A stretch of 64,000 nucleotides of DNA from Massospora cicadina (lineage: Eukaryota > Entomophthoromycota > Entomophthoromycetes > Entomophthorales > Entomophthoraceae), in assembly GCA_022478985.1 (NCBI GenBank), contig JAKSZP010009602.1, positions 1-64,000 of the forward strand. The letters run 5' to 3'. The notes under the pieces were generated by a model. That model saw only the letters and a program-made list of their open reading frames with translations. It was not told where the DNA came from and did not search any database. Below, one piece after another: positions 1-64,000 of this stretch (position 1 is the first letter of the stretch; each line of letters begins with the position of its first letter). Position numbers and translations under genes: made by a program.

Positions 1-59
1 AGAAGAGTATGCCCCAATAGCACGGGTATTGTTGGGGCCTGCAGTACCAAATTCTTGTG

Positions 60-440
60 TGTACTCCAAGTCAGGCGCTAGCTTTATCTTTTAGTAAGCT
101 TAGTGGAGATCACGTTTACTGAGGAGCTAGTGTCCAGGATTGCCATTATTTGGACTTTTTGAATGACCACTTCAACCTTAGTAATTGTTCCTCCAAAGTT
201 AGTTGCCAAATCTAAGACCTCCTTAAGCTGAAAGGTGGAGGTTAGTTTTTGAGCAGTCTCAAGGTATTTTTCCCAGATGGATTTCACGGTATGGACCCAC
301 TGAAGAGGGAAAATCAAACAAGGTAAGAACTGAATGCCATCGCTGGAAGTGTCAATAACTTTTAGACACCCTAGAATTTGAATGAGGTACGTTTCCTCAG
401 GTATGGCGGTCTTGTCTACTCCTTTAGCGTTCAATTGATC
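60..440 (-). pseudogene. Gypsy-4 aspartic protease relic
   Basis: A frame of 116 codons (434 to 84) matches the Gypsy-1 protease region at 26894. It has a lead-in of the type GGTITKVEVVI followed by AILDTSSSVNVIST, where Gypsy-1 has AILDTGSPVNVVST. The retroviral-type aspartic protease of Ty3/gypsy elements cleaves the Gag-Pol polyprotein and needs the D-T/S-G triad. Here the glycine is replaced by serine (DTS), which should abolish activity. The frame closes at 84, and what would follow (RT, RNase H, integrase) is outside the window. The segment 440-670 links it to gag but shows no recognisable domain. Confidence 0.65.
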
Positions 441-669
441 AGGAACCTCTACTTCTGTAGGGGCTCACAATATATAGTAGCCCACGTCATCGTAATCTCC
501 ATATTAATCATCCCCAGGGTAGCCTCAACAACTTGTAATGCCGCGATGGAGGTAGGAAAGATGGCCACAGGAGATTGTATAGCCTTAGAGAGCGCATTTA
601 TCATCTTAGATGGAGAGGAAGGCACAGTGGCTTTAATGAGCTTGTGCGAGAGTATGGTATTAACTACAT

Positions 670-1380
670 TACAGGTTTCTGATTTATAGGAGGGATATTT
701 TTTAAGCCGCACTGATGAAGCAGGTTCACTGGGGGGATAGGTGCAGGTGTGCTCATTCTTAACTGTTCTTCAGGCGGAAACTCCTCAATTGTTAGAACTG
801 AAGATCCCACCTCAACTTCCTTTATTGTTGCACAGCAATGAAAATCAGCAACTCTAACAGAGCCTTCTTTATGTCGCATATGGTATTGAAGTAACGTTTT
901 ACTGAAATGATATGCCTGGCTAGAAAGGGTTGAGAAGCTAACCCAGTTAACATGGCACCGATAGCATCATCTAAGGTTAGCATGTTAGACGTTGACAACC
1001 TTTGAGAAGCGAGGTAAAAGCGCTCAGAAAAAGCAGCAATTGTTTCACCCTCATACATGCATTGGTGCATAAAGGCCTGTTTGTCCTTGTTAAGGCTTTG
1101 CATCAAACCAAATTCAGCTAAGAGAGCCTCTTTCACCTCTTCCTAGGTATGCAGATTGTCCATGTATGTGACTATCATTTCTTGTGCTAGATTACTCAAG
1201 CAAGGGAGGATGAGTTTAATCTTTTTCTTGTCTGATGAGTCTTGCATTACAGATTCATAGACATACAAAAATGAAGCTATGCTCCCTTCAATGAGGGGGA
1301 ACTTTTCTTTAAGAGGAAGTTTTAAGGGCGCTGCTCAAGCTCCATAAGGCGGGATAAAGCGCTTGCTAGTTGCTTTTCAA
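670..1380 (-). pseudogene. Gypsy-4 gag-like region
   Basis: The 104-codon frame 1136-822 aligns with the Gypsy-1 gag at 15052-15400. Shared blocks include ALLAEFGLMQSLNKDKQAF (ALLNEFCSKQSLQRQKQAF in Gypsy-1), EGETIAAFSERFY, and LNDAI..LAGLASHPS-like text. This is the core of a Ty3/gypsy Gag, which forms the cytoplasmic particle that packages element RNA. Frames switch at about 880 and 1136, so the gene is broken by indels. No zinc knuckle is visible. Identification rests on similarity to the second copy in this window and on position just inside the LTR and primer-binding site. Confidence 0.65.
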
Positions 1381-1406
1381 GAGAAACTATTTTGGTGTAC
1401 AAGGAT

Positions 1407-1424
1407 CCCCTGTATTAAGCACTA
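1407..1424 (-). other. Gypsy-4 primer-binding site (degenerate)
   Basis: Read on the minus strand, TAGTGCTTAATACAGGGG follows three bases after the LTR end (...TTCCTACA). It resembles the Gypsy-2 site TGGTGCTTACAACAGGGG, with the leading TGG changed to TAG. Primer-binding sites pair with the 3' end of a tRNA to start minus-strand cDNA synthesis. Confidence 0.5.
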
Positions 1425-1427
1425 TTT

Positions 1428-1531
1428 TGTAGGAATCCAGCTTATTTGTGCTCGCTGGTGCTTATGCACCTGAATCCCACAAAAGTTTTGATAAATTAAA
1501 AAAATAAGCACTATTAAAAAACTTAGGTTTT
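1428..1531 (-). repeat. Gypsy-4 LTR, 3' piece, left of LINE-I
   Basis: The last ~104 bp of the Gypsy-4 LTR on the minus strand, divergent from Gypsy-1 but alignable over the segment before the primer-binding site. It continues at 6919 on the other side of LINE-I. The shared 17 bp at 1515-1531 is the LINE target-site duplication. Confidence 0.6.
1515..1531. repeat. LINE-I target-site duplication, left copy
   Basis: TAAAAAACTTAGGTTTT, identical to 6902-6918. It lies inside the Gypsy-4 LTR, so LINE-I is the younger insertion. Confidence 0.85.
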
Positions 1532-1583
1532 TTAGTAACACGATTCTCCACAAATTATCCAAATTTGACAATCAACCAAGAAA

Positions 1584-3096
1584 ATGAGCAGATTTGTATG
1601 CAACAACACCAGTTGGGCAAAAGTGGCCAGCGCAAAAGGCCCTAAACCCACCCAACCCATTGGAGAAAAACGCCCCAGCAGTACGTTGGGACAACCTCCC
1701 CCAAAAAAGGGTGAGCATAGTGCCACACCCAGGGTTTTGCAATTTCTGCAAAAAATGGGCGCTTTCACAAAAATTGAACACTCTCAACCCTTGTCCTCCC
1801 TCAAGCATGGCCTTAGAATTATGGTCGGCAATACCTCCCTCAAGTTGTGGGAAAAAATGGGGGAGGCCTTCTCTACAATTTTCCTGAACACCATTTTAGT
1901 AAATTTTAAAAATGTACATAGAGGATGGGTGGATGTCAGGTTCATGACTGCAGAGGAATCGGCGGATGCAGCAAAAACCAAATTTTCTATTAAAATTAAC
2001 AATGAAGATTGCATTATCTGCACAGTGCGCACACAATGGAATGAGGCAAATGACCTATTCATCATATTTGACCAACTCCCAAGCATCATGCACCGTGATA
2101 TCCTCAAGGACAAGCTCCATGTGGGCCTCAAAAGTTATGGCGAAATTAAAAAATTTGAAATTAAAAAATTCCCCCTCCTGACCCACCTGTGTACAGGGAA
2201 GGCAATAGCCATTATTGAACCTGACCAGGACGTGGTAGAGGATATCACCCTCATTCCATGCACGGCGACCATCAACCTCCCCAATGGCAGCATATCTCAC
2301 CTCTTCCACATCACACCGGAACACACCCCACCCATCTGCGGCTTCTGCTCAGCTCTAGGCCACAAAGACCACGCATGCCCCATCAAGCGTGGGATGGAAG
2401 CACCGGAATTTTGTGAGGACAATATGGACAAAACGAGTCCAACCTTTGGTAAAATGAAGGACGCCACTTACGCCTTCCATTAGGGCAAAAGAGCTGAAAT
2501 CACTTTGTACAAACCCATTTTGCGCAAGGATTGTTGTTGAGCACAGGCTGCCCACAAGCAGGCTGCGAGTTTCGCCAAAACCCAAGCCCACACCACAATT
2601 TCCTCAGACCAGATTTAGTCAGATGCCACAGCAGCGCGTCAAAAATAACCTTTCAGATCCCTTGCATAAAATTCAACAAAATCAAAGCGAATTTTTCAAA
2701 CACAACCAATCAGACGTCTCCAACCACACTGAAGAAGAACCACCATGCACCACTGTGGATCCTCTTAACCAATCACATGTGACCAGCAACAACGTGGTTC
2801 ATGAGTATGATATGGAAGATCATCCCAGACAATCACAATGTGACAACGCTCCTGCACAAAACCCAATTACCCTGATACCCAGTTTCTGCACATCTAGCCC
2901 ACAGGTAAGCAGCGGAAAATTTCACGCTGGAGGGGCACAATACAACCCACACCAGAGCCAAACTCCACGGAGTAATATGAGCCCAAAGAAACCAAACAAA
3001 ACCAACACTATGACCACCGAACAACATGCTGGAACCATTCTGTCTGATCAGTCCCCAAACTTAAAGTATGATCCACACTGCCAGGGAACAGGGTGA
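1584..3096 (+). pseudogene. LINE-I ORF1, RNA-binding protein with CCHC zinc knuckle (broken)
   Basis: The first ATG after a ~50-bp leader is at 1584. It opens a 299-codon frame with a basic, Pro-rich start (residues 1-50), a central RRM/DUF4283-like fold (about 70-230; blocks RGWVDVRF and LCTGKAIAI are shared with the LINE-II/III/IV ORF1), and a CCHC knuckle CGFCSALGHKDHAC near residue 255. In this family ORF1 coats element RNA. The frame stops at 2483. A continuation in another frame (2623-3096) is polar, Asn/Gln/Pro-rich, and ends where ORF2 begins, as the ORF1 C-terminal tails of the other copies do, so one or more indels split the gene. Confidence 0.75.
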
Positions 3097-6000
3097 CCCC
3101 AGTGGGTCGCCCCAACGTTCCTGATGTGTGGATTACCGCAATCACCATAGGGATGCTCAACATTGTGGGAGCCAAGGCCCCCATGTCCCAGGCCAAAAAA
3201 ATGGCTTTCCTGCGCGATATCCCCATGGACAACTTGGCCATCCAAGAACCCCACTGTCCACCGGGGGAGGAGGAGCCATGGTCAACCATGCTCCTTCTGC
3301 TAAATCTTTTTGGAAGTACCACTGTGGGGTGGTAATTCAATCCAGCTGTAATCCTCCAGTAAATATCCAAAGCACATCCTCCCAACTGTGGGATGGCTGC
3401 TTCTAATGTATTTTTAGTGGAACGGAGAAACTTTCGCTGTGGCATGCATATATGCCCCAAATGATCCAAATGACTACCAAAAAATTTTCTCTGATATCCT
3501 CTCAATCCCTTTTGCTGATGCAATGTTTTTCGCGGGAGATTTCAATTGCTGGCTTAATGCCATAACTGACCACTGGCCTAAATCAAAGGCCATACCCCGC
3601 CGCCACATGGAACTACACATATGAAAGGCAACGATGGGCCTGTATGACACCATCCCCAAACAGGCCACCACGTTGGCCAACATGACGAGGCCCCACTACA
3701 ACAATAACCAACTGGTCTCATTGGTCTGGATTGACCTGATACTTGCCCCTGTAGACTTCTGTCACCGTGTATCAAATTTTACAACAATTATCCCCCTCTC
3801 TGACCACTGAATGGTTTCATTAAATTATCATCCATGGCAAAATACCAAAAAGTCACCGACCTGGCACAAAGTTCACCCAAGCACCATCCATCTTCCATAG
3901 CTTAAACTTTGGATTGAGATGGTGGTAACAACACAGACAAAAAAATGACCACCTACAGGGAACCCTATTGCCAAGTGGGAAATTCTCAAGGCTAGAGTAA
4001 CCAAGAAAGCCTGTCACTTGGACTTCAGAAAGCTGGCCGTGATGTCTGCGACAATCAACAAGGCTATCAGACAGCTCCAACACTTAGAAAACAACACACC
4101 TCGTGAGGGATACAGTCCTCGATGGGGACGCCTGTGGTTCCAACCATCTGCATAGGTCAACTCCCTCTTTAAAAAACACCAGCACTCGTCAAAGTATGGC
4201 ATAAATTAAAATACATTCTATCCAGTGAAACTCACGTGGCCCAATTCTTCCGCCGTTTTAAACCAATCTCAATTTTGGCAACTTGCACACAGGTCCATCA
4301 AGCAGACGACACACTGGCGTCCACACCATCTGAAATATCAGCAGAATTACGTCAATTTTACACTGACCTGTACATAGCGGATTTCGCGGCACCTAGCGAA
4401 ATTGAAAAAATTATCATCTGCTAATATTGACAGTATAGCTGATCAACCAGACCTTGCCAAACCCATTACTAGAGATGAACTATGGGTGGCAATAAAATCA
4501 ACTCCGCGCCATAAGTGCCCTGGGCCTGATGGCCTTCCATATGAATTTTACAAAAAATACTTTCATTACATCGCACCATTACTGCTGGCAACTATGAACA
4601 AGTGCCTGGAGGGCACAGCCCTTCTACCTGGCGGCCAGGATGCATATGTGGTCACATTCTATAAAAAAGGAGACCAGGCAGACCTAAACAATTGGCGTCC
4701 AATTGCTCTCACCAATACTGAAACTAAAATACTAACTAAAATTTTAGCTAAGCGTCTGGGATGTATTTCACAGACAGCCCTCTCCCCCCATCAGTTTGGA
4801 TTTATCCCCAATCGCTCAATTTAGAATAACATTCACACCATAGCCAACATCTGCCAAGCTAACCCCATGGGCGCCCTTGCTTTCCTGGACCAAAAGAAAG
4901 CATATGGCCTAGTGCACTGGGACTACTTGGAACAATGTCTAAAGGCCTATAACCTACCATCCCGCTTTATAAACTGAGCGCTTCTCCTAACACGCTCAGC
5001 CAGGTTTGCAATCAGAGGCCCAGGTTTCCTAACTGACACCATCACCCCACAAAGGGGCCTTAAACAAGGCGACCCACTTAGCCCCCTACTATACAATTCC
5101 AGCCTTGACCCTCTCCTCCAAATAGTAAACTCAAAGCTCTCTGGAATTAGGTTTGAGGGACAACTACCAACCAAAATGCTCACCTTTGCTGACGACTGTG
5201 TAGTCAGCATCTCAGGCAATAGGGATGCCAGAGCAATTGAGCGCATTATTCACCAGTATGAGCCAGTGAGTAACGCCATGCTGAACAAACAGAAAACAGA
5301 GGTGTTTGTAATGGGAAAATTCAGTTTAAATTGGACCCCACCCTCCCACCAACCAAACCAACCCACCGCACATCCTACCAAAAGACAAAGACCTATGCCA
5401 ATGAAACCACTGTGTTTACCCTTCGCACCCCACCCCACCACCAACCCAGTCCGTCATCTGGGAATATGGCTCAAGGCTGGTGGATATACACTTGACACCA
5501 TTAAACCAAAATATTGGACAACATCACAAAAAAGAATGACAAGTATGTGGAGGAGTAAAGCTAGTTTAGCTGGAAGGGTTGTGTTAGCCCACTCCCTCAT
5601 CTTGTCAAAGTTATGGTTTGCTGCTCATGCAGTTCCTTTCTCAGCCAACTTTACCAACGCAGTCTACAAGCTCTTGCAGAACTGGCTATGGTCTGGATAC
5701 CGCGCACCAGTCAGGCTGGAGACCATGTACAGCCCACGGAAGAAAGGCGGGATGGGGCTGCTCAACTTCATGGAATGAGCAACGCAAATCTTTGGCTCAT
5801 GGATAGCTCTGACAACGTCACCCAACCCACCATCCCCCCACTGGGCCAAGGCAGCCCAAATTAACTTCGCAAGGGCATTACATCTGAGGTGCCCCTCCAA
5901 CCCTACAACACTGATGAAGTACCTAACAACACATAAACAGCCACAGGACTGCACAACACCAACCGCTACTCCAAACGCGTCCTGTACACCCTAAGACAAG

Positions 6001-6716
6001 GGGATTGGAGTTTCTCTTATGAACAACAATCTGAAGATATAACCCCCCAATAGGTTATATGCGACTCCACAGAGGACAAAGTGTGACCAATGCACCTGCC
6101 CCACTACCACCCTTCCCTTTATCCCAGATAGACTATCTAGATTACCAGACGTCCCATATGACTTGCACTCAAAGGAAGGTTAGGACCTCATCACTTGTCC
6201 CCTTTTATCCCCACAAGTGAGCTCCACAGTGTGGCGCTACATACGCCGTACGTTTAGGACAGCTGAACGCACCTTCTCAATATTCCAATCATGTGCCATC
6301 TGCGGCAGACCCAACACGATAGCCCACCGCCTGGAAGAGTGCCCGCCATCCAAGCATATCTGGGCCAATGTGATGTACTTATTCCAGCAATCACCATCAG
6401 CTGAATTATGACTATCTCGCGATATCCTGGCACTCAATACATCTCACATATCCCCTAGACGCTAAGGGATTTAATTGTGAGTATTGAAATATGGTAAAAA
6501 CACAAAATTACTCTTGATGCTTTTGATGGGATCTTCCACAACATCAACCAAGCTATCTTCAGGTTCCACAGCCATTTGGCTGACCACTTCCAGGCCTGGA
6601 TATTTGGATCACAAAAACACAAATGGAAGAAACAGATGGGTAACTGGCTACCAATCTGGTTCCTTCGTTTTGACAATAAAAACCTCACAATCTCTATAGG
6701 CGGTACACCCTACTAG
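3093..6716 (+). pseudogene. LINE-I ORF2, endonuclease-reverse transcriptase (broken)
   Basis: Pieces in several frames form one ORF2. The AP-type endonuclease lies at 3150-4000: the lead LNIVGAKAP, IQEPHC (glutamate site) and FAGDFNCWLN (the D-x-N site) are visible. The RT lies at 4440-5780: KCPGPDGLPYEFYKKY, KKGDQADLNNWRPIAL, FGFIPNRSI, QRGLKQGDPLSPLLYN-like text and the catalytic FADD at about 5190. The C-terminal zinc motif CAICGRP...H..EECP is at 6290-6350. ORF2 nicks the target and copies the RNA from the nick. Frameshifts are visible near 4402-4424 and between 4824 and 5176, with more stops after 5780. The copy is inactive. Confidence 0.8.
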
Positions 6717-6901
6717 CCCTTAAGCTGTCAAGTCACTTAAGGTCAAAGTCATCCACCACCTGTGGTTCTTAGCCACATCCAAGTGTACCATGTCTTATCT
6801 TTCAGGTTCTATTGATTAGTGTGCTCTCCCCTCTTTGCTTTCCTTTCCCTACATATCAGATGTGTCAGTCCCCTGGTCAGCCATCCTCAAATAAATAAAA
6901 A

Positions 6902-6918
6902 TAAAAAACTTAGGTTTT
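6902..6918. repeat. LINE-I target-site duplication, right copy
   Basis: Perfect 17-bp match to 1515-1531, directly after the AT-rich LINE tail. Confidence 0.85.
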
Positions 6919-7561
6919 ATGAGCTTTTATTAGCAGCGTGGGGTAAGAAAGGAAAAATGATCCCTCTCAATATCTGACCAATCAGTATTTAAAATGTATT
7001 GAAGGTCAAAGGGACTTAAAATTAAGTTCAGAATGGTTTGTTGCGGTCCAAATAAGGAAATATGAGCATTCAGCCTATCAAAGCTTGGAAAACTCGCTTC
7101 ATTTAGGCTGAACTATGGTTGGGTATCCTTTTGGGGGCAAAACGTAACCATGGGGTAATGTCTTGTAAATTTGAACCAATCCCCATTTGAGAAAAATATT
7201 TCACCTTGGGGGACCCCTACCACGCCTATAAAAGGGGGTGGCCCCTGCATAAGTGCTTGGAAGGACCTGGTTGTGACTGGGAGAGTACCATTCAATGAAC
7301 GCCCCAGGGTCCATCACGTGGTCAGAGTAATCCAATTTGCTCAATTTTTTATTTATTGCCCGTGTAGCATTCAAAATGGTGTTGCCCCAATTTGTGGGGT
7401 TCCATCATGAATTGGCAAGGTCTTTTGGCTGATATCATTGTTATTATTATTAAAATCGCTCTTAGAATCATTGCAACTTGTAAATGGCTGGCACTTCCCC
7501 TTTTTGGCTGATTTCAATCCAAGGCTTTTTCTTATGCAGCTGATAAGGCAAATGTCCAACA
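6919..7561 (-). repeat. Gypsy-4 LTR, main piece
   Basis: 643 bp of LTR on the minus strand, opening at 7561 with TGTTGGACATTTGCC, which matches the start of the Gypsy-1 LTRs at 13998 and 38084. The stretch 7130-7320 is the reverse complement of 14220-14430: the same CCCC..TATAAAAGGGG block and the same ACCAGGTCC motif. Together with 1428-1531 it gives one LTR of ~747 bp. Confidence 0.75.
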
Positions 7562-7846
7562 CTGAGTATTTCCTGATGCCCAGTTCATTAAAAGTGGTGT
7601 TAGTTTATTTAACAGTAAATCTATATTTATCTACAATTAAGATTAAGTAATTATGCATATTAATCCTTTTTATCTATTGTTTCTAAACTTGCAATAGTAA
7701 CAGAATCCAGTATAAGTTAGTTAGATTAACTTAATATTATTTTTTGAATGACCAAAGCATATTAAACTTATAGATATCTGTCAAGTTTTTTTGCTTTGCA
7801 TAAACTGATAAGATATAGCTTGACAATTATTTCACTTGCTTCACTA
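7562..7846. other. AT-rich spacer, nothing recognised
   Basis: 285 bp of AT-rich DNA between the Gypsy-4 LTR and the LINE-II duplication. No open frame, repeat or RNA motif could be supported. Confidence 0.5.
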
Positions 7847-7859
7847 TAAAATCTATCTT
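7847..7859. repeat. LINE-II target-site duplication, left copy
   Basis: TAAAATCTATCTT, repeated exactly at 13127-13139. Confidence 0.8.
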
Positions 7860-7951
7860 AAACTTTTTCTGTTGCAATCACTTTTGCAACCCATTCAATT
7901 CAAGTCTGAATCTAGTTTGATAAATCTCATATAGGAGATTAGTCTGCGCCC

Positions 7952-9359
7952 ATGTCAGGGAGCAGTTGGGCAAGTAAGGTAAGAGGAGCAGGTGGGAGGC
8001 CCGCGGCCTCAAATGTTTGAAAACGCCCCAGAGAAACTGACGGAATATAAAAAAAAACTGGTGGTCACTATTTCCCTGGAAATCCTTACTTGGCAAGCAT
8101 GATGCAACCAGTACATCAATACGCTGCACTCCCAGCCACTTTCGTCAGTGGAATATGGAGTCCACGTGTTTCTGGACATCCAACAAATTGGCTTTATGGG
8201 AAAAATTTTGTGGGGATGTGCACACTTTTTTCCTGACCGCGGTGTACGTCGCACCTCATTTCATATCATGTGGTTGGCTGGACCTAGGTTTCAAAAACAA
8301 GGAGGCAGCAGATGAGGCTGCTGCAGTGCGGGTAGTGATTGACCTCCCCAAAGGGCAATGGGTCATCAAAACCAAATGCACTAGATGGACAAAATCCAAC
8401 CAAATTTTCCTCACATTTGACTTCTTGCCTACTACGGTAAAACGTGACATTTTGGAGCAACACCTGAAAGATGGTCTCACTGTCTACGGCAAAGTACAAT
8501 CTTTCAAAATGCAACGCTTTATGCTGATGCCACACCTGTGCACTGGCAAAGCCATTGCAGTTCTGATCCAACTGAGGAGATCATGAAGGACCTAACCCAG
8601 ATCCTGCACTCCACTATTATTAACATCAAAGGGCATACCACCCACCCTTTCCGGGTAACTGTGGACAGCGCGCCCCTCATCTGCACCCACTGTGATCCAT
8701 TCAGCCACAAGGCATATGCATGCCCCACCAAGGAGGGCGTCACATTCCAAGAGCACCCCTCAGAGGCCATGGCCAGCGGAGAGGTGCACTACGAACCAAC
8801 CATAAGCACCAAAGAGGCTTTCCTGTGGGGAGCACAAGGCTGCTACCTACTGGTAAAGCCTATCTCCCCACAAGAGTGGAAGAAGGCCAAGCAGGCCCGC
8901 AGGGCTGCGGCCAAGGAAGCGGCCAAAGCCACCACCACTATCCCACACTCCCAACGCCAGGAGGACATCAAAACCTTCACAGCAGAAGCAACTTGGGAAT
9001 CCATCAACCAATCAGATTGGGAAGCCCATACTGATTGGGCCACCCGATCTGAGGATCCAATGGGTGACTCAAATTCTCCCAATATTTGCAACCAAGCTCC
9101 AGTCAAAACCAACTTGGCCTTCAACCTACCTGAAAAAAAAAATTCAACCCCACTCGATGGTGCACTGAACTCATCCACACTGAAAAAAACTCATCCGATG
9201 TCAGGGAAACAAAAAGCGAAGGCAAAAACCAATGCAAACCTTTCTACAAAAATTAACAAAAATACCAATAGCGTTGCTGCAAACACCCACTCTGCCGTGA
9301 AGGCCTGTGGGGATATAGAGGAGGCTAGTGGGCCCAGGTACCCACCCCCTTGCACCTAA
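7952..9359 (+). pseudogene. LINE-II ORF1, RNA-binding protein with CCHC zinc knuckle (broken)
   Basis: The ATG at 7952 gives MSGSSWASKVRGAGG, matching the LINE-III start MSGSSWASKARGAGG, so this start is well supported. An early stop follows after ASNV. The RRM/DUF4283-like domain is read at 8155-8586, and a frameshift at about 8540-8580 moves it into the 273-codon frame ending at 9359. A CCHC knuckle (CTHCDPFSHKAYAC) lies near 8685-8725, followed by a basic, Ala-rich stretch (KKAKQARRAAAKEAAK) and a Lys/Asn-rich tail. The stop at 9359 is immediately followed by ORF2, suggesting translational coupling in the active element. Confidence 0.78.
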
Positions 9360-9365
9360 GGTGCA

Positions 9366-12300
9366 ATGGGGGAACCTTCACTTTAGGGACGTTGAATATT
9401 GCTGGACTCAAGGCCTCACCGTCCTGGGCTAGGAAACTGAGTTTTATAAAACAAAATTTACCCATGGATATCCTGGCCATCCAGGAGTCCCACTGTCCGC
9501 GAGGTTCTGAGGAGGCTTGGAAAACAATGCTCCTCCCATCCCTATCCTTTTGGTCGAAGCACTGTGGGGTGCTAATTTAGAAAAATAATTTTTCAAATTT
9601 ATTTGTCGGAAACCTTCCTCAATGGCTGAGTCCTCATTGTCACTTTTTCATGGGCTGACGTGGTACACGCTATCATCAACATCTATGCCCCAAATGGTGC
9701 ATGAGAGCGTCAGGAGTTTTTCTCATTGGTCAAATCCCTCCCGCTACCCTCAGACCCTTTCATAGTCAGTGACATGAACTGTTGGCTAAACACTCCAATT
9801 GACCGGTGGCCTTCCTCCTCCCACACACCCCAGGGCCACGTTGAACTTTGCATTCTAAAGGCCACCCTTGGGTTAATGGATGCGCTGCCGCAGCAAGCCC
9901 CACTGCTTGAGAACATGATGCGCCCCCACATCCACAATGGCCAATTAAGGTCCATGTCCTGCATTGACCTTATCCTTACGCTGGTGAAATTCCAACCCCA
10001 CATATCCCAATTTAAAACAACAAAAATGGAATTCTCTGACCATCAACTGGTCTCAATAACCTACCACCAACCTGTCGCAGCTGCTAAGGCCCCACATTGG
10101 TGCAAAATCTGCCTCCCCCCAAGCTCACATCACCAGGATTTTCCACATGGGTGGAATCAGCAACTTTGGCAAAAGAGTTTGTTGCACCATTTTGCGCGGA
10201 CCCCATTTCCACATGGGCAACTTTCAAAGAAGACACCATCCACCAATCTCACCACCTCTCCTCCAGATGCTCATGAGCCACATCAGCTGTCATTTCGCAC
10301 ACTCTGGCAGAGTTGGCACACCTGGAGTCCAACATCCCGGCTACAGGATACAGCTCTGCATGGGTCCATAAGTGGGCGGAGGCAGCCGCCCACCTCAACG
10401 CGCTCAAAAGACAACACAAACATCAGGTTTGTGTTCAGTACAGGGCCAAACGCATCACAAAAGGCAACAAGTGCACCGCATATTTTCTTAAAAAAAACTT
10501 GCACCACGCTAGAGCATGGCCTGCACACAGGTGCAAAGATCGGATGATTCCATTGCGGATACACCAGCTGAAGTGGCAATTGAAACACAAAAGTATTACT
10601 CTGAGTTGTACTGATCTGATCCAATTCAGCCAGCTGAAGTGGCGGAATTTCTTGACCGAGCCCACATCTGCATAAATTTCCAATACCTGGAAATAATGAA
10701 TTTGATTACTCTAAACGAATTATGGACAGCCATTCGCGGTGCACCAAACTGAAAATGCCCAGGCCTGGATGGCATTCCATATGAATTCTATAAAAAGTAC
10801 TTCAAATATATATCCCCACTACTGTTGGCCTCACTTAACCAGAGCCTTTTGAAAACACACCTCCTTCCAGGAGGACAAGAGGCCTTCACCATCACACTCT
10901 TCAAGAAAGGGGACAAGCTATACTTAGCCAACTGGCGCCCCATTTCTCTAACTAACACGGATACAAAATTTTTAACTAAAATCATGGCTAAACATCTAGG
11001 GATTATAGCCTCTGCCACCATCTCCCCAGAACAATTTGGTTTTATACCCAGAAGTTCAATTTGAGACAACGTGCACTTGGTGGCCAACGCGTGCCAGTCC
11101 ACAGCCTCTGGGGCACTGGCATTCTTGGACCAACAGAAGGCCTATGATAGAGTAAACTGGGAATACCTCAGGGCCTGCCTCCATCAATTCCGCTTACCTC
11201 CTCGCTTCATCAACTGGGTGATGCTGCTCACGGAATCTGCAACAATGGCAGTACATGGCCCTGGCTTCCTAACAGAAGTAGTCCGCCCTCAAAGGGGCTT
11301 GCGACAAGGGGACCCCCTTAGCCCACTCTTATACAACTTCGCCTTGACCCACTACTTTGAAACGCGAATGCCCAACTCACTGGAGTCCATGTGCCAGGCC
11401 AAGCCCCAGTCAAGATGATGGCGTTTGCAGACGACTGTATGGTGGGGGTGTCTAATAATAAAGATGCACGCGCACTTGAAGCTCTCATCCAGGAGTATTC
11501 CTGGGTAAGTAACGCTGCACTGAACGCCTCCAAAACTGAAATCATCCTCCTTGGTCAGTATCAAAACTGCTGGGCCCCTGAAACCAGTGCCCAGCCCGGC
11601 CCATCTGCTCACAAACGCGCTCGCCCTCCTAGCTCACCCCACACCGCCCCACTGGTGCTCCCCTTTGTGCCACGCCCTACCATAGGACCGGTACGCCATC
11701 TGGGTGTGTGGGTGGAGGCAGGCGGATATGCATCAGCAGTATGGAGAGTCATATTCTAGACAACGTGACAAAGTGCATCGCCTCCCTCAGAGCCCACCCT
11801 ACTTCCCTTACTGGTAGGGTCGTTTTGGCCAAGTCTATGCTCCTCTCCAAAGTCTGGTTTGGAGCCCACTCCATCCCCTTCTCCCCAAGCTTCTTCAAAT
11901 CCTTGCATGCCCTGCTGCAAGGATGGCTATGGTCAGGCCGCCCTCCACCAGTACGGTTAGAAGTCATGTTTGGCCCTCATCAGCATGGTGGCATGGGCCT
12001 GCTTGACTTCAGAGCCCATGCGGCCAAGCTCTTGGGTACCTGGATTGCGGCTGTCACTGCCCCTACACTCCTCTCCCAACACTGGTCCCGCGCGGCCCAC
12101 TCCAACTTCTCCTGCGCCTTGGGCCTCAACAATCCATTAAACCCCCACTCCCTGATGAAATACCCAGCTTCACGCCCATCAGCCACAGGTCCTCACGGTA
12201 CTAAAACCCACTACAAATAAATCCTCCTCTCCATGCGGAGCACTGAGTGGAGAATTCGTATTAGCGGACATACAACCAGAAGAGGCCGCCCCTCTCCTCA

Positions 12301-12960
12301 GTTCACACAAGAGGTACAGGGGCTACCCATCCATGATGGCGTGATCCCCATACGGCCCCATGTCCTATCCAGGGTGGACTACCTGGACATGATGGACATC
12401 CCTCACTCCATTGAGACCCAAAAAACCATCTGGAAATACGCTCACCATCCTCTGTTGTAGCCTCAAATCCGCTCCCATGTGTGGCGCTGCCTGAGGTGGG
12501 TGTATCGTACAGCTGAGCGCTCTAACGCTTTACACTCATCCTGCGTCGTGTGTGGCCAGTATAGAACGCTGTTCCACCGCCTGGAGAAGTGTCCTACCTC
12601 TAAAGTGATATGGCGCGAAGTTCAACCTCTGCTGGGTCAGGATCAAACGCATCCCTTCAGTCTGTCAAGAGATATGTTTGCTTTATCAATGGCCTCCCCC
12701 TTCCACCCTCCCTCCATGCTCTGGTGGTTGCAATCTCTATGTGGACCATCCACACGATTGTCTTGGTTGCCATCGCAGGCTCCATCCCCACCCTCCCAGA
12801 AGCTGTCCACAGATTCTGGTCTCATTTGGTGGACCACTTTCAAGCGGGGATGTTTGGATACCTCCCAGTGTGCCGCTGACAGTTGGTATCCTCCTGGTTC
12901 CCAGTTTGGTTCATCAAATTAGACCCCTTCCTCCACATGTGTTCAATTGTGGCTACGGCC
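9366..12960 (+). pseudogene. LINE-II ORF2, endonuclease-reverse transcriptase (broken)
   Basis: Endonuclease at 9366-10100: LGTLNIAGLKAS, IQESHCPRG, VSDMNCWLN (usually GDMN) and FSDHQLVSITY. RT at about 10680-11760: CPGLDGIPYEFYKKY, KKGDKLYLANWRPISL, FGFIPRSSI, AFLDQQKAYDRVNW, RGLRQGDPLSPLLYN and catalytic FADD at 11427-11438. The C-terminal zinc motif CVVCGQ...FHRLEKCP lies at 12540-12600. In-frame stops include TGA at 9627-9629 and 10750-10752, and there are frameshifts near 11340-11390 and 11710-11760. At the site where LINE-III and LINE-IV end ORF2 with TAG, this copy reads TTG. Confidence 0.82.
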
Positions 12961-13126
12961 CCTACATGCGTTCCCTCCACTTCCCCATAATTGGCGTTCC
13001 CGCTGGCAACAAGAGATAGCATCACTTCTCTGGGGTGCCTTCCTGTTACTAAGTGTTGTCTCAGTCGAGTCAATTTTGGAAGTGTCTGTCCCATGGTCGG
13101 CCTTCCCCACAATAAATTTAAAACTT

Positions 13127-13139
13127 TAAAATCTATCTT
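13127..13139. repeat. LINE-II target-site duplication, right copy
   Basis: Exact 13-bp match to 7847-7859. Confidence 0.8.
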
Positions 13140-13830
13140 TGACATCCATGTCACCTGTTTATGATCCTTAGTTTTTTCTAAATAAAAGTTTTAACTTACT
13201 TTAACTGGCACATCAACGTTTAAAGCTCTTTATTTAGAAAACTGGACACTTTACACTAAAATGACACCAGAAGCTTTATACCATATGTTTATGAGCTTCA
13301 AAATTATAATCTCTACTATTCTTTAAAATGATAATTGTATAAGGCAAGAAATAGCATGAGACTGCAAGATTGGCTTCTTCAGCATTATAAGACTTTGTAT
13401 TGGAAAGATGGATCCTTATGCTCATAATGACAAACACAATCTTTAATCTTTTGGAAAGCTAAAAATCAAAACATATTAATTTACATAAAATTTATATAAT
13501 GCTTTATATCTATAGAAGCCAAACTTTAGTTCATTAGTCTCTAAATATATGCTTTAATATCTTTCTAAAGAATAATTAGATATCAACATTGGTAGCTTAG
13601 TTGGTCACTCATACAAAGTTTTATCTTTAAAGTACTGGATTTTCCAAAGTTATAGTAATACATGTCAAAATCTAATAATCATCCACTAAAAATCTTTTTA
13701 TATGTCATTTTGATTAAGATAATCACCACAATTAATTATATTATATTAGTTGTAATCAAACAACTGAAGATAGACTAAAAATAGCATAAGATTTTATTTG
13801 TCTTAGTAGAAAACTTTTCTTACAATTATC
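13140..13830. other. AT-rich spacer, nothing recognised
   Basis: About 690 bp, strongly AT-rich, with no usable open frame, no LTR or Helitron end and no tRNA-like box found on either strand. Confidence 0.5.
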
Positions 13831-13997
13831 TTTATTTATTTAAAGCAAGCTGACCAGGGGACGGACATTATAAAAATTAAATAAAGAAAAATTTTAACCT
13901 GAAACCTGATCAGGGTTAACTCCATAGAAAAAATTTTATTATCCACCTCGAGATTAGGACTCAAAATTTCTGATTACATCATGGGACTCTTACAGAT
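13831..13997 (-). mobile_element. SINE-a: 3' fragment of the SINE, cut by Gypsy-1
   Basis: Reads like 49652-49810: a tail block (AAGCAAGCTGACCAGGGGAC on the plus strand), then CTCGAGATTAGGACTCA and a TTACATCATGGG block. The tRNA-like head is missing: the sequence turns into the Gypsy-1 LTR at 13998, and no SINE head resumes beyond the other LTR at 38836. Confidence 0.75.
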
Positions 13998-14750
13998 TGT
14001 CAAACATTTGACCTCCAGGCTTCAGGATAAGAATGTTTTGGGGAAAAATCGGCCAAAAAGGGAGAATGTTGAACATTTACAAATCCCTGATAAGAATGAG
14101 ATCGAATTAAATTTAAATGATGATTTTTTCATCCAAAAAACCTGGCCAATTCTTGGTAGAACCCTGCAAATTGGGGTAACCCAATTTTGAATCCTCTATG
14201 GGCAACTAAATCAATATTTAGCAGTCAGCTTACTCCAACTGCAAAGTGAACCATATGGCGTCCATCAGATGGTACACCCCCAGCCATGACCAGGTCCATT
14301 CAAGCACCTACATGAGGACCACCCCTTTTAAGGCGTGACAGGGGTCCCCAAGGTGAAATAATTTATTTTAATGGGGATTGTCTGAAGTACACTAAATTGT
14401 TACCTTATGGGTGTTTATTACCAAAAGTTAATTCCCCATCCATCGTTCAGCCTAAGTCAAGTGAATTTTTAGAGCTTTGATAGGCTAGAATCAAATATCA
14501 CTAAATTTGGAATATTCAAGCCATACAAATGTCAAGCCTCAATGTTTTAAATACCTTTATCAATTTATTAAGTGCATACTTTCTTTTACCCCACGTGGCG
14601 CCAAAAAAAAAAACTATAAAAATTAACCCTTCTTCATCTTTATTTGTTTAACTTATTTTCATACAAGTGTTTAGAGAAGCTCCTCACATTTATTGTTGGA
14701 TTCAAGGCACAAAGCACAAGCGACCCTCCTTTTAAGCCAAATATCCAACA
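13998..14750 (+). repeat. Gypsy-1 5' LTR
   Basis: Starts TGTCAAACATTT (from TGTTGGACATTT) and ends ATATCCAACA. It pairs with 38084-38835 along its length. A second TGTTGAACATTT at 14067 repeats the LTR start internally in both LTRs, which can mislead boundary calls. Confidence 0.85.
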
Positions 14751-14752
14751 AG

Positions 14753-14772
14753 TGGTGCTCGCATAGGGGCAC
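14753..14772 (+). other. Gypsy-1 primer-binding site
   Basis: TGGTGCTCGCATAGGGGC starts two bases after the LTR, the expected place for tRNA-primed cDNA synthesis. It shares TGGTGCT and GGGG with the sites of the other LTR elements here. Confidence 0.7.
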
Positions 14773-14799
14773 CTGTACACTACAAAAACCACTAAAACG

Positions 14800-16100
14800 A
14801 TGCAAATCAACCCTCAGCTAGCCTTCATTGAACTCCATCTATCTAGTGCTCTGTCTCGCCTTAAACAGCTCAAGCAGCACTTACTACAATGCCCTACTAT
14901 AAGAAAACCCCCTCTGCAAGCCAATTTCATACCTGGTGAGGGCATTATTGCCTCCTTCCTTTATGTTTATGAATCTGCGATGGAAGGAGCAACTGAATGG
15001 CAAAAGGTACAGTACATTCCTCCTTGATTAGATAGAATAGCACACAAAGGAATGGTCCCCTCCATGGTCAACTTCAACACTTGGCCAGAGGTTAAGCAAG
15101 CGCTGCTTAATGAATTTTGCTCTAAACAAAGTTTGCAGAGACAAAAACAGGCCTTTATATGCCTTAAAATGCAAGAGGGAGAATCAATCATCTCTTTTGT
15201 TGAGCGCTTCTATAATAAAGCCCAACCTTTGTTGATTGCCCAAATGCTCCCTCTCAATGATGCAATTGCGGCTACCTTGGCTGGCTTGGCATCTCATCCC
15301 TCCTTGGTGATGCATCTCTCTTCTGTAAAGCGCACATTTAAAACTGTACAGGATATCAAGGAAGCTTTAATACCAGTTTTAGATATATATGAGCTTGACT
15401 CTACACAAGGAACTATGAGCCATGCTTCTACGCCGCCCAACGTAGCATCTACCACGGCCATTTCCCTTTGGAATCTGGCTCCAACAGAGTTGCCATCACC
15501 CACTGTTTCCTCTTCCCATAACAATAATCAGTTGGTAATGATGGCGATGGGGCTGTGCTCCCCTTCGTCTTCAGTTCAAGAGGCTCAGCTGGTGAAAGCC
15601 TTCGCCCCTTTGCCTTGGTAATCTTCTTCAAAGCGGCTTTCCTAAGTGGTCCCAAAACTGGCTCCTAAGCCCAAACCCCTTAATCATGTCACTCAAGATA
15701 CACCGCCTGTTTCACAGAAGCACACAGCCATTAAACGACCCATAGCTGTTGAAGTTAACGCATTTACCTCAATGGTGCTATCCCCCTCAACCTCTCAATC
15801 AGCTAACTCTATTATGAAACCTGTCTTCCTGAGGAAGCAAAAACCCCCTACCTTGAAGGTTGAAACTCAAACTGTGATAAATCCAACGCCTCCCCCAAAG
15901 GTTAATAAGGTGGAGGAGAAACCCCAGGACCTATCATCCCATAAGGGAAGTCCTATACCTACCCCACCTCCTATGGGCTCCCTAACCTGAATTGATAACC
16001 ACTCTGATGACGAGTCTGAGGGGGTGATAAAGTGTTGGTCATTACGTTTTAGGAGTCCCAGGTGAAGTGGAGGTACCTGATTGAATGAATCCAGAGAGAG
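14800..16100 (+). pseudogene. Gypsy-1 gag (broken)
   Basis: One frame runs from ATG 14800 to 15990, interrupted by stops at 15025-15027 and 15619-15621. The core at 15052-15420 has WPEVKQALLNEFC, QKQAFICLKMQEGESI, FVERFYNKAQPLL and LNDAIAATLAGLASHPSL. This is the Ty3/gypsy Gag capsid-like domain, which builds the virus-like particle. A Pro/Ser/Thr-rich tail follows (15430-15990) and no zinc knuckle is visible. After 15990 the frame shifts. Coding similarity fades at 16190, where Gypsy-3 has inserted, and resumes at 26758. The same domain is seen on the minus strand in Gypsy-4. Confidence 0.75.
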
Positions 16101-16190
16101 TAAATTGGGCTAAGATCCCTCATCACACTTATCTTCAGCAATTAATAAGGGGTCTTGAGATTAGTGACATTGCCATTGACGCTGACCAGC

Positions 16191-17345
16191 TGTTGGAATT
16201 TTTGCCCATATTCCCAGCCTGCTAGATTACCAGGAATCACTATGTGATGATTCCCTAAGGCGAAGTGAATTGGAAATTGGTTGGCCCAAGTTTTGGAGTA
16301 ACTACATTTGGGGGATTTTGGGATATTCGCCTGGTCATATCTGTCAGGAATCGATCCAAATAATACTTAAGATCTTATCAGGTGGAGTTGATGACGAAAT
16401 AGGGGCATCTAATAGTGATTAACTATCAGGTGTCTAATTGGGATTGGTCAGGTTTCATCACTGACTGGTTGAGAATGAATAGCAAGTTGTGAGGCGAGTG
16501 ATGCCGCCAGCAACTAGCGAATTGATTGGTTGGTGCGTGACCTGCCTTAATGGGTAATAAGTCCCATTACCTATGCAGGTCACTAGCCAAATATGGTTGG
16601 TTCACTTGGATTAAGAGGAAAATGTTAGGGACACGTTTTCTGACTCTTTCCGTTTAGGTCTTGAGGATGTCCAACGATGGAATCTTAGCCAGGATGGGGA
16701 ATATCATCGCTTCTGAGATAAGGATGGGTAATTCAATGGCAATGGCTGCCAATTCATCAAAGAGGTGTCAACCGAGGGTTAGACAACTGAATCCTCACTA
16801 TAAATAACCTAGAATACACTCCTAATAAAAAATAGAAAACAGTATTTACAATAACAGCATTTAGTAAAGAAGTTCTATAGTTTTCATCTGGTATATAGTT
16901 AAGTAAACTATTATCAGCTTTCAATTGTGCTATTCTTCTCAGGGATATTATTGCTGTGTGAAATAATTGGGAGACTCTTAGTGAAAAGAGTAAAGATCTG
17001 AGCGGGGATCTAGAGAAGAAGGAGACACAATTGGGGATTGCTGCCAACTGTGTGTTGGACTGAAGAGACTGTCATCAGGGAATCTCAGAGAAGATTGGGT
17101 TGGACAGAATGAAGGAATGGATCCCTAGATCATGAAATCTCGCGTATTTAATTGAGAATACTGGCTGAGCGTTGGGCCGAGATATAAGAATTCATACTCA
17201 ACTACAGATAATAGTAACTATATTATTATCAACCAATAATCCAATTACTATATAACACGGATGAAGTGCACAAGAAACTGAACATGTGCAGTAAAAAGAT
17301 TACTAGTGTTGTTTGCCAATAATAACCCTCCAGTAAATTTTTACA
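16191..17345 (+). repeat. Gypsy-3 5' LTR
   Basis: Begins TGTTGGAATTTTTGCCC and ends AAATTTTTACA. Its partner at 25602-26757 opens TGTTGGGATTTTTGCCC and ends TTTTTACC. Confidence 0.88.
16798..16807 (+). promoter_or_regulatory. Candidate TATA box in the Gypsy-3 LTR
   Basis: CTATAAATAA lies mid-LTR, with CTATAAAGAC at the same place in the 3' LTR (26209-26218). The position fits an LTR promoter, but no transcription data can be seen here. Confidence 0.35.
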
Positions 17346-17348
17346 AGT

Positions 17349-17367
17349 TGGTACTCACTACAGGGGG
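17349..17367 (+). other. Gypsy-3 primer-binding site
   Basis: TGGTACTCACTACAGGGGG, three bases after the LTR end. It nearly matches the TRIM-1 site (TGGTGCTCACTACAGGGAG) and the Gypsy-5 site. Confidence 0.75.
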
Positions 17368-17369
17368 TA

Positions 17370-18560
17370 GTTGAGTTGAAGAATTTATAAGAATGTCATA
17401 TGAATATGTTTCCAATTTTGGAAAATAAGTTACCAAAGGAAGTAATGAAGTTAGAACGTGAAGTGAATCACATTCTTTGGCATTCACCCAGCTCAGAAGT
17501 GGATCTCCAAGTGAAGCAAGTGGAAGATACTCATTACCAGGGAAAAGGATTTGCAGCCTAAATAAGGAACTATTTAGTGCTGCAAGGAAACCTGTTCCAC
17601 CGGACATCTTCTTAAGATGAAGAGGATCAGCAGGGCCAACTTGGTTTGAAATTGGGTCCGCTGAAAATAGTCCTGAGGAACAGCAGGATCAACTCAGGCT
17701 GAAATTGGGTCCACTTTAAATAGTCCTGAGGAGTGAGTGTTTAGATGAGGCATTGGATGAAATAGGAAGCAATCAATCTAGAGAATTGGATTGCTATACC
17801 AATGAAGATATGAAATCAAAATAGAAAATGATTGATTTAAGATAGTGGAGAAAATCATTTTGTCTCAATAACACTCAACCAATGATCAAAAGTTGCTGGA
17901 GATGAGTTCATCAATTCAGGAGAAATTGGATGAAGCTAGTGAGGCCAGAAAGACTTGTGTCTTTAAAGATGGTAGTGAATGCCAAAAATCGTTTTCAGAA
18001 GAAAAAAGATTTAAAAATTGGATGTAACTGTTGGCTAATAAGATATGAGGATCCAACGCATCATTTGCCAAAATATGGGATAAAATTAGGACCTGTTGGA
18101 TGAATAACCAGTTGTGATTAAAGGCCTAATATTCAAGAGGATTGCCAAAGTCAGAAAGAGTAGCCTATACGTGAAGAGACAGCACTGCTGGTCATATAAT
18201 GAAGAAGGTCAATACTAATCAGAAGTATTGAGCCTATGAGAAAATATTTGCAATGTTCCCAGCGGACCTCTGAACCATTAAATGGTTATGTCCTGGGATT
18301 TTGGTCAAGTCCTAGAAGAGGACCACTAAACCAAATGGTTGTTTGAATCTTAAGAGGATAAGATTTTGAACCATGATAACTGGAAGGTTAAAGTACCTAG
18401 GACCCAGTTTGGATGAAGGGAAAAAGAAGGGCCTCTGAACCTTATTTGTAAGTTGTAAGTCCCATTGCAAAAGAAAAATACAAAAAATATATGAAATATC
18501 AATTTTTATGGTCTATGAGTTTTAGACTTAAGTGACAAGAAATCCTAACAGCCAAACAGA
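17370..18560 (+). pseudogene. Gypsy-3 gag-like region, heavily decayed
   Basis: Lies between the primer-binding site and the RT, where gag belongs, but no frame exceeds about 60 codons. Short Glu/Lys/Leu-rich stretches near 17880-18010 suggest a coiled coil, like the one at 63460-63590 in Gypsy-5. The end (18230-18490) carries a Trp-rich repeated motif, NWKVKVPRTQFG with GGACCTCTGAACC at the DNA level, that occurs again at 23575-23760 after the integrase. No protease triad could be identified. Assigned by position, not by a recognised domain. Confidence 0.4.
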
Positions 18561-18581
18561 GGATATTCCATCCTTGATGAG

Positions 18582-19560
18582 ATGGAATTATTGGCCAGGG
18601 TAACTGAAAGTATCAACCTATTAGTTGATCGAGAGCAACTTGCTGATATGTTGGAAGGCCAGCAAGAGGAGGCGCTCAAACTAATCAAAAAGTATCAAGA
18701 AGTGTTCACTCAGAATGACCATGATTTGGGATGTTCAAGAGATGTGATCCACAAGGTAGACACTGGGGAAAATTTGCCAATCAGGATGAGACCAATCCAA
18801 TGATTGAAAGCAGCTGAAGTGGTAGTGGAGGATGAAATCAACAAACTAGTAAAGCATGAGCTTCTAGTTCTGTCGGTGAGTCCCTGGGTGAGTCTGATTC
18901 TAATTGTGAAGAAAAAGGATGGCTCCAACCGGGTGGTGATCAACTACTATAAGCTGAATAAAATTATGAAGAAGGATTTGTATCCCCTACCAAGGATCAA
19001 TGATTCACTAGACTGATTGGGAGAAGCAAAGTATTTCTCCACAATGGATCTGATCTCAGGATATTGGCAAATCGGCTTGCCAAAAGAAGACCAGGAAAAA
19101 TGCGCAATTATTACCGCGCAGGGGCTATACCAACTGACAAGGATGCCCATGGTCTATGTAATGCGCCTGCAACATTCCAGAGGGCCATGGATGCCATACT
19201 TAGCAACTTGAAGTTATCGTGCATACTGGTATACCTGGACAATATAAATGTGTTCAGTAGGACGTTTCCTTATCGCCTACACCACTTGGAAGAAGTATTC
19301 AAGCGACTGTCCACAGCTAACCTGAAGATTAAGCCAAGGAAACTCCATTTCTCTAATAAAGAGTTGGAATATCTGGGATTTGTGATCAACTCTAGTGGAT
19401 TGCAGCTGCAAACCCATAAGATAGCAGCTATAGAACTTATGGCTGTACCAAAGAGTGTCCAAGATATTCTAGTGTTCCTTTGGATAGTCAATACTATAGA
19501 GAATTAAATGGGACTTCACCCAAATAGCCGATCTGTTATTCCATTTATTGAATGATCCAA
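18582..19560 (+). pseudogene. Gypsy-3 reverse transcriptase (broken)
   Basis: Three overlapping frames read as one Ty3/gypsy RT. The lead is HKVDTGENLPIRMRPIQ, then INKLVKHELLVLSVSPW, LIVKKKDGSNRVVINYYKLN, YFSTMDLISGYWQIGL, LCNAPATFQRAMDAILSNL, and the catalytic motif reads YLDNINVFSRTF. The family motif is YxDD, so the second catalytic aspartate is replaced by asparagine. In-frame TGA codons occur at 18801 and 19014, and a shift lies at about 19130. RT copies element RNA to cDNA inside the particle. RNase H follows directly. Confidence 0.82.
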
Positions 19561-19619
19561 AAAAAGGATTTGTATGGAATGAAGAGGCCTAGGAATCCTT
19601 TGATGAGTTATGCCAGTAT

Positions 19620-20050
19620 TTAATAGATTTTCTGTTTTTTGAAATATCTGAATTTTGATTGAGAATTTATTATACAAACTGATGCTTTGTTGATGGCTAT
19701 GGGCGCCATACTAAGCCAAGTAGACAAACTTGGAGATGAACATCTGGTGGTGTATGTGAGCCGGACACTCTCAGTCGCTAAGAGGAACTACACCATAACT
19801 GAGTGTGAATGCCTTACAGTCATCTATGCATGTAAGCAGTTTTGGGTGTACATCCCCAGAATGCACTTTAAAGTGGTGATGGACCACTCTTTGTTGCGTT
19901 GGCTTCACAAATTGAGAGAGCCAGAAGGATGACTGGCCCAATGGGCACTTAAGCTACAGGCTTACAATTATGAGATTGTCCACTGAGCAGGGGCTTCTCA
20001 CCAGAATGCGATTGACTTATTGTGGTTACCAATGGTTCATATGGTATACC
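19620..20050 (+). pseudogene. Gypsy-3 RNase H (broken)
   Basis: The frame at 19687-19932 shows AMGAILSQVD, VVYVSRTLSVAKRNYTITECECLTVIYACKQF and VVMDHSLLRWL, the usual RNase H blocks (family form: SR.L..AE.NY...E.E.LA, then TDH..L.WL). It is preceded by a decayed piece at 19620 and ends at a TGA at 19930. The H.AG.. linker (VHWAGASHQNAID-like, with TGG changed to TGA) is at 19980. RNase H removes the RNA strand after minus-strand synthesis. Confidence 0.72.
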
Positions 20051-20132
20051 CGCAGGTGGATGATCTATTTCAGAGAATGGTTGAAGGAGAAATTGGTAAC
20101 GAGCCCGAGAAATCCAAGGTGCGCTTCAGAAA

Positions 20133-21060
20133 GTGATGGAAAACACTGAGACCATGGATGGACAAGTGTTCAAGACAACCAATGGGAAGCGGTTATCATT
20201 ACCAAAGCTGTCAGAAAGAGCAGCTATCGTGCAAGCAGCTCATAAGGTTGTTGGGCATGGAGGACTGAGGAAAACAACTGATCATATTCGCCAGTACTGC
20301 TGGGAGTCCATCAACTACAATGTCACAGACTATCTAGCTTGTTGCATGGAGTGCCAGCTGCACAAACCACATAAGAATACAACTGGATACCAACTGGTCC
20401 ACCCTGGATTTGCCCGGCATATGGTTTCCATTGATGTGATGGGACCGCTGACAATGAGCACAGGGGTAGTCAAGTACATTATAGTTGCCATCGACCATCT
20501 GATGAGATGGGTCAAGATGAAGGCCCTAACAAAAGTAGAAGCTACCAGCACTGCGAGGTTCATCCTGGATCAAGTAATATATTGAAATGGATGTCCGCAG
20601 GTCCTGATTAGTGATAATGGGACAAACTTCACATCTCATGTTATCCTGAGATTGAATGAGATAAATGGGGATCAGAGTAGTAGTGCCAGTACCCTACCAT
20701 CTGGAGACAAACGTAATGGTAGAACAAGTTAATGGAACGCTGGCCATGACGCTGAGGAAGCTGGTCACAGGAAGAACTTCTGAGTGGGTAATGTACCTAA
20801 GTTTGGTGACATTTGCCTATAATATCAGCCATCATATAGCGACAGAAAAACATCATTTTGAGTTGTTGTATGGGAAAAAGGCCGTGTTGCCACCAATTTT
20901 ATATTTGGTGGTGGAACCAACGTCTGGGATAAGTGCTGAACAATATTTGAACTGATTGATGAATATCCTGATTGATATGCAATTGCTTGCAAACGATATT
21001 ACGTTGAAGAAGAGGATACAAGCAAAATTGATGAACAATAAGAACTGACTGGCCTTAGCA
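20133..21060 (+). pseudogene. Gypsy-3 integrase (broken)
   Basis: The HHCC zinc-binding domain at 20230-20370 reads AAHKVVGHGGLRKTTDHIRQ then CCMECQLHKP. The catalytic core has the first Asp in SIDVMGPL (20430), the second in ISDNGTNFTSH (20605-20640) and the Glu in VMVEQVNG (20720). A TGA at 20583 and an indel near 20660-20670 break the frame. Integrase inserts the cDNA into the genome, giving 5-bp duplications in this family. The C-terminal domain is cut by TRIM-1 at 21103 and continues at 23410. Confidence 0.8.
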
Positions 21061-21102
21061 GAATATCAAATAGGCAAAAGAGTTGCCTATACGATATGCA
21101 TG

Positions 21103-22166
21103 TGTCGCGAAATCAACCTTGGGCTCCACTAGTGTGCCAGGCCAACCAGTATGAAGACTAGTGGCCCTTTGCTATTTCGCCTTCATTGGCATACCAATCC
21201 CTATAAGTCCTGCGTCCAACCTACCAACTAACCACCAATGGCTTTGCATTTAGCTCCAGGCGTCCTCAGCGTGTGCCCCGGCAAGTCCTGCCCCCTTCCT
21301 GGGCGGCTCAGGCACTCCAGCGCTGCACCACCCTCGCGACCCTTCACCAACCCATCTGGGCATGCCCCGGCGAGTCCAGACCCCTTCTTGGGTGGCTATG
21401 GCACCTCCCGCGCTGCACCCCGCTAGGGTTGGCAGCTTTTTAGATCATCCGCTGGTAGCCAGATGGCCAGGTTCCCACTGGTTCCTCATAGAGAGGAGGC
21501 ATGGGAGCTGGCAGTGCCAGCCACTCCAGGTGTGATTCTCCGCGCCAATCAGGGATCTCCTATCCTATCTTCCCCACTCTAGTTGCACTAAGCTACTTCA
21601 AACAAACAGGAAAGATAGGCAAATAAGAGATATTTATTAGAAGGGAATGAACGACTATTTATACTACTTTTAGGGCTACTGCGCCCAAGTACTCTTTGGC
21701 CAATTATCTGCCAGAAAACACATCAGCCTCTTGATGCCACAATGCTCTATCAGATCAGAAACTCTATTCATTCATACTCATAGCAATTTCCTCCAGATCT
21801 GCTCACTGATCACTGAATATAAATTAGGTCAATCCATCTTCAGCATAAGTCGCTGGTTAATTGTATATAAACTTGTAAATGATAGAAATTTAAGCATCCT
21901 CGCATGAGTTGCCAGTGCTCCAAATTAGATGATGGAACCATTTTGGACGAGTCATAGCAGATTCATCAGATTTCCTCTGGAAACTCCCTCAACGACCTTT
22001 GGATGGAATTTTGGCAGCAAATGCAGCTTCCGTTGAACCTAAACTCAAAAAAACATATAACTTTAAATAGTGTTGAACTAGGCAATTAGCCAGCAATTAC
22101 ACCCAACTAACCAAAACCCCTAATTCAAATACTATTGGAAGGATTCATATGGTTAAAATCCCAACA
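21103..22166 (-). repeat. TRIM-1 LTR, left copy (3' LTR of the element)
   Basis: Plus-strand start TGTCGCGAAATC and end AAAATCCCAACA. It encodes a Pro-rich open frame at 21238-21426 that recurs at 22481, explained simply by the two LTR copies. Confidence 0.88.
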
Positions 22167-22183
22167 TTGTCCTCCTTTTAACC
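22167..22183 (-). other. TRIM-1 polypurine tract
   Basis: On the minus strand AAAAGGAGGACAA precedes the LTR start TGTTGGGATTTT. This is the expected site for plus-strand priming. Confidence 0.65.
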
Positions 22184-22324
22184 AGATGATATCCTTCTTT
22201 GTGACCCACCCCAATGGTAGGTCAAGACCTCCCAGCGCCCTCTCAAAGGAGCGCTGGTCTTAACCAGTGGCTTTCGCCACTCCATAACCAAAACCTCTAA
22301 CTACTCAAGAAGCCCACTAGTGAA

Positions 22325-22345
22325 GCTCCCTGTAGTGAGCACCAA
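22325..22345 (-). other. TRIM-1 primer-binding site
   Basis: On the minus strand TTGGTGCTCACTACAGGGAG directly follows the LTR at 22346. It is close to the Gypsy-3 site at 17349, which fits use of the same tRNA. Confidence 0.75.
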
Positions 22346-23409
22346 TGTCGCAAAATTGGCCTTGGCCTCCGCTAGTGTGCCAGTCCAACCAGTATGAAGA
22401 CTGGTGGCCCTTTGCTATTTCTCCTTCATTGGTGTACCAGCCCCTATAAGTCCTGCGTCCAACCTACCAACTAACCACCAATGGCTTTGCCTTTAGCTCC
22501 AGGCGTCCTCAGCGTGTGCCCCGGCAAGTCCTGCCCCCTTCCTGGGTGGCTCAGGCACTCCCGTGCTGCCCCACCCTTGCGACCCTTCATCAACCCATCT
22601 GGGCATGTCCTGGTGAGTCCATCCCCCTTCTCGGGCGGCTATGTCGCCTCCCATGCTGCACCCCGCTAGGGTTGGCAGCTTGTCAGCTCATCCGCTGGTA
22701 GCCAGATGGCCAGGTTCCCACTGGTTCCTCATAGAGAGGAGTCATGGGAGCTGGCAGTTCCAGACACTCCAGGCGTGATCACCCACGCCTATCGGGGATC
22801 TCCTATCCTATCTTCCCCACTCTAGTTGCACCAAGCTACTTCAAACTAACAGGAAAGATAGGCAAACGAGAGATGTTTATTAGGAGGGAATGAACGACTA
22901 TTTATACTACTTTCAGGGCTACTGCGCCCAAGTACTCTTTGGCCAATCATCTGCCAGAAAACCCATTGGCCTCTTGATGCCACAATGCTCTATCAGATCA
23001 GAAACTCTATTCATTCATACTCATAGCAATTTCCTCCAGATCTACTCACTGATCACCAAATATAAATTAGGTCAATCCATCCTCAGCATAAGTTGATTGT
23101 TGATTGTATATAAACTCATAGATGATAGAAATTTGTGCATCCTTGGCATGAGTCGCTGGTGCTCCAAATTAGATGACAAAACCATATTGGATGAGTCATG
23201 ATGGATTCATCAGCTTTCCGCTGGAAACTCCCTCAATGACCTTCAGATGGCATTTTGGCGGTGAACGCAGCTTCCATCAAACCTAAACTTGAACAAACAT
23301 ATAACTAAAATATCATCAAACTTGGCGATTAGCTGGCAATTACACCTGACTAACCAAAACCCCTAATTTGAATACTATTGGAAGGATTCATCTGGTTAAA
23401 ATCCTGACA
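22346..23409 (-). repeat. TRIM-1 LTR, right copy (5' LTR of the element)
   Basis: Plus-strand start TGTCGCAAAATTGG and end AATCCTGACA, same length as the left copy. Many of the visible differences between the copies are C/T or G/A. Confidence 0.88.
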
Positions 23410-24100
23410 ACATGGTTTTTTAAGAAAAAATAAAATAGATGCATTGTGGTTGTGTCTGTTTGAAGTGATAGCCAAGATGGAAACTGATGCCTACTCCATC
23501 AAGAATCTCTTGGATATAAGAATTGTGAATTGAGTCCATGCTAAGTATCTGAAGCGATGGATTGATGAAAGATTAAAAGAGTTCCCAAAGGACCAATGAA
23601 CCATTAAGTTGGTCATGTCCTGATGATTAGTTCAAGTCTGAAAAAGGGACCTCTGAACCATAGAAAACTGGCAGGTTTAAGTACCCAGGACCCAGTTTGG
23701 GGGGGAAATAAAAATATGGACCACTGAACTGAAAAAAGGTCAAGTCCCATGGAAAAAGAAGAATAAAAATAAAAAATTGATAAATGATATTGAAAAAAAT
23801 GATTATAAACTGCATAGAAAAAACTGATATATTTTTATAATTTTTATTTTTATTAATTGTCCTTAATATGGGGATGATTTTACCTATGTTGTCTCTTGAG
23901 GGAGGGAGGATGGATTGTGGTAGGAATGAACAGCCCGTCAAAATTGATGTGAGATCAGATGCTAGTGAGGGATAGACCTACACGAAACCACATTCTTTGA
24001 GTGGATGCAGAGCCCTGTGAGAAAGTGACTAGGGGAAGGGAAATTGAAATGTTGGAAGAAGCCAATCATGAAACCCCAGAGTGGAGAGGAAAGCAACAGT
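23410..24100 (+). pseudogene. Gypsy-3 post-integrase region, continued after TRIM-1
   Basis: Resumes the Gypsy-3 reading after the TRIM. A stretch near 23485-23570 reads TDAYSIKNLLDIRIVN then VHAKYLKRWID, which resembles the start of an integrase-linked chromodomain (bilobed ..LLD.R....YLVKW), but too little is left to be sure. At 23575-23760 follows the second copy of the Trp-rich NW.V.VPRTQFG repeat found at 18230-18490. The rest is low-complexity, Lys-rich and broken. Confidence 0.4.
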
Positions 24101-24110
24101 ATAAGAAGAG

Positions 24111-25089
24111 TCAATTGGCGAATAATCCTGAGTAATCCTGGTATGGTACTGGAGCTGTAAGATTAGCCTTGAGCGCCTGATGATGGGCTTTATCAAGAAC
24201 ACTGGACATATGGGCTGGCAGCGAACAAGGGATGCTTGATGGAGGTTGCCAAATCATGCCCCCTACTAGAGCCATCAGTGGAAGATACTGATGGGAAGCG
24301 CCAGTGAGGAGGTAGTCATGCAGGGAGCTAATGGCATCCTGCAAGTGACAACTATGAGCTTCTCAGAAGCTGAAGCTGAAGGAGCGGTGAAACCCAGGAG
24401 AGGCTGGAAGCTTTGTGGACCAACTTTGAAGAACTTGGCCAGCAAAATGAAGAGCATAAGTGGCATTATCCCAATCTAGGATGTTCTCAAGATCAGAGGG
24501 ATTCAGCGCTAGGGGCAAGCCTTGGTGACTTGGCCCAGAGTTTAGCATAGGTGAGCTCAAAATGAATACTGTTACCAATGGTGAGCTCAGTAGCCAGAAC
24601 AGTGGGTTTGTAATATTGTCTGAGTCAGAAGAGGAACTCAGGAAGCAGGTCCAACCTATCAAGAAAATAATGATCAAGAGCAAATGGCATAATCTCCAGA
24701 GCATCCATGACGATGGTCAGTGCATCAATGAAAGGAGCCAAATCTAGGAGAGTTTTGAAATCCAACTCTGGAATTTACAATAGAGGAAGAATCAGCAGAG
24801 AGTTGTTTGAAATGATTGCAAGCCTGGTTTCAGAGGGATTGGTTACCATTTTCAGTAATTTGATGGAAAGACTAGCCGCTGACGCCAGACTAGGCATATG
24901 AGGCCTGGAAGGACCATAGAAGAGGTTCCTCCGTGCATCACAACTCATCCGCTGGAAGATCCAGAGGTCTTGATCAGACAAACTATTTAGAAGCTGCTGG
25001 TATGATGACTCAGAATTCAACATATGAGCTGAATGAGAGGGGGATGTCAGACTTATATGGAAGTTGACATCATGCACCCTACAATCCAT
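24111..25089 (-). other. Antisense coding-like region in Gypsy-3
   Basis: On the minus strand, frames 25089-24775 (104 codons) and 24704-24111 (about 198 codons in one frame with a single TGA at 24363) are longer than anything on the plus strand here. The text is Leu/Ser-rich, with a hydrophobic stretch (LLLIIIFLIG) near the start of the second frame. No domain recognised and no zinc or catalytic motif. It lies between the integrase and the 3' LTR, opposite in sense to the element. It may be a chance frame or an antisense gene of the kind known from some plant gypsy elements. Confidence 0.35.
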
Positions 25090-25589
25090 TGGACTCTAAT
25101 TTTGGAGAAATTAATCTCAAATTTAATGGTATAAGCTCTCCAAGAGAAGAATTAGGAAAGACTTGAGTCAAGAGGTTATGAGATAAATAACAAGGTCAAA
25201 TAAAAATAAGTATTCTTAATTGGGCCATGAAATGAACATTGATGGCAAGAGTCTCCTGTCTAGGATGAGGAGAAAATCAGGAAATCAAGGATGCCAGACC
25301 AAGAATCCTGAATATGACAGTGGGTCATATGCCCTGATGGGGGAAATTGGATCCTGGGACTAATATTATCATGAGTAAATTGATCAGCCCGGCATGACAG
25401 TAGATTGTGAGGACCGCGCTCTGAGTAGGCAGTAGCGAGGAGGAAGAGGAAGAGCGCCGCATGCCAAAGTTTGTCCTGAGCAGAGTTGAGTAGTGACAAT
25501 TATACTCCGTTTGAGCCAATGAAGTATTTGACCAAGTGTCCAAAGTGGTGTTCTCATGCCCCAGTCCTTTTCTCGCTGAAAATCTAGGC

Positions 25590-25601
25590 AAGAGGGGGAT
25601 G
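25590..25601 (+). other. Gypsy-3 polypurine tract
   Basis: AAGAGGGGGATG lies directly before the 3' LTR at 25602. Confidence 0.7.
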
Positions 25602-26757
25602 TGTTGGGATTTTTGCCCATATTTACAGCCTGCTAGATTACCAGGAATTGCTAGGGATAATTCCCTAAGGCGAATTGAATTGTAAATTGGTTGGTCTGAG
25701 TTTCAGAGTAATTACATTTGGGGAAGTTTAGGTTAATTGCCTGGTTAGATCTGTCAGGGATTGATATGAAAAATTACTTAAGTTCTCATTGGGCAGAGTT
25801 GCTGACGAAATAGGGGCATCTGATAGTGATTAACTATCATGTGTACCAATTGGGATCAGTTAAGTTTCATCACCAACTGATTGGGAATGAATAGTAAGTT
25901 GCAGGCGAGTGATGCCACCTGCAACTAGCGAATTGATTGGTTGGTGCGTGACCTGCCTTAATGGGTAATAAGTCCCATTACTTAAGCAAGTTGCTAGCCA
26001 AATATGGGTGGTTCGCTTGGATCAATAGTAAAACGTTAGGGACACGTTTTCTGACTCTTTCCATTTAGGTCTTGAGGATGTCCCGTGACGGAATCCTATC
26101 CAGGATGGGGAAGACCATCGCTTCTGAGATGAGGATGGGTGATTCAATGGCAACAGCTGCCATTTCATCAAAGAGGTGTCAACTGAGGGTTAGACAACTG
26201 AATCCTCACTATAAAGACCCTAGAATACACTCCTGCCAAAAAACAGAAAACAGTATTAACAATAACAGCATTTAGTAAAGAAGTTCTATAGTTTTCATCT
26301 GGTATATAGTTTAAGTAAACTATTATCAGCTTTCAACTGTGCTATTCTTCTCAAGGATATTATTGCTTTGTGATATAATTGGGAGACTCTTAGTGAAAAG
26401 AGTAAAGATCTGAGCGGGGATCTAGAGAAGAAGGAGACACAATTGGGGATTGCTGCCAACTGTGTGTTGGACTGAAGAGACTGTCACCAGGGAATCTCAG
26501 AGAAGATTGGGTTGGACAGAATGAGGGAACGGATCCCTAGATCATGACATCTCGCGTATTTAATTGAGAATACTGGCTGAGCGTTGGGCCGAGATATAAG
26601 AATTCATACTCAACTACAGATAATAGTCATCATACTATTATCAACCAATAATCTAATATACTATACAACACAGATGAAGTGCACAAGAAACTGAACCTGT
26701 GCAGTAAAAAGATTACTAGGTTTGTTTGCTAATATAACCCTCCAGTAAATTTTTACC
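25602..26757 (+). repeat. Gypsy-3 3' LTR
   Basis: 1156 bp, paired with 16191-17345. The last base appears changed (ACA to ACC). Followed by CCATC, the duplicated target with one mismatch. Confidence 0.88.
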
Positions 26758-26859
26758 CCATCACATTGCCACATTTCTTTGAACTACCCAATGCGTTCAT
26801 ACCCTGCAGACTATCTAGGAGAAATACCCTTAAAAGGCTAAACAACTGGCCACCACTTT

Positions 26860-27775
26860 ACATCTAAATGAGGTTCTCGCTCTTCCCCCCTCCTTGAGTG
26901 GTACATTAACTAAAGTGGAGGTCATCATAAATGGAGTGCAGGTTAAAGCTATCCTTGACACTGGGTCCCCAGTGAACGTTGTGTCAACCAAACTCTTAAG
27001 AAAATTAATCTGGTCCCTGATTTTGACTACGCTCAAGAGTTTGAAACTGTGTGCCCAAACAACATCTGCACTATTGGAGCCTATTATTCTCTGCCCATTC
27101 GTTTTCAGAAAGCTCCTCTTGTCAGCTCCAGCAGTGGCTTTGACCAATAACACCTACGAATTACTCATTGGAACCCAATTTTTGCTCAAATATGAAGGTG
27201 TTATTAATTTGAAGCAAGGCTATCTCTCTCTGCTTAACTACAAAATTCCTCTGATTCTGTCTAATGATGAGCTCAATAAAAAGGATTACGTTTGCACCGT
27301 TGAGTATCCCTCCTCCGCTTTATCCCTGCATTACACCATGGCAGGAAGGCATACTAAACTGTTGCCTCCTTCAGTGGACGCCCTGGAGGGTATCCCTTTC
27401 TATGCTTCTGAAGAGGTGGTCATTAAAGCTGGGGAACAAGTGGTAGTGGACATGAAGATTACCATGCAAATCTCACACAATTGCCTACTGCACCTCATTA
27501 GCATAGAGGGAGTTAGTCCTTTAAAGCCCATAGTTTTGTCAGGCGTGTTAGACCCCGCCTATCAGTGGCCTATCAACCTTTTTGCTAGGAAATCTCACCA
27601 AGAAGGATATGGTGGTAAAAAATCATCAGTAAATCGGAAGAGTCTTTCTGATACCCATTTAGGACATCAAGAAAGTCCACTGTATTGGGTCTATGGCAGA
27701 CATGGGCTTATCCACCAATCAATCCATATGTACCCTACCTTCTGTTCATATCTCCAAAGAACTGACTCCGGCTGA
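26860..27775 (+). pseudogene. Gypsy-1 aspartic protease and linker to RT
   Basis: The 293-codon frame 26894-27775 opens with SGTLTKVEVIINGVQVKAI and the intact protease triad in LDTGSPVNVVSTKLL (about 26955). A second hydrophobic block NNTYELLIGTQFLLKY (27150) is the usual Ty3/gypsy protease partner of the flap region. The later part (27400-27775) is the linker, with a decayed YxD-type start of RT after 27760. The protease releases Gag and Pol products in the particle. This is the longest Gypsy-1 frame and lies just after the Gypsy-3 insertion. It is the better preserved copy of the region found dead in Gypsy-4. Confidence 0.75.
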
Positions 27776-28565
27776 GCTGGATAAAATCTACATCTTACTT
27801 GAGGCCTACTGAGGCATTTTCTCCAAATCTGACAATGAATATGGGCACATGAAGAGTTGGATGCATACTATTGATGTTGGGGATGCTAAACTCATTCATT
27901 CCAATCCCTATTTTAAATCAAAAGTTGAGGAGCTACAGATGCAGACGGAGCTTAAACAGCTGTTGTATTCTTGATTGCTGGTGCCATCACAGAGCCCTTG
28001 GTCATCCCCACTTTTATTAATAAAGAAGAAAAGTGGAGGTCATCAGGTAGTGATGGACTACCGCAAATTAACATCCTCACCAAGAAGGATAGTTACCTTA
28101 TCCCTCATATTGATGATGCTCTGGCCCAACTCTCTGGGTCTAAGTACTTCTCTGCCATGAACCTGGCTAGTGTTTATTGGCAAATGGACCTTTCTCCACA
28201 AGACCAGGAGAAATTTGGTATCATTTGCAGTGAAGGTCTCTTCCAACCTACCCAACTACCACAAGAGTTGTGCAACGCACCCACCACTTTCCAGAGAGCA
28301 ATATATCTTATCTTGCAGGATCTAAAATAAGTTGTGGCATTGTCTATCTCGATGGTATTTCAGTTTTTTCTAAGATTTTCAATGAACACCTCACACATCT
28401 AAAGGAGGTGTTTCAACGCTTGCAGGCATCTAATATCAAACTAAAGCCCTCCAAGTGTACCTTTTTCCATAGAAACTGGATTTTCCTGGGCATGCCATCT
28501 CACAAGATGAAATTCAACCTCTACAAGATAAAGTCGAAGCAATATCCAAGATTCCTGTGCTAAAA
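27776..28565 (+). pseudogene. Gypsy-1 reverse transcriptase (broken)
   Basis: Lead ELTPAELDKIYILLEAY, then frames 27971-28330 and 28270-28563: KKDSYLIPHIDDALAQLSG, YFSAMNLASVYWQMDL (family form: FS.LDL.SGYWQ), LCNAPTTFQRA, and the catalytic motif read as VYLDGISVFS, where YLDDI is expected. The second catalytic Asp is Gly. Next is LKEVFQRLQASNIKLKPSKC. Stops and an indel at about 28300-28330 separate the fingers from the palm. RNase H follows at 28560. Confidence 0.8.
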
Positions 28566-29340
28566 ATCCTATGTGACATCCAGATATTCTTGGGTATGAT
28601 TGGCTATTACCATCAATTTATCCCAAAGTTCGCTCAGCTCAGTGAGCCCCTCGTCTGCCTCTTAACTAATAATACCCCCTTCCGTAGGGGTGCTGAACAA
28701 AAAGCCACCTTTGAGACCCTTAAGGCGTTATTACAAAAAATACCAATACTACGCCATCCTGACTACAACAACCTTTCATGTTGTTCATAGTGCCTCTGAC
28801 TATGCTGTTGGAGCTATCTTGGCTCGATTAGATGATCATGGAGTTGATCATTCTATTTCTTGCTTTAGAAAAATGCTTTCTAAAGCTGCGCGTAACTACA
28901 GTGTTATGGAAAAGGAGTGTTTGGCTGTCCTGCTCGCTTTCAAACACTACCACCCATTCCTATATGGGACTCCCTGTAAAGTAATCACAGATCACACCTC
29001 TCTAAAGTGGTTGCAGAATATGAAGGACCCCATGGGGCAGTTGTCGTGCTGGGCTCTGAAGCTCCAACATTACATTATGACTATTGAGCATCATGCAGGA
29101 ATGTGCCAAATGAATGTAGATGGGTTAACATGGCTTCCTGTTCTTCATTTAGACAATAGTGAAGCTGAGAGGCTATGCGATCTCCTTTTTTTAGTACTAG
29201 ATGGTTGGCTATGTGATCTCCTCATGACTCCAGATTCATGGGCTGATGAAGATGAACCAGTACAGAAGATGCTAGCACAGCACTCCCAGAACACCAAGGT
29301 GGATAATGTGAAGCTATATAAAAAAGTAGGAGTAAATTAG
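28566..29340 (+). pseudogene. Gypsy-1 RT connection and RNase H
   Basis: The connection reads IFLGMIGYYHQFIPKFAQLSEPL (28590), followed in another frame (28690-29340) by RNase H: VVHSASDYAVGAILARLD, ISCFRKMLSKAARNYSVMEKECLAV, VITDHTSLKWLQNMKDP and IEHHAGMCQMNVDGLTWLP. These are the usual blocks in the usual order. The first Asp block (family: TDAS..) is changed to HSAS. The frame shifts at about 28780. It degrades the RNA template after copying. Confidence 0.78.
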
Positions 29341-30206
29341 TTACCCTATCTCTGGCCGTCAGAGCGAGTTCATGTCATCTTGGAGTCCTACACTATCATG
29401 GGGCATGACAGAGTATGAAAAACATATGAGTGGGTGAAAGATTGGTACTACTGTGAGGGCATCTTGAAAACCATAACCAAAGTCTTGGATGCATGCCAGA
29501 CCTGTAAGAAACAATCCAGCTTCAAGGCCTGATATCAATATTAACCTACAATGCCTCAACAACCTTTCCACACCATAAGTCTGGATGTAAAGGTCCTCTC
29601 CCTCAGACCACATGTGTAAATCGCTATATCTTAATTATTATTGATCATTTCACCAAATGGGTTGAAGCTGTAGCTCACCCCGCTCAAACTGCTAAAGCCA
29701 CGGCCAACTTATTACACCAATACATTTTCCCTGGCTTGGGTGTCCCCAGGTCCTCTTATGTGATAATAGAAAAAAATTTACTTCCCTAGTAGTGAAGCTC
29801 CTTGCCACCTCCATGGGAGCTCAACGACTCTTTTCAGCCCATTATAACCCATCCACAAATGATGCTTTAGAAAAAGTTAATGGAACCCTGTTCTCCATAC
29901 ATTACAAAATGGCCAATTCAGACCCTCTCCACTAGGATCTTTTTTTACTCTGTGCCCTCATAGCCTATCAAATTAGTTATCATTGTATTCTAAAGATGTC
30001 CCCTTTCCATGTGTTATATGGCTGAGAACCTGGGGTACCAGCTCTACTAGCAAAAGATATTTTCACTGGCAGAACTGGACCAGAGAAAGCCAAGAAAAAG
30101 TTGGCCCAATACATTATCCAGCTATAAGTGGAAGCTATGACTAACTTGGCTAATACATTCAAAAAGAAGCTAAAGCAGCTGATGAGCTCCATGTCCCCAT
30201 CCCTTC
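29341..30206 (+). pseudogene. Gypsy-1 integrase (decayed), first part
   Basis: Readable pieces are the zinc domain (MGHDRV, then ACQTCKKQSS at about 29490-29520), first Asp block (HTISLDVK, about 29575), a core piece DHFTKWVEAVA (29645), a decayed second-Asp region (VIIEKNL, where DNG is expected, 29760), and the C-terminal lead with SPFHVLYG-like text (30000). Several stops and shifts. The element is then split at 30206 by Gypsy-2, and the last part of the protein resumes at 37866. Confidence 0.65.
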
Positions 30207-30573
30207 TGTCATGATTCTGATATGACTGGATAATAGGCCCTAAGTCATTATGGTGGAACAGAGGGAATCTGCCAAGTTTGATATGAGTTATGGTAATTTG
30301 AGCGCCTTGAAATGGGATATTGGGTTGTTAGGGAAATCACCTCTAATTATGTGATCAGGAAAATAATGAATGAATAATTGGAGGAACCAATGAGATATGG
30401 CAAAGTGAATTACTAAGCCATGAAAGTGGTATCATCTGAAGTTACTATGATACAAGCAAGATGAGACAATCAAGAAAAGGAGGTTGTTAATATTTTAGAG
30501 AGGGAAAAACAGCAACAATCAGCTGTGTTTATTATAATGAATAAAGAAGTATAGTGGGGGCAAGTGCTCCATA

Positions 30574-31640
30574 TCTACTTAATAAAAAATTTTCACTGAT
30601 GTGCTGACTTATTGACTGACTGACTAACATCTGAAACCTTTGAGTCTGATAGGGTCAATCTATTTGGGTGAGTGGGTGAGAATTGGCAAATCTTATCAAA
30701 TCTGAAATTATCAATCCTGATGGGTTCAATCTGTTTGGGCGAGTGGGTGAGAATTGACAAATATCATTATATAATTCACCAAATTGCTCACCTGAAGCTA
30801 ATTGAGTTTAATAAGTTTAATCTATTTGGGTGAGTGAGTGAGAATTGGCAAATAAGATCAAATCTGAAGCTAATCAAATCTGATAGGTTCAATCTATTTG
30901 GGTGAGTGGGTGATAATTAGCGAACATTATCTAATAACTCACCAAATTGCTCACCCAAAACTATTTTTGTTATATAGAACTTAACCGCAAATTTTACCCA
31001 ATTAGTTATATAACACTTACCTATGAATTTTACCCAATAAAATCATAATTCAAGCTCCACTGATAAGCTTGCCATAAGGTATTGTTGTAGCTTGATTTAT
31101 TAAAGCTTTTTTAATAAAATTAGTTATATAAACCTTAACTACAAAATTCTATCCAATCAAATCATCTCCACAATCTAAGCTCCACTGATAAGCTTACCAT
31201 AAGTTATTGTTGCAGCTTGATATTAAAAGCTTTTACTAAAATTGATGCATATATAAGTATCACATTTTTAGTACATTCTACTCAACTTTTGATATTTATC
31301 TAAATATTATACTAAAATTTAAAGGTACCAAAGCACTGATTATTTTAGTGATATTACCTTGCTTAAATTGCAGAATTATAATTTCAATGAAAAGGGAAGC
31401 GCTTTAATATTTTTAGTTATTATTTTGGATTTAGAAATAACACTCATTAGATAGATTATCTAAAGTTATAGTTATAGCCATATACTTAACTTGCTGACCT
31501 CCATCTATCTAGCTGGTTTGATAGTTCTATCTATTGTTTTTAGTATAAAGTTGATAGTTATTTTAAATAAAATATAAATTAATAAATTTAAAAACTATAA
31601 TTTTATAGACACTGTAGCAAAGCACAGGTAAATTGGCTAG
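30574..31640 (+). mobile_element. Helitron-1: non-autonomous Helitron, 1067 bp
   Basis: Begins TCTACTTAATAAA, ends GGCTAG, and sits precisely between A and T. The uninterrupted site is preserved in the 3' LTR at 37731-37736 (ATA|TTA). A hairpin at 31612-31627 lies 13 bases before the end: CTGT-A-GC-AAA-GC-ACAG. All of this fits Helitron rules (5' TC, 3' CTRR, terminal hairpin, insertion in AT, no duplication). No Rep-helicase is encoded. The 5' third has four copies of a TTTGGGTGAGTGGGTGA motif. Confidence 0.93.
31612..31627 (+). other. Helitron-1 3' terminal hairpin
   Basis: CTGTAGCAAAGCACAG: stem CTGT/ACAG plus GC/GC around an AAA loop with one bulged A. The Helitron-2 interior copy at 40034 keeps CCGTAGCAAAGCA, so paired changes keep the stem. 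Confidence 0.8.
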
Positions 31641-31773
31641 TTATTAATAAAATTTATTTCTGTTGTTTCAAGGGCAACAATCCTCATATCATTGGTCCTA
31701 TTGCTAAATGGGTCAAACCCTGCACAATATTGCTTATGGCATATCTCAACAAAAAATGCAAATTTTATAACAG

Positions 31774-31793
31774 TGGTGCTTACAACAGGGGGC
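31774..31793 (+). other. Gypsy-2 primer-binding site
   Basis: TGGTGCTTACAACAGGGGG, one base after the LTR end at 31772. Confidence 0.75.
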
Positions 31794-32449
31794 CCAATTG
31801 ATCAATCACATAGACTGATAAGCGTTCCTCAGTTGCTGGTCATGTTGTACCTGTAACGGACAGTATTCATCCATTTGTTGCATTTTGATTTGGGTTCAGA
31901 TTTTCTGAATCTGAATTGATCCATTTAAAAAGAATTTTGGTGTTTGTTGGGTTCAGGCACTGGGTTGTGCCTCACCTAAACCATTGATTAGGCTCGCAAG
32001 AGCCTAATCAATGGTTTAGGTGAGGCCCCAGAAGGGCGACCATTAAGGTTGAGCCCTCACAATTCCAAACTTTGTTCAGAATTCTCTCTCTTTCTCTGAT
32101 GGCCTTGGGGCTGCCCTTACCTTATCTTACCTGATGATCCAAGCACAACAAGTTTTTGTCACATTAACAAAAACTTGGATTTTCAGGGTTTGATCTCCCT
32201 CAAATATCCTGTCTTTTCCTTGGTGTGTTTGCGGCATCAGATTATCAGGATCCTGTTCATCAGCAATTTTTTATTTGATAGTAAAATAAGGTTAATTCTG
32301 GGGTTTGCAATCTCGCTTACCTATTTCATCTTTTTCTCACTCTGAATTTCCCTAATTCTGAGGTTTACTACCTTGAGAGTCCAGCTTATGCTGGATGTTC
32401 AGCGTGAATTGCATCAAACTTAAGGTAAGATGGCAATCGGAAACTGAAA

Positions 32450-33450
32450 TGTTTCTGACTGTTATAGTACCCAGATTGCTTTACTAAGGAATAAGCTCAA
32501 CACACTGCAACTGTTGAATATGCAGAACTCAAGCTTGCCCTAGACGCTGTACTTAAATGGAAAAAGGAGTTTCTGCCTGAATGGTATATTGACAAGCTGC
32601 CTCCATTTGACCGCAATGGAAACATCTATGGATTCTTTAAATGATTTGAGTTTGCAGTAGAAGGAGATTCAGATTGGCGTAAAGCCAAATTACTAATGTC
32701 AACTTTGGATGCTGGAAGTGCCAACCAAGTTACTTGCTATCTTCCCAACAGTTCCGTTACCCATCAACAGGTGAAGGATACTGTGCTGTGGTTGTTTGGA
32801 GGAACTTCAATATTGGTGCAATGGGAGGCTGAGTTTTTTACCATTGGGTTTCAACATAACGAGACCCTCACTGCATTTGCTTATCAACTCTCAGCAGAAG
32901 CCGATGTGTTAATTGAGGCAGGAGTTTTAACTTATTGTGACATAAGCATAGCGTTGACTCTGCTATGAAACCATACGAGAGCTTTTTAATGCCTTGGCTC
33001 CATATTCAGAGGTTGATGTACCTTTTCTTAAATTTGTTCGAATTTTGCGCCAGTTATCCGCTACCTTCCCTCCACCCAGTATAGAGTGGAACCCTATCGC
33101 CTCTGCTGTTAGCCTTGTTTATTTGGAATTTTCATCCCTCCCTGTTTAGCGCCCAGTTGGCATTCCCTGGCCTTATTATCATCACCTCGTTTTCAACAAA
33201 GTTGCCAACAGCAGTTCACCTACCTGGATGGGCCTGGTTACACTGTTAAATACCAGTCCACCTTTTTGGGTGGCCCATTTTACAACACTCAAGGATGCAG
33301 GTCTCATAGGGTTAATTGCTTTTTGTGCAGTTGCCCTGGGCATCTGGCTAGGAGTTGTCATAATTGTTGGGTTCAGTACCTACCGTGGGAGCAATATAAT
33401 CAGGAAAAGTCAGAGTGGAGTAGAGATGGGACTCTCTACCTCCACTTTTT
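32450..33450 (+). pseudogene. Gypsy-2 gag with CCHC zinc knuckle (broken)
   Basis: Capsid-like text from about 32500 to 33010 in shifting frames: FNRNGNIYGFF, AKLLMSTLDAGSANQ, and the 90-codon frame 32696-32968 with HNETLTAFAYQLSAEADVL. A retroviral-type knuckle CFLCSCPGHLARSC (C-x2-C-x4-H-x4-C) is at about 33318-33360. This is the expected Gag-nucleocapsid order, and the knuckle binds element RNA. Between 31795 and 32450, about 650 bp of leader has no clear coding text. A TGA at 32966 and other stops make the gene non-functional. Confidence 0.72.
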
Positions 33451-33839
33451 GACTCAAAACGTCCCACCTGAACTTATTCCTGCACAGCTAGCAGATGTTT
33501 CTGGTATGATGATGCTTTTCTATACCAGCAGCCGGTTAGAGGGGTAAATGTGCTGACACAAACGCAATTCATGGACATGGCAGAAGCAGGCTCCCAGGAG
33601 CACCCAAACTGTATGCATGCCAATTGTTTGATTACCTTCCTATCAATGAACCAGATTTATTAGCTGATGCACTCCTTCTAAAAGGGGTAAACGCGGCCTC
33701 CCTGTGGACACTATTGTTAAAGAATACCCTAAAGTGGGGAAGGGTATTATGATCTTCCTTGTGAAGGAGATCAGTTAAATGTCCATGTCTAAAACAATCA
33801 GATGCATTTTACTCTGAGTGTACTTACTGTGACACTGTT

Positions 33840-34505
33840 GTAGCAAAAACCTGAGTTTGTGCAATAATTGATACAGGTGCCCCGATCAACATAGTGTCCT
33901 TAAAATTGGTGTCAAAGTTAGCATTAAAGCATGATGTAGAGCATTTTATGGTGTATGGGACCGCAGGCTCAGAAAGCACAGTCTTCAAAGGAGCATACAG
34001 TGCGCTACCTTTGCAGTTTGGGTCGATTGTCATTTTAGCCCCAGCTATAGTGTTATCTAACAACAATTATGACCTGTTAATTGGTACCACTTTTATGCAT
34101 CACTTTGGAGCTGTTGTTGATATAACAGCAGAGACATTTGAAATTCTGGGGCAACAGATCTCAATCTACTTCACTTCCAGTAGAATGCCAAAGGATCCTG
34201 TACACATGAGTCATGTTAACCTTGCATATGGTGATGGGGTGGTTTTGGTTCAAAAGCATCGATTAAAAAGCAAGACCCAGGCCCTTCCTCACCAAATCTA
34301 TGAATATCAAGGGCTACCTCTTAGAGCCACTGGCCCTATATTTATTCCCTCTGGACACCAAGCAATCTTAAGCACTGAGTTGGAGGTGGAAGTGCCTGCT
34401 GGGCTACATGGTGAGGTCATTGGGCCTATCAACAATCATAGCTCGAGCCCCACATGGCCCCTGGCAATATACTCTCAGGGCATGGGGAGATCAAGGTCTT
34501 GGTAG
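33840..34505 (+). pseudogene. Gypsy-2 aspartic protease
   Basis: The triad is intact in AIIDTGAPINIVSLKL (about 33860-33910). It continues in the 203-codon frame 33894-34505, which also has the family's NNNYDLLIGTTFMHHF block (34060-34110). This is the standard Ty3/gypsy protease, about 110 residues, followed by a linker into RT. The stop TGA just before the triad (33853) breaks the reading from gag. It is one of the better preserved segments of the element. Confidence 0.75.
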
Positions 34506-34719
34506 CGAATTTTCAGGATAAACCAATGCAAATCCGCCAACACCAAGTAGTTGCATTCCTCCATTTCATTCCAGTTGAGGAAGTCCTCAGGATTTATGAG
34601 TTTGGTTCACTGGATGAATTTGGTCTGCCCATCAAAACACAGCCTGGCGTAATGGCAGTTGTTTCATGTGAAAATTTAATGGGTAAACAGAAGATCAGAA
34701 GGATCAGGCGGAAGCCTTA

Positions 34720-35174
34720 TTTCAAAAATACAAACAGATCTTTGCTGTCGATGATAAAGATTTGGGGTGCATCCAAGGAGTGATCCATCGAGTGGACACT
34801 GGGGATCATCCCCCCATCAGATCTCAGCCAATCCGCCAATCTAGAGCAGCAGAAGAAGTTGTCATAGCAGAAATTGATAAACTGTTGGAGCAAGAAATTC
34901 TTAAACCATCAAAGATCCCATGAGCTTCCCCTATCCTAATTTCAAAAAGAAGGATGGTACTAACTGGATAGTAATAGACTACTGCAAGCTCAACAGCATT
35001 ACAAAAAAGGACTCATACCCTTTGCCACAGATTGATGATGTGTTGGACTGGTTGAGGGGAGCTCTTTACTTCTCTGCAATGAATTTTAATATCCAGCTAT
35101 TGGCATATTGAGTTACCTGTGGCGGAACAAGAAAAATGCGCCATTATCACATCAAAAGGGCTTTTTCAACAAAG

Positions 35175-35210
<36 letters not shown>

Positions 35211-35640
35211 CATATGCCCCAAGAGAGCTGTGTAAGAGCCCCAGCTACTTTCCAATGGGCAATGGACACTATCCTTGGCAACTTAAAGCTGTCATGAATT
35301 CTTGTATACCTTGACAACATTAACATTTTTTCCCGCACGTTTTCTAAACACCTTAGCCATTTGGAAGAGGTATTCCGCTGGTTGGCTGAGGCCAACATCA
35401 AAAGCAAGCCCCAGAAATGCCACTTTTTCAAGGATCAGCTAGAGTACCTTGGGTTTGTAGTTGATGCAACAGGGCTGAGGTCCCAACCATATAATTTGGA
35501 GGCCATTCAGAAGATGACTACACCAAGCAGTAAATGAGATATACAAGTATATTTAGGGATGCTTGGCTACTATCACCACTTCATACCTAACTTTAGTTAT
35601 ATTGGAGGTCCTCTGTTTGAGTTATAAAAAAAGGATGCCA
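34720..35640 (+). pseudogene. Gypsy-2 reverse transcriptase with (GA)n tract inside
   Basis: Lead DKDLGCIQGVIHRVDTGDHP, then KPSKIP with a TGA (34920), KKKDGTNWIVIDYCKLNSI, SYPLPQIDDVLDWL, YFSAMNF, EQEKCAIITSKGLF. Next the frame runs into a (GA)n microsatellite at 35179-35207, exactly where the motif for Y.F.RMPFGL should be, then ELCKSPATFQWAMDTILGNL and YLDNINIFSRTF. The second catalytic Asp of YxDD is Asn. EYLGFVVDATGL and LGMLGYYHHFIPNF complete the domain. It is dead by repeat expansion, stops and the active-site change. Confidence 0.8.
35179..35207 (+). repeat. (GA)n microsatellite inside the RT reading
   Basis: Fourteen GA units plus G replace the conserved RT segment between GLFQ and the LC.APATFQ block. 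On the opposite strand it yields a Ser-Leu run, which explains a spurious minus-strand frame there. Confidence 0.9.
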
Positions 35641-35689
35641 CATTTAAATGGACAGAACGCTGTCAACACTCCTTTTGATACTCTTCAAA

Positions 35690-36110
35690 CAGCGTTGATT
35701 GAGGCACCAGTGCTACATTACCCAAATTTTTGAAAAGGAATTTACTGTACAGATGGATGTATCTCTTCCCACTGTGGGGGCAGTTCTGTCTCAAAGCGAT
35801 GATGGGGGAGGAGCACCCAGTGGAGTATTGCAGTAAAAGTCTGAATAGCCATAAATGAAATTATACTGTGACTGATTGGGAGTGCTTAGTAATGATTTAT
35901 GCTTACAAGCTATTCCAAGTATATTTGCAAGATGTAAAATTTAAAGTTGTAATGGATTACGCCTCATTATGCTGGCTGCAGAACCTTAAGGACCCTGAGG
36001 GCTGGCTAGCATGAGGGGCCTTAAACTACAGACTCACAACTTTGAGATCCTTCACCAACCAGGAGAAAACACCAGAATGCTGATTGATTGTCGATGCTAC
36101 CAACTATTGC
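35690..36110 (+). pseudogene. Gypsy-2 RNase H (decayed)
   Basis: Pieces in changing frames: VLHYPNF, KEFTVQMDVSLPTVGAVLSQSDD (first Asp block, 35740-35800), an AV.Y.SKSLN-like block with TAA inside (35830), WECLVMIYAYKLFQVYL-like text (35880), and VVMDYASLCWLQNLKDPEG (35950). Order and spacing fit RNase H. Stops occur every 10-40 codons. Confidence 0.6.
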
Positions 36111-36299
36111 AGTTATGGCAGATCTGAGCGATATTATGTATGACAAGATGCTCAGCGGAAAGTACGATGATGAGCCGCCCCAAGTCATCAAGGCGTTGAA
36201 TGGAATGCAAGCCAATACTTTCCAGCGGAGTGGTGAGTTGTACAAGTGGATGGGTGATTCCATGTTGAACTTTCCGTGACCCTCAATGTGGCCTAACAT

Positions 36300-37090
36300 T
36301 ATCATGAGTGCACATAGGGCAGTTGGACATGGTGGTGTGCGCAAGATGTTGGAATTATTGTGACCTTGGTATAATTGGGAAAGCATGAACTTCGATGTGC
36401 TTGATACTATCTCCTCCTGTCACCAGTGCCAAGTAAAAAAGCCGTTTCACTGGAAGACCTCATATCAGTTAGTAAAGCCACACTTCGCTTGGCATACAGT
36501 TTCCCTTGATGTCATTGGCCCTCTTCCAACAGGAGCTAACTGGTCCAAGTATATCCTGGTGGCAATTGACCAATTGACCAGGTGGGTTGAGGCATGAGCC
36601 ATTCAGGATCTGGGCACGGTTAATGTGGCTAATTTTGTAATGGAATGCATCATTCAGCATCACAGCTGCCTGCAGTTTATCCTTACTGACAATGGCACTA
36701 ATTTTACTTCTCACATACTTCCCAAACTCAACAAAATGATGGCCATCCGCGGGGTTCTAACAACTCCATATCACCCCAAGTCCAATGGAATGGTTGAACG
36801 GGTTAATGGGAACCTGGTGAACATTCTCTGAGAGTTGGTTACTGATAGGCCCTCCAATTGGAGTACCCTCTCCTTTCTACTGCGGTGTTCACCTACAACA
36901 TTAGTTACCATTCTTCCAAGGGGAAAAGCCCATTTCAATTGCTTTATAAATGGCACCCCAATCTGCCCGCATTTCTGTATGCCTGTGTAGAGGACACTGG
37001 TAGAATGTATCCACAACGCTATTTGACCATCCTAATGAATATGCTAATTTAAATTACAAACTGAGCGTACTCATTCAGCTTAGCTAAGAA
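36300..37090 (+). pseudogene. Gypsy-2 integrase (broken, motifs preserved)
   Basis: Zinc domain: HRAVGHGGVRKMLEL (36315-36360), then CHQCQVKKP (36420). Core: first Asp in VSLDVIGPLPTG (36500), second in ILTDNGTNFTSHIL (36680-36720), Glu in NGMVERVNGNL (36785-36815). Later, YNISYHSSKGKSPFQLLYKWHP (36895-36960). All D-D-E residues are present, but TGA/TAG codons at 36358, 36594 and 36828 break the frame. The C-terminal part (37090-37350) reads DGDMVLFHNQH and LDSIWIGPIKVIK, the usual integrase SH3-like tail; no chromodomain seen. Confidence 0.8.
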
Positions 37091-37350
37091 AATCAAAAGC
37101 CAGGCTGCCAATCAGATATGGTGAAGTGGCATCACACTTTTTAAAGATGGAGACATGGTCCTATTCCATAATCAACATGGTTTTAGCCAGAAACACAAGC
37201 TGGACAGTATCTGGATTGGGCCAATTAAAGTCATTAAGAAGACAGGTTAGATGCATACACTGTCAAGGACCCCACTAGTAGTCAGATCATCAACTGAGTG
37301 CATGCAAAGTTCCTCTGGGTGTATAAGCAATAGGAGCCTCATCATCCAGT

Positions 37351-37364
37351 CAAGGAGGGGGTAA
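37351..37364 (+). other. Gypsy-2 polypurine tract
   Basis: CAAGGAGGGGGTAA directly before the 3' LTR. Confidence 0.75.
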
Positions 37365-37865
37365 TGTTGCAATTCTGATATGACTAAACAATTAGCCCTA
37401 AGTCATTATGGTGTAATGGAGGGAATCCGCTGAGTGTGATATAAGTTATGGTAATTTGAGCGCCTCAAAATGAGGTGATATTGGGTTGTTAGGGATTTCG
37501 CCTCAATTTAGGTGGTCAGGAAAATAACAAATGAAAAATTGGAGGAACCAATGAGATACAGAGAAGTGAATTACTAAGCCATGAAAGTGGTATCATCTGA
37601 AGTCACTATGATATAAGCAAGATTAGATGATCAATAAAAGGAGGTTGTTAATAGTTTAGAGTGGGCAAAACAGTGACAATCAGCTGTTTTTATTATAATA
37701 TATAAGAAGTATAGTGGGGGCAAGTGCTCTATATTATTAATAAAGTTTATTTCTGTTGTTTCAATGGCAATGATTCTCATATTGTTGGTCCTATTGCTCA
37801 GTGGGTCAAACCCTACACAATATTGATTACAGAATATCTCAACAAAAAATGCCAATTTTATAACA
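37365..37865 (+). repeat. Gypsy-2 3' LTR; carries the empty site of Helitron-1
   Basis: 501 bp from TGTTGCAATTCTGATATGAC to TTTTATAACA. CTCTATATTATTAATAAA at 37727-37744 is the unoccupied form of the Helitron-1 target. Confidence 0.92.
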
Positions 37866-38072
37866 CCTTCCTTCCAAGTAGCTGACTTGGTATTATATTA
37901 TCACAACTGCAGCACTCCTAGAAGTGAAAAGCTTTGTTCAATCTGGGAAGGGCCATTTTCAATTACATACAAGTGAGGGGATGAGTAATCAATCAAATTC
38001 TTCACTTCCAGAGTCACTATTAATCAGGTACATGGCCGCTTCCTTCAGCATTATTCTACCCCCAACATTCTT
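37866..38072 (+). pseudogene. Gypsy-1 integrase C-terminus, continued after Gypsy-2
   Basis: FQVADLVLYYHNCSTP and EKLCSIWEGPFSITYK are the SH3-like integrase tail (family form: F..GDLVL.....K....W.GP..I). Once one CCTTC copy is removed the text follows on from 30206. Stops follow at about 37975. Confidence 0.7.
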
Positions 38073-38083
38073 GAGGGGGGCAA
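38073..38083 (+). other. Gypsy-1 polypurine tract
   Basis: GAGGGGGGCAA directly before the 3' LTR. Confidence 0.7.
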
Positions 38084-38835
38084 CGTTGGACATTTGCCCT
38101 ACAGGCTTTCAGATAAAAATGTTGTGGGTTAAAACTGGCCAAAAAGGAGAAATGTTGGACATTTACAAAGCCCTGATAAAAATGAGATCAGATTAAATTT
38201 AAATGATGATTTTTTCAGTCAAAAGACCCTGGCCAATTCTTGGCAGAACCCTGCAAATTGGGATAACTAATTTTGAATTCTCTATGGGCAACTAAATCAA
38301 TATCCAGCAGTCAGCTTACTTGAACTGCAAAGTGAACCATGGAGCATCCATCAGATGGTACACCCCCAGCCATGACCAGGTCCATTCAAGCACCTATGTG
38401 AGGACCACCCCTTTTATAGGTGTGGTGGGGTCCCCCAAGGTGAAATAATTTTTTCAGATGGGGATTGGATGAAGTACATTAAATCATTACCTCATGGGTA
38501 TGTATTACCAAAAGTTAATTCCCAATCCATTGTTTATCCTAAATCAAGTGGGTTTTCAAAGCTTTGATAGGCTTGAATTACATATTACTAAATTCAGAAA
38601 TTTCCAAGCCATATGAATATTGAGCCATAATATTTTAAAACCTTTATCAATTTATAAGTGCATACCCTCAATTCCCCCATGCAGCACTTAATAAAAAACT
38701 ATAAAAATTAACCCTTCTTCATATTTTTTGTTTTAAATTATTTTCATACAAGTGGTGAAAGAATCCCCTCATATTTATTTTTGGATTCAAGGCACAAAGC
38801 ATCAGCAAGCCTCCTTTTAAGCCAAAAATCCAACA
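38084..38835 (+). repeat. Gypsy-1 3' LTR
   Basis: 752 bp from CGTTGGACATTT (TG start changed to CG) to AAATCCAACA, paired with 13998-14750. Confidence 0.87.
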
Positions 38836-39726
38836 TGGATATCTTAATTACTGTATTTTATACACTGGCTCCATATTGATAAATCTATAGACACTATTAT
38901 ATAAATAAAGTATAATAAAATATATAATAAGAACTATTCAGCTGAAAGGATGTTTAATGGAAATTTATAGGCTTATTTCATATAGTTTAACACAAAAAAA
39001 AATTGTGCAAGATAAAGGCTTATAATATCAACTATCTATAGTTATGAAAAAATGTCATTGCTAAAGATCTCTAATGCAATTTATGCTCTCTATATATGCA
39101 TATGATATATTTTCTAAAGTGAATATTAGTTTTATATAAGAACTATCTCATTGTTCAGTCCACTCTTTACATAATCAAAAAGTACAGAATATATATTTTA
39201 TTAAAAAAACTACTTTAATAATACATAAAATACTATCTATGTGAAAATTAATAAACTAAAAGTGGATTTATTATGGCTTATATGCTGTTGGTAATTATAC
39301 TTTTAGCATTTGCATACATCTATTCCTAACAGTTAACTAAATCAATGCATATATATTGAATGCACTTTAGTGCAGGTTTTATTCAACACATGTTCAAAAC
39401 CTGTACTGGCTATAAAAAAATCTGGGTGTGGTATATTTGTCCCAAAGGTCGACCTGCCTCAATTACTTTTATATGTTGAATGATGGGTAGTTTAAATTAG
39501 TAGAACGTATAAATAAAGATTCTCTAGAGAAATTAAGTAAAAATTGTTAAGATAGTATCAGTAACTGCATATAGCCTTAACTTGTCAGCATAATACTTTA
39601 AGTCAGTATAGATTCTGATAGCTTAGTGTAGGTATACATGTTAAGTACTGCTGACTCAGCTTACCTTGAATAAACATGTATCTGCTGATTTGATTACATC
39701 TGTATTCTAAATTATGAGCTCGTTTA
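38836..39726. other. AT-rich spacer, nothing recognised
   Basis: About 890 bp with many short A/T runs. No open frame of note and no element ends. It does not continue the SINE that flanks the other side of Gypsy-1. Confidence 0.5.
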
Positions 39727-40493
39727 TCTACTTAATAAAACACATTCACTGATGTACTCACTGACTGACTGACATCTGAAACCTTCGAATCTGATAGGTT
39801 CAATCTATTTGGGTGAGTGGGTGAGAATTGGCGAATATTATCTAATAATTCACCAAATTGCTCACCTGAAACACAACAAAAATCACTATTAGAGTTTAAG
39901 TAGATTAAGTAGTTAGATTAATCAGCTCACCAGCCACGAGGGCACCAGCGGAGCTGTTAGTCCGAGTGGCTTGAAAGTAGTGCTGGCACAGCCTATAGGC
40001 TACAATGTGAGCTTATCATTTGATAAACTAAATACCGTAGCAAAGCAGGGTATCTGGATGTTAGGTTTATATATTTTAAAACCTGCCTAATTTGGTTCAC
40101 CTAATTAATAAAATACTTTTGGCAAGTTAAGTAAAAGTTGATTTGGTAGTTTGGAAGATATGTCACGTACACGATGATTTTAAGTATAAAGAGATGTTTC
40201 GGGTAGCAGTTTGGTGTTATTTGATTGATTCGATAAGTTTATTTTGTTTGGCCGAGTGGTTAATGGCTTTTGGTCGAATCGATAGGACATAGTTTAGTTT
40301 TGAGGGGGATTAGTTATTGGTTGTTTTGATAAGTTCAGTAGATTTACTTGAGTGGTTGGTGGTTTTTGGTTGATTCGATTGAGCAATTAGATTTGGCTGA
40401 GTGGTTTTGTTTATCTACAATATAAAATCTAAATTAATAAATTTGAATCTTTAATTTTATAAACACCATAGCGAAGCACGGGTAATCGGCTAG
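39727..40493 (+). mobile_element. Helitron-2: non-autonomous Helitron, 767 bp
   Basis: Starts TCTACTTAATAAAACA after an A, and ends AATCGGCTAG before a T. Its 5' ~150 bp match Helitron-1 (CTGACTGACTGACATCTGAAACC, TTTGGGTGAGTGGGTGAGAA). A hairpin-like CCATAGCGAAGCACGG lies at 40466-40481. An internal near-end (CCGTAGCAAAGCAGGGTATCTG, 40034-40055) suggests either a second end within the element or two elements fused. Confidence 0.8.
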
Positions 40494-40524
40494 TCAAAAA
40501 ATATGGTAATGTCATAAAACAGCT

Positions 40525-40528
40525 AAAA
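40525..40528 (-). terminator. Pol III terminator of the tRNA gene
   Basis: TTTT on the minus strand, two bases after the tRNA 3' end. Confidence 0.6.
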
Positions 40529-40530
40529 GT

Positions 40531-40603
40531 TGGAGAACCCGGGCATCGATCCCGGTGCCTCACGCATGCGAAGCGCGCGCTCTACCATTTGAGCTAGTTC
40601 CCC
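40531..40603 (-). tRNA. tRNA-Ala, anticodon CGC
   Basis: 73 nt, read 5' to 3' on the minus strand from 40603. Acceptor stem GGGGAAC/GTTCTCC (one G-T pair), D arm GCTC-AAATGGTA-GAGC (Box A), anticodon arm CGCGC-TTCGCAT-GCGTG with CGC in the loop, variable AGGCA, T arm CCGGG-ATCGATG-CCCGG (Box B region), discriminator A, and no encoded CCA or intron. All four arms pair. A T4 terminator follows. It decodes GCG alanine codons. The T-loop starts ATCGA instead of the commoner TTCGA. It is the only host gene found in the window, lying 37 bp from Helitron-2 and 82 bp from Helitron-3. Confidence 0.95.
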
Positions 40604-40685
40604 ATAAATTTATTCACTTCTTTTTTTATTATATTTTTTAAATCTAAACGTTATCACCTTATTTTTATAAATAAAGGTCAACTCA

Positions 40686-41041
40686 TCTGCTTAAAATACA
40701 TTCACTGACGGACTGACTGACTGACATCTGAACCTTCGAGTCTGATAGGTTCAACCTATTTAGGTGATTGTGCGAGAATTTGTGAATATTATCAAATCTG
40801 AAACTATTGAGTCTGATAGGTTCAATCTATTTGGGTGAGTGGGTGAGAATTGATGAATATTGTCAAATAATTCACTGAATTGCTCATCTGAAACTAAAAA
40901 AAATCAGTGTTGGAGTTTTAAGTAGATAAGTAAAGTTAGGATAATCAGCCAAGCAACCATGAGGGCAACAGCAAAGCTGTTAGTCCAAGTGGCTCAAGAA
41001 CAGTGCTGGCACAGCCTTTAGGCTGTCAGTGTGAGCTTATA
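40686..41041 (+). mobile_element. Helitron-3: 5' fragment of a Helitron-2-like element
   Basis: Starts TCTGCTTAAAATACATTCACTG after an A and follows Helitron-2 up to GTGCTGGCACAGCC...GTGAGCTTAT. It then diverges, with no clear hairpin or CTAG end in the following sequence. Several differences from Helitron-2 are CpG changed to CpA or TpG. Confidence 0.7.
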
Positions 41042-41315
41042 AATAAACCTGAGAAACACCAGGTAACTCCACTAGTACTTAAAAATTAATTTTCAAATAC
41101 TGGACCAGTACTTACAAAATTAAAACCAGACCTAAGTTGGAGCATCCTCATTTTTAAAAAATAAATCCAAATTGCTCCAAAAGTTTCAGAGTTAGTGTGA
41201 ACAAATATAGATAAAAAACATATATACAGGTCAACTTGAGAACCTCCTCCTTTTTTGAAGTTGGTTAAAAAGGAACCAGATGTAGTTGCACATACATGTG
41301 ACCCAAGCTAATGTG

Positions 41316-41332
41316 AGGTAAAGGTGCTTTAA
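41316..41332. repeat. LINE-III target-site duplication, left copy
   Basis: AGGTAAAGGTGCTTTAA, identical to 46608-46624. Confidence 0.9.
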
Positions 41333-41499
41333 ATTTATTGCGGGGAAGGCCAACCATGGGACGGACACTTCCGAATATGACTCAGACGAGACAAAACTCA
41401 GTACCAGGTGAGGCACCCCAGAGAAGCGATGCTATCTCTTGTTGCCAGCGGGAACGCCACTTATGGGAAGGGGGAGGGAACGTGTGTAGGGGCTGTAGC

Positions 41500-44400
41500 C
41501 ACTATTGAGCACGTGTGGAGGAAGGGGTCTGATTTGATGAACCAGACTGGGAACCAGGAGGAGACCAGCTGCCGGCGACGTGGTGGGAGATATCCAAACA
41601 CCCATGCTTGAAAGTGGTCCACCAAATGAGACCGGAATCTGTGAGACAGCTTCAGGGAGGGTGGGGATGGATCCGGCGATGGCCTCCAAGACAATCGTGT
41701 GGATAGTCCACATGGCGATTGCAACCACCAGAGCACGAAGGGAGGGTGGGAGGGGGAGGCCATTGATGAAGCAAACATATCTCTTGACAGACTGAAGGGA
41801 TGTGTTTGATCCTGGCCTAGCAGACGTTGGACTTCGCGCCATATCACTTTAGAGGTGGGGCACTTCTCCAGGCGGTGAAACAGCGTTCCATACTGGCCAC
41901 ACACGACACAGGATGAGTGTAAAGCGTTAGAGCGCTCAGCTGTACAATACACCTGCCTCAGGCAGCGCCACACATGAGAACGGACTTGAGGCTGCAGCAG
42001 AGGATGGTGTGCGTATTGCCAGATAGTCTTTTGGGTCTCAGTGGAATAAGGGATGTCCATCATGTCCAGGTAGTCCACCCTGGATAGGACTTGGGGTCGA
42101 ATGGGGATCACGCCCTCATGGATGGGTAGCCCCTGTACCTCTTGTGTGAACTGAGGAGAGGGACGGCCTCTTTGGGTTGTATGTCCACTAATACGAATTC
42201 TCCACTCTGCGCTTCGCATGGAGAGTAGGATTCGTTTGTAGTGGGTTTTTGTCCCGTGAGGACCTGTGGCTGATGTGTGTGATGCAAGGTATTTCATCAG
42301 GGAGTGGGGGTTTGATGGGTTGTTGAGGCCCAAGGCTCAGGAGAAGTTGGAGCGGGCCGCGCAGGACCAGTGTTGGGATGGGAGTGTAGGAGCAGTGACA
42401 GCCACAATCCAGGTGCCCAGGATCTTGGCGGCATGGGCTTTGAAGTCAAGTAGGCCCATGCCACCATGATGTTGAGGGCCAAACATGACCTCAAGTCGTA
42501 CTGGTGGAGGGCGGCCTGACCAAAGCCAACCTTGTAGCAAAGCATACAGGGATTTGAAGAAGCTTTGGGGAGAAGGGGATGGCGTGGGCTCCAAACCAGA
42601 CTTTGGATAGGAGCATAGAGTTGGCAAGCACAACCCTGCCAGTGAGGGTCGTAGGGTGGTCTCTGAGAGAGGCGATTCGCTTCGTCACGTTGTCCAGTAT
42701 ATGGTCCTCCATTACTGCTGACACGTATCCTCCCGCCTCCAACCACACGCCCAGATGGCGTACCGGCCCTATGGTAGGTCGCGGCACAAAGGGGAGCACC
42801 AGTGGAGCGGTGTGTTTTGAGTTAGTGAGGCGTGGACTTGGGCGAGCAGCTGGGCTGGGTTGGGAACTACTTGCTGGGGCCCAGCAGTTCTGAAACCAAC
42901 CAAGGAGGATGATTTCAGTTTTGGAGGCGTTCAGTGCCGCGTTGCTTACCCGGGAATATTCCTGGATGAGGGCTTCAAGCGCGCATGCATCTTTATTATT
43001 AGACACCCCCACCACGCAATCATCTGCAAATGCCATCATCTTGACTGGGGTTTGGCCTGGCACATGAACCCCAGTGAGTTGGGCATTCACATTTCGCAGT
43101 AGTGGGTCAAGGCTGAAGTTGTATAAGAGTGGGCTCAGTGGGTCCCCTTGTCGCAGGCCCCTTTGAGGATGGACTACATCCGTTAGGAAACCTGGGCTGC
43201 GCACAGCCATTGTTGCAGATTCCGTGAGCAGCATCACCCAGTTAATGAAGCGGGGAGGTAGGCGGAATTGTTGGAGGCAGGCCCTAAGGTATTCCCAGTT
43301 TACTCTATCATAGGCCTTTTGTTGGTCCAAGAATACCAGTGCTCCAGAGGCTGTGGACTGACACACATTAGCCACAGAGTGCACGTTATCCCAAATTGAC
43401 CTTCTGGGGATAAAACTGAATTGTTCTGGAGAGATGGTGGCAGATGCTACAGTCCCTAAACGGTTAGCCATGATTTTTGTTAAAATTTTGGTGTCTGTGT
43501 TTGTTAGAGAAATGGGGCACCAGTTGGCTAAGTCTAGCCTATCCCCTTTCTTGAAGAGTGTGACTGTAAAAGCCTCATGTCCTCCTGGTAGGAGGCGCGT
43601 TTCCAACAGGCTTTGGTTGAGTGAGGCTAGCAGCAATGGGGATATGTATTTAAAAATATTTTGTAGAACTCATATGGAATGCCATCTGGGCCTGGGCATT
43701 TTCAGTTTGGTGCACTGCAAATGGTAGTCCATAATTCGTTTGGAGTAATTAAATTCATTATTTCTGGGTATCAGAAAACGGTGCAGATATGAGCTCTGTC
43801 GAGAAATTCTGCCATTTCGGCCAGCTGAATTGGTTCGGCTCGGTATAACTCGGAGTAATAATTTTGCATTTCAATTGCCACTTTGGCCAGTGTGTCCGCA
43901 ATAGAATTATCCGATCTTCGCACCTGTGTGCAGGCCACGCTCTGGCATGGTGCAAAAAATTTTTTGAAGAAGTATGCGGTGCACTTGTCATCTTTATTGA
44001 TGCGTGTGGCCCTGTATTGGACACAAACCCGATGCTTGTGTTGCCTTTCAAGTGCATTGAGGTGTGCTGCTGCTTCCGCCCACTTCTGGCCCCATGCATG
44101 GCTATATCCTGAGGCTGGAATGTTGGACTCCAAATGGGCCAATTCTGCCAGCGCGCGCGATATAACCGCCGATGTGGCTCGTGAGCGTCTGGATGAGAGA
44201 TGGCGATAGTGGTGGATGGTGTCTTTTTTGAAAGTTGCCCATGTGGAAATGGGGTCCGCGCAAAACGGTGCAACAAATGATTTTGCCAAAGTTACCTCTT
44301 CCACCCACGTGGAAAATCCTGGTGACGCAAGCTCTGTGGGGCGGATTTTGCACCAATGTGGGGCCTTTGCAACTGTGACGGGTAAGTGGTATGTTATCGA

Positions 44401-45090
44401 GACCAGTCGGTGGTCGGAGAATTCCATTTTCGTTGTTTTGAAGTGGGAGATATGGGGTTGGAATTTCGCCGGCGCTAGAATAAGGTCAATGCGGGTCATG
44501 GATCTTAATTGACCATTGTGGATGTGGGGACGCGTCATGTTTTTGAGCAGTGGGGCATGTCGCGGCAGCGCATCCACTAACCCAAGGGTGGCTTTTAGAA
44601 TACGTAGTTCTATATGACCCTGTGGGGCGTGGGGTGAGGGCGGCCACCAGTCCGTTGGTGAGGTTAGCCAACAGTTCATGTCACTGATTAGGAAAGAATC
44701 GGGGGGTATCGGGAGGGATTTGACCGACGAGAAAAATCCCCGATGTTCTTGTGCACCGTTTGGGGCGTAAATGTTGACAATTGTGTGTGCAACATCGGCC
44801 CAAGAGAAGGTGACAACGAGCACTCAGTCATTTAGGAATGTTTCTGAAGATGTAAATTTAAAAAAATTGTTTTTCCGAATTAGCACCCCACAGTGCTTTG
44901 ACCAAAAGGATAGGGATGGTAGGAGCATTGTTTTCCAAGCATCCTCGGAACCTCATGGACAGTGGGTCTCCTGGATGGCCAGGATATCCACGGGTAAATT
45001 ATTTTGTAAAAAACTCAGTTTCCTAGCCCGGGACGGGGAGGCCTTGAGTCTGGCGATATTCAACGTCCCTAGAGTGAAGGTTTCCCCCAT
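41500..45090 (-). pseudogene. LINE-III ORF2, endonuclease-reverse transcriptase (broken)
   Basis: The start ATG at 45090 corresponds to that of LINE-IV at 56788. Endonuclease at 45090-44200 (VDILAIQE, ISDMNCWL, IDLILAPAKFQPHISH, FSDHRLVSITYH), RT at 43720-42550 (KKGDRLDLANW.PISL, FSFIPRRSIWDNVHS, FLDQQKAYDRVNW, GLRQGDPLSPLLYN, catalytic MAFADDCVVG at 43030), and C-terminal zinc motif CVVCGQYGTLFHRLEKCP at about 41910-41860. Stops: TGA at 44824-44826, 43771-43773 and 43702-43704. A frameshift lies at about 43650 and another near 42540. A TAG near 41505 matches the ORF2 end in LINE-IV. Confidence 0.85.
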
Positions 45091-45099
45091 TGCACCTTA

Positions 45100-46511
45100 G
45101 GTGCGAGGGGTGGGCCCCCTGGCCCACCAGCCTCTTCCAGGTCCCCACGGGCTTTCACAGCAGTGCGGGTATTAGCAGCAATGCTATCGTGGTTTTTGTT
45201 GATTTTTGCGGAAAGAGTTGCGTTGGCTTTGGCCTTCACTTTTTGTTTTCCCGACGTCGGACGAATTTTTTGCGGTGCGGATAGGTTCGGTGCACCGTCG
45301 AGTGGGGCGAAAATTTTTTTTCGGTTGGGATAGGTCCCAAGTCGGTTTCAACCGGGGCTTGGGTGCAGCAATTGGGTGAGATCAAATCTCCCATTGGATC
45401 CTCAGATTGAGTGGCCCGTTTGGCTTGGGCCTCCCCATCTGATTGGGTGATGGATTCCCGAGTTGCTTCCGCCGCAAAGGTCTCCATGTCCTCCTGGCGT
45501 TGTGAGTGTGGGATGGTGGTGGGGACCTTGGCCGCTTCCTTGGCCGCAGTCCTATGGGCCTGCTTGGCCTTCTTCCGCTCCTGCGGGGAGATGGGCTTTA
45601 CCAATAGGTAGCAGCCTTGTGCTCCCCACGGGAAGGCCTCTTTGGTGCTTACAGTTGGTTCGTAGTGCGCCTCTCCGCTGGCCATGGCCGCCGAGGGGTG
45701 CTCTTGGAATGTAATGCCCTCTTTAATGGGGCATGCATGTGCCTTATGGCCGAACGCGTCACAGTGGGTGCAAATGGGGGCGCGCTGTCCACGGTTACCT
45801 GGAATGGGTGGGTGGTGTGCCCTGCGATATCAATAAAGGTGGAGTGCGGGATCTGGGTTAGGTCCTTCATGATCTCCTCAGATGGGGTCAGAACTGCAAT
45901 GGCTTTGCTGGTGCACAGGTGTGGCATCAGCGTGAAACGTTGCATTTCGAAAGATTGTATTTCGCCATATATGGCGAGACCATCTTTCAGGTGTTGCTCC
46001 AAAATGTCACGTTTTACCGTAGTAGGCAAAAGTCAAACGTGAGGAAAATTTGGTTCGAATTTGTCCATCTGGTGCATTTAGTTTCGACGACCCGTTGCCC
46101 TTCGGGGAGGTCTACCACTACACGCACCGCTGCAGCCTCGTCTGCTGCTATTTTGTTTTTGAAACCTAGGTCCAGCCAACCGCGTGACATGGAGTGAGGT
46201 GCAACGTACACCGCGATCGGGAAAATTTTGTGTACATCTTCACAAAATTTTTCCCACAGGGCCATTTTTTGGATGTCCAGATACACACGGACTCCAAATT
46301 CCACCGACAAAAGTGGCTGGGAATGTGGCATATTGATGTACTGGTTGCATCGTGCTTGCCACGCGAGTATCTCTGGGGAAATTGTGACCACCAGTTTTTT
46401 CAAATTTTTTTTTTCTATTCCGCCGGATTCTCCGGGGCGTTTTTGAACGTTAGAGGCCGCGGGCCTTCCGCCTGCTCCTCTTGCTTTGCTTGCCCAACTG
46501 CTCCCAGACAT
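45100..46511 (-). pseudogene. LINE-III ORF1, RNA-binding protein with CCHC knuckle (broken)
   Basis: ATG at 46511 (MSGSSWASKARGAGG). The RRM/DUF4283-like domain is intact to about residue 160 (MALWEKFCEDVHKIFP, GWLDLGFKNKIAADE, CTRWTNSNQIFLTFDF). A 1-base deletion at about 46027 shifts the frame (LPTTVKRDILEQHL continues in 46029-45649). A second 1-base deletion at about 45778 hits the knuckle region, which is intact in LINE-IV. The last part is 45685-45236, with KKAKQAHRTAAKEAAK. ORF1 binds element RNA. These deletions are absent from LINE-IV, so they arose after the two copies separated. Confidence 0.85.
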
Positions 46512-46607
46512 GGGCGCAGACTAATCCCCTCTATGAGATTATCAAACTGGAGTAAGTCTTGAATTGAATGGGTTGCAAAAGTGTTTGCAACGAGAGAGAG
46601 AAGTTTC

Positions 46608-46624
46608 AGGTAAAGGTGCTTTAA
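46608..46624. repeat. LINE-III target-site duplication, right copy
   Basis: Exact match to 41316-41332. Confidence 0.9.
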
Positions 46625-47003
46625 TGGGTTCAAAACCTGTCAGGGATAGGATGAATATAATTTCATCCATCTCTCTTATCATTATTCAATTAATGATATG
46701 GAGTAAAAAATTGATCTTATAAAAAAAGGACTTACATGAATATATGAAAATATATAAAAATGTCCTGTCATATTTCAAGTAAATTATATAAAGTATCATA
46801 AGATTAATATAGTCAAAACTAGTATCAATCTAGTCTAAATATAGTTAGGTTACCTACTCAGAGAACAGTATACCAAACAAATTTAGTCTAGATAACAATA
46901 AATGAAAAATCATTAATTTGAGATAGCTGCAATGACACATTATGGTATCCCTTATTTTCACTCAGCTTATTAATACTTTTATGCTATTATCTAAACTGCT
47001 TTA
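46625..47003. other. AT-rich spacer, nothing recognised
   Basis: About 380 bp with no feature found on either strand. Confidence 0.5.
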
Positions 47004-48860
47004 AATTTTATTCAAGGTACGCTGACCAGGGGATGGACAGTACCAAAATCAAAACAAAATAAAGGACCAGATCAAAAAAATGAGAAGGCAAAACAAAAAC
47101 AAAAAACTTCTAACCAGGCAATGGCAGAAACTGCTAACCCACCATGACAGAGGGTGAGGGGGTTGGGCAGGTTTTTTGCAGACATATCCACCATGACAAT
47201 GTCATTTTCTTTGATTATGTGGGCAAAAGCGGATAGCCAAAGCATTGTGGCATCAGGGTAGTGTGGGTGGATGGTGGTGTAGTAAGAGTTCTCCTCTTCA
47301 TTAGCTGCAAAGTAAACGGCTTCAACAAATTCTGCTAAGTGATTCTCAGCTTGAATGCGGGCATTGGGGAGCTAGGAAAAATTGGAGATACTATGGAAGG
47401 TGATTTTAGTGGACAGGTTAAATTCTGCCAGTTTAGCAACATGCATAACAGCAGCTTTGGCATTGTCAAACATTTTTGAAATATTGCTGCATGCTGATTT
47501 GGGGAAATCAGGGGGAAGTAGAGTGTGGGCAGACCTAGTTGCTATTGAGCCACTGATTGAGCCACTGTTTTGCATAGGTTTGGGCAATGGGGGGAAACCA
47601 CCACTGCAAAGGTGAGCTGATGGTCACTTTGGTAGAGGGAAGCATTGAGTTTAGAAGTGAAATTGTCTGGGGATGGGGTATCATCAAAACCAGAACAAAA
47701 AATTCAGCCCGACCATAATTGAACTGGCCAAGGAGTTGACTGGATACCTCATTCATGATAACCTCACCTGATTCATCAATCTCGGCCAATAAGTCACATT
47801 GATTTTGGTTTACAAGAATAATGGATGTATTCAGGTGGGTAGGAGGTGAATTGGCTGCTTGGGTAAGTAGTGTGGTCCAAGCCTGACTCTGATTGGCTGA
47901 GGTAGAGTTGGAGTAGGCTAATGGCGGTAGTTGATTTAGTGGGGGCTGATTTCCCACTCAGGCCCATCAATTAGATCATAGAGTGGGAGGGGCAGCAAAC
48001 TGCCCCATTCAGAATCCGCTGAATAGGGCTCCAAAGCCATATTAGAAGAAGTGGCATGGGGTAGGATTTTTTTGAATGGTCAATCCCAAAGCAGAGGGGA
48101 CAAATTTGGCAACCATTATCAACATGAGCCCAAAAGAAATGCTCAGGTGCTGCTGCAATACAAGCATGGGGGGATCTGGTGGGCTATGGCAGGGTGGTGA
48201 GGTATTATGGTGGCGGTTGCATGATGGGCAGCAAGGTGCTCCACTCCAGAGAGAACAGAAAAGATGAGTTTGGGCTGAGTGCTATAAGCCATAAGCCCTA
48301 CCATCAGCTGATCATACAAAAGTTGGGGGGAAGATGGGAAGGGAAGGATGCAAATACACCACCAGTGTGGTGTCAGATGGGAGGCAAATATGGGTAGTAG
48401 GGATGGGAGTGTTTTTGTAAATAAATGGAGTTGAAGCTGCTGCTGCAGCGTCCTCCTCCATCTAAAAGCCTGTGTCAAAATAGCCCTTAAAAGTGTGGAA
48501 ATCAATAAAACCTGCCAGCACAAAGGCAGCATTGGTGAGATCAACAATTGCTTTGTCAGCATATGGGAATAATTGCCCATAGTTGACATGGAGGCAAAAG
48601 TGAATGTTGGACTGAGGAAAGGTGAGAGGGTGGGGGCAAGATGGGTGGATGTGTTCTAGGTGGAGCATTAAGTCCCATGGGAGGACGAGTTGGCCAGAAA
48701 AGTTTAGCAGAATATTTGAGCCTGTTCACACATGTTTCCCTGCAGGGTGGAAAATGCTAGGGGGTGGAGCACTGCTGCCCCAAACTGGGGCAGCAGGCAG
48801 TGGATCTGTTGACATCAAGTGGAAAGTGAACGTGGCCAGATGGCGGTGAATAAAATAAAT
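47004..48860 (-). mobile_element. O1-a: ORF1-only element with LINE-like 3' tail
   Basis: About 1.86 kb, same layout as O1-b at 50090-51971 on the other strand. It holds one ORF1-like gene and ends, on the minus strand, in GTCCATCCCCTGGTCAGC...TTGAATAAAAT, the tail shared with the LINEs and SINEs. No endonuclease or RT. Ends are approximate, as no clear duplication could be read (AT-rich flanks). Confidence 0.7.
47100..48815 (-). pseudogene. O1-a ORF1-like protein gene (broken)
   Basis: ATG at 48815 (MSTDPLPAAP), Pro-rich start, then HPLTFPQSNIHFCLHVNYG, LFPYADKAIVDLTNAAF and GFIDFHTFKGYFDTGF. An indel at about 48480 moves to the frame with LLYDQLMVGLMAYSTQPKL. The spacing of these blocks follows the LINE ORF1 domain (GWLDLGF, CTRWT, RDILEQHLKDGL..YG). 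A short zinc motif, CQICPLCFGIDH, sits at about 48100. The C-terminal part (47960-47160) has blocks LAEFNLSTKIT and LPNARIQA, also in O1-b. Probably an RNA-binding protein; the function is inferred from layout, not from a recognised family. Confidence 0.6.
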
Positions 48861-48869
48861 TTTTTTAAC

Positions 48870-49630
48870 TTTTTTATTGAAATTCACTCAAAAGTGAGTT
48901 CAAACAGAAAGAAAATCTTTACTTTTATGCTATTATCAAAAACTATATATTTTATTGTAGGATTTAATAAAAAATTGTTTTAATTGAGATATAAATAAAA
49001 ATTGTTTTATCTATCTATATCTATATATATAAATGAATGATTGCTTGTATATAATAATTTTTATAAGGGCCTACATTTGTATGCAGTCATCTCAGAAAAT
49101 ACTGATATAATTTTAAAACTAAGATTATATAAGTTACAGAATAAAGTTTTTGCATTTCATTTGATAGTACTAAAGTTATGGATTCCACTCAAGGAGTTAA
49201 ATCACTTAATGGTAGAATTGACCCCAAAATACCAGAAGATATTAAAAAATCAAAATATTAAGAGATATGCAAATATTAAAAGTAACTATAAAGAGGAATA
49301 CTATCAGGAAAATTTTATAATAGCCCTGGGAAGATCACAGGTTATAATGCTAATATTTGATATTTTATCTGAGTATTTTAATTTAATAAATTGGAGTTTT
49401 TACTAGTAAATCCATGGCCAAAATAATTCATGCAATATTAAAATTATTGGAAATCATAAATAAACACTTGATATGAGTCATTGTGCCACTAATCCAACAA
49501 ATACAATTCAGATAGTGATATACAACTTGATTAATGTGAGGTACTACCCCTAAATATACCTTGTTTGACTAAAAGAATTCTGGATTACCTAGAAGATCTA
49601 AGTGGCTTCAAAGCCATTAAGATATTACCA
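48870..49630. other. AT-rich spacer with short TATC/TA repeats
   Basis: Contains a simple-repeat stretch at about 49006-49030 (TCTATC and TATATA). A 121-codon frame at 49041-49406 is AT-rich, Ile/Leu/Lys/Asn-rich, has no recognised motif and may be chance. Confidence 0.45.
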
Positions 49631-49641
49631 AACCTGAATAT

Positions 49642-49942
49642 ATTTTTATTTATTTGAGGCAAGCTGACCAGGGGACGGACATTACCAAAATAAAGAAAGA
49701 AAGTATTGACATGAAACCTGAGCAGGGTCAACTCTGTCGTAGAAAGTTTTTTTTTTCACCTCCAGATTAGGACTCAGATTTTTCTGGTTACGTCATGGGT
49801 AAGGTTTTTGTGTTATTATACCTACTAACTGCCAATAGCTTCCTTCAGCTGGCACCCCAATATATGTGTGAAGGGCAGGAATTGAACCCATAACTTTCAG
49901 GTTGGTAGCCATATGCCCTACTGACTCGCCTTCCACCCCTTC
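49642..49942 (-). mobile_element. SINE-b: full-length tRNA-derived SINE, 301 bp
   Basis: Flanked by the 11-bp duplication AACCTGAATAT (49631-49641 and 49943-49953). On the minus strand the head is tRNA-like: an A-box-type GGCGAGTCAGTAGGGC at the start and a B box GGTTCAATTCC at 49888-49878. A body of ~220 bp follows, then the tail GTCCCCTGGTCAGC...CTCAAATAAATAAAA. The length matches SINE-c (303 bp). Confidence 0.88.
49878..49888 (-). promoter_or_regulatory. SINE-b Pol III B box
   Basis: GGTTCAATTCC on the minus strand, one change from the usual GGTTCGANTCC, about 55 bp from the SINE start, as in a tRNA. Confidence 0.7.
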
Positions 49943-50089
49943 AACCTGAATATTAGTACTATAGGATACTTATGAAGGTACCATAAATTGCTTTAATGTT
50001 GATTAGAGACTTTAAATCTAATATAAATTAATTTTGTTCATTTAACCACTCAACATCACTTTTAAGAAATTTTAAAAAAAGGCAATTTT

Positions 50090-51971
50090 TACCACCACCT
50101 CACTGCATCAACTACCCAATTTATGTCCTCAGATCCACCACCTGCTGCCCCATGTGGGGCAGCGAGGCTCCACCCACTAGCATCTACCACCCAGCAGGCA
50201 AACGCATGTGGACTGTCTCATCCAGTCCACCAAATAAATCCAGTCGCTATGTCCCTCCAAGGGACATAGCACTCTACCTCACACAATTCCACCCAAACCG
50301 CCCCCATCCCTTAGCCCTACCTCAATCCACTATCCACTTTTCCCTCCGAGTTGATTATGAATGTCTCTTTCCATATGCTGACAGAGAAATGATTGAGCTG
50401 GCAACTGCCACCTTTGCATCGTCAGGATTTATAGACTTTCACCCCTATAAAGGCTATTTTGACATAGGCTTTCCCATCAAAGAGGATGTGGCCACTGCAG
50501 CTGCTATGCCCTTAATATATAAAAACACCCCAATTACCACCATCCAAACATGTCTCCCAGATGATACCACACTTGTGGTGAACTTTGCAAACCTCTTCTC
50601 ACACCTTCCCCCTCAAACTCTTTATAAAGAGTTGATGTCAGGGCTGTCCACTTATGGTAAAAACCCCATCCTCCAATTCATTGTACCAAATGGTTCTGAG
50701 CGCCTCATGGCACCTTGGGCAATGACCACCATTACCCCCCACCAGCTGAAAATGGCCCAGCACATCCCACCACATTTCTATATCTCATCCACACCCAGCC
50801 ATTTCTTTTGGGCTTGCATTGACAATGTTCAAAATTTGCCCCCTCTGCCATGAGTTGGACCACACAAAAAACATGCTGATACAATTCAAATTCCTGCAAA
50901 AATGCCCAACTTCACCCATGAGCCACACCAACAGCGTTCGAGTAGAAATTTTGGCTGCCCCCACCCCCAGGCTGAGTGCTAAATGAATCAGCATCAAATT
51001 GAGCAACCCAAATCCAAGCCAGCCAAATCTAAGCCAGACAAATCCAAGCAGGCCAATATACACCCATGACAACCAATCAGGAGCAGGTTTTGAACATGTT
51101 TAACCTATAAAATCTCCCACCCCAAAACTTACCCAACCACAAACATATTCCCACATATTACCAAGTCAACCAAAATTCCTGGGACTTATTGGATGAAGTG
51201 ACTAAATCTTGTGAAATTGTCACCATCAGGTTATCCATTTGATTTAGAACCTTATCTGAATTCAGACTTTGATGCCCACAGCCTCAACCAACCAATATGT
51301 CCCCAAACCCAATGCTACCCCTTTCTAAAGTGACCACCAGCTTGCTGAGTCCATGGTGGACTCACCCAAAAATAGCCATCTTTGCAGAAACATGGCAAAA
51401 TCTGTCACAGAATTTAAAAAAGGGCTGATCCCCACTTGTTCCCCCAAGATCCCTCCTATTGCAAAAGAGGAAATTACGCGCCTCATGAAACTGCCAACAC
51501 CGCTGTCAAACATTTTTATGAACTGGCAGATTTCTCCTCATCCACACATATCACCAGAGCCAATATTGAGAAAATAGAATAACTTCCCAACGCCTGCATA
51601 CAGGCTAAACACCATGTTGCAAACTCATAGAGGCTTTGATCCAGTTTAAATTGTAGATCTCAACAATTACCTTCTTTACCTTGACCCTCATCCCATGGAT
51701 GCCCAACCCCCTTGCTCTCAGTATTGATCCGCCTCTACAATGCTGAGCCTGATGATGATCCACCTGATCCCTCCTCCCCCTCCACCATGGTGTGATAAGC
51801 AGCTCACTGCTGTGCCACCTGGTAGGTTATTTTTTCATTTCTTTTTGTGTCTCACTGCTTGATAAGGGCGGTCAGTTCATGTTTTTTAGTTGTTTTGGTT
51901 TTTGGTTTTGGAGTTTCAGTTTCAGTATTGTCCATCCCCTAGTTGGCTTTCCTCAGTTAAATAAAAAACAT
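50090..51971 (+). mobile_element. O1-b: ORF1-only element with LINE-like 3' tail
   Basis: Second copy of the O1 element, on the plus strand. Similarity to O1-a begins near 50090 (ACCACCACCT) and the copies align to the tail TTGTCCATCCCCTAGTTGGC...CAGTTAAATAAAA. Only one ORF1-like gene lies within. Boundaries are approximate. Confidence 0.7.
50123..51790 (+). pseudogene. O1-b ORF1-like protein gene (broken)
   Basis: ATG at 50123 (MSSDPPPAAP) matches the O1-a start. A missing base near 50155 moves the reading into the 233-codon frame 50152-50853: HPLALPQSTIHFSLRVDYE, LFPYADREMIELATATF, GFIDFHPYKGYFDIGFPI, TLYKELMSGLSTYGKNPIL and QHIPPHFYISSTP. A shift at about 50830 is needed to read the zinc-like ICPLCHELDHTKNML. 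The C-terminal half (51340-51600) has KHFYELADFSSSTHIT and LPNACIQAKHH, parallel to O1-a. By layout it resembles LINE ORF1 (RRM-like domain, then short zinc motif). No enzymatic domain follows. Confidence 0.62.
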
Positions 51972-51979
51972 TTTGTTTA

Positions 51980-53005
51980 TTAAAGCTCTCTGTTTATTGC
52001 TTATTTGGAGTTTTGGTGTGAACGTTACCAATAGATACTCTTAAAAGTAAAGAAGATAAGACTTCAGTTGCTCAATGACATCTAGTGAACAAAAACCACC
52101 AAATTACATCTGCTCAAAACCAATAAGAAGTGAGACATCAACTCTGGGAAATGTACTTGTTAGCCAGGATTTATTTGGAATCAACCTGAATTATCCTTTG
52201 TGGAACTTTGCATGCTTTGGTACCTGTCTTTACTATAGCAAGCAAAGACCAAGCTTAATAAATCTAATTTAAAGAGAATAGAAGGTATTGCAAAAACTCA
52301 TATATCAAGTCCAATATAGATCTACTTTAATTTTTCCCAAGTTCCAAGGGTGAGAGAAAACTTCAATCTTTGACATCTAGGTATCAATTAAATTTAAATC
52401 CAAATTGCACTCAACCCCTTTTTTCTTCAAATTAGTTAAAAATTATATTATTATATTAATTGGATTACCTTGCCCATCTAAGATGGCAAATCAGAGTTCA
52501 AATTTCTTTAAGCCCATGAATATTAGGAAGCCCAAAAGATTAATGAAAAAAGTGAATTATAAACTTTAACTCTTTATAAAATTGACTTAAAGGACCTTAA
52601 TTAGGTGCTAAGCTTTAGGATAGAACTTAGAGTTAACTCTTAATACCAAATCAATATAAAAATTTTAACTACAATCAACTAACCCTTAGCTCACCTTGGT
52701 TTGACAACTCCTAGTTATAGCCTGCAATATTGAGCAATGTTAGTTTAAGAAAGTAGTATCAAAAGTGTTAGATTCTCCTCTTAGAAAGAAGGGTTCATAT
52801 TTTAACTTATAATATAGTTAATTACACTCAAGATAGATTGTAACCTATATATCTAATAAGGTGAGAAATAAGTTTGCATTATTAGTAGGGAGGTGAGGTA
52901 TTATTCAATTAAACTCTCCTTATCTTAAAATATTACTTTTTTATTCTTGGTGGGAGTTTTCTTATTGAGTTTGGTAAAATACATGTCAGAATTGAAGTGT
53001 GGAGA
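51980..53005. other. Spacer, nothing recognised
   Basis: About 1 kb, AT-rich. A 65-codon frame at 52075-52272 has no recognisable motif. No element ends found. Confidence 0.45.
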
Positions 53006-53025
53006 TTTAGAATGCCAATTAATTT
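53006..53025. repeat. LINE-IV target-site duplication, left copy
   Basis: Exact 20-bp match to 58306-58325. Confidence 0.92.
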
Positions 53026-53200
53026 AATTTAATTTATTGCGGGGAAGGCCGACCATGGGACAGACACTTCCGAATATGACTCAGACGAGACAAAACTCAG
53101 TACCAGGTGAGGCACCCCAAAGAAGCGATGCTATCTCTTGTTGCCAGCGGGAACGCCACTTATGGGAAGGGGGAGGGAACGTGTGTAGGGGGCGTAGCCA

Positions 53201-56200
53201 CTATTGAGCACGTGTGGAGGAAGGGGTCTGATTTGATGAACCAGACTGGGAACCAGGAGGAGACCAGCTGCCGGCGACGTGGTGGGAGATATCCAAACAC
53301 CCATGCTTGAAAGTGGTCCACCAAATGAGACTGGAATCTGTGGACAGCTTCAGGGAGGGTGGGGATGGATCCGGCGATGGCATCCAAGACAATCGTGTGG
53401 ATAGTCCACATGGCGATTGCAACCACCAGAGCACGAAGGGAGGGTGGGAGGGGGAGGCCATTGATGAAGCAAACATATCTCTTGACAGACTGAAGGGATG
53501 TGTTTGATCCTGGCCTAGCAGACGTTGGACTTCGCGCCATATCACTTTAGAGGTGGGGCACTTCTCCAGGCGGTGAAACAGCGTTCCATACTGGCCACAC
53601 ATGACACAGGATGAGTGTGAAGTGTTAGAGCGCTCAGCTGTACGATACACCCGCCTCAGGCAGCGCCACACATGGGAATGGACTTGAGGCTGCAGCAGAG
53701 GATGGTGTGCATATTTCCAGATAGTCTTTTGGGTCTCAGTGGAATAAGGGATGTCCATCATGTCCAGGTAGTCCACCCTGGATAGGACTTGGGGTCGAAT
53801 GGGGATCACGCCCTCATGGATGGGTAGCCCCTGTACCTCTTGTGTGAACTGAGGAGAGGGGCGGCCTCTTTGGGTTGTATGTCCACTAATACGAATTCTC
53901 CACTCTGCGCTTCGCATGGAGAGTAGGATTCGTTTGTAGTGGGTTTTTGTCCCGTGAGGACCTGTGGCTGATGTGTGTGATGCAAGGTATTTCATCAGGG
54001 AGTGGGGGTTTGATGGGTTGTTGAGGCCCAAGGCTTGGGAGAAGTTGGAGCGGGCCGCGCGGGACCAGTGTTGGGATGGGAGTGTAGGAGCAGTGACGGC
54101 CGCAATCCAGGTGCCTAGGATCTTGGCGGCATGGGCTTTGAAGTCAAGTAGGCCCATGCCACCATGATGTTGAGGGCCAAACATGACCTCTAGCCGTACT
54201 GGTGGAGGGCGGCCTGACCAAAGCCAACCTTGTAGCAAAGCATACAGGGATTTGAAGAAGCTTGGGGAGAAGGGGATGGCGTGGGCTCCAAACCAGACTT
54301 TGGATAGGAGCATAGAGTTGGCAAGCACAACCCTGCCAGTGAGGGTAGTAGGGTGGGCTCTGAGAGAGGCGATTCGCTTCGTCACGTTGTCCAGTATATG
54401 GCCCTCCATTACTGCTGACACGTATCCTCCTGCCTCCAACCACACGCCCAGATGGCGTACCGGTCCTATGGTAGGTCGCGGCACAAAGGGGAGCACCAGT
54501 GGAGCGGTGTGTTTTGAGTTAGTGAGGCGTGGACTTGGGCGAGCAGCTGGGCTGGGTTGGGAACTACTTGCTGGGGCCCAGCAGTTCTGAAACCGACCAA
54601 GGAGGATGATTTCGGTTTTGGAGGCGTTCAGTGCCGCGTTGCTTACCCGGGAATATTCCTGGATGAGGGCTTCAAGCGCGCATGCATCTTTATTATTAGA
54701 CACCCCCACCACGCAATCATCTGCAAATGCCATCATCTTGACTGGGGTTTGGCCTGGCACATGGACCCCAGTGAGTTGGGCATTCACATTTCGCAGTAGT
54801 GGGTCAAGGCTGAAGTTGTATAAGAGTGGGCTCAGTGGGTCCCCTTGTCGCAGGCCCCTTTGAGGATGGACTACATCCATTAGGAAACCTGGGCCGCGCA
54901 CAGCCATTGTTGCAGATTCCATGAGCAGCATCACCCAGTTAATGAAGCAGGGAGGTAGGCGGAATTGTTGGAGGCAGGCCCTAAGGTATTCCCAGTTTAC
55001 TCTATCATAGGCCTTTTGTTGGTCCAAGAATACCAGTGCCCCAGAGGCTGTGGACTGACACACATTAGCCACAGAGTGCACGTTATCCCAAATTGACCTT
55101 CTGGGGATGAAACTGAATTGTTCTGGAGAGATGGTGGCAGATGCTACAGTCCCTAAATGGTTAGCCATGATTTTTGTTAAAATTTTGGTGTCTGTGTTTG
55201 TTAGAGAAATGGGGCGCCAGTTGGCTAAGTCTAGCCTATCCCCTTTCTTGAAGAGTGTGACTGTAAAAGCCTCATGTCCTCCTGGTAGGAGGCGTGTTTC
55301 CAACAGGCTTTGGTTGAGTGAGGCTAGCAGCAATGGGGATATGTATTTAAAATATTTTTTGTAGAACTCATATGGAATGCCATCTGGGCCTGGGCATTTT
55401 CAGTTTGGCGCACCGCGAATGGTAGTCCATAATTCGTTCGGAGTAATTAAATTCATTATTTCTGGGTATCAGAAAATGGTGCAGATATGAGCTCTGTCAA
55501 GAAATTCCGCCATTTTGGCCAGCTGAATTGGTTCAGCTCAGTATAACTCAGAGTAATATTTTTGCATTTCAATTGCCACTTCGGCCAGTGTGTCCACGAT
55601 AGAATTATCCGATCTTCGCACCTGTGTGCAGGCCACACTCTGGCGTGGTGCAAAATTTTTTTTGAAGAAGTATGCGGTGCACTTGTCGCCTTTAGTGATG
55701 CGTGTGGCCCTGTATTGGACACAAACCTGATGCTTGTGTTGCCTTTCAAGTGCGTTGAGGTGTGCTGCTGCCTCCGCCCACTTCTGGCCCCATGCAGGGC
55801 TATATCCTGAGGCTGGAATGTTGGACTCCAAGTGGGCCAATTCCGCCAGTGCGCGCGATATAACCGCCAATGTGGCTCGTGAGCGTCTGGATGAGAGATG
55901 GCGATAGTGGTGGATGGTGTCTTTTTTGAAAGTTGCCCATGTGGAAATGGGGTCCGCGCAAAACGGTGCCACAAACAATTTTGCCAAAGTTGCCTCTTCC
56001 ACCCACATGGAAAATTCTGGCGACGCAAGCTCTGGGGGGCGGATTTTGCACCAATGTGGGGCCTTTGCAACTGTGACGGGTAAGTGGTATGTTATCGAGA
56101 CCAGTCGGTGGTCGGAGAATTCCATTTTCATTGTTTTGAAGTGGGAGATGTGGGGTTGGAATTTCGCTGGCGCTAGAATAAGGTCAATGCGGGTCATGGA

Positions 56201-56788
56201 CCTTAATTGGCCATTGTGGATGTGGGGACGCGTCATGTTTTCGAGCAGTGGGGCATGTCGCGGCAGCGCATCCATTAACCCAAGGGTGGCTTTTAGAACG
56301 CGTAGTTCTATGTGACCCTGTGGGGCGTGGGGTGAGGGCGGCCACCAGTCCGTTGGTGAGGTTAGCCAACAGTTCATGTCGCCAATTAGGAAAGAATCGG
56401 GGGGTATCGGGAGGGATTTGACCGATGAGAAAAATTCCTGACGCTCTTGTGCACCGTTTGGGGCGTAAATGTTGACAATTGTGTGTGCAACATCAGCCCA
56501 AGAGAAGGTGACAATGAGCACTTGGTCATTTAGGAATGTTTCTGAAGATGTAAATTTAAAAAAATTGTTTTTCTGAATTAGCACCCCACAGTGCTTTGAC
56601 CAAAAGGATAGGGATGGTAGGAGCATTGTTTTCCAAGCATCCTCGGAACCTCGTGGACAGTGGGTTTCCTGGATGGCCAGGATATCCACGGGTAAATTAT
56701 TTTGTAAAAAACTCAGTTTCCTAGCCCGGGACGGGGAGGCCTTGAGTCTGGCAATATTCAGCGTCCCTAGAGTGAAGGTTTCCCCCAT
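53201..56788 (-). pseudogene. LINE-IV ORF2, endonuclease-reverse transcriptase (near-intact, three stops)
   Basis: ATG at 56788, directly after ORF1. The 416-codon first part (56788-55538) is the AP-type endonuclease with all key blocks: LGTLNIARL, IQETHCPRG, IGDMNCWL, IDLILAPAKF, FSDHRLVSIT. A TGA at 55538 ends it. Two further TGA follow (55469-55471, 55400-55402), then the 710-codon frame from 55333 holds the RT (KKGDRLDLANWRPISL, FLDQQKAYDRVNW, GLRQGDPLSPLLYN, MAFADDCVVG near 54720) and the C-terminal zinc motif CVMCGQYGTLFHRLEKCP near 53600. No RNase H was recognised. Without the stops the protein would be about 1195 residues, within the LINE range. It nicks DNA and primes cDNA synthesis there. 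Confidence 0.9.
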
Positions 56789-56799
56789 CGCACCTTAGG

Positions 56800-58211
56800 T
56801 GCGAGGGTGGGGCCCCCTGGCCCACCAGCCTCTTCCAGGTCCCCACGGGCTTTCACAGCAGTGCGGGTATTAGCAGCAACGCTATTGGGGTTTTTGTTAA
56901 TTTTTGTGGAAAGAGTCGCATTGGCTTTGGCCTTCGCTTTTTGTTTTCCCGACGTCGGACGAATTTTTTGCGGTGCGGATAGGTTCGGTGCACCATCGAG
57001 TGGGGCGAAAAAAATTTTTTTTTGTTTGGGATAGGTCCCAAGTCGGTTTCAACTGGGGCTTGGGTGCAGCAATTGGGTGAGATCAAATCTCCCATCGGAT
57101 CCTCGGATTGAGTGGCCCGTTCAGCTTGGGCCTCCCCATCTGATTGGGTGATGGATTCCCAAGTTGCTTCCGCCGCAAAGGTCTCCATGTCCTCCTGGCG
57201 TTGTGAGTGTGGGATGGTGGTGGGGACCTTGGCCGCTTCCTTGGCCGCAGTCCTATGGGCCTGCTTGGCCTTCTTCTGCTCCTGCGGGGAGATGGGCTTT
57301 ACCAATAGGTAGCAGCCTTGTGCTCCCCATGGGAAGGCCTCTTTGGTGCTTACGGTTGGTTCGTAGTGCGCCTCTCCGCTGGCCATGGCCGCTGAGGGGT
57401 GCTCTTGGAATGTAATGCCCTCTTTAATGGGGCACGCGTGTGCCTTATGGCCGAACGCGTCACAGTGGGTGCAAATGGGGGGCGCGCTGTCCACGGTTAC
57501 CCGGAATGGGTGGGTGGTGTGCCCTGCGATATCAATAAAGGTGGAGTGCGGGATCTGGGTTAGGTCCTTCGCGATCTCCTCAGATGGGGTCAGAACTGCA
57601 ATGGCTTTGCCGGTGCACAGGTGTGGCATCAGCGTGAAACGTTGCATTTTGAAAGATTGTATTTCGCCATATATGGCGAGACCATCTTTCAGGTGTTGCT
57701 CCAAAATGTCACATTTTACCGTAGTAGGCAAAAAGTCAAACGTGAGGAAAATTTGGTTCGATTTTGTCCATCTGGTGCATTTAGTTTCGACGACCCGTTG
57801 CCCTTCGGGGAGGTCTACCACTACGCGCACCACTGCAGCCTCGTCTGCTGCTATTTTGTTTTTGAAACCTAGGTCCAGTCAACTGTGCGACATGGAGTGA
57901 GGTGCAACGTACACCGCAGTCGGGAAAATTTTGTGTACATCTTCACAAAATTTTTCCCATAGGGCCATTTTTTGGATGTCCAGATACACACGGACTCCGA
58001 ATTCCACCGACGAAAGTGGCTGGGAATGTGGCGTATTGATGTACTGGTTGCATCGTGCTTGCCACGCGAGTATCTCCGGGGAAATTGTGACCACCAGTTT
58101 TTTTAAATTTTTTTCTATTCCGCCGGATTCTCCGGGGCGTTTTCAAACGTTAGAGGCTGCGGGCCTTCCGCCTGCTCCTCTTGCTTTGCTTGCCCAACTG
58201 CTCCCAGACAT
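56800..58211 (-). pseudogene. LINE-IV ORF1, RNA-binding protein with CCHC knuckle (nearly intact)
   Basis: ATG at 58211, as in LINE-II and LINE-III. Frames: 58146-57943, 58094-57879, then 57833-56853 (326 codons). The RRM/DUF4283-like domain spans about residues 50-230 (MALWEKFCEDVHKIFPTA, CTRWTKSNQIFLTFDFLP, LCTGKAIAVLTPSEEI). The CCHC knuckle CTHCDAFGHKAHAC is intact at about 57480-57430, followed by basic KKAKQAHRTAAKEAAK and a Lys/Arg-rich tail. A Trp codon is TGA near 57880 (HS-stop-LDLGF, where LINE-III reads RGWLDLGF), and small indels occur near 58100 and at the end. It probably coats LINE RNA; it is the reference copy for the family here. Confidence 0.87.
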
Positions 58212-58305
58212 GGGCGCAGACTAATCCCCTCTATGAGATTATCAAACTGGATTAAGTCTTGAATTGAATGGGTTGCAAAAGTGTTTGCAACGAGAGAGAG
58301 AAGTT

Positions 58306-58325
58306 TTTAGAATGCCAATTAATTT
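58306..58325. repeat. LINE-IV target-site duplication, right copy
   Basis: Exact 20-bp match to 53006-53025. Confidence 0.92.
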
Positions 58326-58961
58326 TCACATTAAAAATAATGTCAGAATTAGTGCTTAGGTTTCAAATCCCAATTGCACAGGTCAATTTACACTTTAAGC
58401 TACAAGGTACTGTAAGAAGATGTGGGGCCTTGGAATTAAACAGTTAATTTTTTATTTATTGTAAACAGTCATTATTTAACTAAGAATAAAAGCACACTGT
58501 ACTATCAAATACTGATAGTGGCGTGGAGTTTGCAGTTTTTATCCTTGGTCATGGTGGGCATTAAAATTAAATAACCAAGATCTCTCTCACAATGGCAGTC
58601 CCCTCATTATATGCTACTCCAAATGCTTCATTACCATTGGTGAAAATATTTGATACCTTAATAGCACTAAGAAATTCTTTGTCAATAGTGAATAATTGGA
58701 AAATTATGGAAGATAAGGCTTTAACCTTGGGTTAATTTACACAATAATAGAAATTGACCTATGAAAACTAAGGCACTGGCAAATGGACAAATAGAATAAT
58801 TATAAACCTATTTTTGACAAGTTTATGCTGGCATATGGACAAGTATTGAATAATAATAATATGATAGATGATATAAAAACCATACCTGTGAGGCAAGGTA
58901 ATTATTGTATTTGATATTCAAGAATTACATTAGCAGGGATTAAGGATTTAGTCATAAATGG
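58326..58961. other. AT-rich spacer, nothing recognised
   Basis: About 640 bp without open frames or element ends. Confidence 0.5.
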
Positions 58962-58975
58962 TAATTACAAGAAAT

Positions 58976-59278
58976 TGGGGGTGGAAGGCAAGCCTTTAGG
59001 GTGTATGGCTACCAATCTGAAGGTTATGGGTTTGATTACCCACCCTTTGCATATTGATCAGGGTGCCAGCTGAAGGAAGCTATTGGAGTTTAGTAGGTCC
59101 AATAACATGAAAACCTTACCCATGTCGTAACCAGAAAACCTGAGTCCTGATCTGGAGGTGGAAAAACTTTCATTGACAGAGTTGACCCTTCACAGGTTAG
59201 GTTTCATGTCAATACTTTCTTTCTCTATTTTTGCAATGTCCATCCCCTGGTTAACATGCCTTAAATAAATATAATAGT
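58976..59278 (+). mobile_element. SINE-c: full-length tRNA-derived SINE, 303 bp
   Basis: Flanked by the 14-bp duplication TAATTACAAGAAAT (58962-58975 and 59279-59292). Head GGTGGAAGGCAAGCC... with B box GGTTTGATTAC at 59029-59039, body as in SINE-b, tail GTCCATCCCCTGGTTAACATG...TTAAATAAATA. Many differences from SINE-b are C to T or G to A. Confidence 0.9.
59029..59039 (+). promoter_or_regulatory. SINE-c Pol III B box (degenerate)
   Basis: GGTTTGATTAC, the same position as GGTTCAATTCC in SINE-b. Confidence 0.6.
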
Positions 59279-59479
59279 TAATTACAAGAAATAAGAGGCG
59301 CTGAAGTGAGGTAACTGATTGTAAATCAGTACTATAGATTAACACTGAAGCATCTGCAATGTAGGTTAATCAAAGCATCTGTCTACATATTACTTTGATA
59401 AAATGTTCAAGTAAATAAGACCAATTACCATATAGTTGGTCAGATCAGATTGTCTTATACCCACTTGACCAAGCATCAG

Positions 59480-60220
59480 GAAACAAAAAGGAGTGAGGGT
59501 CATCTGGGTTAATGAGAAGACATGGCTGGTTGGCCAGAGCTCTGTTGGCACTTCTTTAGGAATTTAACATTCATGTAAAATGAGGTAGCCCTAGAGGGAT
59601 CTTTAATAATGCAGGCATGAGTGGATGCCTTCTAAACGATCCCAATGTGTCCATTCCAAACGCTCTCCAATTTTTTAGTATGTCCAAGGCCATGTTTATT
59701 GTAATAAAGGACCAATTCCCATATGGTAGAAGTAGGTAAGGTCTGACTTTCTTTGTTACATGTTTTTAAGACCTGCCTTCTTTAGCCCACACATTGAAAT
59801 AGGCTTTGCTTTGCAGCTGGCTTAATGTTTGAGCAAGTTTTGAAAATATCTAGTGGACTTCATGTTTTCTTCATTGACACAAGTGTATAAATTGGAGGTA
59901 GCGCGAGATGCTTCCCAAAAAAGAATTAAAATGGCGAGTGCTCATTGCCTAGTGATAGGAGATATTATATGAAAAAATGGCGGAAGGCAAGAGATGTTTA
60001 CAGCTAGATGGCTTGATAGCAATTACCTTTTGTAGGATGGCAACAATGATACTGTTTACTCATTAAATAGTGCCATATTTCTCAGGGTGATAGATTGTAG
60101 ATAATACCCCCAGTACATTTATAAAATCATTGAGTTTAAAAATAATATAAGATGTAAAGTTAGTACCAATATCTGTTAAAAGAAATTGTGGGAAGCTGTC
60201 ATGGAAAGTGGAGCACAGGA
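59480..60220 (-). pseudogene. Integrase relic of another gypsy element
   Basis: On the minus strand from about 60200: FPQFLLTDIGTNFTSYIIFKLN (second-Asp block, family TDNGTNFTS), LGVLSTIYHPEKYGTI (family: ..YHPQ.NG..ER), FSYNISYH, and further down ELVLYYNKHGLGHTKKLES with W.G.I, the SH3-like integrase tail, near 59720-59650. The Glu of D-D-E is lost, and stops and shifts are frequent. No zinc domain or first Asp was recognised upstream (60220-60540). It is not in the right order to belong to the chromodomain at 60930-61470, which lies 5' of it on the same strand. Confidence 0.6.
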
Positions 60221-60929
60221 GGTTTCAAGTGGGAAGCCAGGTAAAAGGTGCCAAAAGAGGGCAAAATTTCCAAGCAGTAGGAAGCAACATCCAAGGTTAT
60301 CTCCATGTTGTTTCCATATGAATTTTTGGAGCAAAAAGAAGTCCAAACTGAAGAAAACTATCATGGAGAAGAGTCCCTGAGAGTTGAGGGAGTTTGGTTA
60401 GGTACTATGGCGGAAATTGATAAAATATGATGTGGCAGACCTGGAAGAATAGGTCACAGCATGGGTTCCATTTACACACACAGCAGGAGAGTCTGACCAG
60501 AACTTGAAATGGAGTCCAGCCATCACGGTAGGGTTTAACCAAGGTTAATAATAAATGTCCTTAAAAGTAAGGGGAAACTTAAGCAAAATATCTCAAAACT
60601 TTATTTAAAATTGTCTTAGTATCTGAGAAAAGCAAGGGAATTTCTCAGCTTAGGCGTCACTATAAGGGGAAGTTTTGAAATGGTTTCAAAACTCTGATGA
60701 AACCTGATTTGTGACAAAAAGTTTTCTTTTTTTACAAAATTAAAATTTTCTGAATGTGGCCAAATTCTGTTACTTCATATCAGTTTCTTCTAGATTTTTG
60801 AGCCTATTTTTACCGGATTTCCTAACATTAAAGTATTCAAGCCTCAGGCCTGACTGACAAAGCTAGAACCCATTTGCAATCAAGACCTTAGAGAGGTCAT
60901 TGTTGTCCCTCAAGGGTTCTGGCTTTGAT
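60221..60929. other. Unassigned stretch, probable LTR-element remains
   Basis: No coding text recognised. On the minus strand a TGTTAGGAAATCC at 60827 could be an LTR start behind the chromodomain gene, but no partner LTR was found in the window. Confidence 0.3.
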
Positions 60930-61470
60930 TCAGAGGTATCTTATATTTGGCTCTGGATGGGCGGTCTGCCCCATGTAAAATGTCACTAACTGTGGCATCA
61001 CTTTCCACCCTTGGATGAGATTCCACACTGCCAGAGGTGACATTGGCAAGGTAAAGTTCTTGTGGGGGGTTGGCAGCTTCATGGAGGCCAGAGAGGTTTG
61101 AGTGTCAGGGCTTAAAGCGTTATAAAATCTTGAATGGAAGTTGCAGGTTAGGTCCTGAGCATTTATGCAGTCTCTAAGGGATACCCAGCTGATCTCAGTT
61201 TTGTCATAGCCTTTCCAGGACACCAAATACTGAAGGCAAGATTGGGATAGGTGGGAGGCAAGAATGGCATCAATCTCATATTGTAGTTCATCTACTATCA
61301 CTGGATCATGGTGGGACGGCATTAAACCCTCAAAGGTGTTCAGGAAGAAAACATGAAGGGTGCTTAACGCTGTTGGAGGGGGTAGATCAACTTGATAAGC
61401 TGATGGGCTCTTTGGAATTTTACCAGATTATGATATTTCTGATGTGTTCCAATACCAGTGAATTAATTGA
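60930..61470 (-). pseudogene. Integrase C-terminus with chromodomain (chromovirus relic)
   Basis: On the minus strand: KSPSAYQVDLPPPTALSTLHVFFLNTF (the integrase tail; family ..AY.L.LP....IHPVFHVS.L), then in the 130-codon frame 61322-60930 a chromodomain: YEIDAILASHLS, LQYLVSWKGYDKTEISW (aromatic Trp-Lys-Gly-Tyr core) and NAQDLTCNFHSRFYNA. Chromodomains on gypsy integrases direct insertion to marked heterochromatin. The frame ends at 60930. Upstream on the minus strand (to the right, 61470-61890) no integrase core is readable, so only the 3' end of the gene is left. It identifies a chromovirus lineage distinct from Gypsy-2. Confidence 0.75.
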
Positions 61471-61890
61471 AATCATCCCCAATATATTCTATTAGTATTG
61501 ATAATTTTAGGCTTCTGAGGAAGGAGCTCCAAGTTATATTTATTGTTTACTTTGATGATTAAGTCTTCCTTTATTTGTTTGGAATGATCCCCAATAGTTT
61601 ACTAGCTCCAGGGTAGGATCGCCTAGCCTGGGAAATCAAATTGAAAGAAGTTCTGACTAATGGCATACTGAAGCTGCAGGCTGATAAATAAAAAGCTATT
61701 AACCCTGTCAGCAAATGCCAACAATTCTAATATTAGGGCACTAGAGTACCACAATATTATACATATATTCAATTATTTCCCTAAAATAGCTTGTTCCTGG
61801 TATACTAGTTTTACTATTAATTGTTTTTAGTTACTGTAGGACAGAAGTGCCTAACTACTAAGTGAACAACTGTCAAGTGTTAACTGGACT
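61471..61890. other. Unassigned AT-rich stretch
   Basis: May contain the unseen 5' LTR of Gypsy-5, which ends at about 61988. The LTR start could not be fixed (candidates TGTCAGCAAATGCC at about 61708, or TGTTGGCTC at about 61892). Confidence 0.35.
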
Positions 61891-61990
61891 CTTGTTGGCT
61901 CAGATTTTATTCCTTTTCATCATACACGGAACTTTTATTAAGTTAAGTGTAGACTCTCATGAACCAGTACAAAGAACACTCTTCAACAAG

Positions 61991-62009
61991 TGGTTCTCAC
62001 TACAAGGGG
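61991..62009 (+). other. Gypsy-5 primer-binding site
   Basis: TGGTTCTCACTACAAGGGG, close to the Gypsy-3 and TRIM-1 sites. Confidence 0.7.
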
Positions 62010-62138
62010 TTCTGAACTGACATTGTTTATAAGTTATAGAGTCAAGATAATGAGAGTCAACCGTTGAGAAAAAAGGGAGTGGAAAAGTTGATGTTGAAGC
62101 ATGCGGAACTCCCAAAGTTGCAGACTTATAATACATGG

Positions 62139-63165
62139 TGTCAGAAAATGGACTATGGGCTTTGCTAGTTGGCAGGCTAACCAGTATGAAGACTGGTCAG
62201 CCCTTACCAATTTGCCTTAGGCGTCAGGGCTAGAAGCGCTGGCTAACCCCTTATCATGTCACCCATGCCATTTGGGGATCCCCTAGCCTAAACTCCAACC
62301 AACGAAATAAATAACAAACTTATAGCAAAAGGTAGAATAGGCAAAGGGAGATATTTATTGAAAGGGAAGCGCCAGGTATCTATAATAATAAAAAAGGGCT
62401 ACTGTGCCCACCGCTGACCTATCAGCTCTTCCGCTGGTTCTTCCAGCCAACCACTTCTCTTCTTCTACATTATTCTCTTCCCTGGCATCGACCCTCTCAC
62501 TCCATCATTCCCAATGTCCAAATTAGTTTTGGCTCATCCTCAGCCTTAAGTCGCCAGTTAGCTATATAAAATAATTATTATAAGAAACATCAAATTTGTT
62601 TTTGACCTTCAAGTTGATAATAATGCACCAGAAACAACTTTGGTCGCTTGCTTGACTCAGAATATCTTGGCATCTCACTGACATCTATTCTCATCTTATC
62701 TCAAATATTTGATTATAATAAATGAGGCACCAGAAACAACCTCAGCCACCTTGAACTCATAATTGTTGGATCCACTGACATTGGGTAATAAGTACAGGCA
62801 GCGAATTTATTGATGATGAATAAAGCAAATACATCAGCTTTCCACTGGAAATTCCCACAATGGTCCATGAGTGGCAGTTGGCGTTGAACACTGACTCTGC
62901 TGACTGATACTGATTGGATCATCCTCAGCTATTAGTCGCCAGTGATCCTTATACTAATTCAGGGCCACTGACTGGCCCCACTTGAACCTAATACCAAACT
63001 TGGCGGAATACTAATTTTGGCTCAGCCCAAAATTGGGGATCAACTAACAAGCAATCATATCAAATCATACGAAATTCAGTCAATAAGCCATTCCGCTGGG
63101 ATTGGCCATTTCATCCCAAACAACGATTAATCATTGGAGAATTCCATCTGGTTAAAATTCTGACA
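62139..63165. repeat. Solo LTR, 1027 bp, related to the TRIM-1 LTR
   Basis: Starts TGTCAGAAAATGG, ends AAAATTCTGACA, and is flanked by a perfect 5-bp duplication CATGG (62134-62138 and 63166-63170). Blocks such as AACCAGTATGAAGACTGG, and a GGCAAA.GGAGAT.TTTATT stretch, are shared with the TRIM-1 LTRs, so it is a related family. A solo LTR is what LTR-LTR recombination leaves behind. Strand not assigned here; by analogy with TRIM-1 the minus strand is likely. Confidence 0.9.
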
Positions 63166-63170
63166 CATGG

Positions 63171-64000
63171 GAATGGAACCTTCTGTGAAGGTGTTTGAGT
63201 CTATCCACTATCTAATAAAGCAGCATAAAGATGTAAAGAAGAAGTCATGAAGCTGCACTTGTTAGTCAGAAACATGAAGACTTACAAACAAGCTTAAGTT
63301 AAGGGAATCTGGACTAAGTTATTGGGACTCAAAGTTACAGCTTTAGATTCCATATCTCAAAAGCATAGAGAAGGATTAACAGACCAACTTGCCAAGCTAG
63401 AGGGTATTATAATGAAGCAGGGCTAAGACATGATTAAGCACAAGATCAAGCTATGCTGTTAGTAAAAACCATGGACAATAATAATGACCAAATTTTCCAG
63501 CTGACCAAGGAACTGGAGGAACTACAGCGGAAGTACTTAAAATTGAAGGCATGGAAGTCTGACCGCAAGAAGTGGGTAAAAACCATCACAACATGCTATT
63601 AATGCTAGAAGGGGACACTGGCCATGGTCACGAGGATCCTGAATGTAGATCCGTTTTTCTCAAGAAAAGTTCCTCATCTGGGGATGACAGTTACACTGAA
63701 TCTAGTTGATGCACTCTACAAAATTCGAAGAAAACCCAGAATCTTACCCTGTACAGCGCTCTTCCTCTTCCATGAAAACCACTGGATGGTGGTAAAAAAT
63801 GGCAGCAATCCACCTGAGACATTGGAATAACAGATGACTCTGAAACTGCTGGAGTTTTAAAGAAACAATATCACACTTTTCTTCAAGTTGTTTGAGATGG
63901 CCATTGTGGGGTGCGGGGATCACCAGAAGGCGGTTATCATAGTAACCTGCTTTGACTCAGTGAGCCAAGAATATCATTCTGCCATGTCTAGCCACCAGCA
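63171..64000 (+). pseudogene. Gypsy-5 gag-like region (broken, runs off the window)
   Basis: Follows the primer-binding site once the solo LTR is removed. At about 63465-63590 the text NNDQIFQLTKELEELQRKY, then LKLKAWKSDRKKWVKTI, has clear heptad spacing of Leu/Ile and many charges, so a coiled coil is likely. A 68-codon frame (63624-63830) follows: RKVPHLGMTVTLNLVDALY and FHENHWMVVKNG. Similar Glu/Lys-rich remnants occur in the Gypsy-3 gag region. No CCHC knuckle or protease is seen before the window ends. Assigned by position and composition only. Confidence 0.45.

Follow-up and report, generated by a model that had tools for sequence, protein, structure and literature searches.

O1, a fungal retrotransposon family encoding ORF1 alone and probably mobilized by LINEs in Massospora cicadina

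To our knowledge, ORF1-only elements are known mainly as offshoots of mammalian L1 (HAL1) and as the telomeric HeT-A, which depends on reverse transcriptase (RT) from elsewhere. HAL1 elements are described as non-autonomous L1 derivatives of several separate origins that encode ORF1p alone (PMC5753468) and are probably served by L1 (PMC4161310). HeT-A of Drosophila is reported to encode a Gag-like protein and to lack ORF2 (PMC11698117), and its arrays are described at chromosome ends. Type I ORF1 proteins (I, Jockey, R1, Tad1, and plant L1 and L2 clades) are characterized by at least one RRM directly upstream of a CCHC knuckle (PMC4120745). In fungi, the EKA/AVRk1-AVRa10 genes of Blumeria are described as very numerous descendants of LINE ORF1; they are truncated ORF1 copies that have lost the knuckle part and are proposed effectors (PMC4641428).

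In a 64,000-nucleotide stretch of a Massospora cicadina contig (JAKSZP010009602.1; the window), we confirmed two elements of about 1.9 kb, O1-a and O1-b, that a sequence-only reading had placed on opposite strands (Table 1). The two align end to end (66.9% identity across 759 columns of the 5' part), and the LINE/SINE tail noted by that reading was found at both 3' ends. An exact 18-bp direct repeat flanks O1-a, whereas the best repeat in the O1-b flanks is just 8 bp. The single ORF1-like gene claimed for each copy is homologous to ORF1, but its frame is broken in both; in O1-b, it is open for the first 233 amino acids, and the rest of O1-b, like O1-a, matches piecewise in different frames. 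O1-a and O1-b are worn copies of an abundant O1 family of M. cicadina.

Table 1. Features of the O1-a and O1-b region (positions in the window)
Feature	Position	Strand
O1-a, decayed ORF1-only element; limits set between direct repeats	46992..48919	-
O1-a 3'-side direct repeat (target-site duplication), exact, 18 bp	46974..46991	
O1-a 5'-side direct repeat (target-site duplication), exact, 18 bp	48920..48937	
O1-a 3' tail, common to LINEs and SINEs	47007..47043	-
O1-a 5' terminus, decayed hairpin region; fold not significant	48880..48914	-
O1-a coding remains versus intact O1-c protein (residues 7-379, 378-440, 438-560; differing frames)	47159..48797	-
O1-b, decayed ORF1-only element; approximate limits, from the 5' terminus to the tail	50041..51965	+
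O1-b 233-aa open frame, N-terminal tandem-RRM part of O1 protein	50152..50853	+
O1-b C-terminal remains, matching O1-c residues 329-358 and 390-455	51132..51487	+
O1-b 3' tail, most similar to that of one LINE family (L073, L075)	51925..51965	+
SINE between O1-a and O1-b, same kind of tail; tRNA-like head (by eye)	~49643..49939	-
LINE-A, encoding ORF1, endonuclease and RT; shares with O1 the plan of its 5' hairpin and tail; candidate helper class	53028..58306	-
LINE-B, 96.8% identity to LINE-A	41328..46606	-

O1-b DNA has at least 43 matches in the 1.47-Gb host genome (40 of 7,875 candidate loci scored; candidate-locus counts for O1 do not equal copy counts). Thirty O1-b loci were fetched, the window copy included: 25 span the query from base 28 or earlier to base 1875 or later, and none of the 30 holds a full-length unbroken frame, the longest being 273 amino acids. 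A young subfamily, O1-c, is colinear with both O1-a and O1-b, as these are with each other; its unit of about 1,887 bp comprises a 5' hairpin, a single 568-codon ORF, and a LINE/SINE-like 3' tail. End-to-end measurement was possible at 31 of 39 fetched O1-c loci; at the other eight, which include L066, one of two 568-aa copies, the 5' or 3' end was not recognized by the search pattern. Thirty of the 31 measured units are 1,881 to 1,891 bp long, and the longest (L052, 1,935 bp) owes its length to a misplaced 3' end. Direct repeats of at least 10 bp occur at 26 of the 31 measured loci (control, 6 of 604); they are about 16 bp long and flank the 1.9-kb unit itself. In the O1-c alignment, read by eye, the tail follows shortly 3' of the ORF at all 39 loci. 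O1 is a discrete unit with target-site duplications, as expected of a non-autonomous non-LTR retrotransposon.

As the sequence-only reading had it, O1 carries no endonuclease or RT, which is the other mark of such elements. When RT and endonuclease of the window LINE were sought in 69 O1 elements (E 1e-4), none matched inside the unit (0/69), and RT matches were confined to the flanks at 4 of the 69 loci.

The O1 protein (O1p) folds into tandem RRM-like domains by structure comparison. The RRM/DUF4283-like blocks proposed earlier therefore stand as RRM by fold and not by profile: the suggested Pfam search for DUF4283 and RRM returned no family above cut-off for the O1-b ORF, P0003, or P0001, and DUF4283 was absent among the Pfam families matched by members of A2. 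NCBIfam and PDB sequence searches with O1p also gave nothing above cut-off, and the window LINE ORF1 reached only a sub-threshold zinc knuckle in Pfam. What had been read as a short Cys-x2-Cys...His motif proved to be a full CCHC knuckle, CX2CX4HX4C, in the intact copy P0003 (residues 240-253) and in P0012. With an RRM, recognized by fold only, upstream of a knuckle, recognized by motif, O1p has the layout of a type I ORF1 protein. Such proteins have been described from RT-encoding elements, whereas the element encoding O1p lacks RT, and O1p continues past the knuckle for about 300 more residues. This C-terminal part has no counterpart in LINE endonuclease or RT, and alignments to LINE ORF1 end at residue 407.

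P0012 is a 587-aa full-length relative of O1p from a source outside this genome, with 40% identity across 94% of the protein, both termini included; among 74 of 101,406 candidates scored, no genomic copy exceeds 44% identity to it over the full length. A protein search with P0012 as the query added no further source. Plasmids gave no match and no prokaryote contig encoded a relative, in line with a eukaryotic element. By sequence comparison, the outside relative suggests that the O1 protein is old. Among variants of the O1 ORF, synonymous changes are enriched in those shared between copies relative to singletons; the ORF was therefore under constraint, contrary to one outcome that would have told against the sequence-only reading.

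Sequence alignment shows O1p to be homologous to local LINE ORF1, with 24 to 25% identity to both LINE ORF1s found in the window, below the 40% to the outside homologue. A domain tree splits the O1 proteins from the LINE ORF1s, which are diverse in this genome and were represented by four clusters, at 100/100, with the bootstrap not settled; the tree rows comprised O1-b, O1-c (thinned to four), and P0012, pieces shorter than 110 residues were dropped, and O1-a had no row of its own. Because of this split, O1 is not a fresh deletion, and the separate lineage claimed for it is borne out.

Both termini of O1 resemble those of LINEs. A 5' hairpin opens O1 elements and LINEs alike, with stem letters that differ yet pair. 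Stems were positioned by hand, since the MAFFT alignment of the 5' ends was out of stem register; they were counted by a fixed rule over all copies, and the re-pairing control does not cover O1-c. At the 3' end, the O1-b tail scored 51 and 54 against the tails of two LINEs, L073 and L075 (99.9% level of shuffled scores, 22), which gives O1-b a 3' end in common with an autonomous LINE. The O1-c tail had no comparably close LINE partner among the tails compared, a set without SINE_3. Five stretches of LINE 3' ends were inspected, and the tail was present in L071, L073, and L075 and absent in L072 and L074. The window SINEs carry a similar tail and, unlike O1, no ORF.

We consider it highly probable that O1 represents a distinct lineage of long standing, made up of non-autonomous non-LTR retrotransposons with an ORF1 of their own and no other gene, and that LINEs supply it with RT in trans. 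For O1 itself, this rests on direct observation of the layout, repeats, tails, hairpin, ORF constraint, homology to LINE ORF1, and separation from the sampled LINE ORF1s. O1 RNA would be produced with its 5' hairpin and 3' tail and translated into O1p, with two predicted RRM-like domains followed by the CCHC knuckle and the C-terminal part. O1p would then coat its own RNA, probably in cis, and the endonuclease/RT of a LINE with a matching tail would act on this RNA in trans. Target-primed reverse transcription would generate the direct repeats of about 16 bp; any LINE named as the helper is a candidate.

The nearest competing account shares most of this mechanism. An autonomous LINE combining an O1-type ORF1 with endonuclease and RT may exist or have existed, O1 being its old offshoot through an ancient HAL1-like event. 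O1p must stem from an ORF1 once paired with RT, and the LINE ORF1s of this genome are diverse, with only top candidates scored; on the other hand, no RT or endonuclease was seen inside O1 at the 69 loci, and the tail comes soon after the ORF throughout the O1-c alignment (by eye). We regard this account as possible but less likely than not, and our confidence in it overlaps with that in a separate O1 lineage because the two differ mainly in history and not in present mechanism. Recurrent internal or 3' deletion of ordinary LINEs, the HAL1 pattern of repeated origin, would explain the homology to LINE ORF1 and two ends on the LINE plan, yet is strongly disfavored and very improbable: O1-a, O1-b, and O1-c are colinear, the tree rows for O1-b, O1-c, and P0012 fall outside all four clusters of LINE ORF1s, and the C-terminal part is foreign to LINE endonuclease and RT. 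The layout found in 25/30 O1-b and 31/39 O1-c loci, with repeats bracketing the 1.9-kb unit, likewise contradicts deletion from a full LINE, the other outcome named as adverse by the sequence-only reading.

Movement through the RNA ends alone, as in a long SINE with the ORF a passive remnant, has a precedent in the SINEs that bear such a tail but no ORF; we judge it very unlikely in view of the synonymous excess among shared variants and of an outside relative that matches across 94% of the protein, start and end included. That O1 might be a domesticated host gene family of ORF1 origin, like Blumeria EKA, spread by segmental duplication or processed copies, accords with the constrained ORF and with the NCBI annotation of copies as hypothetical proteins. 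It is hardly credible given very many dispersed candidates, LINE-like termini on both sides, direct repeats of about 16 bp, and the lack of an unbroken full-length frame in all 30 fetched O1-b copies (longest, 273 aa).

Compared with described systems, O1 as a separate ORF1-only lineage resembles HAL1 in possessing ORF1 and lacking ORF2, so the likeness drawn earlier fits in concept. It does not extend to origin or ORF1 type: O1 is fungal and not derived from mammalian L1, its ORF1 has tandem RRMs and a CCHC knuckle in place of an L1-type ORF1p, and it stands apart from sampled LINE ORF1s, with a full-length homologue outside the genome. In contrast to the head-to-tail arrays of HeT-A at chromosome ends, O1 is dispersed and flanked by direct repeats of about 16 bp, and was seen as single copies on both strands inside contigs, telomeres not having been located. 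Our best reading is that O1 works like HAL1 or HeT-A and belongs to neither. Unlike EKA genes, O1 has an intact ORF1 within a complete element that possesses its own termini, and its young full-length copies with direct repeats point to an element that is itself mobile. The peptide-encoding retroelement of barley powdery mildew is reportedly a SINE with a short effector peptide and not an ORF1 protein. It is described as a non-autonomous retrotransposon (PMC6022598). No fungal equivalent appeared in the ranked listings of open-licence papers, in keeping with the sequence-only reading.

More tentatively, and with more doubt than belief, O1 and LINEs might form a split non-LTR system. An RT-free, Gag-like lineage would persist as an independent replicator across species, its LINE-type hairpin and tail kept by compensated stem changes; helper LINEs would differ by subfamily (L073/L075 for O1-b), O1p might also package LINE or SINE RNA, and ORF1 function would be a resource that the whole element community shares or contests. 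As a fungal family with its own ORF1 clade, an outside relative, subfamilies of several ages, and two shared terminal signals, O1 opens the question of the role of ORF1 in cis. It also lets one ask which terminal signals are recognized by LINE RT and whether a Gag-like function can long remain on a different element from RT. Some sequence counted as LINE in the 1.47-Gb genome may not be autonomous LINE. In the sequence flanking O1 loci, a sample biased by being picked beside O1, O1 accounts for 8,364 of 145,814 bases.

The sequence-only reading had described two elements of about 1.9 kb on opposite strands, O1-a and O1-b, and both were placed as such in the window, with an alignment that spans the two end to end. 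The ORF1-like gene proposed for them was borne out, with one correction: both copies match an intact relative, but the gene is broken in each, with O1-a matching in pieces and O1-b keeping an open frame of 233 amino acids while its remainder matches in pieces.

Features of the window discussed in the text
Feature	Position	Strand	Remarks
O1-a	46992-48919	-	exact 18-bp direct repeat on either side
O1-b	about 50041-51965	+	direct repeat just 8 bp
LINE-B and LINE-A	41328-46606 and 53028-58306	-	96.8% identical, same orientation, flanking the O1 pair; direct repeats 17 and 20 bp
LINE 5' hairpins, CACTT(T), compensated stem	58264-58306 and 46560-46606
SINE copies, longer	49643-49939 and 58978-59271		tail resembles O1 tail; tRNA-like head (by eye)
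SINE copy	13824-13985		tail resembles O1 tail
Short diverged direct repeats, clustered	30572-31243 and 39725-41040		common to both stretches
tRNA-Ala gene	40529-40604

The surrounding genome comprises 1.47 Gb in 16,968 contigs. A search with the O1-b ORF protein returned two matches, both named Massospora cicadina, and O1-b DNA gave at least 43 matches in the genome (best 40 of 7,875 first-look candidates scored). Thirty O1-b loci were fetched, window copy included; 26 reach query base 1875 or beyond, and 25 of those 26 start at query base 28 or earlier. O1-b is an old subfamily, with nearest-neighbour identities of 0.755-0.821 among its 30 copies, and O1-c is a young one (0.904-0.994, 30 copies). 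The protein query P0001, whose matches define O1-c, gave at least 150 genomic matches (best 150 of 93,154 candidates scored); among the 150 listed, the matched part is stop-free in 143 (counted from the table) and nine lie in frames of at least 560 amino acids. Our O1-c sample consists of 39 loci (L031-L069), the last nine picked for long frames; L065 and L066 carry 568-amino-acid ORFs. L070, a locus added later, gives an ungapped alignment to residues 1-568 at 94.5%. Additional O1-like sequences, about 37-53% identical to O1-c, adjoin O1-b copies in the flanks of three loci (L005, L006, and L027); additional O1 subfamilies therefore exist.

From the fixed 5' end to the tail, O1-c has a median length of 1,887 bp in the 31 of 39 loci that could be measured; 30 of these units fall within 1,881-1,891 bp, and the remaining one is misplaced. 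Direct repeats of at least 10 bp (median, 16 bp) flank 26 of the 31, versus 6 of 604 mispaired flanks, and a tail is visible by eye in all 39 alignment rows. The elements had been said to lack endonuclease and reverse transcriptase (RT), and indeed neither LINE-A query matches within any of 69 elements (E 1e-4). The endonuclease query has no match anywhere in the 69 loci; RT occurs in the flanks of four, antisense in L001, L024, and L030. In the fourth, L062, an O1-c copy is inserted in a LINE RT gene, splitting the RT.

Selection on the ORF, a question raised alongside these claims, was addressed by comparing common variants with singletons, and in both subfamilies the common variants were richer in synonymous changes. 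Across 30 O1-b copies, variants in at least four copies comprise 77 synonymous and 95 nonsynonymous changes (8 of the 95 stops), versus 210 and 666 for singletons (p 7e-8), a count blurred in its C-terminal part because O1-b aligns to the O1-c frame at just about 60% identity. The O1-b singletons are even across codon positions 1, 2, and 3 (294, 301, and 281). For 30 O1-c copies, the ratios are 46/50 shared versus 100/230 singletons (p 0.002); the part not used for choosing copies gives 25/27 versus 54/145 (p 0.007), and the part used gives 21/23 versus 46/85, which is not significant (p 0.15). The simplest reading of these sequence comparisons is that masters were constrained to keep the protein and that copies decayed afterwards.

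A search with the 568-amino-acid protein returned ten matches: nine M. cicadina records and P0012, a relative from another source (587 amino acids; 40% identity over 94%) in which the motifs at the start and end agree. The P0012 contig, labelled "lgn," has 1,857 bases and is too short to reveal any RT downstream. Among the best 74 of 101,406 candidates scored in the Massospora genome there is no close copy of P0012, the best matches reaching 44% over the full length and up to 59% in the N-terminal part. A tree built on the RRM-knuckle domain, with 40 O1 and 9 LINE ORF1 rows, splits O1 from the four LINE ORF1 clusters at 100/100; P0012 falls within O1 at a weak 82/70, the bootstrap not being settled. 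A separate M. cicadina record, P0013, which carries the name DNA topoisomerase 2, includes a stretch 98% identical to the O1 protein (17% of the query); either O1 inserted there recently or the gene model is a fusion.

The LINE/SINE-type tail attributed to these elements was also recovered. Against a shuffled 99.9% level of 22, the O1-b tail scores 51 and 54 with the LINE tails of stretches L073 and L075 and 19-33 with those of LINE-A to LINE-D. The O1-a and O1-c tails are each nearest the other (64), followed by SINE_1 (57 and 53, respectively); O1-c scores 50 with the L075 LINE, and O1-a scores 22, noise level, with LINE-A and LINE-B. The L073 and L075 tails lie about 5 kb downstream of L010- and L066-type LINE ORF1s, after RT remains; the ORF1-RT-tail link there rests on spacing.

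The analysis shows the layout of O1, its direct repeats, the constraint on its ORF, the homology to LINE ORF1, and the ends it has in common with LINEs. The ORF1 protein probably binds the O1 RNA that encodes it, in cis, and a LINE RT that reads the tail would copy this RNA in trans. HAL1, an L1 derivative with several separate origins, encodes ORF1p alone (PMC5753468), HeT-A is without ORF2 (PMC11698117), and Blumeria EKA genes derive from truncated LINE ORF1 (PMC4641428). For M. cicadina, a published comparison puts repeats at about 92.4% and L1 LINEs at 6.3% (PMC10515909); the passages seen of it do not mention ORF1-only elements. In agreement with the sequence-only reading, we found no fungal ORF1-only LINE family described in the portions of the open-licence literature consulted.

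O1-c, O1-b, and most LINEs with a readable 5' end begin with a pyrimidine-rich lead and then a hairpin around CACTT(T); the L010 LINE has the lead and loop letters and no stable fold. Stem letters differ among classes but pair, with 118 of 126 pairs formed in 18 elements, the register set by hand and 6 of 30 O1-b copies used; O1-a was left out because it did not fit. None of 20,000 re-pairings was as good (best, 108), and the cross-class mean was 3.07 of 7. Under a fixed rule applied to all copies, at least 5 of 7 stem pairs form in 36 of 39 O1-c and 18 of 29 O1-b copies (one more was not found), and re-pairing within O1-b does at least as well as the observed pairing in 204 of 5,000 trials. 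The 5' fold z scores are -4.2 for O1-c, -4.4 for LINE-A, -1.0 for O1-a, and 0.1 for O1-b. This 5'-terminal hairpin may serve these LINEs as a general signal. The compensated stem is seen in several LINE families, in the window and in the flanks of L004, L006, L014, L018, and L024.
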